A DNA stretch of 40,211 nt from a virus. Made by a program: the position numbers and the translations under genes. This document shows, in pieces, positions 1-40,211 of this stretch. The notes under the pieces are model-generated. The model saw only the letters and a program-made list of their open reading frames with translations, was not told the DNA's origin and did not search any database. Where the stretch lies: IMG/VR virus record IMGVR_UViG_3300025317_000001, positions 1 through 40,211 of that record; one strand, written 5' to 3'. Numbering within the stretch: the first letter of the stretch is position 1; every line of letters starts with the position of its first letter.

Positions 1-127
1 AATTCCAACCATCTTTATAATGTTTTAATTTCTTACTTCCGCAGTCGCATTTTTCTGGCATACCAGAGCCGAAAGTTCCAAGAGCTATGTTCATTTCAGC
101 CCCGCAATCTTCACATTTTAACACAGA
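1..127. repeat. Terminal direct repeat, left copy (assembly overlap)
   Basis: The first 127 bases are identical to bases 40085-40211. An exact repeat of this size at both ends of a contig is what a de Bruijn assembler leaves on a circular or circularly permuted molecule. The unit genome is therefore about 40,084 bp. A gene reads through the join without interruption, which supports closure. A true packaged terminal repeat of 127 bp is possible but less likely. Confidence 0.9.
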
Positions 128-130
128 CAT
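1..130 (-). CDS. Small Cys-rich (zinc-ribbon-like) protein, 5' part; continues across the genome join
   Basis: An ATG at 130-128 opens a minus-strand frame that runs off base 1 and continues at 40084, where it stops (TGA, 40067-40065). The complete product is 49 aa. It carries CEDC at residues 6-9 and CDC at 28-30, a spacing that suggests a small zinc ribbon. No function can be assigned. It follows the 153-aa Cys-rich gene at 139-600 and overlaps the next gene (39824-40084) in another frame. Confidence 0.6.
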   Translation of the reverse strand, partial: MSVLKCEDCGAEMNIALGTFGSGMPEKCDCGSKKLKHYKDGWN

Positions 131-138
131 TATAAAGC

Positions 139-600
139 TCATAATAATTTAATCTTATTTCTTACTATATCTAAGGCTGAATTGAATCCTTCGCATTTAT
201 AACATAAACCCTCTTCACCTGAATCACCACAATTTTCTCTCTTCCCTGGGAGACTTTTCAGCAAGAGCTTCTTTTGAGTAGAGAGGGCGGAGGAGATGAA
301 TTGTTTTATTTCATTATACTTATTTTCTGGCATATAAATACCGCCTTTTTTGCCTAAAAACTTCTCATCAAACTCCTCCTCCACTCTCTCTTGAAAAGAG
401 GGGGTAATAATCCGAATAGCCGTATGGCAAATACAACATATATTACATGATTTGTGGTGAGAAAAACAGTGTTCACATTTCTTTATAGCCCTCTCTTGCC
501 AGTGTTTTTCACATATAGGCACAGTGGAACCTGAAGGCACATTGAGGTATTTTTCAGGTGAGCAAGTAGCACATTCCTTTTTAAGGTTTAATTTTTCCAT
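139..600 (-). CDS. Hypothetical Cys-rich protein (153 aa)
   Basis: Unrecognised protein. The N-terminal half is rich in Cys and His: CATC, then CEKH, CEHC and CNICCICH in the first ~60 residues. Two more Cys lie near the C-terminus (CYKCEG), so it probably binds zinc. The middle (EEFDEKFLG then KQFISSALS) is helical. An in-frame ATG at 612 exists, but the ATG at 600 overlaps the stop of the upstream 47-aa gene (ATGATG with TGA inside), so translational coupling makes 600 the likelier start. Confidence 0.6.
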   Translation of the reverse strand: MEKLNLKKECATCSPEKYLNVPSGSTVPICEKHWQERAIKKCEHCFSHHKSCNICCICHTAIRIITPSFQERVEEEFDEKFLGKKGGIYMPENKYNEIKQFISSALSTQKKLLLKSLPGKRENCGDSGEEGLCYKCEGFNSALDIVRNKIKLL

Positions 601-743
601 CATAGATTCCATAAATATTTAAGGTCATTAAAGTTTTTCCAAGCAATACAATTGATACATAAAGGGCTGTAATTTATACAAGGTTTACCAAAGCCTTTCT
701 TGCTCATCATTTCTTTTTCAAGTTGTTTAAATAGTTTTTCCAT
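600..743 (-). CDS. Small hypothetical protein with Cys pair (47 aa)
   Basis: ATG at 743, TGA at 602-600. The product begins MEKLFKQLEKEMM and has PCINYSPLCINC, three closely spaced Cys that could hold a metal. Its stop overlaps the start of the 153-aa gene, so it belongs to the same operon. Function unknown. Confidence 0.5.
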   Translation of the reverse strand: MEKLFKQLEKEMMSKKGFGKPCINYSPLCINCIAWKNFNDLKYLWNL

Positions 744-753
744 TAGTTATTGA

Positions 754-855
754 TTAGGGCAAATATTCAGCTAATAAAATTCCTACTAAAATTGGTATGC
801 CATAAAATATTATAGTTTCTATTATTTTCTTTGTTCTTGGTTTAGATGGTTTCAT
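754..855 (-). CDS. Single-span membrane peptide (33 aa)
   Basis: The ATG at 855 directly abuts the stop of the upstream 39-aa gene (TAA ATG). The product has a basic start (KPSKPRTKK) followed by one hydrophobic helix (about residues 11-30) and ends EYLP. This suggests a small inner-membrane peptide with positive-inside topology. Function unknown. The clean spacing to its neighbour is the main support for it being real. Confidence 0.5.
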   Translation of the reverse strand: MKPSKPRTKKIIETIIFYGIPILVGILLAEYLP

Positions 856-975
856 TTATAGAGTGTTACAATTTATTATTTTATCAACAATAGATAGTAG
901 TGCATATCCAAAAATAATCGCTGATATACCAATGATTAAACTAATAATTGTTTTTAATATCCAATCTTTATTCAT
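856..975 (-). CDS. Single-span membrane peptide (39 aa)
   Basis: ATG at 975, TAA at 858-856, immediately followed by the ATG of the 33-aa membrane peptide. One hydrophobic segment (about residues 6-29). Two tiny membrane peptides in tandem in the early region are typical of phage host-takeover or exclusion cassettes, but no function can be named. Confidence 0.5.
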   Translation of the reverse strand: MNKDWILKTIISLIIGISAIIFGYALLSIVDKIINCNTL

Positions 976-1024
976 TTCCTTTATATATACTGTTTAATTG
1001 ATAATGTATCCGATGGCAAAGGAC

Positions 1025-1118
1025 GGAGCGGGGAAAAAGGGTGGATTCGAACCACGACTCCCAAGCCTATACTCGCTTAAAAGTTCTCCCTTGTATATGT
1101 CCGTATTTCCCCCGTTCC
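1025..1118 (-). ncRNA. tRNA-like structured element (T-arm plus long closing stem), not a canonical tRNA
   Basis: The gap 976-1153 has no supported gene. On the minus strand it contains a perfect T-arm: a 4-bp stem GTGG/CCAC (1052-1055 with 1041-1044) around a 7-nt loop TTCGAAT. The whole is closed by a 13-position stem between 1106-1118 and 1025-1037 with one mismatch. A second hairpin, TATAC/GTATA, pairs 1068-1072 with 1093-1097. A canonical D-arm, a 7-nt anticodon loop and a 7-bp acceptor cannot be drawn, and no CCA is encoded. It is either a degraded tRNA or a tRNA-mimic RNA. Confidence 0.45.
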
Positions 1119-1153
1119 ACCCCTTGCCTATTTTAATGATGGTTTTTGCATGG

Positions 1154-1267
1154 TTATATTTTATCAAAATAATAATTTTGAGTGGCTTCTTTTAATTTAT
1201 ACCATTCCTCAAACCATTCTTTTGAAGCTGGCTTTTCCATCATTTTTTTTAAATCTTGTATATTCAT
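1154..1267 (-). CDS. Small hypothetical protein (37 aa)
   Basis: ATG at 1267, TAA at 1156-1154. Product MNIQDLKKMMEKPA, then KEWFEEWYKLKEA: a charged, probably helical microprotein with three Trp/Tyr-rich turns. It sits between the 43-aa Cys protein and the tRNA-like element. Function unknown. Confidence 0.4.
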   Translation of the reverse strand: MNIQDLKKMMEKPASKEWFEEWYKLKEATQNYYFDKI

Positions 1268-1276
1268 ATATTTATT

Positions 1277-1408
1277 TTATCCATTTATATCATCATTACA
1301 TACATTACACAACGACCATCCATAAATCTTATCTGTTGATTCATCAACTGTTGTATGGGCAATTCCCCTTTTTGATCCACACCTTTCACAAATAATTTTA
1401 TCTTTCAT
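1277..1408 (-). CDS. Zinc-ribbon-like microprotein (43 aa)
   Basis: ATG at 1408, TAA at 1279-1277. CERC at residues 7-10 and CNVC at 34-37 give the classic two-knuckle pattern of a single zinc ribbon. The gene overlaps the stop of the 103-aa gene by 11 nt, as its neighbours do. It may bind a host protein or nucleic acid; this is inference. Confidence 0.5.
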   Translation of the reverse strand: MKDKIICERCGSKRGIAHTTVDESTDKIYGWSLCNVCNDDING

Positions 1409-1709
1409 ATTTTTTTTGTTTATATTTTTCAGGTAAATTATTAATTTGATTATCAATCCTATTCATATTTTCCCCAAACTCAATATAGCAATCTCTGCAA
1501 ATTTCACTATTTTTATATGCTTCTTGGGTAAGTTGCCATGTACTTCTAGGGGTTATAAATCGTTTATTTGCGATGTGAAGCAATATATCACATCGTTTAC
1601 ATTTCTTATGTTTATGGGTTATTTGGTGACAATAAAAACATTTCACTATTTCCTCTGTTAGAATTCGCGTTCCCTTTGCTGTGTTTATTATTGCCTCCAA
1701 GTCTGTCAT
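1398..1709 (-). CDS. Hypothetical Cys-rich protein (103 aa)
   Basis: Unrecognised. CFYC (residues 24-27), CKRC (37-40) and CRDC (72-75) are visible. The first two pairs would form one zinc site, and the last pair with nearby residues may form another. The ATG at 1709 overlaps the stop of the upstream ribbon-helix-helix gene (ATGA), so the two are probably translated together. Confidence 0.6.
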   Translation of the reverse strand: MTDLEAIINTAKGTRILTEEIVKCFYCHQITHKHKKCKRCDILLHIANKRFITPRSTWQLTQEAYKNSEICRDCYIEFGENMNRIDNQINNLPEKYKQKKYER

Positions 1710-1837
1710 TCTATTTTTTTGTCAATTAAATCTCTGATAATTCTTGCATGAGAGCGTTTGGTTTCTTTTTTCTTCTTTTGAAGAAATTCCATTTGCGGGG
1801 GTTCGAGGGAAATAATTATTCTTATCATTTTTTTCAT
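1706..1837 (-). CDS. Ribbon-helix-helix DNA-binding protein (43 aa)
   Basis: ATG at 1837, TGA at 1708-1706. The product reads MKKMIRIIISLEPPQMEFL, then KETKRSHARIIRDLIDK. A short beta strand (IRIIISL) is followed by a helix, then the K-x-S-x-x-A-x-x-I-R-x-x-I pattern of Arc/CopG/MetJ-type regulators. Such proteins dimerise and insert the strand pair into the DNA major groove. It is the only clear DNA-binding regulator in the early operon and a candidate for binding one of the palindromes in this genome. A second ATG at 1828 is possible. Confidence 0.6.
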   Translation of the reverse strand: MKKMIRIIISLEPPQMEFLQKKKKETKRSHARIIRDLIDKKIE

Positions 1838-1838
1838 T

Positions 1839-2138
1839 TTAGTATATGCTATACAACCTAGATTTCAAACTGTTTAAAAGTTCCTTACAAGCAAGCGAAT
1901 ATCTCTTTAAAACTATTAATCTTTGGCCTTCCTTAGTTACTTTCCATTGCACTTTCATCTCTGCGACTGATTCACTTTTATCTTTAGTCCCCATAAATTG
2001 AGCTTCTTCTTTCTCTAGCTCGGCGATTTCTACCATCATTTCCGCAAATAAGTGAGACATTTGATCTCTATAATCCTCCAGAGAATCCTTCGATAAATTT
2101 TTCTCTTTTACTGCTGTTATAAGTTCTTTGAGTTGCAT
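1839..2138 (-). CDS. Hypothetical protein next to recombination genes (99 aa)
   Basis: Unrecognised. Strongly charged and probably all-helical, with a coiled-coil stretch (AEMMVEIAELEKEEAQF) and a C-terminal helical part ending LKSRLYSIY. It starts at the TAATG overlap with the SSB-like gene (2138) and so shares its mRNA. Its place beside the SSB-like and ERF genes suggests a role in replication or annealing, but no motif proves this. Confidence 0.55.
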   Translation of the reverse strand: MQLKELITAVKEKNLSKDSLEDYRDQMSHLFAEMMVEIAELEKEEAQFMGTKDKSESVAEMKVQWKVTKEGQRLIVLKRYSLACKELLNSLKSRLYSIY

Positions 2139-2422
2139 TAGAATGGAATTTTATTATTATCAAACATAATTCCCTCACCGATTGTTTTACTTTTAACTTT
2201 TCCGGCTCGTTCTTCTTTTGTTTGACCCTCCACTATGAAATGAGATTTCACCATTTTCCAGCCATTTCCCTCTTTGATATTTATTTTATTGCTTAATTCA
2301 ATTACCTCAAAAGGATATTCTTTAGCTGTAATTTCCTGACCCTCCTTGTTGGTGTATTTTCTTTCCACTACTCTTGTCTTATCTATTTTTGACAAATCTA
2401 TTTTACAAATTATTTTTTCCAT
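2138..2422 (-). CDS. Putative single-stranded-DNA-binding protein (94 aa)
   Basis: The N-terminal region (KIICKIDLSKID, then YPFEVIELSNKI) is beta-rich and the protein is small. It ends DNNKIPF, which matches the acidic-then-IPF/LPF tail by which bacterial SSBs recruit partner enzymes. The gene lies two genes after the ERF annealing protein, a usual place for a phage SSB. No full OB-fold signature can be claimed by eye, so the assignment rests on the tail, size and context. It could instead be an ERF accessory protein. Confidence 0.5.
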   Translation of the reverse strand: MEKIICKIDLSKIDKTRVVERKYTNKEGQEITAKEYPFEVIELSNKINIKEGNGWKMVKSHFIVEGQTKEERAGKVKSKTIGEGIMFDNNKIPF

Positions 2423-2567
2423 AATATTTATTTAATCTTTTAAACGCACGTTTTATTTCTTGTATTGTATATCTTTGATAATCATCGCATTCCTCATAAT
2501 CCTCCGCCTTCATTGTTCCTTCGCATAAATATCTATCTAATATTTCATTGAAGTTTAATCGTTCCAT
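2403..2567 (-). CDS. Small hypothetical protein (54 aa)
   Basis: ATG at 2567 overlapping the ERF stop, TAA at 2405-2403, with 20 nt of overlap into the SSB-like gene. The product is acidic then basic: MERLNFNEILDRYLCEG, then EIKRAFKRLNKYYGKNNL. Overlaps on both sides argue that it is translated within the operon. No recognisable domain. Confidence 0.5.
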   Translation of the reverse strand: MERLNFNEILDRYLCEGTMKAEDYEECDDYQRYTIQEIKRAFKRLNKYYGKNNL

Positions 2568-2968
2568 TAGAAATCTAATTCATCTTCTAAGTGTTTTGCA
2601 ATTTTCGGCTTCTTTTCACTAGCGACATTTCCATCATCATCATCATCCTCAAGACCAAGGAGTGTTACCAACGAATAACGCCGGTTATAGGTATTACAAG
2701 AACCCAATTTTTGAGCTGTGCTTATTTCTACATAAGGCATAAAACATGAAACCTCCGAATCATCCTCGGTATCAATAAGTTGGGTTCTCAATCCCTCTTT
2801 TTCTGGGGTTTGGAGAATCAAGATTCCTAAATCATTAAGAGGTTTTCTAACCTTGCTCAAAACTTCATTGACTGTTGAATACGAAGATTTAAAATGGGGA
2901 TTAATGCCATCTTTTGTGATGGTTATATTCTCCATTTGAAATTCTAATAATTTTTTTCTTATAGCCAT
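2567..2968 (-). CDS. erf: ERF-family single-strand annealing protein
   Basis: Promotes annealing of complementary single strands in phage recombination and in circularisation of permuted DNA. The ERF signature is clear: FKSSYSTVNEVLSKVRKPL (residues 26-44) and AQKLGSCNTYNRRYSL (85-100), followed by an acidic LEDDDDDG run. The product is 133 aa, shorter than P22 Erf (~200 aa). It ends EDELDF, an acidic-hydrophobic tail like that of the SSB-like neighbour. The best sigma70 promoter on the minus strand (3006-3033) lies 37 nt upstream, so this gene begins a transcription unit with the 54-aa, SSB-like and 99-aa genes. Confidence 0.85.
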   Translation of the reverse strand: MAIRKKLLEFQMENITITKDGINPHFKSSYSTVNEVLSKVRKPLNDLGILILQTPEKEGLRTQLIDTEDDSEVSCFMPYVEISTAQKLGSCNTYNRRYSLVTLLGLEDDDDDGNVASEKKPKIAKHLEDELDF

Positions 2969-3005
2969 AATTGTTTGTTTCTAATTAATAATCTTCGACA
3001 TTCCT

Positions 3006-3033
3006 AGTATATCAGTTAGGGTATATATGTCAA
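3006..3033 (-). promoter_or_regulatory. Consensus sigma70 promoter for the erf operon
   Basis: On the minus strand TTGACA (3033-3028) is followed after 16 nt by TATACT (3011-3006). Start of transcription would fall around 2999, about 30 nt before the erf ATG at 2968. This is one of only two promoters in the window with a perfect -35 hexamer. Confidence 0.75.
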
Positions 3034-3210
3034 TTAAAGGTGTGGATAACTTTTATCTAAATAAAAAATAATATCTCCCACCAAATATCTTATATCATCA
3101 TCATTCATCCTATGAAGTATTTGCATTCCTGGTGGCTCTTCTTTGGCGCTCCGATCATAAATAAATTGCTTTATACGATTATATAGTTTTATCTCCTCAG
3201 ATTCTTTCAT
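3034..3210 (-). CDS. Small hypothetical protein (58 aa)
   Basis: ATG at 3210, three bases after the homing endonuclease stop; TAA at 3036-3034, which abuts the erf -35 box. Helical, mixed charge (MKESEEIKLYNRIKQFIYD, then DDDIRYLVGDIIFYLDK). Unrecognised. Confidence 0.5.
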   Translation of the reverse strand: MKESEEIKLYNRIKQFIYDRSAKEEPPGMQILHRMNDDDIRYLVGDIIFYLDKSYPHL

Positions 3211-3213
3211 TTT

Positions 3214-3636
3214 CTATATTTGCATCCTAAATATTAATGCTTCTGGGTATGTCTTAAATGATTTATCTATACCCTTATGAATAACCCTAAAAGTTCCACC
3301 CCCTCGTTTAAATATACATAATTTAAATGGTCTATCTACATTCTTCCCATTTTCTGATTTAGTAACCAATCTTAAATTATCCAATCGATTATTGAGGGGA
3401 TTTCTATCAATATGGTCTACACACAATCCTTTTGACTTGTAATCTGGGTCAATGAAAGTCTCAACCAATAATTGATGTAAATATCTTGTTTTTTTATTTA
3501 AGTTTAGGATATGATAGCCCTTTACACTAATTGTTGGTTTGAGGAATCTTCTCTTAGCTATCGAATAAACTTCGCCATTGCGATTTATTGAATATTCCTC
3601 ATTATAGTGTGCGACATTAATCAACCTTGTTTTCAT
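3214..3636 (-). CDS. Free-standing HNH homing endonuclease (NUMOD4/HNH type)
   Basis: 140 aa. The N-terminal part (NEEYSINRNGEVYSI) is the NUMOD4-type module that often precedes phage HNH enzymes. The HNH core is HQLLVETFI, then CVDHIDRNPLNNRLDNLRLV with the catalytic His and the N-x-x-x-N-L-R-x-V strand-helix. The end (GGGTFRVIHKGIDKSFKT) resembles an AP2-like DNA-binding unit. These enzymes nick or cut DNA to spread their own gene. It overlaps the last 20 nt of the upstream diphosphohydrolase-like gene, which fits insertion at that gene's 3' end without killing it. No intron signature was identified around it. Confidence 0.85.
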   Translation of the reverse strand: MKTRLINVAHYNEEYSINRNGEVYSIAKRRFLKPTISVKGYHILNLNKKTRYLHQLLVETFIDPDYKSKGLCVDHIDRNPLNNRLDNLRLVTKSENGKNVDRPFKLCIFKRGGGTFRVIHKGIDKSFKTYPEALIFRMQI

Positions 3637-4006
3637 CTTCTAAATCTAATTGTAATTGAGCCAAACTTCTCCAACAAACCTTGGTTAAATGACGTTGTCC
3701 ATCTTCTTTGTCTATCTTATTTTCTGAATGATTTATTAAGTGCCTCATTAGTGCATCTAAGTGGTCTGATGATTTATCTCTAGCCCAATGTAATGGTTCA
3801 CCATTGTTGTGTTTATCGTTTCCAGCTTTTGATACTTTAGAAATTTCCAAAAGAGCTAGGGGGAAATATTTTAATACCCCTGAATAAATTGGCATATTTT
3901 TACGATTGAATTCCATAAATGGGGCGGCGAGCTGTGCATAGATAACAAATAAACTATGCGAGGGAGTTGGAGCTCCAAGTTTTTTTCTAAAATAGAACCG
4001 CCCCAT
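3617..4006 (-). CDS. dATP/dGTP diphosphohydrolase N-terminal-domain protein (DUF5664-like)
   Basis: 129 aa. The run YSGVLKYFPLALLEISKV, then GNDKHNNGEPLHWAR, DHLDALMRHLI and KVCWRSLAQLQLDLE matches the phage family first named for MazZ-type enzymes that hydrolyse dGTP/dATP to the monophosphate. Conserved His/Glu/Asp (HWARDK, DHLDAL) would bind the metal and phosphates. In Z-genome phages the family feeds 2-aminoadenine synthesis, but no PurZ or DatZ is present here. A role in nucleotide-pool adjustment is therefore more likely. The ATG at 4006 lies ~55 nt after a -10 box. Confidence 0.7.
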   Translation of the reverse strand: MGRFYFRKKLGAPTPSHSLFVIYAQLAAPFMEFNRKNMPIYSGVLKYFPLALLEISKVSKAGNDKHNNGEPLHWARDKSSDHLDALMRHLINHSENKIDKEDGQRHLTKVCWRSLAQLQLDLEDENKVD

Positions 4007-4020
4007 TTATATAATCCAAG

Positions 4021-4067
4021 GGTTTGTGATCGACCACAACCCTCACCCCCCCAACAATCTAATTATA
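4021..4067 (-). promoter_or_regulatory. Putative promoter (-10) and dyad ahead of the diphosphohydrolase gene
   Basis: TATAAT on the minus strand at 4067-4062 with no clear -35. Between it and the start codon at 4006 lies an imperfect dyad, GGTTTGTG at 4021-4028 with CACAACC at 4035-4041, which could be an operator or a leader hairpin. Confidence 0.35.
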
Positions 4068-4091
4068 ACCTTTTTAAATTTTAAAAGAATA

Positions 4092-4178
4092 CTAACTGTG
4101 GAAAACTTTATCACATTCTGGGCACTTATATCCATTAAAGACTTTCAGCTTAATCCTGCATTCACATTGTTTTTTCAT
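4092..4178 (-). CDS. Zinc-knuckle microprotein (28 aa)
   Basis: ATG at 4178, TAG at 4094-4092, ATGA overlap with the preceding 52-aa gene. CEC at residues 5-7 and CPEC at 19-22, then KVFHS, make a minimal zinc-binding unit. Too short for a functional assignment. Confidence 0.4.
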   Translation of the reverse strand: MKKQCECRIKLKVFNGYKCPECDKVFHS

Positions 4179-4333
4179 AGTTTTTTAGCTTCTTCGTGAA
4201 AATATTTATAATAATTTAAAAATTTATCTTTATCATTTGCCCATCTAGAAATTCTAGCAGAAATTAAGGCTAATTCCAAATAATACCTTTTAAGGTTTAG
4301 GTTTTCCTTTTTTTCTTGTATATTCCTGAACAT
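4175..4333 (-). CDS. Small hypothetical protein after the helicase (52 aa)
   Basis: ATG at 4333, just after the helicase stop at 4339; TGA at 4177-4175. Basic, helical (MFRNIQEKKENLNLKRYY, then RWANDKDKFLNYY). By position it may assist the helicase, as short partner proteins do in other phages; this is a guess from context. Confidence 0.45.
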   Translation of the reverse strand: MFRNIQEKKENLNLKRYYLELALISARISRWANDKDKFLNYYKYFHEEAKKL

Positions 4334-4338
4334 TTATT

Positions 4339-5241
4339 TTAAATATGATTGTAAAATTCTTCATTTTTACCTATTTCCCATGCTTGTTCTAAAAATTTTC
4401 CATTATCATAAATCATTTTAATATTTCCCGTTTTACCACTTCGCCTATTAGCTTGAACTGAAACATTTACGTTATTGGTTATAACCATTTCACCATTTTC
4501 TCTTTTAGATTCTCTCCAAAGAAGTATTACAGTATCAGCTTCTTGGCCTATTGATGAAGAACCTTTTAAATCCTCGAGTGTTGGTTGAGCATCCATTCTT
4601 GTTTTTACTAAATGGCAAATTAAAAATATCACAATATTCCATTTTTTCGCAATTTGTTTTAACTCTCGCATTACTTGACCGACCCGCAGGGAATGATTAT
4701 CTCCATTCATTGGAACAATGAAATCAAGTTGGTCAATAAAAACTATCCTAGTATTATATTTAGCGATAGATTCCACTATTCTATCTTCTAACCACTGCGT
4801 AGCACTGCCTTTTAAATTATCCGGGGTATATCCATGCGGGGGCTCTTGTTTTCGTTCAAGATATTTCCTAATAAGTTCCTCAGCACTTTCTTCAAATGGA
4901 AACCAGAGGGGTTGATATTCTTTTAAACGAGTTGTTAGATCCATCAAGAATGAAGTTTTACCGCTCTTAGTTAAAGCAGATACTACCACTAATTGTTGGG
5001 GTCTAAAACCAGTTAATAGTTTATCTAATCCATTCCAGCCAGTATTAATAATAAATTCATCTTTTTGATTTTTTATTCTTTCCGCTATTTCCTCAAAAGA
5101 AATAACTTTATCTTCCCCAGAATAAACCTTAGCTATATCTTTTAATCTATTTAAACTTTCGGCTAATACAAAACCCTTTTGGGATTCTTTTAATTCCACT
5201 TCAAGTCGTTTTATCTTTTCTTCTATCTCAAAATAATCCAT
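4339..5241 (-). CDS. dnaB: Replicative DnaB-type helicase (RecA-like SF4 core)
   Basis: 300 aa ATPase that would unwind DNA at the phage fork. Walker A is at residues 89-97 (ALTKSGKTS) and Walker B at 166-171 (IVFIDQ). DnaB motif H4 is visible in GSSSIGQEAD (227-236), and the arginine-finger region in QANRRSGKTG (263-272). The usual DnaB N-terminal collar domain is replaced by ~60 helical residues, so it is shorter than cellular DnaB (~450-470 aa). It starts at a TAATG overlap with the initiator gene, the usual phage O-P-like pair. It may instead act as a helicase loader/ATPase, but the DnaB core motifs favour helicase. Confidence 0.85.
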   Translation of the reverse strand: MDYFEIEEKIKRLEVELKESQKGFVLAESLNRLKDIAKVYSGEDKVISFEEIAERIKNQKDEFIINTGWNGLDKLLTGFRPQQLVVVSALTKSGKTSFLMDLTTRLKEYQPLWFPFEESAEELIRKYLERKQEPPHGYTPDNLKGSATQWLEDRIVESIAKYNTRIVFIDQLDFIVPMNGDNHSLRVGQVMRELKQIAKKWNIVIFLICHLVKTRMDAQPTLEDLKGSSSIGQEADTVILLWRESKRENGEMVITNNVNVSVQANRRSGKTGNIKMIYDNGKFLEQAWEIGKNEEFYNHI

Positions 5242-6023
5242 TAGTTTTTTATTTTAAATTCATTGATATTATTCGACCCCAGTGCCCAATTAAGTTTAAC
5301 CTTATGTTTATCTTCAATTTTGGGATTTGCAAACCAATCCTTAAATATGGCTTTTATACCCAGTGGTGTCAGTTTATGATTTTTAATGGCATTTAAGATA
5401 ATGAAATAACTTCTAGGGGTGATAATGGGTTTTCCTGTATGATTTGAAGCTAATTTATCAAATAAAGTGGCTAGTTCGATCATTTCCCTTCTTTTATTGG
5501 CTTTCTGTGGTTCTTTCTCATATTCCCCCGTTATAATATCGATTGTTTTCATTTTCTTATTATTAACTATTACAGGCACGGCGCCAGCCGTGATGGTATT
5601 GTTACTATTATTACTATTACTATTACTATTACTATTACTATTAGAGTAGTTCGAGGGATATACATAGGGTATAGATAGGGTATCTAAAATATGTTGGGGT
5701 ATTGACCTTAAAATACTATTTATACCTTGAGTTATCTTAGGACTTCCCACATCTTGGTGTTTTACAAAATTAGCAATTATTATCCACCCATTAAGAAATT
5801 CCACCCTTTGGTCTTTTTTGAATCTATTGAGGATATTTTCAATCATTTGTTTTTCAATGCCAGTTTCAATGGACATAATTTTGATTGGTAGTTCATAAAT
5901 ACCAGCAATGTTAGTTCTTTCATTGGTTAAAATATAGAGGAATAATAATTTTTCTATTGGGTCTAATTCTGAAACCCAACTATCACTCCAAATTTTTGTA
6001 TTTATATATCTTTGCTTAGCCAT
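5241..6023 (-). CDS. Replication initiator / replisome organiser
   Basis: 260 aa. The N-terminal ~110 residues (MAKQRYINTKIWSDSWVSEL, then EKLLFLYILTN and NIAGIYELP) match the winged-helix N-terminal domain of phage replisome organisers. A Ser-Asn repeat (about residues 125-140) follows, then a helical C-terminal domain (SYFIILNAIKNHKL, then KAIFKDWFANPKI) that probably contacts the helicase. It lies directly before the helicase gene with TAATG coupling. Initiators of this layout often bind an origin within their own gene, and the hexamer repeat at 5604-5642 lies exactly in the linker. The ATG at 6023 is preceded by A-rich sequence and no Shine-Dalgarno. Confidence 0.75.
   Translation of the reverse strand: MAKQRYINTKIWSDSWVSELDPIEKLLFLYILTNERTNIAGIYELPIKIMSIETGIEKQMIENILNRFKKDQRVEFLNGWIIIANFVKHQDVGSPKITQGINSILRSIPQHILDTLSIPYVYPSNYSNSNSNSNSNSNNSNNTITAGAVPVIVNNKKMKTIDIITGEYEKEPQKANKRREMIELATLFDKLASNHTGKPIITPRSYFIILNAIKNHKLTPLGIKAIFKDWFANPKIEDKHKVKLNWALGSNNINEFKIKN
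5604..5642. repeat. ACTATT hexanucleotide repeat inside the initiator gene (possible origin)
   Basis: Six copies of ACTATT (plus strand), five of them contiguous, with one ATT interruption. They encode the Ser-Asn linker on the minus strand. AT-rich tandem repeats inside an initiator gene are seen at lambdoid origins (iterons in O). Simple slippage expansion of a linker is the alternative. Confidence 0.5.
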
Positions 6024-6027
6024 TTTT

Positions 6028-6507
6028 TTACAAACAAAAGGGAGCTAAATAATTTTTAGCTCGTTCTAATAAAATAACACTATCTTGAAACATACCAAGT
6101 GCTGTATTGCAGTGATGACATAATAGTCCCCTTACTTTGTTTGTTTTATGACAATGGTCTACAACTAATTTTACTTTTTTATTACAAACAGAACATCCAA
6201 GATTTTGTTTTTTAAGTAAATCATTATACTCATTTCGTGTTATTTTATATCTTCTAACTAGTGATTTATCTTTAGCAACATTTCTTTTGTGTATATGAGA
6301 ACAACTAGTTTTTTCTATAGGGTTTCCACATCTTTCTTGGTGGGGGGAATTTTGTTTGAAATCTTTCCCACATTCTTCGCATTTGATATTTTTTAATTCA
6401 CTTCTAATTTTAGACGAACATTTGTGACTACAAAATTTCCTTTTTCTTGAGGGGAAATTTAATACCTCTTTCTTACACACTAAACATTTAGTAAAATACT
6501 GTTTCAT
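6028..6507 (-). CDS. Recombination endonuclease VII-like Holliday-junction resolvase
   Basis: 159 aa from the ATG at 6507; an upstream TTG extension is less likely. The endonuclease VII fold is seen at residues 87-157: YKITRNEYNDLL, then C105-x-x-C108, the VVDHCHKT active-site strand (116-122), and RGLLCHHCNTALGMF with C130-x-x-C133 completing the structural zinc. The N-terminal third has extra Cys pairs (C8/C11, C26/C30, C43/C46), apparently added zinc fingers. It would resolve branched DNA before packaging or cut host DNA. The start overlaps the stop of a 22-codon leader frame with a strong ribosome site. Confidence 0.85.
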   Translation of the reverse strand: MKQYFTKCLVCKKEVLNFPSRKRKFCSHKCSSKIRSELKNIKCEECGKDFKQNSPHQERCGNPIEKTSCSHIHKRNVAKDKSLVRRYKITRNEYNDLLKKQNLGCSVCNKKVKLVVDHCHKTNKVRGLLCHHCNTALGMFQDSVILLERAKNYLAPFCL

Positions 6508-6572
6508 AGAATTTTCCAAACTAAAAAGGAGAGGCAACTGGATACACTCATTACAGCGTAGACCGAAGTCAT
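6504..6572 (-). CDS. Leader peptide (22 aa) coupled to the endonuclease VII gene
   Basis: ATG at 6572 preceded by AAAGGAGGGGTA, the best Shine-Dalgarno in the window. The frame ends TGA at 6506-6504, overlapping the endonuclease ATG (ATGA). The product MTSVYAVMSVSSCLSFLVWK plus two residues is hydrophobic. It may simply deliver ribosomes to the downstream start, which has no good ribosome site of its own. Confidence 0.45.
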   Translation of the reverse strand: MTSVYAVMSVSSCLSFLVWKIL

Positions 6573-6632
6573 TACCCCTCCTTTGTAGTCAATAAAATTA
6601 TTAAAATTGTGTAATGATTTTTCCATATCAAG

Positions 6633-6638
6633 ATTATA
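6633..6638 (-). promoter_or_regulatory. Extended -10 promoter for the replication operon
   Basis: TGTTATAAT on the minus strand (TG-n-TATAAT), -10 box at 6638-6633, with a weak -35. It lies 60 nt before the leader peptide and heads the endonuclease VII, initiator and helicase genes. It sits just after a terminator for the upstream gene. Confidence 0.55.
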
Positions 6639-6680
6639 ACACATTTAAAACTTGACACAGAAAACATGTGGTGTGGACAA

Positions 6681-6719
6681 CTTAAAATAAAACACCCCAA
6701 GATTTCAGTCAAGGGGTGT
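6681..6719 (-). terminator. Rho-independent terminator
   Basis: Minus-strand stem ACACCCC/GGGGTGT (6719-6713 with 6698-6692), followed by a U-rich tract TTTTATTTT. It ends the unit containing the 60-aa and 46-aa genes. Confidence 0.75.
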
Positions 6720-6736
6720 GATTAGGATTTCCCCCA

Positions 6737-6767
6737 ATTTCATTGGTCTAAAGACCGCTAATGAAAT
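6737..6767 (-). other. Stem-loop between the 46-aa membrane gene and its terminator
   Basis: ATTTCATT (6737-6744) pairs with AATGAAAT (6760-6767), and GGTC (6745-6748) with GACC (6753-6756), with a GCT bulge. About 12 bp, no U tract. It is probably an mRNA 3'-end stabiliser or part of a tandem terminator. Confidence 0.4.
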
Positions 6768-6774
6768 ATTCACC

Positions 6775-6915
6775 TTACAGTTTAGGGGGAAAGTTTCCAA
6801 GAATTAAATGTTTCCAAATCCAATAACTAAATTTCCCCAAACAATAAAGCACAAACAAGGGAGGAATAATTAGAATTCGGTAGAAAAAAACAAGAACAAG
6901 CCAGTGTGTTTTCAT
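6775..6915 (-). CDS. Small membrane protein (46 aa)
   Basis: ATG at 6915, two bases after the stop of the 60-aa gene. A longer frame with a start at 6999 overlaps that gene and is unlikely. A hydrophobic stretch (WLVLVFFYRILIIPPLFVLY) is followed by an aromatic segment (GKFSYWIWKHL). One or two membrane passes. Function unknown. Confidence 0.5.
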   Translation of the reverse strand: MKTHWLVLVFFYRILIIPPLFVLYCLGKFSYWIWKHLILGNFPPKL

Positions 6916-6916
6916 C

Positions 6917-7099
6917 TTAAAGGATTTTAATGACAAGCATTGTCGTTGGTATTGATGAAAGTGTTCCAGATGATATGGAGATTGCGACTCCATGCCCAAT
7001 TTTCATAAGCAAATAGAATCCCTTATCTCCAACATCATCTTTCAGGGGTCGAGCAATAAACTTTTCCCCGATTTTGAGATTTTCAAATTTTGTATCCAT
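6917..7099 (-). CDS. Small hypothetical protein downstream of the structured RNA (60 aa)
   Basis: MDTKFENLKIGEKFIARPLK, then GFYLLMKIGHGVAISI. A compact beta-rich protein; FENLKIGEKF is a start seen in many small phage proteins of unknown role. No ribosome site is visible before the ATG at 7099, but the 7126-7301 RNA-like element ends 27 nt upstream and may control it. Confidence 0.55.
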   Translation of the reverse strand: MDTKFENLKIGEKFIARPLKDDVGDKGFYLLMKIGHGVAISISSGTLSSIPTTMLVIKIL

Positions 7100-7125
7100 G
7101 TTATTTGGTTTTAAAAGAGCGTTAA

Positions 7126-7301
7126 TTCACTCAATGGGGGGCCGAAGTCAAACTTTAACCGGTATAAAACTTCGGATGGAAGTGCAAACTAATTTTGTAA
7201 TTAGTACGACCTTACCAAACTACTACACCCCTTCGGATGTTTCGCCTGTGGTATACAGGGGCTTGCAATCCCCGTTATTCACCCACCCCCCATTCAATGA
7301 A
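7126..7301 (-). ncRNA. Candidate structured RNA: closing stem with several internal hairpins
   Basis: The 200-nt gap 7100-7301 has no gene but is full of pairing. AATGGGGGG (7133-7141) pairs with CCCCCCATT (7286-7294), extended by TTCA/TGAA outside two mismatches (7126-7129 with 7298-7301). Inside are CCGAAGT/ACTTCGG (7142-7148 with 7169-7175), ACTAATT/AATTAGT with a 4-nt loop (7188-7194 with 7199-7205), CCTGT/ACAGG (7245-7249 with 7255-7259) and GGGG/CCCC (7258-7261 with 7270-7273). CTTCGGATG occurs twice (7170, 7231), so CCGAAG could switch partners. The element starts right after the NinG-like stop codon and ends just before the 60-aa gene. It may be a leader/riboswitch-like RNA or a free RNA. 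Confidence 0.55.
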
Positions 7302-7712
7302 CTATTTGTTTATTATATCAGATGACTCCAGATAACCCGTGTATAAATCAATCTTTTCCTGATACCACCCAGCATCAGCTTTTACGATTATATTTTTATC
7401 CCTAAAAAGTTGGTCTACATATTCTTGACCTTCAATTTTAACCACATTCTTGTAAAATTCAGCACCTTGCCCTCCGCCATTGATGTTACACCTGAAACAT
7501 TGGGGGCGTAAATTCCTGAAATCATATCTCAAGAAAGCGCCACAAGTCGAGGATGGAATAAAATGCCCACACTGAAGATTGGCTCCAGTTAAATTTCTAG
7601 CCCCGCAAGTGAAGCAAGAATTGCCGTGTTTTCTGAAGACAATTTGGCGGGTTAAACCCCATAGTTTTTTCTTTAAAAAGGAGATTGATTTTTTCTTTTT
7701 CTTTGATTTCAA
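7302..7712 (-). CDS. ninG: NinG/Rap-like HNH recombination endonuclease
   Basis: 136 aa. A basic N-terminus (KSKKKKK) is followed by C33-F-T-C36, LQCGHFIP (His50), FRNLRPQCFRCN (C72, C75) and INGGGQGAEFY. This Cys4-HNH layout matches lambda NinG (Rap), which trims branched recombination intermediates. Lambda NinG is ~200 aa, so this is a short form holding only the nuclease core. It is flanked by structured intergenic DNA on both sides. It could overlap in role with the endonuclease VII-like enzyme at 6028. Confidence 0.75.
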   Translation of the reverse strand: MKSKKKKKSISFLKKKLWGLTRQIVFRKHGNSCFTCGARNLTGANLQCGHFIPSSTCGAFLRYDFRNLRPQCFRCNINGGGQGAEFYKNVVKIEGQEYVDQLFRDKNIIVKADAGWYQEKIDLYTGYLESSDIINK

Positions 7713-7736
7713 AATTTTGCTTTAAATGAGTTAAAA

Positions 7737-7791
7737 ATGGGGGGTGCTACCTTGATACCTCTTTAGCCCCTAGTATGTTCTGACCCCCAAT
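7737..7791 (-). other. Stem-loop in the gap upstream of the NinG-like gene
   Basis: The gap 7713-7844 contains no supported gene. GGGGGT (7740-7745) pairs with ACCCCC (7783-7788), enclosing 37 nt with weaker inner pairing. The outer arm repeats the AATGGGGGG sequence (7736-7744) also used by the closing stem at 7133-7141, so the NinG-like gene sits between two copies of the 9-mer. Confidence 0.4.
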
Positions 7792-7844
7792 ATGAGTCAA
7801 TGATTATAAGGGGTAAATTTTATGATGCCTCCAATAAAACGATT

Positions 7845-8057
7845 CTACAGCTCGATTAGATCCCCTATCCGCCAACCATCTCCCTTGTCCACCTCCCGAC
7901 CAGTCTTAATTAAGAAAACCAAACTCTCTTGTTTCTTCTGCCAATTCTCTTTTGGAAGTTTTTGACAGATGGGTTCATCTGGGTGCCAAACTAAAAATTC
8001 TTTATCCTCAGCGTCAGCACAAATTGGAGCACCACATATCTCTATTGTGTGTTTCAT
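7845..8057 (-). CDS. Hypothetical protein under palindromic operator (70 aa)
   Basis: Unrecognised: MKHTIEICGAPICADAEDKE, then PKENWQKKQESLVFLI and GDGWRIGDLIEL. The TATAAT box ends only 6 nt before the ATG, so the mRNA is probably leaderless, and a perfect 23-bp palindrome covers the -35 region. It is a monocistronic gene isolated by the terminator at 8106-8138, so it is individually regulated. Confidence 0.55.
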   Translation of the reverse strand: MKHTIEICGAPICADAEDKEFLVWHPDEPICQKLPKENWQKKQESLVFLIKTGREVDKGDGWRIGDLIEL

Positions 8058-8063
8058 GTTCTA

Positions 8064-8096
8064 ATTATACCAAGAATGATTCCCAGGGAATCATTC
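8064..8096 (-). promoter_or_regulatory. Promoter with perfect 11+1+11 palindromic operator
   Basis: Extended -10 TGGTATAAT (box at 8069-8064) lies 6 nt before the ATG at 8057. The palindrome GAATGATTCCC-A-GGGAATCATTC fills 8074-8096, exactly over the spacer and -35 positions, where a bound dimer would block polymerase. It has no U tract and the loop is one base, so a protein-binding site is likelier than a terminator. Confidence 0.6.
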
Positions 8097-8105
8097 AATG
8101 TGGAT

Positions 8106-8138
8106 AAAAAAAGACCCGTTACTATCTTGGCGGGTCTT
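8106..8138 (-). terminator. Rho-independent terminator for the 96-aa gene
   Basis: Minus-strand stem AAGACCCG/CGGGTCTT (8138-8131 with 8118-8111) followed by TTTTTTT. The stop codon of the 8137-8427 gene lies in the stem base. Confidence 0.85.
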
Positions 8139-8427
8139 AATCGTAGAACCCGTCATTGTCTGGGTCAGTTTTGATTAGTGCGTTCCAGTCGGGGATTGGC
8201 ATTCTGCCAATTTTTTCCCTCAGGATTACGACATAACCCTTAACATGAGCTGGTTTAACTTCGCAAATTACACAAGCTGCTCCATAAACGACCTCTTGTC
8301 CTTCGGTTTTGATTAACCTTAAGAGGTGTAGGGTAATTCCTTTCTGTTTTTTGAAGGGGCGATTATGTAATTCACAGTCTTCACAGAACATATGACGGGT
8401 AAACGGGTATATTCTTTTGTTTTCCAT
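8137..8427 (-). CDS. Hypothetical protein with two CxxC pairs (96 aa)
   Basis: Unrecognised. CEDC (residues 15-18) and CVIC (51-54) could bind one zinc, and the end reads KTDPDNDGFYD (acidic). It has its own promoter (8445-8472) and its own terminator (8106-8138), a one-gene unit. Confidence 0.6.
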   Translation of the reverse strand: MENKRIYPFTRHMFCEDCELHNRPFKKQKGITLHLLRLIKTEGQEVVYGAACVICEVKPAHVKGYVVILREKIGRMPIPDWNALIKTDPDNDGFYD

Positions 8428-8444
8428 AGAACTGTTTTTCTTTA

Positions 8445-8472
8445 ATTATACACCCTGACAATCACTTGACAA
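8445..8472 (-). promoter_or_regulatory. Sigma70 promoter for the 96-aa gene
   Basis: TTGTCA (8472-8467), 16-nt spacer, TATAAT (8450-8445) on the minus strand. The start codon is 17 nt further on. Confidence 0.65.
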
Positions 8473-8502
8473 TTAAAAAGCCCCTCCGAAATGAAGGGGC
8501 TT
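8471..8502 (-). terminator. Rho-independent terminator for the metallophosphatase gene
   Basis: Minus-strand stem AAGCCCCT/AGGGGCTT (8502-8495 with 8485-8478) followed by TTTTAATT. It overlaps the -35 box of the next promoter. Confidence 0.85.
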
Positions 8503-8505
8503 AGA

Positions 8506-9696
8506 TTAAACGGAAAACAAAATGGGGGTGGTTACTGTCTTGCAACCTCGTTTTGAATCAATTAGGAAAAATGTCTGCCTTGGGGTTTCATAGTCTGCCT
8601 TGATTTGCAAAGCAAAACTGTTGTAACCGATTATGGAACCATTACAGATGAAATTTCCGCCATCTTTAAACTGATGGAAATGCCCGAAACAATCAAGGTC
8701 AGCGTGTTTCATTTTCTGCCATTGTGAGATGGCTTTAAAGGTGGGGATAAACAACCCCCCAATACCTCCACCATATTTCATGGCGTGTCCATGATGAAAA
8801 CGAATCATGAAGTCATATACTTTAACATAGGATAAGTACCCATCAGCGATAAGAAATGTTACTCTCTTGTTGCCTCTGAAATAATTAGCCAAGTTATGAT
8901 ACATAAAGTATTCAAGATTGTTTCCCTGCTCGGTTGAGATGTGAACCTTTTTAGTAATCCGGGTGTGATTGCCAACATGGCATGGAATTACTAAATTCAG
9001 TTTAGAGTTCCTTAAGAGGAAATGAATACCTGAAACAATTTGATTTTGAACTTCAATGATTGCCTCAATCGGTCTCAGGGAACAATTCTCCAACAACTCC
9101 TCATGGATGTTTCCACTAATGAAGTCCCCAAGAAGCGCTAACACCAATGTTTCAATTTTGGCATTTTGCTTTTCCTTCTCGATTAACTTCAAAGTGTGCT
9201 GGAAGAATTCCTCAATCCTCTTCTGGGCAATGGATAGGTTGAATTCATTCAGTCCGTTTACCTTTTCACTCTTAACGATTTCCTCAATGTGCCAATCGCT
9301 TGCCAATACCACCGCAGTAACAGGAGTATTACCACTACTCTTTTTTAGGGGAATTTCAAACGAATTGATCCCCGCCTTCATCTCAAGAACAGCTTCAAGT
9401 TCTGCTTGAAGTCTTTCAACCTCAGAGAGCACAACATGATACTTCTTATCAGTGGTTACTTTGCTTTTTCGTGCTTCTTCTTTGTCTTTGTCTATCTGGA
9501 TTTGTTCATCGGCAGTCAAGTTGTCTTTACCGACAACAACAACTCCATTTCTTCCCGCCTTACTTGGGAGACCCAATCTTCTACCACGATCACTTACTGT
9601 TTTATAATTGGTAAGCCCCGTTAGTTTAGCCAGTTCAGCATTAGTTTTAGTCAACCAATGTTTCTTAATGAACTGATTGATTTCTGATTTTTTCAT
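8506..9696 (-). CDS. Calcineurin-like metallophosphatase with N-terminal helix-turn-helix
   Basis: 396 aa. Residues 1-50 (FIKKHWLTKTNAELAKLTGL, then VSDRGRRLGLP) form an HTH like those that tether enzymes to DNA. After a coiled linker the two-metal phosphoesterase core shows D134-W-H136, G190-D191, G242-N-H244 and the H-G-H (302-304) and GHFH (338-341) motifs, a complete ligand set. Phage relatives are annotated as DNA repair exonuclease or phosphatase. The HTH argues for a DNA substrate, but a phosphomonoesterase cannot be excluded. It ends at a strong terminator (8471-8502). Confidence 0.8.
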   Translation of the reverse strand: MKKSEINQFIKKHWLTKTNAELAKLTGLTNYKTVSDRGRRLGLPSKAGRNGVVVVGKDNLTADEQIQIDKDKEEARKSKVTTDKKYHVVLSEVERLQAELEAVLEMKAGINSFEIPLKKSSGNTPVTAVVLASDWHIEEIVKSEKVNGLNEFNLSIAQKRIEEFFQHTLKLIEKEKQNAKIETLVLALLGDFISGNIHEELLENCSLRPIEAIIEVQNQIVSGIHFLLRNSKLNLVIPCHVGNHTRITKKVHISTEQGNNLEYFMYHNLANYFRGNKRVTFLIADGYLSYVKVYDFMIRFHHGHAMKYGGGIGGLFIPTFKAISQWQKMKHADLDCFGHFHQFKDGGNFICNGSIIGYNSFALQIKADYETPRQTFFLIDSKRGCKTVTTPILFSV

Positions 9697-9720
9697 AATA
9701 TTTTATTTAGTTGTGAATAT

Positions 9721-9918
9721 TCAAATTTCTAAACCAATTATATCACGGCACGACCATGCCGTTTTTAATTTTTTTAAATCTTCTTTAGTTAATTTTTCAG
9801 TTCTCACTATTGAATCAATCATATCCTTAGCACCAGCCAGTGCAATGAGATTATCCTTTAAGAAAAATAAATTTGTAGCATAGAGAAGTTTTTTCTTTCT
9901 TCTTTCATATAGGTTCAT
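9721..9918 (-). CDS. Small hypothetical protein (65 aa), leaderless candidate
   Basis: Basic start MNLYERRKKKLLYATNLFF, then an amphipathic helix (SIVRTEKLTKEDLKKL). Unrecognised. The -10 box is exactly 6 nt before the ATG, so transcription would begin at the A of ATG. It probably shares its mRNA with the metallophosphatase 25 nt downstream. Confidence 0.5.
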   Translation of the reverse strand: MNLYERRKKKLLYATNLFFLKDNLIALAGAKDMIDSIVRTEKLTKEDLKKLKTAWSCRDIIGLEI

Positions 9919-9924
9919 TTGATT

Positions 9925-9930
9925 ATTATA
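9925..9930 (-). promoter_or_regulatory. -10 box placed for leaderless transcription
   Basis: AGTATAAT on the minus strand; box at 9930-9925, 6 nt from the ATG at 9918. No clear -35. Confidence 0.45.
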
Positions 9931-9968
9931 CTAAATCAAGATTGACTTTTTTCTCCTTGTGTGGATAA

Positions 9969-9991
9969 CAAAAAAGCCCCCTAAGGGGCTT
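9969..9991 (-). terminator. Rho-independent terminator at the end of the late operon
   Basis: Minus-strand stem AAGCCCC/GGGGCTT with a 4-nt loop (9991-9985 with 9980-9974) followed by TTTTT. It follows the transglycosylase gene and separates late from early units. Confidence 0.85.
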
Positions 9992-10014
9992 CTCTGCTTT
10001 GTTGACCATGTCGA

Positions 10015-10416
10015 TTAGGCAACTAATAATTTTTTAGACCAGCACGGCTTCGAGGATTTCCAGGGAGCTGTGCCATTCTCAAAGAGCAGAATCATTCCAT
10101 ATCTCAGATTTTCATCACTATTGTAGATATTTAATCCCCTCTTATTTGCAGATTCTTTATGGAAATAACTATTGATTTGCCAAGTTCCTATATCGGTGCC
10201 GACTACGGCCATGGTTCCTCTTGCCTCCTCTTTATAATTACTTTCACAAGAAATTATAGCATGAGCGACCAGTGGATTCACATGGTACTCCAATGCCAAC
10301 TTATCTATCTTTTCCTCTAAAGAAAGAACTTCAACCGCATAGACCTCCCGGCTTGGGATATTGAACGCAGTTGCTAATAACACCACAGCAAGAAGCCATG
10401 CTATTACGATTTTCAT
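10015..10416 (-). CDS. Secreted lytic transglycosylase (GH23/SLT-like) endolysin
   Basis: 133 aa. A signal peptide (MKIVIAWLLAVVLLATAF, cleavage likely after VYA, residue 27) sends it to the periplasm. The catalytic Glu is E58 in ISCESNYKEEA, followed by GTDIGTWQIN (73-82), the GLxQIN-type substrate strand, and the NLRYGMILL helix. The C-terminal APWKSSKPCW pattern is usual in compact GH23 enzymes, and C57 and C125 may form a disulfide. It would cleave peptidoglycan glycan strands with anhydro-muramyl ends. It is the last late gene, right after the holin. Confidence 0.85.
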   Translation of the reverse strand: MKIVIAWLLAVVLLATAFNIPSREVYAVEVLSLEEKIDKLALEYHVNPLVAHAIISCESNYKEEARGTMAVVGTDIGTWQINSYFHKESANKRGLNIYNSDENLRYGMILLFENGTAPWKSSKPCWSKKLLVA

Positions 10417-10421
10417 TTAGT

Positions 10422-10676
10422 TTAGATGTTTACGGAGTCGAATACTTTTTTCAACAAGAGTTCATAGAGAGTTATGGCTCCAGCTAAGATGATGCCAGCT
10501 TGTTTTAGGATAGCCAAATATTCTGGATTGCCTTGAACTAACGAGTTTATGGCAACCACTACTAGGGCTATAATAAAAATTAGGGCATGAACTGCTGTCT
10601 TTCCATACTTCTCAACAAGTCTTTTAGATAGTTGAGTCAAGATACTGATTCCAAACGTTGATATTAGTGTAAACAT
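10422..10676 (-). CDS. Holin
   Basis: 84 aa with two to three hydrophobic segments: about residues 1-16, VHALIFIIALVVVAINSL (29-46) and AGIILAGAITLYELLL (60-75). Basic residues lie between the first two (KRLVEKYGK). The size, topology and position before the endolysin fit a class I/II holin that times lysis. With a signal-peptide endolysin next door, the holin could act as a pinholin, but no SAR domain is evident. Confidence 0.7.
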   Translation of the reverse strand: MFTLISTFGISILTQLSKRLVEKYGKTAVHALIFIIALVVVAINSLVQGNPEYLAILKQAGIILAGAITLYELLLKKVFDSVNI

Positions 10677-10718
10677 TTATATATTTTAATTTTAAACACC
10701 CCGGGGGGTTCGTATATA

Positions 10719-10724
10719 ATTATA
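10719..10724 (-). promoter_or_regulatory. Extended -10 promoter for the lysis genes
   Basis: TGTTATAAT on the minus strand, box at 10724-10719, 42 nt before the holin ATG. The leader contains a GC-rich run, ACCCCCCGGGGT (10699-10710 region), that may fold weakly. Confidence 0.45.
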
Positions 10725-10754
10725 ACACTCACTAACCATCCTACATGGGGAAAA

Positions 10755-11753
10755 CTATGAGTTTAGGGATTTGAGTGTTTTTGGGCCACAATACATACCC
10801 TTTAGGAAATATAATTCAAAGATTGAAGCCACCTTATTGGCTAATTGATAGGCAAGAACTGATTTGGCGGTAATTGGACCATAATATCCAGTGCACTCTT
10901 GCGTGAGGGGGAAGAAACCTTTTATTCTTAAAAACTTTTGAAGTTCCTTGATGTCATTACTTGTTTCTCCCCACTGCATTGACTTTGTAAAATTATATGG
11001 TGGAATAGGATTGTATTTTAAGATTATCCATGCTTCAGTTGGCTTATAATTACCCCATAAGATATTAGCGGTGCCGTTAATATTCCATAATATTCCCCAA
11101 GTATTGACCAGGGTTTGGTCTAAATTTACTGTGTAATCAAACTTACTCATATTGATTGCGTGGCCAGAGATTACTTTTTGGGGTGGTCTTAGGGGGTTAA
11201 TGGGTTGTGTCCACCACTCTGAACCGACATCGTATCTGCAAATGATTCCACTTTCTGAATCTATAATTGCTTTTGCGATAGTTTGCGAATCGTTTATATT
11301 CACTTGAGCATAACCCTGTATTTTATTCACACACAATCCTGTGAGTCTTAAAATTTCCGATAGGGGTATAGCTTGAAGTTTGGCTATATATTGAGCATAG
11401 GGGGAATTTCTATCTTCTTCGGTTACCCATGTAAAAAATTCCAAGGGGAGGAAGCCATAAAGTTTTCCAACCTTCAGGGAGGACATAATAGATGAACCCT
11501 CCTGCCAGTTTTGGTCTAAAAATTTCTTCTGAAGAAGATATTGGAAATCAGCTGAATATTTTATTCCATCAACCTTACTTCTATTTTGAGTTAAGGAAAT
11601 AGCAGTGCAAATTCCCACCCTTCTTTGGTTTTCTATTTCAGAAAGAGAATATTCATATCCACCCTTTACTAATGGTTCCCCCGCAAGGTCGGATATTTGA
11701 ACTGTTCTTGAATCCTGTTTTGATTCTAAAGCCCCTAATCCAAATTGATTCAT
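10755..11753 (-). CDS. Papain-like cysteine peptidase with C-terminal peptidoglycan-binding domain
   Basis: 332 aa. The C1-type triad can be read: Cys49 in RVGICTAIS, His198 in ISGHAINM and Asn218 in LVNTWGIL, in the usual order and spacing. Residues 258-331 (KSMQWGETSNDIKELQKFL, then GYYGPITAKSVLAYQ) are a PG_binding_1-type repeat. It has no signal peptide. It may cleave cell-wall crosslinks as a second lysis enzyme, or ride in the particle to open the wall at entry. It overlaps the XhlA-like gene by 4 nt and lies before the holin. Confidence 0.75.
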   Translation of the reverse strand: MNQFGLGALESKQDSRTVQISDLAGEPLVKGGYEYSLSEIENQRRVGICTAISLTQNRSKVDGIKYSADFQYLLQKKFLDQNWQEGSSIMSSLKVGKLYGFLPLEFFTWVTEEDRNSPYAQYIAKLQAIPLSEILRLTGLCVNKIQGYAQVNINDSQTIAKAIIDSESGIICRYDVGSEWWTQPINPLRPPQKVISGHAINMSKFDYTVNLDQTLVNTWGILWNINGTANILWGNYKPTEAWIILKYNPIPPYNFTKSMQWGETSNDIKELQKFLRIKGFFPLTQECTGYYGPITAKSVLAYQLANKVASIFELYFLKGMYCGPKTLKSLNS

Positions 11754-11953
11754 TGTAATTTAAAAGCCACCAAAATTATTGTTAATATTATTCCACCGAT
11801 AATGGAATAGAGCATATTTCTCATTGCTTTGTGATTATCTTTTAGCCACTCAGTATCTACGGTATTTTTTGCTAAACTAATTTCAATATGAGCGAGATGA
11901 TTTTCCCTGATTATTTTTATATCTTCTTCTATTTTTATAAGTCTTGTTTCCAT
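11750..11953 (-). CDS. XhlA-like coiled-coil membrane protein (67 aa)
   Basis: An N-terminal amphipathic coil (METRLIKIEEDIKIIRENH) is followed by a short polar segment and one C-terminal transmembrane helix (SIIGGIILTIILVAF). This is the layout of XhlA/haemolysin-type proteins found with phage lysis genes. It overlaps the peptidase gene (ATGA) and follows the fibre gene by one base, so it likely assists the holin. Confidence 0.6.
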   Translation of the reverse strand: METRLIKIEEDIKIIRENHLAHIEISLAKNTVDTEWLKDNHKAMRNMLYSIIGGIILTIILVAFKLQ

Positions 11954-11954
11954 A

Positions 11955-13871
11955 TTAATTTACATAGCTGGAAGCAACAGTCCCCCCAAATTGTATCCAG
12001 TTTAAATCATTTGATAATACCCCTTGTTTTGTGAATACCGATTGTCCAAGAGAGCTGTTTATGTCTGTGCCATTTAAGAAGTCTATGCCCTCTGAAACTC
12101 CTGAAGTGACCGTGAGGATGGCTCTGGTGCCTGCGGTGCTTGCTACGAGGGCTATATGGCTTCCTGTGGTGCCTGCGGCGATGAATTGGCCCGAAGCGGA
12201 GATAGTGTAGGTATTAGCTGAAACAAGCGTATGCGTGAGTCCTGCAACGCTTAGATTAAGGATATTGGCAGTCCAAGAGTTTGTGCCTGCGAAAGTTGTG
12301 GTGGCTTGTAAATCAAGCTCCCCAGCAAGTGTTTGGAGGGCGTTAAGTGTGAGCGTGGCAGTTCCTGTAATATCCCAGTTATTCCAAGTTGTTGCTCCGG
12401 CAAATGTTCTGCTTCCGGCGATAGTAAGAGTTGAACCTGTTGCCGTAACTGTTCCTGCTGTTCTTGTAAAAGTTACTACTGTCCAAGTGATAGCTCCCGC
12501 AAAAGTATATGTTCCTGTTCCATTTAGGGTGATAGCTGTTCCTGATATAGTTCCTGCGGTGAATGTTGCGTTTGCCGAACCCGCAAGAGTTGTGGTGCCA
12601 GCTACCCAATTTGTAGCGCCTAGGGTTATTCCTGCTCCATTTATTGTAATTGTAGTTGTGCCTGCCGTGGTTAATGAAGTAGTCTGGCAAGCATTAGAAA
12701 GAGTTATTGTAGAAGTAGTAGTAATTTGCAAGTCGTTCCAAGTCATTCCATTGGTTGCAAGAGTGGTGGCCGCAGGAAGAAGAAGAATAGAAGTTCCCAT
12801 AGACATTGTGCCAGCAGTATATGTCAAAGTGTTAGCTTCTTTACGAACAGTTCCTGATACCGTAATTGTCCCCGCCGAATTAAAAGTAAGATTATTTTTC
12901 ACTATTCCCGTTCCGCTCCATGTCCCTGTGCCGTTCATCACAATAGAAGCAGTGCCTGTAACATTCCCTGTTGATGAAAAGCCCATTGTAAGTGTGGCTA
13001 CATTTATATTAAATAAGCCGTTGATTGTAATGATTGATGTGGTTGCCCCTAGACTTAATGTCCCTCCGATATTGAGGTCGCTTGTGATTGTGTAAGTAAG
13101 AGTTCCAAGCAAGGTAACATTATCCCAAGTCATTCCCGAAGTATTGTAAGTTGGAGTTGTCGGAGAAGTAGTTCCTATTGTAAGCGTACTGCCAGTTGTC
13201 ACCATAGTTCCTGCGGTGTATGTTATTGTGCCAGTAGAATATTTGATTGTTCCAGATATTGTAATAGTTCCTGCTGTATTAAAAGTTAGATTATTTTTTA
13301 AATTACCTGTAGTTACACCCACCATCTGTAAAGTACCCGTTCCTGTCATAATAAAAGTTGTTGTTCCTGAAACAGTTGTTGCTGTAATATTGGTTGTTAT
13401 ACTCGTGCAACTTATGGTATTGCCATTTATAACTGGTGAGTTTGACCCGTCACCCAAAAGAAGAGCTGTGCAAACCCAAGCATCCGCCAATGTGAAGGTA
13501 ACTGCTCCTCTAAATTGCAATCCGCACAGTAAAGATTTTCCAGCCGATGTTAAGGTAGCAGTAGCTCCAGTACAAATCAAACGCCCCGTTGCTCCTGCAA
13601 TAGTCATTCCTGCAATAAATGTAACAGTGCCTGAAGTAGATAAATTAGCATCAAAAGTTAAAGTTCCTGTATAAGAACCCGAAGCTATTATAGAAGCACA
13701 CGCTGATGCGACATTGACTGTGATGTTGGTTGCTCCACTGGTAGTTGTAAGTAAAACAGCATCTCCAGCCACAGGAAAAGAAGCACCAGAAGCACCACCG
13801 TCTGTAGCAGACCAGTTCGTGGTGCTATCCCAATTTCCTGTTCCTCCCCCGACCAGATATCTGTTAGCCAT
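11955..13871 (-). CDS. Repeat-rich beta-structured fibre/adhesin protein
   Basis: 638 aa, dominated by Thr/Gly/Ala strands such as GTITISGTIKYSTGTITYTA that recur every ~20-25 residues, which predicts a beta-helix or stacked-strand rod. The start MANRYLVGGGTGNWDSTTNW is a common head of phage fibre-like proteins. The end (GVLSNDLNWIQFGGTVASSY) is a short globular cap. It likely forms a spike or fibre that contacts the host surface. Long antisense frames here are products of the biased codon use. Confidence 0.65.
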   Translation of the reverse strand: MANRYLVGGGTGNWDSTTNWSATDGGASGASFPVAGDAVLLTTTSGATNITVNVASACASIIASGSYTGTLTFDANLSTSGTVTFIAGMTIAGATGRLICTGATATLTSAGKSLLCGLQFRGAVTFTLADAWVCTALLLGDGSNSPVINGNTISCTSITTNITATTVSGTTTFIMTGTGTLQMVGVTTGNLKNNLTFNTAGTITISGTIKYSTGTITYTAGTMVTTGSTLTIGTTSPTTPTYNTSGMTWDNVTLLGTLTYTITSDLNIGGTLSLGATTSIITINGLFNINVATLTMGFSSTGNVTGTASIVMNGTGTWSGTGIVKNNLTFNSAGTITVSGTVRKEANTLTYTAGTMSMGTSILLLPAATTLATNGMTWNDLQITTTSTITLSNACQTTSLTTAGTTTITINGAGITLGATNWVAGTTTLAGSANATFTAGTISGTAITLNGTGTYTFAGAITWTVVTFTRTAGTVTATGSTLTIAGSRTFAGATTWNNWDITGTATLTLNALQTLAGELDLQATTTFAGTNSWTANILNLSVAGLTHTLVSANTYTISASGQFIAAGTTGSHIALVASTAGTRAILTVTSGVSEGIDFLNGTDINSSLGQSVFTKQGVLSNDLNWIQFGGTVASSYVN

Positions 13872-13872
13872 T

Positions 13873-14016
13873 TTATTTTACTTTTGTCAAGTTATCTTTT
13901 ATAATCACGACCTTTTTACAATTTCCACAGGTTATATTCAAATTACCGATAACATTTATCTTTTCAAATCCTTGGGGCAATTCTATTCTTTTGTGGCAAG
14001 ATGGGCAGAATTTCAT
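13873..14016 (-). CDS. Zinc-ribbon microprotein in the fibre region (47 aa)
   Basis: ATG at 14016, TAA at 13875-13873, two bases before the ATG of the 638-aa fibre gene. CPSC (residues 4-7) and CGNC (31-34) form a textbook zinc ribbon. An unexpected kind of protein among structural genes. Function unknown. Confidence 0.5.
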   Translation of the reverse strand: MKFCPSCHKRIELPQGFEKINVIGNLNITCGNCKKVVIIKDNLTKVK

Positions 14017-14095
14017 GTTATTTTTCTTTATTATCAAAAGTTCTTTTCTCACTGATGTATCTATTTGATATTCCTAGCTCTATGTCTTTCTCTGA

Positions 14096-14257
14096 TTAGG
14101 GCATAAAATGAGGAATTTCAATCGGATCGTCCATAAAATCAAACTGCACAGTGGTAAAAACTGTCTTGGTTTCTGGCATATCAATATCATCCGCCGTAAA
14201 TGCTTCGGCAATCAGTTCTTTTCGTTTTTTTGTTTCTTCGTATTTTATAAGTAACAT
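14096..14257 (-). CDS. Small hypothetical protein after a fibre gene (53 aa)
   Basis: ATG at 14257, three bases after the fibre stop; TAA at 14098-14096. MLLIKYEETKKRKELIAEAF, then ETKTVFTTVQFDF. Short proteins with this opening commonly follow fibre genes in phages, often as assembly helpers, but nothing proves that here. Confidence 0.5.
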   Translation of the reverse strand: MLLIKYEETKKRKELIAEAFTADDIDMPETKTVFTTVQFDFMDDPIEIPHFMP

Positions 14258-14259
14258 AA

Positions 14260-15486
14260 TTAAGTCTTAGTAATTAATATTACGACTGTTATTTTTTGAG
14301 CTAAGTCATTTGAGTCAACATTAAAACGAATAATATCATTCGCCGCCACTGCGGTCGTCCAAGTTGTTAAAGTTAAATCTTGATTTTTTGTGGCCGCAGT
14401 TAGTGTTGGCTTTTCGGTTCCCGCAATCGTATCTAACACAGTTGGAGGTTGATTTGCGTAGGTATCCTTCCAAACATCTATGACTGTGGAAGTTGAGATT
14501 GGAGTATTTGAAGTTTCAAATATCTGCCAGCCAGTGATTGTACCTGCGAATGGAATCACGAGAGAAGCATAAGCTCCTGTTTGAATAGGCGCGCCGGAAC
14601 CGTCTAGGACTATGCCAAAAGACGCTCGGTTGAGGTTGGTTAAATCAGTTGAGATGGTAATATCTGTTGCATCTGTGCCAGCATTATCCGTTGCGGTTAC
14701 ACCAGCTCCGATAAAGTTTAGGTTAGTTCTTTGTGAGAGGTCAACCCCTTCGTTTTGAACAGTGTGTCCTCCACCAGAAGAGTCTATTCTATCTATATCT
14801 TCTCTTAAACCCATTGCCAGTTTTCTAAAATCTGGCATACCAAGAATATCTATATTTTTTTCAAAGTTTTTTGAAAAATTATCATGGAAAAATTCCTTGA
14901 GTTCAGATTTGATTTTATCTGGATTAATTGGTTCTGGAATTTTTATACTATCTACCCTTTGTTTAACTTCTATAATTGCATCATTAATTGGAGTTAAATC
15001 TAAATCAGGGATTAGGGGTTCTATCAGGGAAAGAAGTTTTTTATCAGATGGAAATTCTACTTTTGGGATTAATGGTTTAATAAGAATGAGAATTTCCTCT
15101 TTGGTTGGGGTATGCCCGTCTTTTGGAATTGCTGGGATAAGTGGTTTGATTAAAGCAATAAGTTCTTCTTGGGTTGGAGTATGGGCATCTTTACCGGGCT
15201 TACCTTCATCCCCCTTAAATCCAGCAACCTTATCAATAACTTCCTGGAGATCTGATTTCCTAGATTTTTTTTCCTGTTCTTGTTCACCCTCAAGGGCATC
15301 TTTTGCCTCGACATATTCCCCAAGAGAATAACCCTCTTGTTCTAATATCTTCTCCCTAAGTTTATCTTGGAGTTTTTTAAAATCCCTTGAAGCAAGTGAA
15401 ATACCCTCGCTTATCGCTTCTCGTTCTAATTCTTGTAATGCGGACTTTAAAAGTCGCATTATTCTCTTTAATTCCTTATCAGTCAC
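14260..15486 (-). CDS. Trimeric-type fibre with coiled coil and collagen-like segment
   Basis: 408 aa from a GTG at 15486. The N-terminal third is a charged coiled coil. A GDEGKPGKDAHTP stretch and two near-identical repeats (PTQEELIALIKPLIP, PTKEEILILIKPLIP) follow, then further coil. The C-terminal ~170 residues (GVDLSQRTNLNFIGAGV, then ITGWQIFETSN) form a beta-sandwich head likely to bind carbohydrate. It is a likely receptor-binding fibre. It has a -10 box 9 nt upstream of the start, suggesting its own short-leader transcript. Confidence 0.65.
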   Translation of the reverse strand: MTDKELKRIMRLLKSALQELEREAISEGISLASRDFKKLQDKLREKILEQEGYSLGEYVEAKDALEGEQEQEKKSRKSDLQEVIDKVAGFKGDEGKPGKDAHTPTQEELIALIKPLIPAIPKDGHTPTKEEILILIKPLIPKVEFPSDKKLLSLIEPLIPDLDLTPINDAIIEVKQRVDSIKIPEPINPDKIKSELKEFFHDNFSKNFEKNIDILGMPDFRKLAMGLREDIDRIDSSGGGHTVQNEGVDLSQRTNLNFIGAGVTATDNAGTDATDITISTDLTNLNRASFGIVLDGSGAPIQTGAYASLVIPFAGTITGWQIFETSNTPISTSTVIDVWKDTYANQPPTVLDTIAGTEKPTLTAATKNQDLTLTTWTTAVAANDIIRFNVDSNDLAQKITVVILITKT

Positions 15487-15495
15487 GTTGATTTA

Positions 15496-15501
15496 ATTAT
15501 A
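15496..15501 (-). promoter_or_regulatory. Extended -10 promoter 9 nt before a GTG start
   Basis: TGTTATAAT on the minus strand, box at 15501-15496; GTG start of the fibre at 15486. Confidence 0.5.
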
Positions 15502-15530
15502 ACATTAGTTATCTATTAAAAATATAATAC

Positions 15531-15558
15531 TTGACAATATTATTGAGTGTAGTATAGT
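15531..15558 (+). promoter_or_regulatory. Consensus sigma70 promoter on the plus strand
   Basis: TTGACA (15531-15536), 16-nt spacer, TATAGT (15553-15558). It faces opposite to all surrounding late genes and drives a 26-codon frame beginning 7 nt after the -10 box. Confidence 0.7.
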
Positions 15559-15564
15559 GGGGAT

Positions 15565-15645
15565 ATGTGGATAGCAGATATTATTTTAATAATTATTTGT
15601 CTCTATCTTGCTAATGAACTTGGCAAGAAAGAGAATAGATTCTAA
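15565..15645 (+). CDS. Plus-strand membrane micropeptide (26 aa)
   Basis: ATG at 15565 with GGGGAT just upstream; TAA at 15643-15645. The product starts MWIADIILIIICLYLANELG and then ends in basic residues: one membrane span. It lies alone between two minus-strand structural genes, overlaps the stop of the 825-aa gene by 4 nt and has a near-perfect promoter. It could be an early-expressed exclusion, toxin-like or host-modulating peptide. The short length keeps the call tentative. Confidence 0.5.
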   Translation: MWIADIILIIICLYLANELGKKENRF

Positions 15646-18119
15646 TCTTCAGGGATAAATGGACTTTGATACATTTGTATCCCCCCCTTCTCATCCAAAA
15701 GAGTTTGTAGAGCTTTAACTTTATTCTTCTCGGTATAACCCATCTGTTTTTCTAAATCTAAGGGGTCAATTTTATATCCAAAATATCTCATAATTTCCTG
15801 GTCTGTTGTCCTTCTTCCGTATTCCCTTTGTTGTTCTAAAGTTCCCCCACTAATTTTCTCAAATTTTGATGGTGTTGGTGTTCCATTTTCTTCATAACCG
15901 GTTGGAATAGCATCTGCTATTATTGGCGGAGCAAATGTTTTTAATACATATTTTGCCATATCCATTGTTTGTTTATCGGGGTCATCTGTTTTCTTATAAA
16001 TCTGTTTACCGGAGAAATCTTTATTTAACCAAATTTCTCTAAGAATATTTACGAATGCTAGCTTACTAGCTACTGTTCCAGCTACACTTTCAGGAAGACC
16101 TTCTTTTGTTTTAGGTCTTTCAAAATAATTACCAGCCACTATGTCACCAAAAGGGAGAACATAAGTCAAGTCTAAATACCTTGCTCTTCCTAGTTTGTCT
16201 TCACCCGGCAATCTGACATATAAACCATCCTTAACCCAAGAAGGTTCATTTGCTCTTTCTTGTTGTAATTGTTCTATCCCGGTCTGTTTTTCTATTGAGT
16301 TTTTAATCTTTCCTAGATATGAAACCTTACCAGGTTTAGTTATCATTGTTTTAATAACTTGCGGTGTTGCTTTATATGTGAAGGTTATAAACGGTACACC
16401 AAAAGCTGATTCTCTTACACGCCTAATAAATGGGGTAACTTGGGCATAATTAAATGTAGCCATCTCTGCGGCTTTAACGGCATCCTCGGGAGATAATCCT
16501 TTTTCTCTTTGATAAATAAATTGAGCCAATTTTGCAAACTCTTCTTCTTTTTGGTATAGATTGGCTATCTTGTCTCCAATATTTTTTAAACCACCAATTG
16601 CTCCATTTTTCCCTCCCAAAATATCTTTTAATTCTTGGGCTGCAAATGTGTCAATAGCCAATCCAGCATTCTTGGCTTCTTTGTAAATATTTCCCTTCTT
16701 TATAAGTTCAGACGCAGCTTTTCCATATATATCTAATCTTGCTGGCGAAAGACCAGCAAAGTCATTTAAAATGAAATTACTTATTATATTTCTTATATGG
16801 GTTGCTGGGTTTAGGACAACCTTACTATACTTGAAAGTTGCCACTGCTTTTTTAATATATTTATCAAGACCTTCGGGGGGTTTTCTTGTGAGTTCTTGAA
16901 GATCGTCAAAGATTGGACCAGGAACAAATTTACCAGATAAAGCCCCAAGTGATTTTGTATCTGGAAGTTTTTTCATTCCATCAGCAATATCAGGAGTTAT
17001 TTCTTCGGCCAATTTGCCCCATTGACCATTAACTTCTTTGAAGAATTTAGCTTTCTCTATTGATTGTTTAAGTTGGATTAATGATTTGGCGGTAGGATAA
17101 CCAGCTTCAAGTATTTCCCCCATGGATTCTCTAATATCTTCAGGTATGTCTTTCCTTTTTTTAAATCTATCAAGTTCAATTCTTTGTGGTTTTTTATCGA
17201 AAATTGTTTTCAGTATACCTTCTTCGGGAATTTCTTTAGATTTATATAGACGAGCCATATATTTCCCCATGTTGGCAAAATATGTTTGTTCATCTAAAAG
17301 TCCCACATCCACCGCTTCTCTTCCAAGTCTATCAAGTTCAGCAAATGCTGGTTTTGCTTTTTCTAAAATATCTGGCGTCAAAGATTCAAGATTACCAGCT
17401 TTTCTGGCATTGCCAATTGCAATTTGGGCGGCTGAATCAAGTTTAGTTATTGGCCTTACAATATCCAATACGTTTTGTATTCCAATACCGATAGCTTTTT
17501 GGGATTTTTCAGCAATCTTTTGATATATTGGATCTTGGCCATATCTATAAACTAAAGCTCTGCCGAGTATATCTCCTGTTTGTTTAACGGAGTTACCAAT
17601 TAAGGGAAGTTTGGTTGCTGTTTTACCGGCAATTTTGGCTGCTGCTCCGGCTGTCCTTAATACAGCCTTACCGAGCCCAAGTATTGGAACATAGGTCATG
17701 GGGTCTACTGCAATATCAAGTGCTGTTCCACCAAGTATTCTAAGGGTTGCGTCATCACTTAGGGCATAGGCATCTTTTTTAGAAAAACTTTCTCTGGTCT
17801 GCATACCTTCTCTAAAAGATTTACCTTTTAAAATACCAACCACTCCATGTTGAGTTGCATTTAAAACATCAAATACATCTGTAATAAATCCTCCACTAAA
17901 AATCTTCTCAGGGTCTTCCCCATAAGATTCGGTTATTTTCTTAGCTTGCTTGGAAACCCCAATTTGAGCAGCTCGTTTTTCTAATCCTGATACTGTTTTT
18001 AAATCTTTAGAGGAAATATTACCCCCAAGTCCTTTTTGTTGTCTAAAAATTTGGATAGCACTGGGTTCTTGTGTCTGTTTTCCAAACTTTTTTCTGTATT
18101 CTTCAATTGGACTTGCCAT
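15642..18119 (-). CDS. Internal virion / large polyvalent-type protein
   Basis: 825 aa. The segment KYSKVVLNPATHIRNIISN (about residues 435-455) is a hallmark of phage large polyvalent proteins that are packaged and ejected with DNA. Before it lie amphipathic Ala/Gly helices (GKAVLRTAGAAAKIAG) able to insert in membranes, and after it a helical region (YQKEEEFAKLAQFIYQ). Size and position among tail genes fit a podovirus ejection protein. There is no transglycosylase or peptidase motif. In a long-tailed phage a protein this size would more often be the tape measure, but the long coiled-coil repeats of tape measures are missing. Confidence 0.6.
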   Translation of the reverse strand: MASPIEEYRKKFGKQTQEPSAIQIFRQQKGLGGNISSKDLKTVSGLEKRAAQIGVSKQAKKITESYGEDPEKIFSGGFITDVFDVLNATQHGVVGILKGKSFREGMQTRESFSKKDAYALSDDATLRILGGTALDIAVDPMTYVPILGLGKAVLRTAGAAAKIAGKTATKLPLIGNSVKQTGDILGRALVYRYGQDPIYQKIAEKSQKAIGIGIQNVLDIVRPITKLDSAAQIAIGNARKAGNLESLTPDILEKAKPAFAELDRLGREAVDVGLLDEQTYFANMGKYMARLYKSKEIPEEGILKTIFDKKPQRIELDRFKKRKDIPEDIRESMGEILEAGYPTAKSLIQLKQSIEKAKFFKEVNGQWGKLAEEITPDIADGMKKLPDTKSLGALSGKFVPGPIFDDLQELTRKPPEGLDKYIKKAVATFKYSKVVLNPATHIRNIISNFILNDFAGLSPARLDIYGKAASELIKKGNIYKEAKNAGLAIDTFAAQELKDILGGKNGAIGGLKNIGDKIANLYQKEEEFAKLAQFIYQREKGLSPEDAVKAAEMATFNYAQVTPFIRRVRESAFGVPFITFTYKATPQVIKTMITKPGKVSYLGKIKNSIEKQTGIEQLQQERANEPSWVKDGLYVRLPGEDKLGRARYLDLTYVLPFGDIVAGNYFERPKTKEGLPESVAGTVASKLAFVNILREIWLNKDFSGKQIYKKTDDPDKQTMDMAKYVLKTFAPPIIADAIPTGYEENGTPTPSKFEKISGGTLEQQREYGRRTTDQEIMRYFGYKIDPLDLEKQMGYTEKNKVKALQTLLDEKGGIQMYQSPFIPED

Positions 18120-18121
18120 AT

Positions 18122-19798
18122 TTATTTACCAAATAACCTGCTAAAAAAACTTCCTATTGGTTTGAAATTAAATAGACCAGCGGAGGGTACGGCCATTGAA
18201 AGTGGATTGATTTCAAATAATTTATTTAAGATATTTTTGGTTTCAGTTGTTTTTTCTGGAGTAATTGTTTGGGTTGTTCCTTCGGCTAATGCTTCACTCG
18301 CTAGTTTATTTGCTTCAGCTAGAACTTTTGCCCTCATACTGGAGGGAACATTAGTGATGTCTATATCGCCATTCAAATATGATTCAGCATAAGTAGCCAC
18401 ATCATCACTAATTCCAGATGTTGATTCTGAACCAAGTCTTGATTCTCTCCTTGCTGCCAATGATCCACCAGAAGATTGTACTTTAGACACAGCCTGTTCA
18501 TAAGTATCATTTAAGGATATTCCAGCACTGGGATTATCTATTGCTAAATCAGCGATAAGTTTCTTTTCTGAATATGCCCTGTCATACGCTTGTTCTTCTT
18601 GTTTCACATACTCCTTATAGGCATCTTTGTATACACCCTCCATATTTTCAATAGTATCCATATTTAAATCATAGAACATCTTTGCGGTATCAAGTTTATA
18701 TTTCTGATCAGCTACTGAATCTTTAACAGCTTGATCTATGAGATCTCGGCTTTGAGTAAATAAACCTGTTTTGAAATTTATATCCGCAGCAATTCTATTT
18801 AGTTCTGGGGCATACCTTCTTTGAATGGCTGCAGTTTGCCTTGAAATGAATCCAGTAGAGGCCATTGCATCAGTAGTTTTAGAAATATCAGTTTCCATCG
18901 CAGCCTTCTTTTTATTATAGTCAGAACCAAGAGAATCTATCTCAGCGAGTTTAGCCTTAATTCCATATTGTGATTCTAAGTTTTGGCGAAGTTCGGCTTG
19001 AGATTGGTAATTCTTTGTTTGATCTTGAAGCCAAGAAGCTAATCCTTGTTTTTGTTTAGCGAATTCTGAAAGATTTTGAGTATATTGCGTGATTAAATTA
19101 TCCGAGAAAGTTGAAAGACCGGCTGTTTTAGCGAGGGCGGAAGAAACTCCGCCAATTTCTGGAGCAGTCCCAGTTGCTAAATTTACCCCCTTAACTTGAT
19201 TCATTTGATCCGCGCTCGAAGGGGCTTGGGCTGCTGGAAGTCCACCCTTTAATTTACCTAAAAGAAATGTGTTCTGTTCTGCAGTTCCTGTATAAGTTCC
19301 TGTTCCACCATATGAAGCATAAAGCGGCGCTCTTTGTTGAACTGTTGGAAGTGTCTTATTTTGTTTTGTATAAAATTCCCAGAGATTAGTCGCACCCATT
19401 GCGGCCTGCGGAACACCGGATGGTTGAATTGGTTGTGGAGCAACATATGGACTTGCAATTCCCTGAGTATTAAAAGTTTTACCATCTACCGTACCAGAAA
19501 ATCCAGTCCCAAATCCTGTATTGGTTTGAAAGTTTTTTACTTCTTGAAATCCAGAACCAGTATTTATCATCGGCCCCTTAGTGGGATCATAGACGGGATC
19601 AGCCCCTCCAGTACCAGTTTTTAAATTACCTTGCAATTCCTCAATACTTAATTGATTACTATAAAAAGCATCCTGCATTCCTTTAGTAAAATTTCTGGTT
19701 GTATTTGCAATCGCTGAAATATCATTACCGGCACGAGTTGCTGCTCCACCCGCCCCTGTTCCATATTTCGTTATATAATCCTTCCAATAAGTTGCCAT
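18122..19798 (-). CDS. Putative second internal virion/tail protein (558 aa)
   Basis: Unrecognised by family name. The first ~200 residues are Gly/Thr/Pro-rich and probably disordered (GTGGADPVYDPTKGP). Residues ~230-420 are helical coiled coil (SEFAKQKQGLASWLQDQTKN, then ELNRIAADINF). The end is hydrophobic (GLFNFKPIGSFFSRLFGK). It starts MATYWKDYITKYGTGAGG and stops two bases before the 825-aa gene. The coil plus partner position suggests an ejection-complex component. Confidence 0.5.
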   Translation of the reverse strand: MATYWKDYITKYGTGAGGAATRAGNDISAIANTTRNFTKGMQDAFYSNQLSIEELQGNLKTGTGGADPVYDPTKGPMINTGSGFQEVKNFQTNTGFGTGFSGTVDGKTFNTQGIASPYVAPQPIQPSGVPQAAMGATNLWEFYTKQNKTLPTVQQRAPLYASYGGTGTYTGTAEQNTFLLGKLKGGLPAAQAPSSADQMNQVKGVNLATGTAPEIGGVSSALAKTAGLSTFSDNLITQYTQNLSEFAKQKQGLASWLQDQTKNYQSQAELRQNLESQYGIKAKLAEIDSLGSDYNKKKAAMETDISKTTDAMASTGFISRQTAAIQRRYAPELNRIAADINFKTGLFTQSRDLIDQAVKDSVADQKYKLDTAKMFYDLNMDTIENMEGVYKDAYKEYVKQEEQAYDRAYSEKKLIADLAIDNPSAGISLNDTYEQAVSKVQSSGGSLAARRESRLGSESTSGISDDVATYAESYLNGDIDITNVPSSMRAKVLAEANKLASEALAEGTTQTITPEKTTETKNILNKLFEINPLSMAVPSAGLFNFKPIGSFFSRLFGK

Positions 19799-19807
19799 AT
19801 CTATATA

Positions 19808-19813
19808 ATTATA
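19808..19813 (-). promoter_or_regulatory. Extended -10 promoter 9 nt before the 558-aa gene
   Basis: TGATATAAT on the minus strand, box at 19813-19808; ATG at 19798. Confidence 0.45.
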
Positions 19814-19816
19814 TCA

Positions 19817-21079
19817 TTAAACCGCTATCAAATAAGTTATCCCACCAATACCAGTAGCTCCATCAACTCCATCGATACCATTTCCACCACCACCACCCGT
19901 ACCCCCAGTGCCCTTAGTTCCAACTGAACCAGCACTTGTTGTAATAGAACCCTTATTTGTTAAAACTGAATATAAAATTATTATAAATCCGCCATTACCG
20001 GGTTCTCCACCCGAGCCACCACCACCACCACCATTACTTTCTGCTGGAGTAGAATTACCGCCATTGCCGCCATTCCCCCCATTGCCCCCATTGGCAGAAA
20101 TTAATCCACCGGAATCAATAATAATATTTTTTGCCGCAATCCATATTACTCCGCCATTCCCCCCAGAACCGCCACCACCCCCTCCCCCACCAGAAACAGA
20201 ACCACCAGTTCCAAAATGACCACCACCACCACCACCCCCCGAACCACCTGAACCGCCATTACCGCCATAAATTGTCAGAGTTCCTGAAGACCAATCTCCA
20301 AATGAAGTCGCTTGGGGAAGCGCTCTTGGTGATGAGACAGCTGCCACGATTGTACCCGCAGTTCCGCCAGCTCCACCGGCTCCACCGGGGTTAGTATCAG
20401 TTCCCCCTGCACCACCCGTTCTACCTGCTATGCCATTTGAACCAACCGCATTTGCTGATATTCCAGTTCCGGCTGTGCCAGCTACACCATTATTTCCAGT
20501 ACCATTTGTATTTTTACCAGCCCCGCCATCACCCCCAGCTTTACCTGCGATGGTTGGAAAGATTCCCGATGCCGCCGCTGCACCTGCTGTTCCCCCAGTT
20601 CCTTGTGTTATTCCAGAACCACTTGATCCATTACCAGCATTACCTCCATTATTCCTAGAAATCCCAGTATCTTTTATAGTGATAGATGTTTTGGCATAAA
20701 CCCTATAACCAGATGGTTGTAAAATTCCACCAGGATTGATTATTAAATTATCATAATACATATCCCGAGTAAGAGTGGTGGTTCCGGTAATAGTTACATC
20801 CCCATCTGAACCATCACCAAAGTGTTTAGAGAAACCTATAATCTCCCCATTAGAACTTAATTGCCAGCCCTCACCAGAACCCTCTTTATAATTAGTAGAT
20901 TGTAAATTTTTACCAACAATAGATAATCCGCTACCATATTGAATTAAACCATCCCCTGTTTTTATAATTACTGCTCCAGTTTTTACATCGATCTGATCTG
21001 GTTTAATATCAAATATATCTTGCGGGGTTGGCAAGATTACATTATTTTCTGATTCTATTTTTGTTAATTCGGGATTCAT
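19817..21079 (-). CDS. Polyglycine-rich adhesin-type fibre protein
   Basis: 420 aa. The ATG at 21079 overlaps the upstream stop (TAATG); a start at 21097 would overlap further. An N-terminal attachment part (residues 1-90) is followed by a beta region (GDVTITGTTTLTRDMYYDNL) and ~250 residues of Gly-rich triplets such as GGNGGNGGNGG. Such runs form polyglycine-II sandwiches in adhesins like T4-family gp38, where loop tips bind the receptor. It probably forms a receptor-binding tip or rod. The GGX repeats make the locus prone to recombination and length change. Confidence 0.65.
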   Translation of the reverse strand: MNPELTKIESENNVILPTPQDIFDIKPDQIDVKTGAVIIKTGDGLIQYGSGLSIVGKNLQSTNYKEGSGEGWQLSSNGEIIGFSKHFGDGSDGDVTITGTTTLTRDMYYDNLIINPGGILQPSGYRVYAKTSITIKDTGISRNNGGNAGNGSSGSGITQGTGGTAGAAAASGIFPTIAGKAGGDGGAGKNTNGTGNNGVAGTAGTGISANAVGSNGIAGRTGGAGGTDTNPGGAGGAGGTAGTIVAAVSSPRALPQATSFGDWSSGTLTIYGGNGGSGGSGGGGGGGHFGTGGSVSGGGGGGGGSGGNGGVIWIAAKNIIIDSGGLISANGGNGGNGGNGGNSTPAESNGGGGGGSGGEPGNGGFIIILYSVLTNKGSITTSAGSVGTKGTGGTGGGGGNGIDGVDGATGIGGITYLIAV

Positions 21080-22554
21080 TAGTCTATACTTCCCCAAATT
21101 CTGGCATTTTTTAATTTAACAGTAGCAGAAGCACTTCCACTTGTATAAGCAAATTGCATTTGAAAATTCTCAGCCACTTTTCCATTTAAGGGATAGAAAA
21201 CAGATGTAACCGCTCCAAGTTTCGCAAAAGAAATTGTGTCTGAATATAGAGTTATACCCTTATTATTTATTAATTTAAAATCAACATAAGCCCCAGAAGT
21301 TAAAACTTCAAAATTTATCCTCACACCTTCTATTTTTGATACTCTCCCATATCCGGTAATATCGAATAAAATTGAACGCCATTCTGTCCCAATAGCTCCG
21401 GCGGTAGCATAACCGGAAAATTGATTCAAGCTAAAAGTAGAAGCGGTTGATGCTATTAAGGGAATACTGAATACATTAACTAACCCGCCAACACCCGCCG
21501 AACCAGCATACATATATTGAAATAATTTTACTGGTAAATCCCTGTGAGCTGAACCATAGGCATAAACATAGCCCACGGTTCCACCAACCCAAATAAGGAA
21601 ATTTTTATAATCAGAAACTTGATAGTAGGCGGGAAGTCCAAGACCATAATCAGCAAGATCGTGAATTCCCCCATTATTTACATAAGCAAGTTTTGAACCA
21701 ACCGTAATAAAATTGTCTTGATAGAAAAGATATACAGTTCCATTTTTTACATAAAGTGCGCCAGATGCTCCATTTACGGGAATTTCATATTCCCAAGTTT
21801 CGGTCGTGCCATCCCAAATAAACACCGAAGATGGAACCCTGTTTCCAGAAATTGTCATTGAAGACGATCTGGCTGAAATCCAAAGCCTATCATTATTCCA
21901 TGCGATTGATTGAACGACAAACCCCGTAGGTAAATCTAATGCTTGTGCGTCAAAAGTTGTTCCATCGTAATTTCCAATATACCTGCCATTGGCAAAATAT
22001 AAAACATCATTTCCACCAACAATCATTTGGTGCGGAGCATCAGCCAAGGCGGCAGCACCCGTTGGGACAGTGGAACCCCAATCATCATCGAAGGTTGAAC
22101 TTAAATTAAATTTGCCAATATCACCAGCAGAACCCGAATGGTTATAGGAGTAATAGAGATTTCCTTGATAAACCGCAACATCTTCACCCATCTCTCCGGT
22201 TACTGCGGCTTTATCAATGGTATGAGGCCAATCACCACCAGATGTTACTGTGACAACGGGGGTGGTAGCACCATCAGATGTCATTTTATAGAGTTTTGCT
22301 CCACCTGTTCCATAGGAGGTTAATGAGGAAGCTGGGGCTTCAAGCATTCCTTTAATGAGCGTAGTTACAGCGCCAGCATTTGTTCCATTAGTTACTGCCG
22401 CAATACCCGGGCCCTGAGAAATATAATTTGGATTAGTAATATCTATATTGGCTATATAGTCAGCCATATTTTTATTACCTACTGTTCCATAGTCAACAAA
22501 ATCACCACCTGGTGCAATACCTCCTTGAAAATTTGTTTCTATTTGAAATCTCAT
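21079..22554 (-). CDS. Beta-rich tail protein, possibly beta-propeller nozzle/hub
   Basis: 491 aa. Repeated blade-like strands (GEDVAVYQGNLYYSY, QMIVGGNDVLYFANGR, SIAWNNDRLWISAR, GALYVKNGTVYLFYQ) suggest a propeller of 5-7 blades over residues ~100-350. The C-terminal ~130 residues form a beta-sandwich. The start MRFQIETNFQGGIAPGGDF is typical of virion-anchored proteins. In podoviruses a propeller nozzle follows the adaptor, and the gene is close to the adaptor here. A host-recognition role is the alternative. Confidence 0.5.
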   Translation of the reverse strand: MRFQIETNFQGGIAPGGDFVDYGTVGNKNMADYIANIDITNPNYISQGPGIAAVTNGTNAGAVTTLIKGMLEAPASSLTSYGTGGAKLYKMTSDGATTPVVTVTSGGDWPHTIDKAAVTGEMGEDVAVYQGNLYYSYNHSGSAGDIGKFNLSSTFDDDWGSTVPTGAAALADAPHQMIVGGNDVLYFANGRYIGNYDGTTFDAQALDLPTGFVVQSIAWNNDRLWISARSSSMTISGNRVPSSVFIWDGTTETWEYEIPVNGASGALYVKNGTVYLFYQDNFITVGSKLAYVNNGGIHDLADYGLGLPAYYQVSDYKNFLIWVGGTVGYVYAYGSAHRDLPVKLFQYMYAGSAGVGGLVNVFSIPLIASTASTFSLNQFSGYATAGAIGTEWRSILFDITGYGRVSKIEGVRINFEVLTSGAYVDFKLINNKGITLYSDTISFAKLGAVTSVFYPLNGKVAENFQMQFAYTSGSASATVKLKNARIWGSID

Positions 22555-22561
22555 ATATTTA

Positions 22562-22567
22562 ATTATA
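22562..22567 (-). promoter_or_regulatory. -10 box 7 nt before the propeller-like gene
   Basis: AGTATAATTA on the minus strand, box at 22567-22562; ATG at 22554. No clear -35. Confidence 0.4.
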
Positions 22568-23284
22568 CTATGCTAAACCACCCACAGTTTTCACCGAACC
22601 TATGGCAAGAGAATTTACAGTCTTCACTGAAGTCTTTGCAAGTCCATTTATTGTTTTTATTAAAGTTGTTGATGGCCCGGCGAATGAAGCAGCAGCCATT
22701 TTGGGAAGGGATTGAGTTACCCAAGTAGCTGTGATTGTTCGATTTAATTCTTCGGCTAATTCCCCACTTGCTCCTGAAGTATCATTACCACCTGTATCAG
22801 TAATATCATAATCTTCAGTTACTCCAACCCAAGAACACGAAGCCAATCCATCCCTATTCATGGAAATTGCAATCGCAAATCCATTAGCCGGAATATCTAA
22901 TCCCCCTGATGGCGGAGTTGCGGAACTAGTTAGGGTATCTGAAGCAGTTGCACTGGCAAGACCCGTTGAACGATAAGCGGCTATGTCGCAGTTGCCCATT
23001 GTTGTACTCCAAATAACAACAATGTCTCCCGTTGCCCCAGTCGGAACTGCGGCAGTAGCAACCCCCACCTGGTCTCCATTGGCCGAGATTTGGGCATTTA
23101 TGGTTGCCGTTACTCCGCCAATTGTAACAGTATTTATAGTTCTTGCTGTTCCATCAGAAGCTCTACCTTGTATAGCGACATGGATAAACCTATCTGCTGT
23201 TGCTGTGCCTAAATTCTGTGCAGAAAAAGTATAAGTAGTTAGGTTTGTACCATCTCCAGTTTGTTGTAAATATGAAAGTGCCAT
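22568..23284 (-). CDS. Virion decoration/fibre protein with C-terminal NGLA repeats
   Basis: 238 aa. Residues 1-190 form a beta-sandwich (TFSAQNLGTATADRFIHVAI, then NGFAIAISMNRDG). The C-terminus has three repeats of K-T-(I/V)-N-(G/S)-L-A type (LIKTINGLAK, SVKTVNSLAI, SVKTVGGLA), a motif found at the end of many phage surface proteins. It likely sits on the fibre or capsid surface and may bind carbohydrate. Exact role unknown. Confidence 0.55.
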   Translation of the reverse strand: MALSYLQQTGDGTNLTTYTFSAQNLGTATADRFIHVAIQGRASDGTARTINTVTIGGVTATINAQISANGDQVGVATAAVPTGATGDIVVIWSTTMGNCDIAAYRSTGLASATASDTLTSSATPPSGGLDIPANGFAIAISMNRDGLASCSWVGVTEDYDITDTGGNDTSGASGELAEELNRTITATWVTQSLPKMAAASFAGPSTTLIKTINGLAKTSVKTVNSLAIGSVKTVGGLA

Positions 23285-24166
23285 TTATGTATGAGTTACA
23301 TAATCCGATGAAGGGTTAAAATAAATAGTATTTGGCTCTACTGTAACTGCAAATGCAACCCTTCGCATCACACTATCAGTTGTTACCGGCGCTGTTGCTG
23401 TTATGTCCCCGGCAGTTTCAGACACATATACGGGCGCACCCAAAGCAATTGAAGCAGGAAAAGCGGCAGAACGAATAGTACCCATAAGAAGCATTGAAGT
23501 TGCCACGCCATCTGTACTTGCATCAACACAAATACCAAGCACTACATCACCTGCCGTAGACGCGGCGCTTGCATCAGCGAGTAACCATTCTGCCGCCGTT
23601 ACATCTAAGTAACATAAATCACCAAATGCCAGTGTCGCCCCCGCTGTGCCAGGAACCGTAATACCTGAATATCTTTCATCCGCCGACATTGAGGCATCCA
23701 CCACAATACCGACTGTTGCGGGGTCTGCTCCTTCTCCTAAAGTAATATTTCCTGTAAGCGTGCCACCCGCCACAGTCAGAACATTTGTTCCTTCAACGGC
23801 TAACACTCCCGCCGAAGCCCTGCTAAGAGTAGTATCGGAGGCATGGCCTAATTCTATATTCCCAGTCGTGGTTACAGTAGCAACTGTAATACTAGGAGTT
23901 CCCGTTAGGGCAGTTGCAACAGTATTATCGCCGGTGTTCGTTCCTGATGTATTTCCTATTACTGTCTTTTCTGCGTCAGTTACATAATTATCGTCAGCAC
24001 CTAGGGCTGCTGCATAAAGCGTATCAAAATATGTTTTAAGGGTTGCCTTAATATTAGCCCAAGTTATTTTCTTAGTAGTAGTTGTTGTAATATCCACAAT
24101 AGGCACAACATCTGTATCTATTGCGGGGGTATAACTTGTTAAATTTGTTATTTTAGAATTTGCCAT
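23285..24166 (-). CDS. Tail fibre-type protein (293 aa)
   Basis: The N-terminal part (ITNLTSYTPAIDTDVVPIVD, then KITWANIKATLKTYFDTLY) is a fibre attachment and coil segment. DAEKTVIGNTSGTNTGD at ~60-80 is a widespread fibre-shaft motif. A beta-rich C-terminal domain (VGIVVDASMSADERYSGITV, then GDLCYLDVTAAEW) resembles peptide or sugar-binding heads on phage fibres. The start overlaps the upstream stop as TGATG. Confidence 0.65.
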   Translation of the reverse strand: MANSKITNLTSYTPAIDTDVVPIVDITTTTTKKITWANIKATLKTYFDTLYAAALGADDNYVTDAEKTVIGNTSGTNTGDNTVATALTGTPSITVATVTTTGNIELGHASDTTLSRASAGVLAVEGTNVLTVAGGTLTGNITLGEGADPATVGIVVDASMSADERYSGITVPGTAGATLAFGDLCYLDVTAAEWLLADASAASTAGDVVLGICVDASTDGVATSMLLMGTIRSAAFPASIALGAPVYVSETAGDITATAPVTTDSVMRRVAFAVTVEPNTIYFNPSSDYVTHT

Positions 24167-24384
24167 CAGTTTTTTGTTTGATATGAATAAGGCGTACTTG
24201 ATTCTGTGCTACTCTCAAGAAGAATTGAGTCTCCCGTTTCTAAAAGAATATAATCTCCAGTTTCCTGTAAAAGAATTGAATCACTGGTTGTAGATTTGGA
24301 GGGAAACGAGAAAGAAGTACTATTCTTTGTTTGATTGCTGAATGTTGTAGTATTTTTTACTTGTTGTGACCATGTTGTTGTCAT
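24166..24384 (-). CDS. Short repetitive structural protein (72 aa)
   Basis: Ser/Thr-rich with two internal repeats: TTxSxQ(T/V)KN at the N-terminus (WSQQVKN, FSNQTKN, repeated at the end as YSYQTKN) and ILLQETGD-YILLETGD-SILLES in the middle. Such ILLETGD repeats recur in small phage virion proteins. Probably a linker or decoration peptide of the tail. Confidence 0.5.
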   Translation of the reverse strand: MTTTWSQQVKNTTTFSNQTKNSTSFSFPSKSTTSDSILLQETGDYILLETGDSILLESSTESSTPYSYQTKN

Positions 24385-24386
24385 AC

Positions 24387-25082
24387 TTATACAAACTGTC
24401 TCCAGCTTCTCTTAGAGGCTGGCCTTACTGTTGTTTTATGTTCCACATCTCTCCTAGAATAGAATCGCACTAATCCTTGTTCCAACCTAGCTTTTTGAGC
24501 CGCAAGAAATTGTCTTTGCTGAGTATCTTGAACGAAATCAAGCGATGCCCCATAAGAGAGTATCCTGTGGTATGGTTTCGCAAATCCCGGTTCGGTGGTT
24601 GTTGCGGTTGTTGGAAATTCAGTTACATCCCTATTTACATATACAGCCAAACCAGACGCTAGGGTGGCATAAGCGGAAGATGGTTTCGGGTAGAGCATCA
24701 ATGAACGCCCAATTAAATCATAATGAACCGGCATACCGGCTGTTTCAAGATATTCTGGGAGGGCAATAGAAACATCTCCCAAATCAATTTGGATAAGTTT
24801 CTGCCAATTACCGGAAGAATCTTTTACTTCAACCCTTTCAACTCTTTGGGTTGTGGATGGTAGTGAATAATCTTGCTGACCATGCACCATGGTAGCTTTA
24901 GCGATTGGAAGTGTTGTGGCATTGCTATCATCGTATTGCCAAGAACCCTGACTTTCCCAAATAAGTCTTGAAACATTATTGTATTCAATATTTACATTTC
25001 TCGTAATGTCAGCGAGTGGATATGAGGCAGAAGTTGTTCCACATAAGAAATGAATATCTGCCGTAATATTATTATAATTCAT
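24387..25082 (-). CDS. Head-tail adaptor (gp11-like)
   Basis: 231 aa. The helical opening (ITADIHFLCGTTSASYPLAD, then VNIEYNNVSRLIWES), the central beta domain (DYSLPSTTQRVERVEVK, then GRSLMLYPKPSS) and the helical end (RILSYGASLDFVQDT, then ARLEQGLVRFYSRRD) match the order seen in podovirus adaptor/tail-tubular-A type proteins, which dock on the portal. It is the first structural gene after the glycan block and has its own promoter with a 6-nt -10/ATG distance. Confidence 0.65.
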   Translation of the reverse strand: MNYNNITADIHFLCGTTSASYPLADITRNVNIEYNNVSRLIWESQGSWQYDDSNATTLPIAKATMVHGQQDYSLPSTTQRVERVEVKDSSGNWQKLIQIDLGDVSIALPEYLETAGMPVHYDLIGRSLMLYPKPSSAYATLASGLAVYVNRDVTEFPTTATTTEPGFAKPYHRILSYGASLDFVQDTQQRQFLAAQKARLEQGLVRFYSRRDVEHKTTVRPASKRSWRQFV

Positions 25083-25084
25083 AC

Positions 25085-25100
25085 ATAAATTATACCACGC
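25085..25100 (-). promoter_or_regulatory. Promoter between glycan block and adaptor (16-nt motif shared with 36803-36818)
   Basis: Extended -10 TGGTATAAT on the minus strand, box at 25094-25089, 6 nt before the ATG at 25082. The 16-mer GCGTGGTATAATTTAT is identical at 36818-36803, ahead of the portal unit. Confidence 0.55.
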
Positions 25101-25103
25101 AGA

Positions 25104-25409
25104 TTACTTAAAAAAATCTATATCAGAAATACCCTTATCGTCAATATACTTGTCCCCAAAAAATTTAGTTCCAGTTCTTAAAATATGATATTTAATTCCC
25201 CAATTTTTGAGTTGTTTTCCCGTTTGTTTATGATGGTCAAAACCAGTTTGTGAACCTCTTGCCGTATCTATAATTATCATGTTGCCCTCATCGTAAAGTT
25301 TATTCAATTTCTCTATCCTTTCCAGATATGGTTTAACGGAATAAACATCCCCACCATCATTTGGAATATTTTCACACAAAGTACCATCAAGGTCTACAAT
25401 ATATCTCAT
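25104..25409 (-). CDS. HAD-type phosphatase of the capsule-biosynthesis kind
   Basis: 101 aa, a minimal HAD core with no cap. The nucleophile/acid pair is D6-L-D8 in YIVDLDGTLCENI, motif II is IIDTARG, and the metal site is DKYIDDKG. TGFDHHKQTGKQLKNWGIKY is typical of small phosphatases in capsule gene clusters. It may dephosphorylate a sugar-phosphate such as a 9-phosphate of a nine-carbon sugar, which would fit the NeuB/NeuA-like genes in the same operon; substrate is inference. The start overlaps the preceding methyltransferase stop (ATGA). Confidence 0.7.
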   Translation of the reverse strand: MRYIVDLDGTLCENIPNDGGDVYSVKPYLERIEKLNKLYDEGNMIIIDTARGSQTGFDHHKQTGKQLKNWGIKYHILRTGTKFFGDKYIDDKGISDIDFFK

Positions 25410-25948
25410 ATCTTTTTTGCCACTACACGCACCAAAAATGGATCTTCATTCTTGTATTTAGAAAACCCAGTCCCCTCTGTTAGGGAAATGATCTGAAAGT
25501 TGTTATCTTTTAAATCTTTAACGAGTTGGGCAACATTGACAAAATTTCTTTCATGTTTCCTAAAAGTCTTTGGTTTATATTTATCATCGGTTGTTCTGGC
25601 TTCAATGAAAAGAAGGGAAGTTGCCCATTTGAGAATTTTTAATTGCAAATCCCTATTGATAGCGTGCCAAAAGAATCTTGTATATACATTGTCATTACAC
25701 TTGTGATTTTTAATATATTCCCCAACATCAATTTTATTTGTGAAAATATCGCCATAAGCGGAATCGATACCCCTTGCTGTAATTCCGCATTCATGAAAAT
25801 ATGATAAATCTCTCCCGTCACCAGATCCCAATTCTAGTATACCTTTATCCGCGAATACTGCCGCAATTTCAGCAAATGAAGAATGTTTTAATTTCTTGGA
25901 ATTACGATAGAATTTCTCCCAATATTTTTTATTTTTTATTTGGTTCAT
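25406..25948 (-). CDS. Class I SAM-dependent methyltransferase
   Basis: 180 aa. Motif I GILELGSGDGRDLSYF (about residues 36-51) binds SAM, the acidic end of strand 2 is ARGIDSAYGD, and a motif III-like strand lies at ILKWATSLLFIEA. It lacks any DNA-methylase NPPY or DPPY motif, so DNA is an unlikely target. In this operon a sugar or glycan substrate is more likely. It overlaps the LicD gene by 20 nt. Confidence 0.7.
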   Translation of the reverse strand: MNQIKNKKYWEKFYRNSKKLKHSSFAEIAAVFADKGILELGSGDGRDLSYFHECGITARGIDSAYGDIFTNKIDVGEYIKNHKCNDNVYTRFFWHAINRDLQLKILKWATSLLFIEARTTDDKYKPKTFRKHERNFVNVAQLVKDLKDNNFQIISLTEGTGFSKYKNEDPFLVRVVAKKI

Positions 25949-26603
25949 TTTTGAAAATAGTTACTTCATTTTTTCCAGTAATATTTAACATTTCGGCATA
26001 TTCAGGATGTGATGTGAGGTAGGTTGGGGAATGATCCCTGCCTAGTTTATCTCTCCAATTTCTATATGAGAATTCAAGATATTTTTCAATGGGTGAGGGC
26101 GTAAGATATTTCTTTCCATGAATTTTAATGGTGTCTAGTTTCTCGTAGAATTGTGCGGGAGTAGATATAAGTGTCATAGCACCCAATTTGGGCGTGCATA
26201 TATATTCAAACATCTGGTGAGTATTACAGAATTCTTTCTGAAAAAAGAATATGGAGAATGGGAACTTTCTTTTACATACGATGATACCAGTTTTATCATC
26301 TCCGTTGTATCCAATTTCACTTGGTTCCATCCTACCAAATACATTGAAGGCTATATCTTGTGGCATAAATCCTAAGTCATATAATGCCCAGCCAATAGCC
26401 TTACGAGTTTTTAAATCTATTTCATCTATAATAGCAAGGTCTAAATCATCATCATGTTCAAGGAAGTCTCCATCTCTAACCATTCCCAATAATCCCCCGT
26501 AGCATAAAATAGCCCTTACGCCATGTTGCTCAAATACTTTCACGACTAACTCTAAGTCTGAAATCCTATCTGGATATTTTGATTTCTTAGTAAAGAATGC
26601 CAT
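25929..26603 (-). CDS. licD: LicD-family nucleotidyltransferase-fold transferase
   Basis: 224 aa from the ATG at 26603 (another at 26621 overlaps NeuB further). The signature ILCYGGLLGMVRDGDFLEHD continues into DDLDLAI: the Gly-Gly-x-L-L-G-x-x-R strand and the D-D-D-x-D metal site of LicD/fukutin-type enzymes. Bacterial relatives move phosphocholine or sugar-phosphates onto glycans or teichoic acids. Here it would add a phospho-substituent to the phage-made glycan. Donor unknown; no choline kinase or cytidylyltransferase of LicC type is present. Confidence 0.75.
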   Translation of the reverse strand: MAFFTKKSKYPDRISDLELVVKVFEQHGVRAILCYGGLLGMVRDGDFLEHDDDLDLAIIDEIDLKTRKAIGWALYDLGFMPQDIAFNVFGRMEPSEIGYNGDDKTGIIVCKRKFPFSIFFFQKEFCNTHQMFEYICTPKLGAMTLISTPAQFYEKLDTIKIHGKKYLTPSPIEKYLEFSYRNWRDKLGRDHSPTYLTSHPEYAEMLNITGKNEVTIFKNEPNKK

Positions 26604-27315
26604 TTTGATTTTGTCTTGCAAAAATTGTTAAATCTTTCATATCAGTAGGGTTACCGGAACCCTTTTGGTCGTGTCCAGGTAAATCCCTTGAAAGCGTGAA
26701 GTGCTTTTCGATTATCTTAGCACCTCGTTTAATAGCCTCTCTTGGCCAATAAGTTCCAATTGTATGGTCTGAGAATCCCATATACTTCTCTCCTTCACCA
26801 AACTTGACTGGAAAATTTTCAGCTTTCATATAGGTTGGATATTCAGCTATACAAAATAAATAATCACAATTCTTTATTGCTGGAATACCACGCTCGTCTA
26901 ACTTACCAAGTGAGGCAATAATTGGTTTACCCGTTGCTTCCATAGCCTTAATGAGTTCTGTGTCATAGATACTTCGTGAGGCAACCTTATGGCGTTTGAC
27001 CCCTAATTCCTCAAGCCATTGAAGATGTTCTAAATCAAAAGCAGAAGCCATAAATTCAATGCCAACCTTATCACAATATTCTTTTAGTTCCCTAAATTCT
27101 TCCTTGGTATGTTCTGATAGGAGTAATTCAAAATAACGAGATTCCCATGGTTGTTTAATCTTGTTTGTATTGTATGCTTGGAATTTTGCGATATCAGCTC
27201 CACACCTTTTTGCCTCATCAATTAGGAGTTTAGCGTGTCGCATATAACCCATGTGGTTATGGCCAATTTCAAAACACATGAGGACTTTATTTTTTTCTTT
27301 TTCTTCTGGTGTCAT
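26587..27315 (-). CDS. neuB: NeuB-like sialate/nonulosonate synthase lacking the SAF domain
   Basis: 242 aa from the ATG at 27315; upstream ATGs at 27324 and 27354 are alternatives. NeuB enzymes condense PEP with an N-acyl hexosamine to make a nine-carbon acid. The TIM-barrel motifs are clear: FEIGHNHMGYMRHAK (15-29), GADIAKFQA (39-47), FMASAFDLEHL (88-98), SDHTIGTYWP (182-191, metal His184) and AKIIEKHFTLSRDLPGHD (199-216, metal His205). The protein stops about 30 residues after this, where NeuB normally continues ~70 residues into an SAF antifreeze-like domain that closes the active site of the partner subunit. Family fit is strong, activity is uncertain. Confidence 0.8.
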   Translation of the reverse strand: MTPEEKEKNKVLMCFEIGHNHMGYMRHAKLLIDEAKRCGADIAKFQAYNTNKIKQPWESRYFELLLSEHTKEEFRELKEYCDKVGIEFMASAFDLEHLQWLEELGVKRHKVASRSIYDTELIKAMEATGKPIIASLGKLDERGIPAIKNCDYLFCIAEYPTYMKAENFPVKFGEGEKYMGFSDHTIGTYWPREAIKRGAKIIEKHFTLSRDLPGHDQKGSGNPTDMKDLTIFARQNQNGILY

Positions 27316-27862
27316 TTTTATCATTATACATGAGAGCACTTTGGTAATCTGCAAGAGTGTGAATATCGGTTGATAGGTCTTGAATAAGGGCTTCTGGTTT
27401 CGGTTTATATGGGTTTTTATATTTCTTCAATCTTTCTTTGGTTAATGCCCAAACACTTCCATAGATATTTAAATCCTTATCACAAGTCATTACTTCTTGG
27501 TAATTATTCTCCATTAGGCTCTTGACAATTTCAATAGTAGCGGGTTTAATGGTTGGACTATTGGCCTGGACTGCGATTATACCATCACATTTTCTCATCT
27601 TTTCAAGGGCGTGTTTGTAAACTGGAATATTGGGGATATCTCCACAGAGTTTTGGACTTCTGAATATTATCTCTGCTTTATATCTTCTGGCGATTATTGC
27701 TATCTTGGGAGAATCAGTGGAAACATAAACTTTATCAAATATCTTTAAGCACTTTTTTAGATTTACCACGAACATTGGCACCCCGTGGAAGTCTAGGAGA
27801 TTTTTTCCCGGCAATCTTTTGCTGTCCCCCTTTACTAACATCAGCCCGTAAAATTTTCCCAT
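27287..27862 (-). CDS. neuA: NeuA-like CMP-nonulosonate synthetase
   Basis: 191 aa from the ATG at 27862 (the frame opens further upstream, but the family start is MGKFYGLMLVKGDSKRLPGK). Motif I KGDSKRLPGKN (11-21) binds CTP, VSTDSPKIA (48-56) and AVQANSPTI (98-106) follow, and TDIHTLADYQ (165-174) holds the metal Asp. It would activate a nine-carbon sugar as CMP derivative for a transferase. The start lies inside the last 128 nt of the DUF4910-like gene in another frame, an unusually long overlap. The 3' end overlaps the NeuB gene, so both are translated from one mRNA. Confidence 0.8.
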   Translation of the reverse strand: MGKFYGLMLVKGDSKRLPGKNLLDFHGVPMFVVNLKKCLKIFDKVYVSTDSPKIAIIARRYKAEIIFRSPKLCGDIPNIPVYKHALEKMRKCDGIIAVQANSPTIKPATIEIVKSLMENNYQEVMTCDKDLNIYGSVWALTKERLKKYKNPYKPKPEALIQDLSTDIHTLADYQSALMYNDKNDTRRKRKK

Positions 27863-29111
27863 CGGCTTCGATTTTTTTAATTTGGTCATATACAATATCA
27901 AATGGAAGTTGTAAATCCGCGCATAATTCAAGTAGGGATTTTTTGCCATCCATCATGTAAAAGAAATAATCATAGTTAAGATTTACTTGCTTGCTGACAG
28001 TCTGCATTCCATATTTACTCCGCATAAGTGGCCCCTTGAAGTTTTTAATTGGAATGAAATCTTTCTCATATAGTTCGACCACCTTTATGATTAAATCAGC
28101 AACCTCGGTAATTTTTTCATAATTGATTTTATCTGGCGTATCTGCCGAAGTATGATATTCCTTATAGGGAAATGTAGAGAATAGGAGTCCCGGAATTCCT
28201 ATTAGGGGATCATTGAATACGGTTTCATCTGAACCTATCGTTGAGCGAAATGGAGCCTTACGATAAGTTTTACCAGACATCTGTAGTGTTGATTGAACTA
28301 TATAATTTATCCTATCTCTCGGATTCCATGTCTTAAAGGATAAGACTGAATTGTCATTTCCACAAATATCAACTGCTACCATAAAATCAACTTTAGATAA
28401 ATCTTGCGTAAGGGCATAGGCGATGGAACCAATAGTCTCTGGACAAAATACTATTTTTATGGTATGCTCACATTCGATTTTATCCAAGACTTCCAGAATG
28501 CAAGTTACCCCAGAAAGATTATCATTTGCCTGATATGGGTGATCCAGATGGGCAAAGAGTAGTATTTCACGGTCAGTCTTTCCGGGCTTCTCTAAAACCC
28601 CCAGTTTCATTACCCCATTTTTGAACTCGCTATCAATAAAGACCTCGTAGTCGCCCTCTGGGAGTTCTTTCTTTTGATTCTCAGACATACAGAAGCCCCA
28701 TCTTTTTTCATAGAAAGAGGTTCGATATGGAATCGTATCTGGATCATTATCCCCAAAATCTGTTCCTGAATAAATATTTTTAATGATTTCTTCCTTAGAA
28801 AGAGTTCCTTTAAATGGTGTTGAGTAGATTAAGACAGAAAGGGGTTCTTTTTCATAATCCAATATCTTTTCTCCATTATATTTTATCCATGCTTCTTTGA
28901 TTATCCATTCCTCTGGAACCGTCCATGTATCAAATTCAGTCCCCGTTGGAAATTCTAATACCTTCATTTCCTTGGTTGCATATATTGGCGGTATCTCTCT
29001 TTTAAGCCAAAAAAGATTTTTCAAGTATTCCAACCTCTTGTCATATCCTTCCCCCAAAAGATAGGCATTTATCGGGTATAAATCTTCAATTATTTCTTTT
29101 GAAGTTTTCAT
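27735..29111 (-). CDS. DUF4910 / M28-like metallo-hydrolase with C-terminal winged helix
   Basis: 458 aa. The aminopeptidase-like fold keeps the zinc ligands: H188 and D190 in FAHLDHPYQ, D197 in QANDNLSG, E225 in CPETIGS, D248 in VAVDICG and H320 in EYHTSADTPDKI. Residues ~382-422 (YFFYMMDGKKSLLELCADL, then VYDQIKKIEADGKI) form a winged helix typical of this family. Relatives sit in bacterial polysaccharide or flagellin-glycan clusters, where the true substrate is unknown. The last ~42 residues (417-458) are encoded by DNA that also encodes the NeuA start in another frame, and their K/R-rich composition suggests a non-conserved tail. Confidence 0.75.
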   Translation of the reverse strand: MKTSKEIIEDLYPINAYLLGEGYDKRLEYLKNLFWLKREIPPIYATKEMKVLEFPTGTEFDTWTVPEEWIIKEAWIKYNGEKILDYEKEPLSVLIYSTPFKGTLSKEEIIKNIYSGTDFGDNDPDTIPYRTSFYEKRWGFCMSENQKKELPEGDYEVFIDSEFKNGVMKLGVLEKPGKTDREILLFAHLDHPYQANDNLSGVTCILEVLDKIECEHTIKIVFCPETIGSIAYALTQDLSKVDFMVAVDICGNDNSVLSFKTWNPRDRINYIVQSTLQMSGKTYRKAPFRSTIGSDETVFNDPLIGIPGLLFSTFPYKEYHTSADTPDKINYEKITEVADLIIKVVELYEKDFIPIKNFKGPLMRSKYGMQTVSKQVNLNYDYFFYMMDGKKSLLELCADLQLPFDIVYDQIKKIEADGKILRADVSKGGQQKIAGKKSPRLPRGANVRGKSKKVLKDI

Positions 29112-29686
29112 TATATTTTAGTTATTACTATTTGGCGACCCTCTATACCTAGTTCGGTTGGATGTATCTTATCTTTCAAAAAATCATCAACAGCAACCTT
29201 AACGCCCTTATGGGCTGGATAATCGTGGACAATTATCTTTCCACCGAGCGAAACCATTGGGTAAATATATTCCAAGCACTCCTTAGTTGATTCATAAATA
29301 TCAACATCGATATGAGCAAGAGCTATCTTCTTATCTTTGAGTATACCACCTGATTCTGGAAATACACCCTTAATGATATAAACATTCTTTTCATCTTTTA
29401 ATAAACTTTTTACAAATGATTCACCCGCATCACAATGACCAACTGTGTAATATTTAGGGTCATAATCAAAATTTAATTTATTTGGTAAACCTTCAAAGGT
29501 ATCAAAAAGATATACTTCTTTTTCTTTATTTTCTTCCCTTATGATGGCTGCGGTGGCACCCTGATAAACACCAACCTCAACAATCACACCCTCGATATTG
29601 GGAATTTCTTGGAGAGTTTTCCTAAATAGTTTTATTTCCCCTGGGGTCTGATAAATTTCTACATCTTTATATCTCATGTTTTTCAA
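29111..29686 (-). CDS. TylF/MycF-type sugar O-methyltransferase
   Basis: 191 aa. VIVEVGVYQGATAAIIR is the SAM-binding motif I, YLFDTFEGLPNKL is the family's diagnostic second motif, and HIDVDIYESTKECLE carries the metal-binding Asp pair with IIVHDYPAHKGVKVAVDD closing the active site. Known members methylate hydroxyls of deoxysugars on macrolides and glycans with Mg2+. It likely caps or modifies the phage-encoded glycan. The start overlaps the SGNH gene by 20 nt and the stop abuts the next ATG. Confidence 0.8.
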   Translation of the reverse strand: MKNMRYKDVEIYQTPGEIKLFRKTLQEIPNIEGVIVEVGVYQGATAAIIREENKEKEVYLFDTFEGLPNKLNFDYDPKYYTVGHCDAGESFVKSLLKDEKNVYIIKGVFPESGGILKDKKIALAHIDVDIYESTKECLEYIYPMVSLGGKIIVHDYPAHKGVKVAVDDFLKDKIHPTELGIEGRQIVITKI

Positions 29687-30263
29687 ATTCTTTTAATAAT
29701 AATGGAATAACTTTTTGATTGAGATGAATACTGTCTTCTTCCCTTATTACATAGTAACTCATATCAGTTTTTAGATTGTGCATAAGTTCTTCTAATATTG
29801 ATATGTATAATATTCCCACCCTATCTGCCCTCTTTTTACATTCATTTGTAAATTCCAAAGTTACTTGATTTCTTTCTTCCTCTGTTCCTTCACAATTTTT
29901 ATCCATTGAACTACTAGCTGGTGGTAGATATAAAATAATGTTATTTGTCATTCGTGCCATATCTATAAATTTGAAATAGTTATCAACTGTTTCTTTTATG
30001 TTCAATTTCTGACTTAGATACATCCGGCAATCTATCTCCCCAAATGATAACATGGCGGTCGTATTGGGGGGAGTAATGGCATAAAAATCATCTATAATTT
30101 TATTCTTGATTAAATTATGAGCTGTTCGTGGCCCGATTCTACAAACCGTAAACTGATGACCATTTATTGTCAGGGGGCTATCTATATATTTTGCTCCCTC
30201 CCCAAGTAAGTCATTAGTTCCCCTAAATACCCCAACATGGGAATCACCAAATACATATATCAT
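29667..30263 (-). CDS. SGNH/GDSL-type hydrolase or acyltransferase-like protein
   Basis: 198 aa. Block I is YVFGDSHVGVF with Ser8, block II RIGPRTAHN (Gly44), block III MLSFGEIDCR (75-78, GEID in place of GxND) and block V EEDSIHLN with D177 and H180. The triad Ser8-Asp177-His180 is complete. SGNH proteins in glycan clusters usually remove or add acetyl groups. The GEID variant of block III is common in polysaccharide-cluster members. No signal peptide, so it acts in the cytoplasm. Confidence 0.7.
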   Translation of the reverse strand: MIYVFGDSHVGVFRGTNDLLGEGAKYIDSPLTINGHQFTVCRIGPRTAHNLIKNKIIDDFYAITPPNTTAMLSFGEIDCRMYLSQKLNIKETVDNYFKFIDMARMTNNIILYLPPASSSMDKNCEGTEEERNQVTLEFTNECKKRADRVGILYISILEELMHNLKTDMSYYVIREEDSIHLNQKVIPLLLKEFEKHEI

Positions 30264-30739
30264 TTCTTTAATATTCTCAATATGCCAGTTTCATTAAATA
30301 AATTATCTTGTTCATATACCTGAGTATATCCAAATTGTTCAAATATATTTTTATAATTTCTACCCCACAGGGTCTGTTTATATCCATTATTGGCATCATA
30401 CTTACCCTCAAATAAGAAGAGATATTTTTTCGCCATTCTCGCTATCTTTTCAAAGACCCATTCATTCTCTCTGGGGATAAGAAATAGAGTTGACATGGTA
30501 TAGATAATATCGTATTGTTTTTCTGGCACATCTTCTATAGCAGTTCCATTTTTCTTATCTATTCCATCAATATTGAGGAATCCATTTTCCTTTAATTTGT
30601 TAATATTTCGATTATCACCACTGCCTATTTCCAGAATAGTATCATTTGGTAATACCCAATCTTTAAATACATCTACTAATAATCTCGAACGTTCATCTGG
30701 GGTATCTATAACTCTATATATTTTTTTTAATAAGTTCAT
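30260..30739 (-). CDS. Class I SAM-dependent methyltransferase (small)
   Basis: 159 aa. Motif I TILEIGSGDNRNINKLK binds SAM, NIDGIDKKNGTAIED is strand 2 with its acidic end, and YDIIYTMSTLFLIPRE is the motif IV region. The fold lacks extra domains, and no nucleic-acid-methylase motif is present, so a sugar or small-molecule substrate is likely. It overlaps both neighbours (26 and 4 nt). Confidence 0.65.
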   Translation of the reverse strand: MNLLKKIYRVIDTPDERSRLLVDVFKDWVLPNDTILEIGSGDNRNINKLKENGFLNIDGIDKKNGTAIEDVPEKQYDIIYTMSTLFLIPRENEWVFEKIARMAKKYLFLFEGKYDANNGYKQTLWGRNYKNIFEQFGYTQVYEQDNLFNETGILRILKK

Positions 30740-31565
30740 GGGTATTTAATCCTAATCCCCCCTCTTCAATTACAATCTGCTTCCGTTCTTCTTTTAATTC
30801 ATCGGGGTTGGCTAGTTGTTGACCAATAGTTTTTCTCAAATTCCCGAGTGATGTTCTTTTTGAAGCCCTTGATATTACCCTGCGATAAGTCTCATATCTT
30901 GGGTCTCCACCAAATGATTTCGGTTCCCATTCCTCCATGATGACCACTGGTATATCCATAGCCTGAGCTATAAGTTCGAAAGTAGATTCAGAAATCCCAA
31001 CAACCAAATCAGCAGTAGAAAGAACATCGGCACAAATGTCAAGGTGATTAGCATCATCTCTTCGGGATGCAACGGGGTTGTCAAACTCTTCTGGATTATG
31101 GCTTTCAATAATTTTAGTAATGACATTGCAGTTTTTTAATTTCCTTAATTCGTTTCTAACTTTAATATTTTCTTCTACGGGTCTATCCCAATGTTCTGGG
31201 CAAAATACTATATTTATTCCCCCATGTTCTTTTCTGGGTTTGAGATATTTGAACACAGTAGCTCCGACAACTTTAATTTTCTTCGGGTCTTGCCCAGCTT
31301 CAATGAGAGCTTCCTTATCAGACTCACCCCATACCATGAGTATATCAGCTTTTATTTTTTCATTAAATGGGGAAAAGTATTTAGAAGTTCCCCTTCTTCC
31401 ATGTTGATAGACTAAATTTTTTTTACCCCTCGATTTGGCAAGATTTATGATCCCTCTTTCTATTGGATTGACATCATTCCAAAGGATCACCGTTTTTGCT
31501 TTATCAAAATCTTCAGTAGTTCCTAAATCTTTTAATACTGAATTATGATCCAGGGTATAAATCAT
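30714..31565 (-). CDS. GT-B-fold glycan enzyme (glycosyltransferase/epimerase-like)
   Basis: 283 aa. NLVYQHGRRGTSKYFSPFN, then KADILMVWGESDKEALIEAG and KIKVVGATVFKYL, matches the half-barrel seen in UDP-sugar 2-epimerases and CDP-glycerol-type transferases. The C-terminal STADLVVGISESTFELIAQA, then DIPVVIMEEW, is the usual donor-binding motif (a Ser/Glu pair after VVGISEST). It may be a transferase, or an epimerase that supplies the ManNAc-like substrate for the NeuB-like enzyme; the sequence does not decide between them. The start overlaps the upstream transferase stop (TAATG). Confidence 0.6.
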   Translation of the reverse strand: MIYTLDHNSVLKDLGTTEDFDKAKTVILWNDVNPIERGIINLAKSRGKKNLVYQHGRRGTSKYFSPFNEKIKADILMVWGESDKEALIEAGQDPKKIKVVGATVFKYLKPRKEHGGINIVFCPEHWDRPVEENIKVRNELRKLKNCNVITKIIESHNPEEFDNPVASRRDDANHLDICADVLSTADLVVGISESTFELIAQAMDIPVVIMEEWEPKSFGGDPRYETYRRVISRASKRTSLGNLRKTIGQQLANPDELKEERKQIVIEEGGLGLNTHELIKKNI

Positions 31566-32680
31566 TAAGATTGATTTAGAACTTTTAATCCCTTTATACC
31601 TTCACCCTGTAAAGCTAGTTCCCAGGGAAGACCAATGGCATCAAGGCTTCTATTTTTGTGAACCCAATCTTGCTGTTTTTTTCCGAGTTTCTCTCTGAAT
31701 TCCTTATCCACAATGAGTTTCTCAAGTTTCTTATACCAATCTTTGTAAGTATTCTTGGTTAAATATCCTACTTCTTTTGAATACGGGAGAACATCGGACG
31801 CCAATACAGCCGTCCCCACCGAAGCATATTCATAATATTTAACACAGGATTTTCCAGCATTAAATGTGGTATCTTCAAGTGGGGCAATGCCAATATCAAA
31901 ATCACACCTCGAAAGAACTGATGGATGTAATTCTGGCGGCATGAATGGAACGTGCATTGTCTTTAAATCCTTGAGTTGTTCTGCGAATTTAATGGCCGAA
32001 CGATAATATTCATTTTTCTCTGGTGCAAAATTTCCAGCTAAAGTTCTTTGATAGAAATACATAGCAGCCTCAAGGGGTTCGCCCGTAAGTCCATAAATAG
32101 CAAACAGGAAATCATATTTCTTTGCTAGATCATTTACTACTTGTCCAATGAGATGTAAGTCTCCCCAATGAGAAGCGGCCCCCATATATCCAATTACAAG
32201 TTCTTGATGAATATGCGGTCTTTCAATATAACTAGCTAAGTCTACACCATTCGGACAAAGATGGATTTTCTTCTTAAAATATTTTTTGAATTTCTTTGCT
32301 AAAACCTCTGATGGCGTAATAACAATATCAGCTTCCTTTATTTGACTCTCGTATTGATCTTTTAGGGCATTTGACACAAGTACACTGGGATTATTTTTTG
32401 CCACTTGCCAAAAATCATCATCCATGTCGTAAATAACCCTTACCCCTTGGGCTTTAAATTCCTTCATCCACTTGACTGGGTTATATTGAGTTGGATAAGT
32501 TCTGCCGAATACTACAACATCTGGCCATTCGAGCAATTCTTTTGGAATCTCTGAACCTATTGACATCTGCCTAACAGCGTGTCCTCTTAATTTAAGAGCT
32601 TGGGTGGGGAGATTTATTCTATGAAACCAAATTCCATGAATATATGCATCCGGGCGATCCGCTACAAATAAAACTTTCAC
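31565..32680 (-). CDS. GT4-like glycosyltransferase
   Basis: 371 aa from a GTG at 32680. The N-terminal GT-B half holds WPDVVVFGRTYPTQYNP and VRVIYDMDDDFWQVA (81-95). The inter-domain link is LCPNGVDLASY (141-151). The donor-binding half has VIGYMGAASHWGDL (162-175) and FDIGIAPLEDTTFNAGKSC, then KYYEYASVGTAVLASD, the E-x7-E-like region. It transfers a sugar from a nucleotide donor in the cytoplasm. It is the first large gene of the glycan operon. Donor and acceptor are unknown. Confidence 0.8.
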   Translation of the reverse strand: MKVLFVADRPDAYIHGIWFHRINLPTQALKLRGHAVRQMSIGSEIPKELLEWPDVVVFGRTYPTQYNPVKWMKEFKAQGVRVIYDMDDDFWQVAKNNPSVLVSNALKDQYESQIKEADIVITPSEVLAKKFKKYFKKKIHLCPNGVDLASYIERPHIHQELVIGYMGAASHWGDLHLIGQVVNDLAKKYDFLFAIYGLTGEPLEAAMYFYQRTLAGNFAPEKNEYYRSAIKFAEQLKDLKTMHVPFMPPELHPSVLSRCDFDIGIAPLEDTTFNAGKSCVKYYEYASVGTAVLASDVLPYSKEVGYLTKNTYKDWYKKLEKLIVDKEFREKLGKKQQDWVHKNRSLDAIGLPWELALQGEGIKGLKVLNQS

Positions 32681-32682
32681 GG

Positions 32683-32901
32683 CTATATTTTCCTTAGAAA
32701 AGTTAATAATTTATCTTTCGACTTTATTTCATTTTGGAGTTGAATAAGTTGCTTTCTTTGAACACCAATAAATTCAGGAGGGCCACCACCTAAAATGGTT
32801 TCAGTTACGAATTCTTCCATTAATTTATCTACTTCTTTTAGGTATAGATACCTATTTTTTAATCGCCAGATAGCGAGTAATCTGTTGAATTTATTTAACA
32901 T
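32683..32901 (-). CDS. Small helical protein between capsid and glycosyltransferase (72 aa)
   Basis: Starts at the ATG at 32901 (a TTG at 32940 would place the start in the stem-loop). A helical, charged protein (MLNKFNRLLAIWRLKNRYLY, then KEVDKLMEEFVTETIL and QRKQLIQLQNEIKSKDKLL). It could bind the capsid or the transferases, but nothing proves either. The stop is 3 nt before the GTG of the glycosyltransferase. Confidence 0.5.
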   Translation of the reverse strand: MLNKFNRLLAIWRLKNRYLYLKEVDKLMEEFVTETILGGGPPEFIGVQRKQLIQLQNEIKSKDKLLTFLRKI

Positions 32902-32940
32902 ATATTTTATTATTAACTTATAAGATAGTTGCTTCCTCAA

Positions 32941-32992
32941 TTGTGCTCCAGATCGTATACCTCATCGAGGTTTGGATGCGATAGGAGCACAA
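32941..32992 (-). other. Long stem-loop after the capsid gene
   Basis: TTGTGCTCC (32941-32949) pairs with GGAGCACAA (32984-32992). Inside, ATCGTAT (32952-32958) pairs with ATGCGAT (32976-32982) and CCTC (32960-32963) with GAGG (32967-32970). About 20 bp, starting 13 nt after the capsid stop, with no U tract. It may stabilise the capsid mRNA 3' end, be cut by RNase III, or lower read-through into the glycan genes. Confidence 0.65.
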
Positions 32993-33004
32993 ACAACTTA
33001 CCTA

Positions 33005-33970
33005 TTAGCCAGTGAAGGCTGTCGGCATAGAAAGGTTAATACCTCTCTCTTTGTTCTTCGTTGTAACAGTTGAACCGTATACAGTCCAGAAGATGAAGTT
33101 TGAACCTAACATATCGTCTTTAGGCTTGATCTCCAAACCTGGAGATTTCTGCATAGCGACGCTGATGGTACCTTTTCTTCCGAAGTAAGAAGCACGTCCA
33201 ACGGTTGTACCGGATGCGCCAGCACCAGATAGACCGCCAATAATGCCGTTACCCGCTGCTGGGGCGATGGCTGAAAGGTTTCCTGATGGAAGGTTGTTGG
33301 AAATATAGACTTGGAAGCCCATGAAATCTCCAGCGTAACCATTCCTTAAGGTTGAATCTGCTACATTGAAACCGACCGTTGCGGCCTTTTTTTCAACTTG
33401 AGATGCAATCTTCGGGGAAACAATGCAACACCAATCTCCTAATTCTTCAACATTGTGATCGCGGAGGAACTTTCGAGCTCCCGCGAAGACATTGATGATG
33501 TTTGCTGAACCGGCTGAAACTGGAGCACCATTGGTGGAACCAGTACCGATATCAAGGTCGTCTGCTGGCATAAAGCCATCAGCTCCTGTGATATTTTTCA
33601 GAACATCAGTGTCAATCCTATTTTTCAGACGGAAAGCCGCTTCTGTGGCAAGTTCCCTTGCAGCGTCAATATTAGTCTGAATTTTGTGAACATCGTCCAC
33701 ATAGAAAGGAGCAACAATGTAAGAAGAAATAACGAGTGTGTCATATGCCCAGTCTTGAGCTACGGCAGAAATAGTAGTCCCAGCGGTATAAGTTGTGGCA
33801 GAAAGATTTCCGAAACGTGGAATGTGGATGGTATCAGAATTACTGTAATCACCCAATTTCATGTCCGCAATTTCTAATGCAACCAAAGACTTATACAAAG
33901 GAACCTGCACCATTTTTGACCATAATTCAGGAACTATAGCAGATACATCGTTTGTAATTACTTGTGTCAT
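33005..33970 (-). CDS. Major capsid protein (HK97 fold)
   Basis: 321 aa. The order of elements fits HK97-fold coats: an N-terminal arm (MTQVITNDVSAIVPELWSKM), an E-loop-like strand pair (IHIPRFGNLSATTYTAGTTI), the spine-helix region (HKIQTNIDAARELATEAAF), the P-domain strands (KIASQVEKKAATVG) and a C-terminal A-domain (GTISVAMQKSPGLEIKPKDD). It follows the scaffold-like gene and precedes the stem-loop. The size is usual for short-tailed phages without a separate delta domain. Confidence 0.75.
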   Translation of the reverse strand: MTQVITNDVSAIVPELWSKMVQVPLYKSLVALEIADMKLGDYSNSDTIHIPRFGNLSATTYTAGTTISAVAQDWAYDTLVISSYIVAPFYVDDVHKIQTNIDAARELATEAAFRLKNRIDTDVLKNITGADGFMPADDLDIGTGSTNGAPVSAGSANIINVFAGARKFLRDHNVEELGDWCCIVSPKIASQVEKKAATVGFNVADSTLRNGYAGDFMGFQVYISNNLPSGNLSAIAPAAGNGIIGGLSGAGASGTTVGRASYFGRKGTISVAMQKSPGLEIKPKDDMLGSNFIFWTVYGSTVTTKNKERGINLSMPTAFTG

Positions 33971-33975
33971 TTAAT

Positions 33976-34512
33976 TTATCCGATATTTTTTCTGTTTGGA
34001 TTTGGCCTGGGACTTTTATAAAGTCCGGCTTCTTCCAACATCTTCTCCGCACTGGAGAGATCAGCTGAACGTAGTTTATCCATGAAGGATTTAGGTTTTT
34101 CCATTTCAGATTGTTTACCGGATGGCGTTAATGATTTTTCTTTTTCGACCTTTTCTCTTTTGGCTTTAAAGGCCAACTGGATATATTCATTTTCAAGAGC
34201 TTTAGTTATTTCACCTGGCTCCTTAGACTTCGCATATTCAGTCGCAAAATCAATTTCCTCATCCGAATAGTCTTGTAGCTTCTTCCCCAATTTAATGAAG
34301 TCGAGAGCATCTACTGGTGATTTATCCTGTTTAACCGCAGATTTCGGTTGTTTCTTAAGTTTGGCAAGTTCGTCATTGACTTCCTTGAACCTCTCATAAG
34401 GAACTGTTTTGTCATTTCCAGGTAATGACATTTCGGGTGTTTTTTCGACTTCACTGTCGTTCTCGATAACCTCTTCGGGTGATGACCCCCCGATTACATC
34501 TTCAGTATTCAT
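33976..34512 (-). CDS. Scaffold-like protein
   Basis: 178 aa, acidic and low in aromatic residues, with a disordered start (MNTEDVIGGSSPEEVIENDS), a helical middle (YERFKEVNDELAKLKKQ, then DALDFIKLGKKL) and a short C-terminal helix (AEKMLEEAGLYKS). Its size, charge and position before the capsid gene fit an assembly scaffold. There is no protease motif. Confidence 0.6.
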   Translation of the reverse strand: MNTEDVIGGSSPEEVIENDSEVEKTPEMSLPGNDKTVPYERFKEVNDELAKLKKQPKSAVKQDKSPVDALDFIKLGKKLQDYSDEEIDFATEYAKSKEPGEITKALENEYIQLAFKAKREKVEKEKSLTPSGKQSEMEKPKSFMDKLRSADLSSAEKMLEEAGLYKSPRPNPNRKNIG

Positions 34513-34559
34513 AGTTTACATTTTAACGTCTTAAGTGACGAACTATTGATAATATATAT

Positions 34560-34565
34560 ATTATA
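34560..34565 (-). promoter_or_regulatory. -10 box after a hairpin, ahead of the scaffold gene
   Basis: AGTATAAT on the minus strand, box at 34565-34560, 47 nt before the scaffold ATG. Just upstream, ACGAGT/ACTCGT (34568-34573 and 34579-34584) frames the stop codon of the 75-aa gene in a small hairpin. Confidence 0.4.
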
Positions 34566-34576
34566 CTACGAGTTTT

Positions 34577-34804
34577 TTACTCGTATTGATTTTTCCCTTT
34601 TTCTGTGGTCTTTTGTTCTTCCATAAAAGAGAATAATTTCCTGACAAGTTTGATTCCGTATTGTCTTCCCTCCATTTCCTTGAGGGTTTTACAAGATGAT
34701 ATATCATCAATATTGTCAAGTTCTTCTTTTAGGTATACACGAAGAACCTTACCGAATCCGCTTCTTCCAAGTTCTTCTAAAATTTTCTTTTGTTCATTAG
34801 TCAT
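34577..34804 (-). CDS. Small conserved-type protein between portal and scaffold (75 aa)
   Basis: Helical (EQKKILEELGRSGFGKVLR, then YLKEELDNIDDISS). Proteins of this size and pattern often lie next to the portal in phages, probably as assembly helpers. The start overlaps the portal stop (TAATG), so translation is coupled. Confidence 0.55.
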   Translation of the reverse strand: MTNEQKKILEELGRSGFGKVLRVYLKEELDNIDDISSCKTLKEMEGRQYGIKLVRKLFSFMEEQKTTEKGKNQYE

Positions 34805-36588
34805 TAGACTGTTTGAGGAGATGCGCCGGGTACTGCTTGTCCAAGAGCAGCCGAACTTACTCCACCACCCGAACCCTTAGCAATAGGTGAAAGTCCTGGA
34901 ACCATTCCATCAATAGACTTTTTTTCTACATCAAAGATTTCATTGGGATTGACACCTCCATTTTCAAGTGTCATATAGATTATTTTCTTCTTGATAGGGT
35001 CTTGGGTAGCTGTTGGATCTGCTGTGATAGCCTGAAGAACAGCAAAGATGGTTGCTTGGCGAACACGAGTATCAATAGACTCACCCGTAATATCAATATC
35101 AACATCATATTTGACATTCTTATAAAATCCTTTTGGAATCTTTAGAAGTTTCTCTCTTTCTTGTTTGATTCCCTCTGAGATGGCAATCTCCATAACTTCC
35201 TTTTCCTCTTGGGTTGGAAATGGTTTACCTGAAGTTACTTGTCGGATGATTTCTTTGAGAACCAAGTTATTCTTAACCATCTCAATAAACTTATCAAGAT
35301 CTTTTCCAACCAAACGCAGGGTATGTTCCGTGTTGTTTTCTTTCTCAAATTGCGGGATGATTACTTCATAGAGTAATTCCTTGATAGCCATAGCGATATT
35401 TTCCTGAATCTGTTCAAAGTAGGAAAGTGTCTGGGTCATGGCAATCTGAGCAGAACCCAATGGAGTTCCCGCAGGAAGTCTTTCACCCTGAACCACATCA
35501 TATGAGAAAGTAAGTTCATCCCTATTTCTCATCCACTTCTGATCTTGCTGATTGAAGAAAGCAAGATTCTCTGAAGAAGCCATATTAATTGGGGTGATCT
35601 CTGAATCAACATTCAAGACTTCACCATTTCTAACATCAGTTGAAAGATTTCGATTTACAGCTTGATCGCGAGTCTGGAAAAGTTTAAGAGCCGCCCAATA
35701 AGAAGATTTATTCTGAAGATTAGTAGATTGATTAAGAGCGATTTGCGGCTCAAATAGTTCCTCCACAACACCAACACCGAGCCATCTTCCAGAAACCTTA
35801 TTCCAATGAAATTCCCAATATGGATTATTCTCCATACCCCATTCATCAGAAGATAATTCAACCCCCTTATATGGAACAGTGAGTCTTTCATATTGGTCAT
35901 ATTGATCTACACCAACATCGGCAATGAATATTCTCCTAAAAGAATATGTTTCTTTTTCTTCATCATGAACTTCTCCATATCTTTCATAAAGCCTAATGTG
36001 TGATGTATCTTTCATTTGATGAAAGAGTTCAATGACTTCATCAATCTTTTTCTTTTCCCAGCCCATTTTTTTAGCCACGCTTTTAAATTCCTGCTGGGTA
36101 TAATTATGAATTTCTGTTATATAGTTTGCTTGCTCTAGGGTATCGGCACTTTGTTCAATGACAAAATTCCTCAAATCAACGAACATTGGAGTCCCGTCAA
36201 TGATCTTTAAAACAACAGAGCCATAAATAGGAAGTTCCATAAAAATACGATTAAGCACTTTACCAAATTGCTTATCTCGCATCCAGAACTTAAGATCTCT
36301 CTCCATAAACCATGTCTTGAGGGAATCTCCCCCCTCGGTAGTTAAGAGACGAATATTCTTCGTATCAAAGTCAATAGACTTAGAACCAACCTTGCAGGGA
36401 TTTCTGTTTATATTATGGAAATATTTCCTATCTCCATCAGCATCAACTTCGCCCGTTTTATATTTTGAGTTATAATAGAAATAGATTTGCTGAAGTGTTT
36501 CATATTGATTGAAAAACAAACTCGGAACAATCTGAATTTGTCTATTCTTGAAATCATTTATTTCCTTATTTATTTCCCTGAGAATCAT
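34804..36588 (-). CDS. Portal protein
   Basis: 594 aa. The dodecameric ring through which DNA enters and leaves the head. Typical portal signals are the clip/stem region (MENNPYWEFHWNKVSGRWLG), the crown helix before the C-terminus (GTPLGSAQIAMTQTLSYF, then IKELLYEVIIPQFEK) and the Gln/Asn-rich contact helix (EPQIALNQSTNLQNKSS). Length matches short-tailed phage portals (500-700 aa). It overlaps the 32-aa gene upstream (ATGA). The start codon has no ribosome site and relies on coupling. Confidence 0.85.
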   Translation of the reverse strand: MILREINKEINDFKNRQIQIVPSLFFNQYETLQQIYFYYNSKYKTGEVDADGDRKYFHNINRNPCKVGSKSIDFDTKNIRLLTTEGGDSLKTWFMERDLKFWMRDKQFGKVLNRIFMELPIYGSVVLKIIDGTPMFVDLRNFVIEQSADTLEQANYITEIHNYTQQEFKSVAKKMGWEKKKIDEVIELFHQMKDTSHIRLYERYGEVHDEEKETYSFRRIFIADVGVDQYDQYERLTVPYKGVELSSDEWGMENNPYWEFHWNKVSGRWLGVGVVEELFEPQIALNQSTNLQNKSSYWAALKLFQTRDQAVNRNLSTDVRNGEVLNVDSEITPINMASSENLAFFNQQDQKWMRNRDELTFSYDVVQGERLPAGTPLGSAQIAMTQTLSYFEQIQENIAMAIKELLYEVIIPQFEKENNTEHTLRLVGKDLDKFIEMVKNNLVLKEIIRQVTSGKPFPTQEEKEVMEIAISEGIKQEREKLLKIPKGFYKNVKYDVDIDITGESIDTRVRQATIFAVLQAITADPTATQDPIKKKIIYMTLENGGVNPNEIFDVEKKSIDGMVPGLSPIAKGSGGGVSSAALGQAVPGASPQTV

Positions 36589-36683
36589 TTTATTTTAGCG
36601 CCATATTTCTTCGCCCACCTTCTTGCAATTTTGGGTTTATTGGCAAATAAATATTTTCGTTGTTTTACGCTCTTAAAAGGCAT
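36585..36683 (-). CDS. Small basic protein before the portal (32 aa)
   Basis: MPFKSVKQRKYLFANKPKIA, then RRWAKKYGAK. The MPFKSxxQRxYLFAxxPxIA pattern recurs in tiny phage proteins next to packaging genes. TAATG with the upstream 38-aa gene and ATGA with the portal. May bind DNA given its charge. Confidence 0.6.
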   Translation of the reverse strand: MPFKSVKQRKYLFANKPKIARRWAKKYGAKIK

Positions 36684-36799
36684 TAATTTTTCATGGGCAT
36701 ATCTCGAAGACTCATCATCTTCTTTTTTCCCTTTTTCTTTTTCATTTCACCATCACTCATCATTTTGCTATTTGCCATTTTGTGCATTCCATGTTTCAT
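36683..36799 (-). CDS. Small Met/Lys-rich protein (38 aa)
   Basis: MKHGMHKMANSKMMSDGEMK, then KKGKKKMMSLRDMPM. About a quarter Met and a quarter Lys. It starts 7 nt after a TATAAT box, so the mRNA is probably leaderless. The downstream start (36-kb portal unit) is coupled by TAATG. Unrecognised. Confidence 0.5.
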   Translation of the reverse strand: MKHGMHKMANSKMMSDGEMKKKKGKKKMMSLRDMPMKN

Positions 36800-36802
36800 A
36801 AT

Positions 36803-36818
36803 ATAAATTATACCACGC
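36803..36818 (-). promoter_or_regulatory. Promoter for the portal unit (16-nt motif shared with 25085-25100)
   Basis: Extended -10 TGGTATAAT on the minus strand, box at 36812-36807; 7 nt to the ATG at 36799. It touches the terminase stop codon. Confidence 0.55.
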
Positions 36819-38362
36819 TACGCCCACTGAAATCGTTTTATCATTATTGGTCTCAGCCTCGCTGCTCTCACAGCTTCAATCTTTTCTGGACTAAATTCCC
36901 AATATGAGAGAAGAGTAGAGATAATATCGTCATCGTGAAATCCCTTGGCAGCACCCGCCCCCTGCATAGTAGCTTCATTACTCCACATGAAAGACTTCAT
37001 TTCTTCTATGGTATTGGCATCGAATATCCTCACCCTTTTTTCCCTTAGAAGTCTGGCAAAGTTGGAGATTAACTGTTGTTTGGAATCCCAAGACATCCTG
37101 AATCCCAGAACCTCAGTTTCTTTATCGTATTTATATTCTGTCTTCTTTCGTTTGTAAACATTGAGGTCTCTTATCTCTCTGATTAAAGCGGCACCGGCTG
37201 AATTAGATTCTGGTATGATGAGTGGTTTGCGATACTTGTAATATAGAAATTTCACCTTATCAGCCAAAGCGATTATGGGAACCTTCCCATTAAACTTGGC
37301 TACTTTTCTTCCCTGTTGATCTATAACCGAAATAGAAGATGGGTCTACAATTCCTTCTGATGGATCTACACCCATTTGGTAAACACCATCCCTTACATCC
37401 TCATAAATCTCGCATCCCTCTTCAATCTTAATTGGAGTTTTCCTCATGGTCTCAAGGAATTGAATATGCTCCCTAGCAAATACAGTTCCTTTTAAGAGAA
37501 CATCAGTAGTCCATTCACCGAGAACAAATCTCCTGACATAATCACTACCCATTGACAACTGCTTTCTTATGTAGTCCCCAGGGAGATTGGGGTTATATAA
37601 CATAGAAGATTCATAAAGAGCTGAGGTGCTTCCCGGATCATCAACCCACTTACCATCATCATTACGTTTCTGTTTATGTTTAAAGAAATGATAAGCCCAG
37701 AAGTTAGCCGGATTACAGTCCATATTACCCTGTCTTACTGGAACATCATTCCTTCTAAGACGAGAATTCAATACCTCAAAAACCTCATACTCAACCTCCT
37801 CCAATTGGTCTATAAAATAAGCTCCGAGGTTAAGTGATTTTAATTTCTGTTGAGCCTTCTTAATATCCGCAATATTTCCTGACTGCATAGCATCCAATCC
37901 AAAGAGAATAATCTGACTCCCATTAGAGAAGTTAATCAAACCGTCCTTCACCCTATGCTCATACCAGGAGGTTGGAATTAAATCAAAGAGTTCCGGCAAC
38001 ACCGCCCTATCAATATCACTCAACGTCTTTCTTCCAAGAAGAACCCTATTACCAGGGAAACACTTACAGAAGAGAATTAACTTTATATAAAGCGCCAATG
38101 ATTTACCCGCACCATACCCCCCGGAGTTCAAACAGAAATCACTCTTAAAATCACAAATGAAATCCCCCTGAACCGTCTTAAACTTCTTTGAATATTCCTC
38201 CGCCCTATCAGTATCCCAATTATTCTTAAGAGCGATAGCCTTAAACTCATCCTCCGTATAAGAGAATCTAAATTCCTTTCCTTTGAGGGTTATTCTATCA
38301 ATCTTCTTTCCCGCCAATAGTTCCTCACCTAACTTTACCCAAGCTGATTTATAATTTGCCAC
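36818..38362 (-). CDS. terL: Terminase large subunit
   Basis: 514 aa from a GTG at 38362. The ATPase motor has Walker A GGYGAGKSL (81-89), Walker B AYFIDQLEEV (181-190) and the C motif near QGNMDCNPAN (211-220). The RNase H-like nuclease keeps its three acids: D333 in MGVDPSEG, E385 in IPESNSAG and D477/D478 in FHDDDIIS. Together they pump and cut DNA at the portal. A circularly permuted assembly agrees with headful (pac) packaging. The promoter box is 9 nt before the start. Confidence 0.9.
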   Translation of the reverse strand: MANYKSAWVKLGEELLAGKKIDRITLKGKEFRFSYTEDEFKAIALKNNWDTDRAEEYSKKFKTVQGDFICDFKSDFCLNSGGYGAGKSLALYIKLILFCKCFPGNRVLLGRKTLSDIDRAVLPELFDLIPTSWYEHRVKDGLINFSNGSQIILFGLDAMQSGNIADIKKAQQKLKSLNLGAYFIDQLEEVEYEVFEVLNSRLRRNDVPVRQGNMDCNPANFWAYHFFKHKQKRNDDGKWVDDPGSTSALYESSMLYNPNLPGDYIRKQLSMGSDYVRRFVLGEWTTDVLLKGTVFAREHIQFLETMRKTPIKIEEGCEIYEDVRDGVYQMGVDPSEGIVDPSSISVIDQQGRKVAKFNGKVPIIALADKVKFLYYKYRKPLIIPESNSAGAALIREIRDLNVYKRKKTEYKYDKETEVLGFRMSWDSKQQLISNFARLLREKRVRIFDANTIEEMKSFMWSNEATMQGAGAAKGFHDDDIISTLLSYWEFSPEKIEAVRAARLRPIMIKRFQWA

Positions 38363-38371
38363 AATCTTTTA

Positions 38372-38377
38372 ATTATA
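38372..38377 (-). promoter_or_regulatory. Late promoter for the terminase/structural operon
   Basis: GGGGTATAATTA on the minus strand, box at 38377-38372, 9 nt before the GTG. The -35 region is not consensus, so activation by a phage or host factor is possible. Confidence 0.5.
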
Positions 38378-38723
38378 CCCCGAGACCCCACACCAAATAT
38401 TTATTAATACCTTAACCTTTTATTTATTGACTTAATTGATTTTTCATTGTGTAGTAAAGTCGTATTTTTAGAATGTGGGAAGGGGCTATATTATAGTATT
38501 CTAATAACTTTCTCACTCGTCTACCCTCCCCCCGTATCAATTACTCAAAAAACATTCAATATATTGGTTATTTTTCATTTACACATTACCAACAATGTAT
38601 ATTGTGCGACGCTGGATGATACTTTATGAGATTGTGTGTGTAGAGGAACTTAGTCTATGTCTATGATCTCGCTACTGTGCTAGTCTTTGTATATACATTG
38701 TATATAATTACACTCTGATCAAG
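38378..38723. promoter_or_regulatory. Intergenic control region between terminase units, left part
   Basis: No supported gene in 346 bp. It contains ACAAT/ATTGT (38592-38605) and a perfect dyad TATATAC-ATT-GTATATA (38690-38706) that overlaps a plus-strand -10 TATAAT (38703-38708). CAATGTATAT (38593-38602) and its reverse complement ATATACATTG (38691-38700) lie about 100 bp apart and could be looped by one regulator. A TTGACT near 38427-38432 is a weak plus-strand -35 candidate. Confidence 0.45.
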
Positions 38724-38831
38724 ATGCCAAGGAAGAGCAAGATTACATATCTCTTGGTGTTATTGCTGTTTACTTGTCTGATGTCTTGTTTTATTACCCT
38801 TCTCTTTATCAGGTCATTCCCTGATTATTGA
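38724..38831 (+). CDS. Plus-strand membrane micropeptide (35 aa)
   Basis: ATG at 38724, TGA at 38829-38831, 15 nt after a TATAAT box overlapped by a palindrome. MPRKSKITYLLVLLLFTCLM, then SCFITLLFIRSFPDY: a basic head and one or two membrane spans. No strong ribosome site. The regulated promoter is the main support. Confidence 0.35.
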   Translation: MPRKSKITYLLVLLLFTCLMSCFITLLFIRSFPDY

Positions 38832-39113
38832 TAGTCCACTGCTCGGCAGTCTCGCTATCTTCAGACGCTCTTCATTCACTGCTTAAAAGGTGTTATTCAA
38901 GAGTTGTATCCATCTATTATAGCATATAATATATGGCTCTTATACCATATTCGGTGCTTGACGAAATTGGTTGTATTGTGTTGTATTTGGTTATACACAC
39001 TTGTTCTTCTTGTCGAGCTTGCGTATGCTGGTGTATACTCTTACTAGAGCCCAGTTAACGGCTCTTCGAGCCTAGTCGAACTCTTAAAAATAATTGGAAA
39101 TTGAATTAAAATT
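38832..39113. promoter_or_regulatory. Intergenic control region, right part, with alternative hairpins
   Basis: No gene of more than 30 codons is supported in 282 bp. AGAGCC (39046-39051) can pair with GGCTCT (39060-39065), GGCTC (39060-39064) with GAGCC (39068-39072), and TTCGA (39065-39069) with TCGAA (39076-39080). These are mutually exclusive, like an attenuator or processing site in the leader of the plus-strand genes. A TATACT box (39033-39038 region) with TTGTCG 18 nt upstream could be their promoter. Confidence 0.4.
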
Positions 39114-39224
39114 ATGATTGGAGAATATCAAAAGAGGAAGAATCAAGAGAAGTTTATCAATAGACAGCTGGGTATTGTATTTGTAGTCCTTTCGATATTA
39201 TTAGTAATAGCCTTATTCAAATAA
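39114..39224 (+). CDS. Small membrane peptide (36 aa)
   Basis: ATG at 39114; TAA overlaps the next ATG (TAATG). A basic N-terminus (MIGEYQKRKNQEKFINRQ) and one C-terminal span (GIVFVVLSILLVIALF). It forms a two-gene plus-strand unit with the following gene. Function unknown. Confidence 0.5.
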   Translation: MIGEYQKRKNQEKFINRQLGIVFVVLSILLVIALFK

Positions 39225-39385
39225 TGGAAAAGAATGAAGCAGCCAGAATACTGGCTAAAATTAGGTGGTCTAAAAAGTCAGCCGAAGAGAGGAGTGCTTA
39301 TGCACGAATGATGGCCAAGGCTTCTGCTAAGGTAAGGGCTAGGATCAAACCAATAGAGGAGTTAGAGATAGTATTTAAAGGATAG
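39224..39385 (+). CDS. Small Arg/Lys/Ala-rich protein (53 aa)
   Basis: MEKNEAARILAKIRWSKKSA, then EERSAYARMMAKASAKVRAR. The pattern A-x-x-L-A-x-x-R-W-S-K-x-S-x-E-E-R-S-x-x-A-R is known from short plasmid and phage proteins that probably bind DNA. It is coupled to the membrane peptide by TAATG and ends before a bidirectional terminator. Confidence 0.55.
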   Translation: MEKNEAARILAKIRWSKKSAEERSAYARMMAKASAKVRARIKPIEELEIVFKG

Positions 39386-39406
39386 ATGGATCAAGTTAGT
39401 AAAACA

Positions 39407-39436
39407 AAAGGCCTTATAAGCGATTATAGGGCCTTT
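39407..39436. terminator. Bidirectional rho-independent terminator
   Basis: AAAGGCC (39407-39413) pairs with GGCCTTT (39430-39436). Plus-strand transcripts read on into TTTGATTTT and minus-strand ones into TTTTGTTTT. It separates the convergent plus-strand pair and the small-terminase-like gene. Confidence 0.75.
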
Positions 39437-39448
39437 GATTTTGCTTAT

Positions 39449-39811
39449 TCAGCGTAGAACGACCATGACTTTTTCTGCTTCTATGTCGATGTTGGTTGCA
39501 CCAGTTGGTTCAATTTTGTCAAGGGCTATCTTGATTGCTGCATTCTTCGCAGATCTATCAGCATCTTGACGGATATTCTTTAGGAGTTCACCGGCTAATT
39601 CTTGCATCGATGACTGAGTCATCATCTCATCTTTGAAGTATGTTTGGATAGCCTGAAAGGTTTTTGACTTCTCTATACTGGTAGAATTAGTATCTGACGA
39701 ATACCCGGCTATATGCTGGGCTTCTTGTTTTGTAACACCGGTTTTGGTTGCGAGATAATACTTCCCAATTTTTGTATTTAAGTCAGGTTTTTTTGTTTTG
39801 GTCTTATTCAT
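39449..39811 (-). CDS. terS: Terminase small subunit-like protein
   Basis: 120 aa. A helix-turn-helix in the middle of the N-terminal half (TGVTKQEAQHIAGYSSDTNS, then TSIEKSKTFQAI) matches DNA-recognising small terminases. The rest (SSMQELAGELLKNIRQDA, then AAIKIALDKIEPTGA) is an oligomerisation helix pair. It would bind the pac site and load the large subunit. It is the last gene of the early transcript and is separated from terL by ~1.1 kb of divergent genes and control DNA, which is unusual. Confidence 0.7.
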   Translation of the reverse strand: MNKTKTKKPDLNTKIGKYYLATKTGVTKQEAQHIAGYSSDTNSTSIEKSKTFQAIQTYFKDEMMTQSSMQELAGELLKNIRQDADRSAKNAAIKIALDKIEPTGATNIDIEAEKVMVVLR

Positions 39812-39817
39812 ACTTCT

Positions 39818-39823
39818 ATTTTA
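39818..39823 (-). promoter_or_regulatory. Possible extended -10 for the small terminase gene
   Basis: TGATAAAAT on the minus strand, box at 39823-39818, 6 nt before the ATG at 39811, overlapping the stop of the upstream gene. Weaker match than the others of this series. Confidence 0.3.
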
Positions 39824-40084
39824 TCACACCTTTTCTTCTAAATTATTAAAACAATCTTTCCTTGCTTCAAAACTAAAATGACCATCTTTACATTTGTCGC
39901 AATATGCAAATAAATCGCTATCATCCGAAGTCTTTGCACTTTTTAATAGTTCGTATGCTTTTTTAATATCTTCTGACTTCATACCTTTTCTTCTTATGTG
40001 TAATTTTAAATCTATTTCTTTTATTGCTAAAGAAAGTTTCCTTAAAATCTTATTTTTAAAATGTTCATTGTTTGGAAGATACAT
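39824..40084 (-). CDS. Small hypothetical protein with Cys cluster (86 aa)
   Basis: Start taken at the ATG at 40084; another ATG at 40096 would add four residues. Helical N-terminus (MYLPNNEHFKNKILRKLSLA), then KSEDIKKAYELLKSA and an end with CDKC and a third Cys (CDKCKDGHFSFEARKDC). Unrecognised. It overlaps the 49-aa gene that spans the join. Confidence 0.5.
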   Translation of the reverse strand: MYLPNNEHFKNKILRKLSLAIKEIDLKLHIRRKGMKSEDIKKAYELLKSAKTSDDSDLFAYCDKCKDGHFSFEARKDCFNNLEEKV

Positions 40085-40211
40085 AATTCCAACCATCTTT
40101 ATAATGTTTTAATTTCTTACTTCCGCAGTCGCATTTTTCTGGCATACCAGAGCCGAAAGTTCCAAGAGCTATGTTCATTTCAGCCCCGCAATCTTCACAT
40201 TTTAACACAGA
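40065..40211 (-). CDS. Small Cys-rich protein spanning the join (3' complete, start just outside the window)
   Basis: This is the right-hand copy of the 49-aa gene described at 1-130. The stop TGA lies at 40067-40065. The ATG would fall at 40214, three bases beyond the window end, so only the start codon is missing here. The last 20 nt overlap the start of the 39824-40084 gene, a usual arrangement in this operon. Confidence 0.6.
   Translation of the reverse strand, partial: SVLKCEDCGAEMNIALGTFGSGMPEKCDCGSKKLKHYKDGWNYVSSKQ
40085..40211. repeat. Terminal direct repeat, right copy (assembly overlap)
   Basis: Exact copy of bases 1-127. Joining base 40084 to base 1 closes the genome and restores the 49-codon Cys-rich gene. 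Confidence 0.9.

What the first reader, a model, noticed from the sequence alone, without database searches (positions are those of the whole stretch)
25104..32680. Phage-borne 11-gene glycan (sialate-like) assembly operon between capsid and adaptor genes
Eleven genes with overlapping ends (1-128 nt) encode two GT-B-type proteins, three methyltransferases, an SGNH hydrolase, a DUF4910/M28-like protein, NeuA-like and NeuB-like enzymes, a LicD-type transferase and a HAD phosphatase. Motifs were read directly. Known families link NeuB/NeuA to nonulosonic acids and LicD/TylF/SGNH to glycan decoration. Having synthesis (NeuB), activation (NeuA), transfer and tailoring together inside a late structural operon is, to my knowledge, uncommon for a 40-kb phage. 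Timing with capsid genes suggests glycosylation of virion proteins. Host-surface remodelling is the alternative.
Basis: partly seen in the sequence, partly recalled or inferred. Interest (0 to 1): 0.92.

Follow-up and report, generated by a model that had tools for sequence, protein, structure and literature searches.

The report
Phage sugar-coat operon between head genes
A complete 40-kb virus of bacteria carries an 11-gene sugar-building block (including the last two steps of a sialic-acid-type pathway) between its capsid and neck genes, and nearly all of its environmental relatives carry a version of the same block with swapped 'decoration' genes, so these viruses probably make their own sugar coat, although no sugar has been measured yet.

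Summary
Eleven intact, overlapping minus-strand genes fill 25104-32680, between the major capsid gene and an SU10-type adaptor gene of a closed genome. Profiles place NeuB and the NeuA-like cytidylyltransferase in the expected families. The block is not stray cargo. Among 61 clusters of related capsid genes in IMG/VR, those with enough downstream sequence carry GTB1 in 51/51, GTB2 in 42/42, DUF4910 in 28/30, NeuA in 23/24 and NeuB in 22/23 clusters. The core is under purifying selection. Tailoring genes vary: two NeuB forms were exchanged at least five times; eight loci carry PEP-mutase phosphonate genes; others carry sulfo-, acetyl-, methyl- or radical-SAM enzymes. Two distant members encode most or all of the route from UDP-GlcNAc to CMP-nonulosonate. 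Isolated-phage records have no match to NeuA, DUF4910 or GTB2. Best reading: a clade-defining, antigen-locus-like module that builds a nonulosonate-type glycan in the cytoplasm and puts it on the virion. Host-surface modification remains possible. 'Sialate' is too specific: the window encodes only the last two steps, its NeuB lacks the SAF domain, and acceptor, sugar and host are unknown. New variant of a known kind (phage-encoded virion glycosylation).

The parts
33005..33970 (-). major capsid protein (upstream flank of the block)
   Evidence: PHROG 267 major head protein 8e-35; used to collect relatives
32683..32940 (-). g85: small basic protein of unknown function between capsid gene and GTB1, conserved in most relatives
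   Evidence: tblastn hits at 32-69% outside the near-identical contigs; no Pfam
31565..32680 (-). GTB1: GT4-type (GT-B) glycosyltransferase, the most constant gene of the block
   Evidence: PHROG 7162 5e-36; AlphaFold2 pLDDT 91, best PDB match PglA 8dqd 6.5e-13; 51/51 clusters
30714..31565 (-). GTB2: GT-B-fold protein of the NeuC/WecB/TagF structural class, substrate unknown
   Evidence: pLDDT 92; PDB 5xvs 1e-8; catalytic Glu of 2-epimerases replaced in alignment; 42/42 clusters
30260..30739 (-). MT2: putative SAM methyltransferase (variable part)
   Evidence: Methyltransf_23 0.0012, below cut-off
29667..30263 (-). SGNH-like hydrolase/esterase (motifs GDSH and DSIH only)
   Evidence: sequence read directly; no profile match; no relative found outside near-identical contigs
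29111..29686 (-). TylF-type O-methyltransferase (variable part)
   Evidence: TylF 2.4e-24
27735..29111 (-). DUF4910/DUF2172 M28-fold metallohydrolase-like protein, core gene
   Evidence: DUF4910 1e-38; 3k9t 5e-71; 28/30 clusters; 75/75 loci with it also hold this capsid gene
27287..27862 (-). NeuA-like cytidylyltransferase, core gene (longest ORF starts at 27949)
   Evidence: CTP_transf_3 3e-15; PseF 1.6e-17, below equivalog cut-off; CMP-NeuAc synthetase 6ifd 9e-17
26587..27324 (-). NeuB-like synthase, short form without SAF domain (longest ORF starts at 27354)
   Evidence: NeuB 9.4e-44; active-site columns invariant in 15 aligned proteins; PDB 1vli, 8h2c, 1xuu
25929..26621 (-). LicD-type nucleotidyl/phosphodiester transferase
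   Evidence: LicD 4.1e-6, above cut-off
25406..25948 (-). MT1: putative methyltransferase
   Evidence: PHROG 29440 1.5e-16; Methyltransf_23 below cut-off
25104..25409 (-). small HAD-type phosphatase-like protein
   Evidence: PHROG 1238 3e-21; EcbF-BcbF 5e-4, below cut-off; motif DLDGT
24387..25082 (-). head-neck adaptor (downstream flank of the block)
   Evidence: SU10_adaptor 1.1e-7, above Pfam cut-off
24166..24384 (-). g72: 72-aa Ser/Thr-rich (42%) repeat protein, possible glycan acceptor (inference only)
   Evidence: composition

Best explanation
The block is a clade-defining glycan-synthesis module of an uncultivated SU10-like, probably short-tailed phage group, and is probably transcribed with the head genes. 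In the cytoplasm NeuB condenses PEP with a hexosamine-type sugar (taken from the host in this member) to a nonulosonate; the NeuA-like enzyme activates it with CTP; GTB1 (GT4) and GTB2 (GT-B) build and attach a short glycan; LicD, TylF, two methyltransferases, SGNH and HAD proteins tailor it; DUF4910 probably hydrolyses an amide or ester on a sugar or acceptor. Soluble enzymes act on virion proteins (capsid, head or neck) before lysis and give the particle a variable sugar coat. Variable tailoring genes around a constant core resemble a bacterial surface-antigen locus. Shown: gene families, synteny, conservation, gene exchange, purifying selection. Inferred: biochemical order, sugar identity, acceptor and function.
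For: Between MCP and adaptor, GTB1 is present in 51/51, GTB2 42/42, DUF4910 28/30, NeuA 23/24 and NeuB 22/23 capsid clusters with enough sequence; the MCP-adaptor distance is 5.6-13.3 kb in 17 clusters. The contigs counted were found by capsid gene, so the counts do not depend on the sugar genes. All 75 loci with DUF4910 also have this capsid gene. dN/dS is 0.10-0.23, like MCP and portal. The 11 proteins have no segment of transmembrane-like hydropathy (maximum 1.39), and the block has no flippase, polymerase or lipid-carrier transferase. No integrase was seen in the PHROG/Pfam scans, so late host remodelling would have little use. NeuB forms changed at least five times on the MCP tree. L086 encodes PseB-like, PseC/LegC-like, NeuD-like, NeuC-like and fused NeuA-NeuB proteins, and L089 most of these, among head genes, so the nonulosonate theme holds for the group. 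Precedent for virion O-glycosylation by phage enzymes: Freeman et al. 2023, as reported in PMC11652166 and PMC12363180.
Against: No glycan, virion or host has been observed. GTB1's best structural match, PglA, works on lipid-linked glycans, which also fits host-surface glycan. The acceptor is unknown: the Ser/Thr-rich proteins near the adaptor are not conserved across the group, and no glycosylation site could be predicted. This window lacks precursor-forming genes, and NeuB lacks the SAF domain. Matches are below NCBIfam equivalog cut-offs, so the exact sugar is open.
Confidence: 0.6

Rival explanations
1. The block remodels the host surface: soluble enzymes alter lipid-linked or LPS/capsule precursors during infection, blocking adsorption of competing phages or of progeny to debris.
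For: GTB1 folds most like PglA and other enzymes that use lipid acceptors; LicD, TylF and NulO genes are common in bacterial surface loci (established knowledge); phages are known to modify capsular nonulosonates (A. baumannii phage O-acetyltransferases, PMC6586298).
Against: Locked between capsid and adaptor genes in nearly all relatives; no membrane or export protein in the window's block; no lysogeny genes seen; surface conversion is usually linked to lysogeny.
Confidence: 0.25
2. The sugars decorate phage DNA rather than protein.
For: GTB1's fold matches include T4 alpha-glucosyltransferase; GTs in phages often act on DNA (established knowledge).
Against: No nucleotide hydroxymethylase or thymidylate-synthase homologue was found among the scanned window proteins; CMP-nonulosonate and LicD chemistry is not known in DNA hypermodification; position is with late head genes.
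Confidence: 0.05
3. The module is metabolic or scavenged cargo acting on host metabolism (for instance draining or supplying PEP, CTP or sugar pools) without making a glycan for virion or surface.
For: The window has only partial pathway genes; enzyme names overlap with auxiliary metabolic genes.
Against: Two glycosyltransferase-fold genes are the most constant part (51/51, 42/42); tailoring enzymes (methyl, sulfo, acetyl, phosphonate) make sense only on a glycan.
Confidence: 0.1

Closest known systems
Mycobacteriophage virion O-glycosylation (Che8, Corndog, Myrna; Freeman et al. 2023, as cited in PMC11652166 and PMC12363180)
   Same: Phage-encoded glycosyltransferases predicted (here) or shown (there) to act on capsid and tail proteins; may shield virions.
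   Different: There the cited reports describe glycosyltransferases; here a whole block with NulO synthesis, CTP activation, LicD and variable tailoring, fixed between capsid and adaptor genes. Glycan is proven there, not here.
Bacterial nonulosonate (sialic, legionaminic, pseudaminic acid) pathways: NeuB/LegI/PseI and NeuA/LegF/PseF
   Same: NeuB and NeuA folds, active-site residues and gene adjacency; L086 also has PseB-, PseC/LegC-, NeuC- and NeuD-like genes.
   Different: Short SAF-less NeuB in the window; no precursor genes in the window; below equivalog cut-offs; phage head operon.
Giant-virus and chlorovirus autonomous glycosylation (for example Megavirinae rare-sugar pathways, PMC10117803)
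   Same: A virus brings sugar synthesis plus transferases, thought to coat its own particle; pathways differ by clade.
   Different: Eukaryotic hosts and very large genomes; here about 8 kb of a 40-kb tailed phage.
Phage ctQWt234 (MW202801, Manatee Spring, 40 kb)
   Same: A glycan block (two GTs, methyltransferase, NodB-like, PhyH-like, Fe-S enzyme) directly after the capsid gene.
   Different: Different gene set without NeuB/NeuA/DUF4910; seen here only as a database annotation.
Phosphonate glycan synthesis (PepM-Ppd-dehydrogenase-cytidylyltransferase; Prochlorococcus/SAR11, PMC8931226)
   Same: Relatives L008, L038, L045 and five more carry PepM; most also have Ppd and a cytidylyltransferase-like gene in the block.
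   Different: There, proposed for cell-surface glycoproteins of bacteria; here, in phage head operons of relatives, not in the window itself.

Membership tests
NeuB family (PEP-condensing nonulosonate synthase) | TIM-barrel NeuB domain above curated cut-off | tested here: met
   Pfam NeuB 150 bits against cut-off 22; PDB profile hits 1vli, 8h2c, 1xuu
NeuB family (PEP-condensing nonulosonate synthase) | Conserved catalytic and metal residues (two His 21 residues apart, Glu two before the second His, three Lys) | tested here: met
   H185, E204, H206, K45, K111, K131 invariant in 15 aligned proteins; residue roles from general knowledge of NeuB structures
NeuB family (PEP-condensing nonulosonate synthase) | C-terminal SAF (antifreeze-like) domain of classical NeuB/PseI | tested here: not met
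   Window protein ends after the barrel; long forms in L023, L024, L028, L031, L039 have about 115 more residues
N-acetylneuraminate (sialic acid) synthase, equivalog | NCBIfam TIGR03569 score above 399.65 bits | tested here: not met
   147.1 bits
CMP-nonulosonate synthetase (NeuA/PseF) | CTP_transf_3 domain above cut-off with SxRxxxKN-type motif | tested here: met
   57 bits against 22.6; K11, S14, R16, K20, N21 invariant; best PDB match CMP-NeuAc synthetase
CMP-nonulosonate synthetase (NeuA/PseF) | Equivalog score for PseF | tested here: not met
   63.9 bits against 205.7
UDP-GlcNAc 2-epimerase / NeuC (considered for GTB2) | Catalytic Glu residues of the 2-epimerase | tested here: not met
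   Fold matches, but the alignment to 4neq puts Q54 and F67 opposite the two Glu; sequence E only 0.07, so the alignment itself is weak
LicD | Pfam LicD above cut-off | tested here: met
   27.5 bits against 22.6
GT4 glycosyltransferase (GTB1) | GT-B fold with conserved Lys/Glu in the C-terminal domain | tested here: met
   Model pLDDT 91, PglA/PimA/BshA matches, K277, K281, E284 invariant; Pfam GT4 models just below cut-off
Virion glycosylation system | Glycan on a virion protein that depends on phage genes | not testable with these tools
   Needs virions and mass spectrometry
Seroconverting (Gtr-type) host-surface module | Membrane flippase/anchor proteins or prophage association | tested here: not met
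   No hydrophobic segment in the 11 proteins; no integrase in scanned proteins

The most novel reading that the evidence does not exclude
A whole family of small tailed phages carries, as a defining part of its head operon, a virion glycan locus that works like a bacterial serotype locus: a fixed core (GTB1, GTB2, DUF4910, NeuA, NeuB) with frequently exchanged tailoring enzymes, including phosphonate synthesis and, in distant members, nonulosonate synthesis from UDP-GlcNAc. Virions would carry nonulosonate and phosphonate sugars, chemistry not reported on phage particles in the papers searched.
Probability: 0.45. Interest if true: 0.88.

Novelty: new variant of a known kind. Interest (0 to 1): 0.74.

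Why it matters
Phage particles are usually treated as bare protein. If this clade coats its heads with phage-made, clade-variable sugars, then virion glycans could be under diversifying pressure in the environment (for attachment, grazing, particle stability or binding by other organisms), far from any animal immune system. It would make the question 'why do phages glycosylate virions?' testable outside mycobacteriophages, add phage-made nonulosonates and phosphonates to environmental carbon and phosphorus budgets, and supply small SAF-less NeuB, LicD and DUF4910 enzymes for biochemical study. A large share of a 40-kb genome (about 7.6 kb) is spent on it, so the benefit must be substantial.

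Tried and rejected
Stray host fragment: rejected, because the synteny holds with capsid proteins down to about 39-45% identity and the core is under purifying selection. GTB2 as NeuC, which would complete the sialate pathway: fold agrees but catalytic Glu positions do not. L088 as an empty site (capsid and adaptor 74 bp apart): rejected as proof of absence, because its relatives L115-L120 have a GTB1-like gene directly after the adaptor and L116 has SDR, GT, cytidylyltransferase-like and LicD-like ORFs upstream of TerL; the genes moved rather than being absent. Ser/Thr-rich g72, g293 and g238 as the general acceptors: not conserved in most relatives. Host from the genome collection: one MAG contig (L053, 'bacterium CG_2015-01t_44_12'), but only phage genes were recognised on it and none of 290 other sampled genomes of that phylum has the capsid gene, so no host is claimed. 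Literature searches for phage NeuB/NulO/capsid combinations and for viral PepM gave no description of this system; only open-licence PMC papers are covered. A first dN/dS script timed out and was redone. Two genome searches were malformed and redone.
Full report
What is there. The window is a closed viral genome: its ends share a 127-bp direct repeat and contig L012 reads through the junction. Its late genes run on the minus strand: TerL, SU10-like portal, scaffold-like gene, major capsid protein (MCP), then the block at 25104-32680, then an SU10-type adaptor. Eleven intact ORFs overlap by 1-128 nt. Profiles firmly support NeuB, the NeuA-like CTP transferase, LicD, DUF4910/M28 and TylF and, through PHROG 7162 and a GT4 fold, GTB1. 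GTB2 has no sequence family but a high-confidence GT-B model. HAD, SGNH and the two small methyltransferases rest on motifs or sub-threshold matches.

Active sites. In 15 aligned NeuB proteins the residues that in classical NeuB hold PEP, sugar and metal (by general knowledge) are invariant: K45, K111, K131, H185, E204 and H206, with the two histidines 21 apart as in the meningococcal enzyme. The window's NeuB ends after the barrel. Nine of 26 typed relatives have a long form; where aligned it carries about 115 extra C-terminal residues, read here as the SAF domain, except that the L086 protein is long because it is fused to NeuA. NeuA keeps the K-x2-S-x-R-x3-K-N motif and is nearest to CMP-NeuAc synthetases among solved structures. 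DUF4910 aligns along its length with 3k9t, a putative peptidase; likely metal-ligand positions (H188, D190, E225, D248, H320) are invariant or nearly so, though the assignment is mine.

The block belongs to the phage. Capsid-gene searches of IMG/VR gave 61 capsid clusters at 95% identity. Where enough downstream sequence exists, GTB1 follows in 51/51, GTB2 in 42/42, DUF4910 in 28/30, NeuA in 23/24 and NeuB in 22/23. The exceptions are L085 and L086, with capsid identity about 39%. MCP and adaptor lie 5.6-13.3 kb apart in 17 clusters. Every one of 75 loci (some are overlapping copies of one contig) with this DUF4910 type also holds this capsid gene. dN/dS medians of core genes are 0.10-0.23, against 0.11 for MCP and 0.16 for portal (few pairs for some genes, and synonymous sites partly saturated).

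A more distant sister group (L088, L115-L120) has MCP and adaptor about 64-74 bp apart, but in L115-L120 a GTB1-like gene follows the adaptor, and L116 has SDR, GT, cytidylyltransferase-like and LicD-like ORFs upstream of TerL (the last three read by eye from the translations). Glycan genes therefore seem old in this family and have moved among head genes.

Variable parts. On an MCP tree of 26 members the short and long NeuB forms need at least five changes even when only well-supported branches count. Tailoring genes differ between members: GT2 in 15 loci (one of them, L091, is an unrelated phage fetched for comparison), a further methyltransferase in 11, SDR dehydratase/epimerase in 10 (including L090, another comparison phage), B12-radical SAM in 7, sulfotransferase and GNAT in one each. 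Eight loci carry a PEP-mutase relative; in L008, L038 and L045 it has the EDKKYPKQNS stretch typical of PEP mutase (motif from general knowledge) and stands with split phosphonopyruvate-decarboxylase genes and a glycerol-3-phosphate-cytidylyltransferase-like gene, in L038 and L045 also with a PsrA-like dehydrogenase. That order suggests a CMP-activated phosphonate for LicD to transfer; this last step is inference. L086 encodes PseB-like, PseC/LegC-like, NeuD-like and NeuC-like enzymes and a fused NeuA-NeuB, and L089 shows most of these, so nonulosonate synthesis from UDP-GlcNAc is within this family's repertoire even though the window has only the last two steps.

Is it known? In 50,697 isolated or deposited phage records, NeuA, DUF4910 and GTB2 have no tblastn match at the thresholds used and NeuB has three weak ones. 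GTB1 has distant relatives, among them a GT beside head genes of Streptomyces phage Zuko and a GT in a different post-capsid glycan block of phage ctQWt234. Cultured phages with distantly related capsids (HTVC115P, CRP-9) lack the block, though CRP-9 has a methyltransferase gene directly after its coat gene. Mycobacteriophage virion glycosylation is the functional precedent. Paper searches found no account of this system.

Mechanism and its limits. I take virion glycosylation as most likely (0.6): co-location with head genes, soluble enzymes, no lysogeny genes, and a constant transferase pair with variable decoration. Host-surface change (0.25) is not excluded; GTB1's nearest structures include enzymes that use lipid acceptors. 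The sugar, acceptor, host and order of steps are not shown. 'Sialate-like' should read 'nonulosonate-type, exact sugar unknown'.

Noticed in passing
L008:11303-14435, L038:9600-12538, L045:13673-16333: Phosphonate cassettes (PEP mutase, split phosphonopyruvate decarboxylase, cytidylyltransferase-like gene, in two of them a PsrA-like dehydrogenase) inside phage head operons; PEP-mutase relatives also in L054, L061, L065, L069, L085.
   Followed up: partly
L086:3974-7339 and 14475-16440; L089:2143-5803: Near-complete nonulosonate pathway, mostly upstream of the portal gene, with NeuA and NeuB fused into one 419-aa protein in L086.
   Followed up: partly
window 24166-24384: 72-aa protein with 42% Ser+Thr and internal repeats right after the adaptor gene; two further Ser/Thr-rich proteins follow.
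   Followed up: partly
window 11955-13871: 638-aa protein, 33% Ser+Thr, repetitive, no family found; possible fibre and possible glycan acceptor.
   Followed up: no
window 32683-32940: Small basic protein conserved between capsid gene and GTB1 in most relatives, no known family.
   Followed up: no
MW202801 (L091:12145-17176): Another 40-kb environmental phage with an unrelated glycan block directly after its capsid gene, suggesting the arrangement arose more than once.
   Followed up: partly
MW514246 (L131:9064-9597): Roseobacter phage CRP-9 has a methyltransferase-domain gene directly after its coat protein gene.
   Followed up: no
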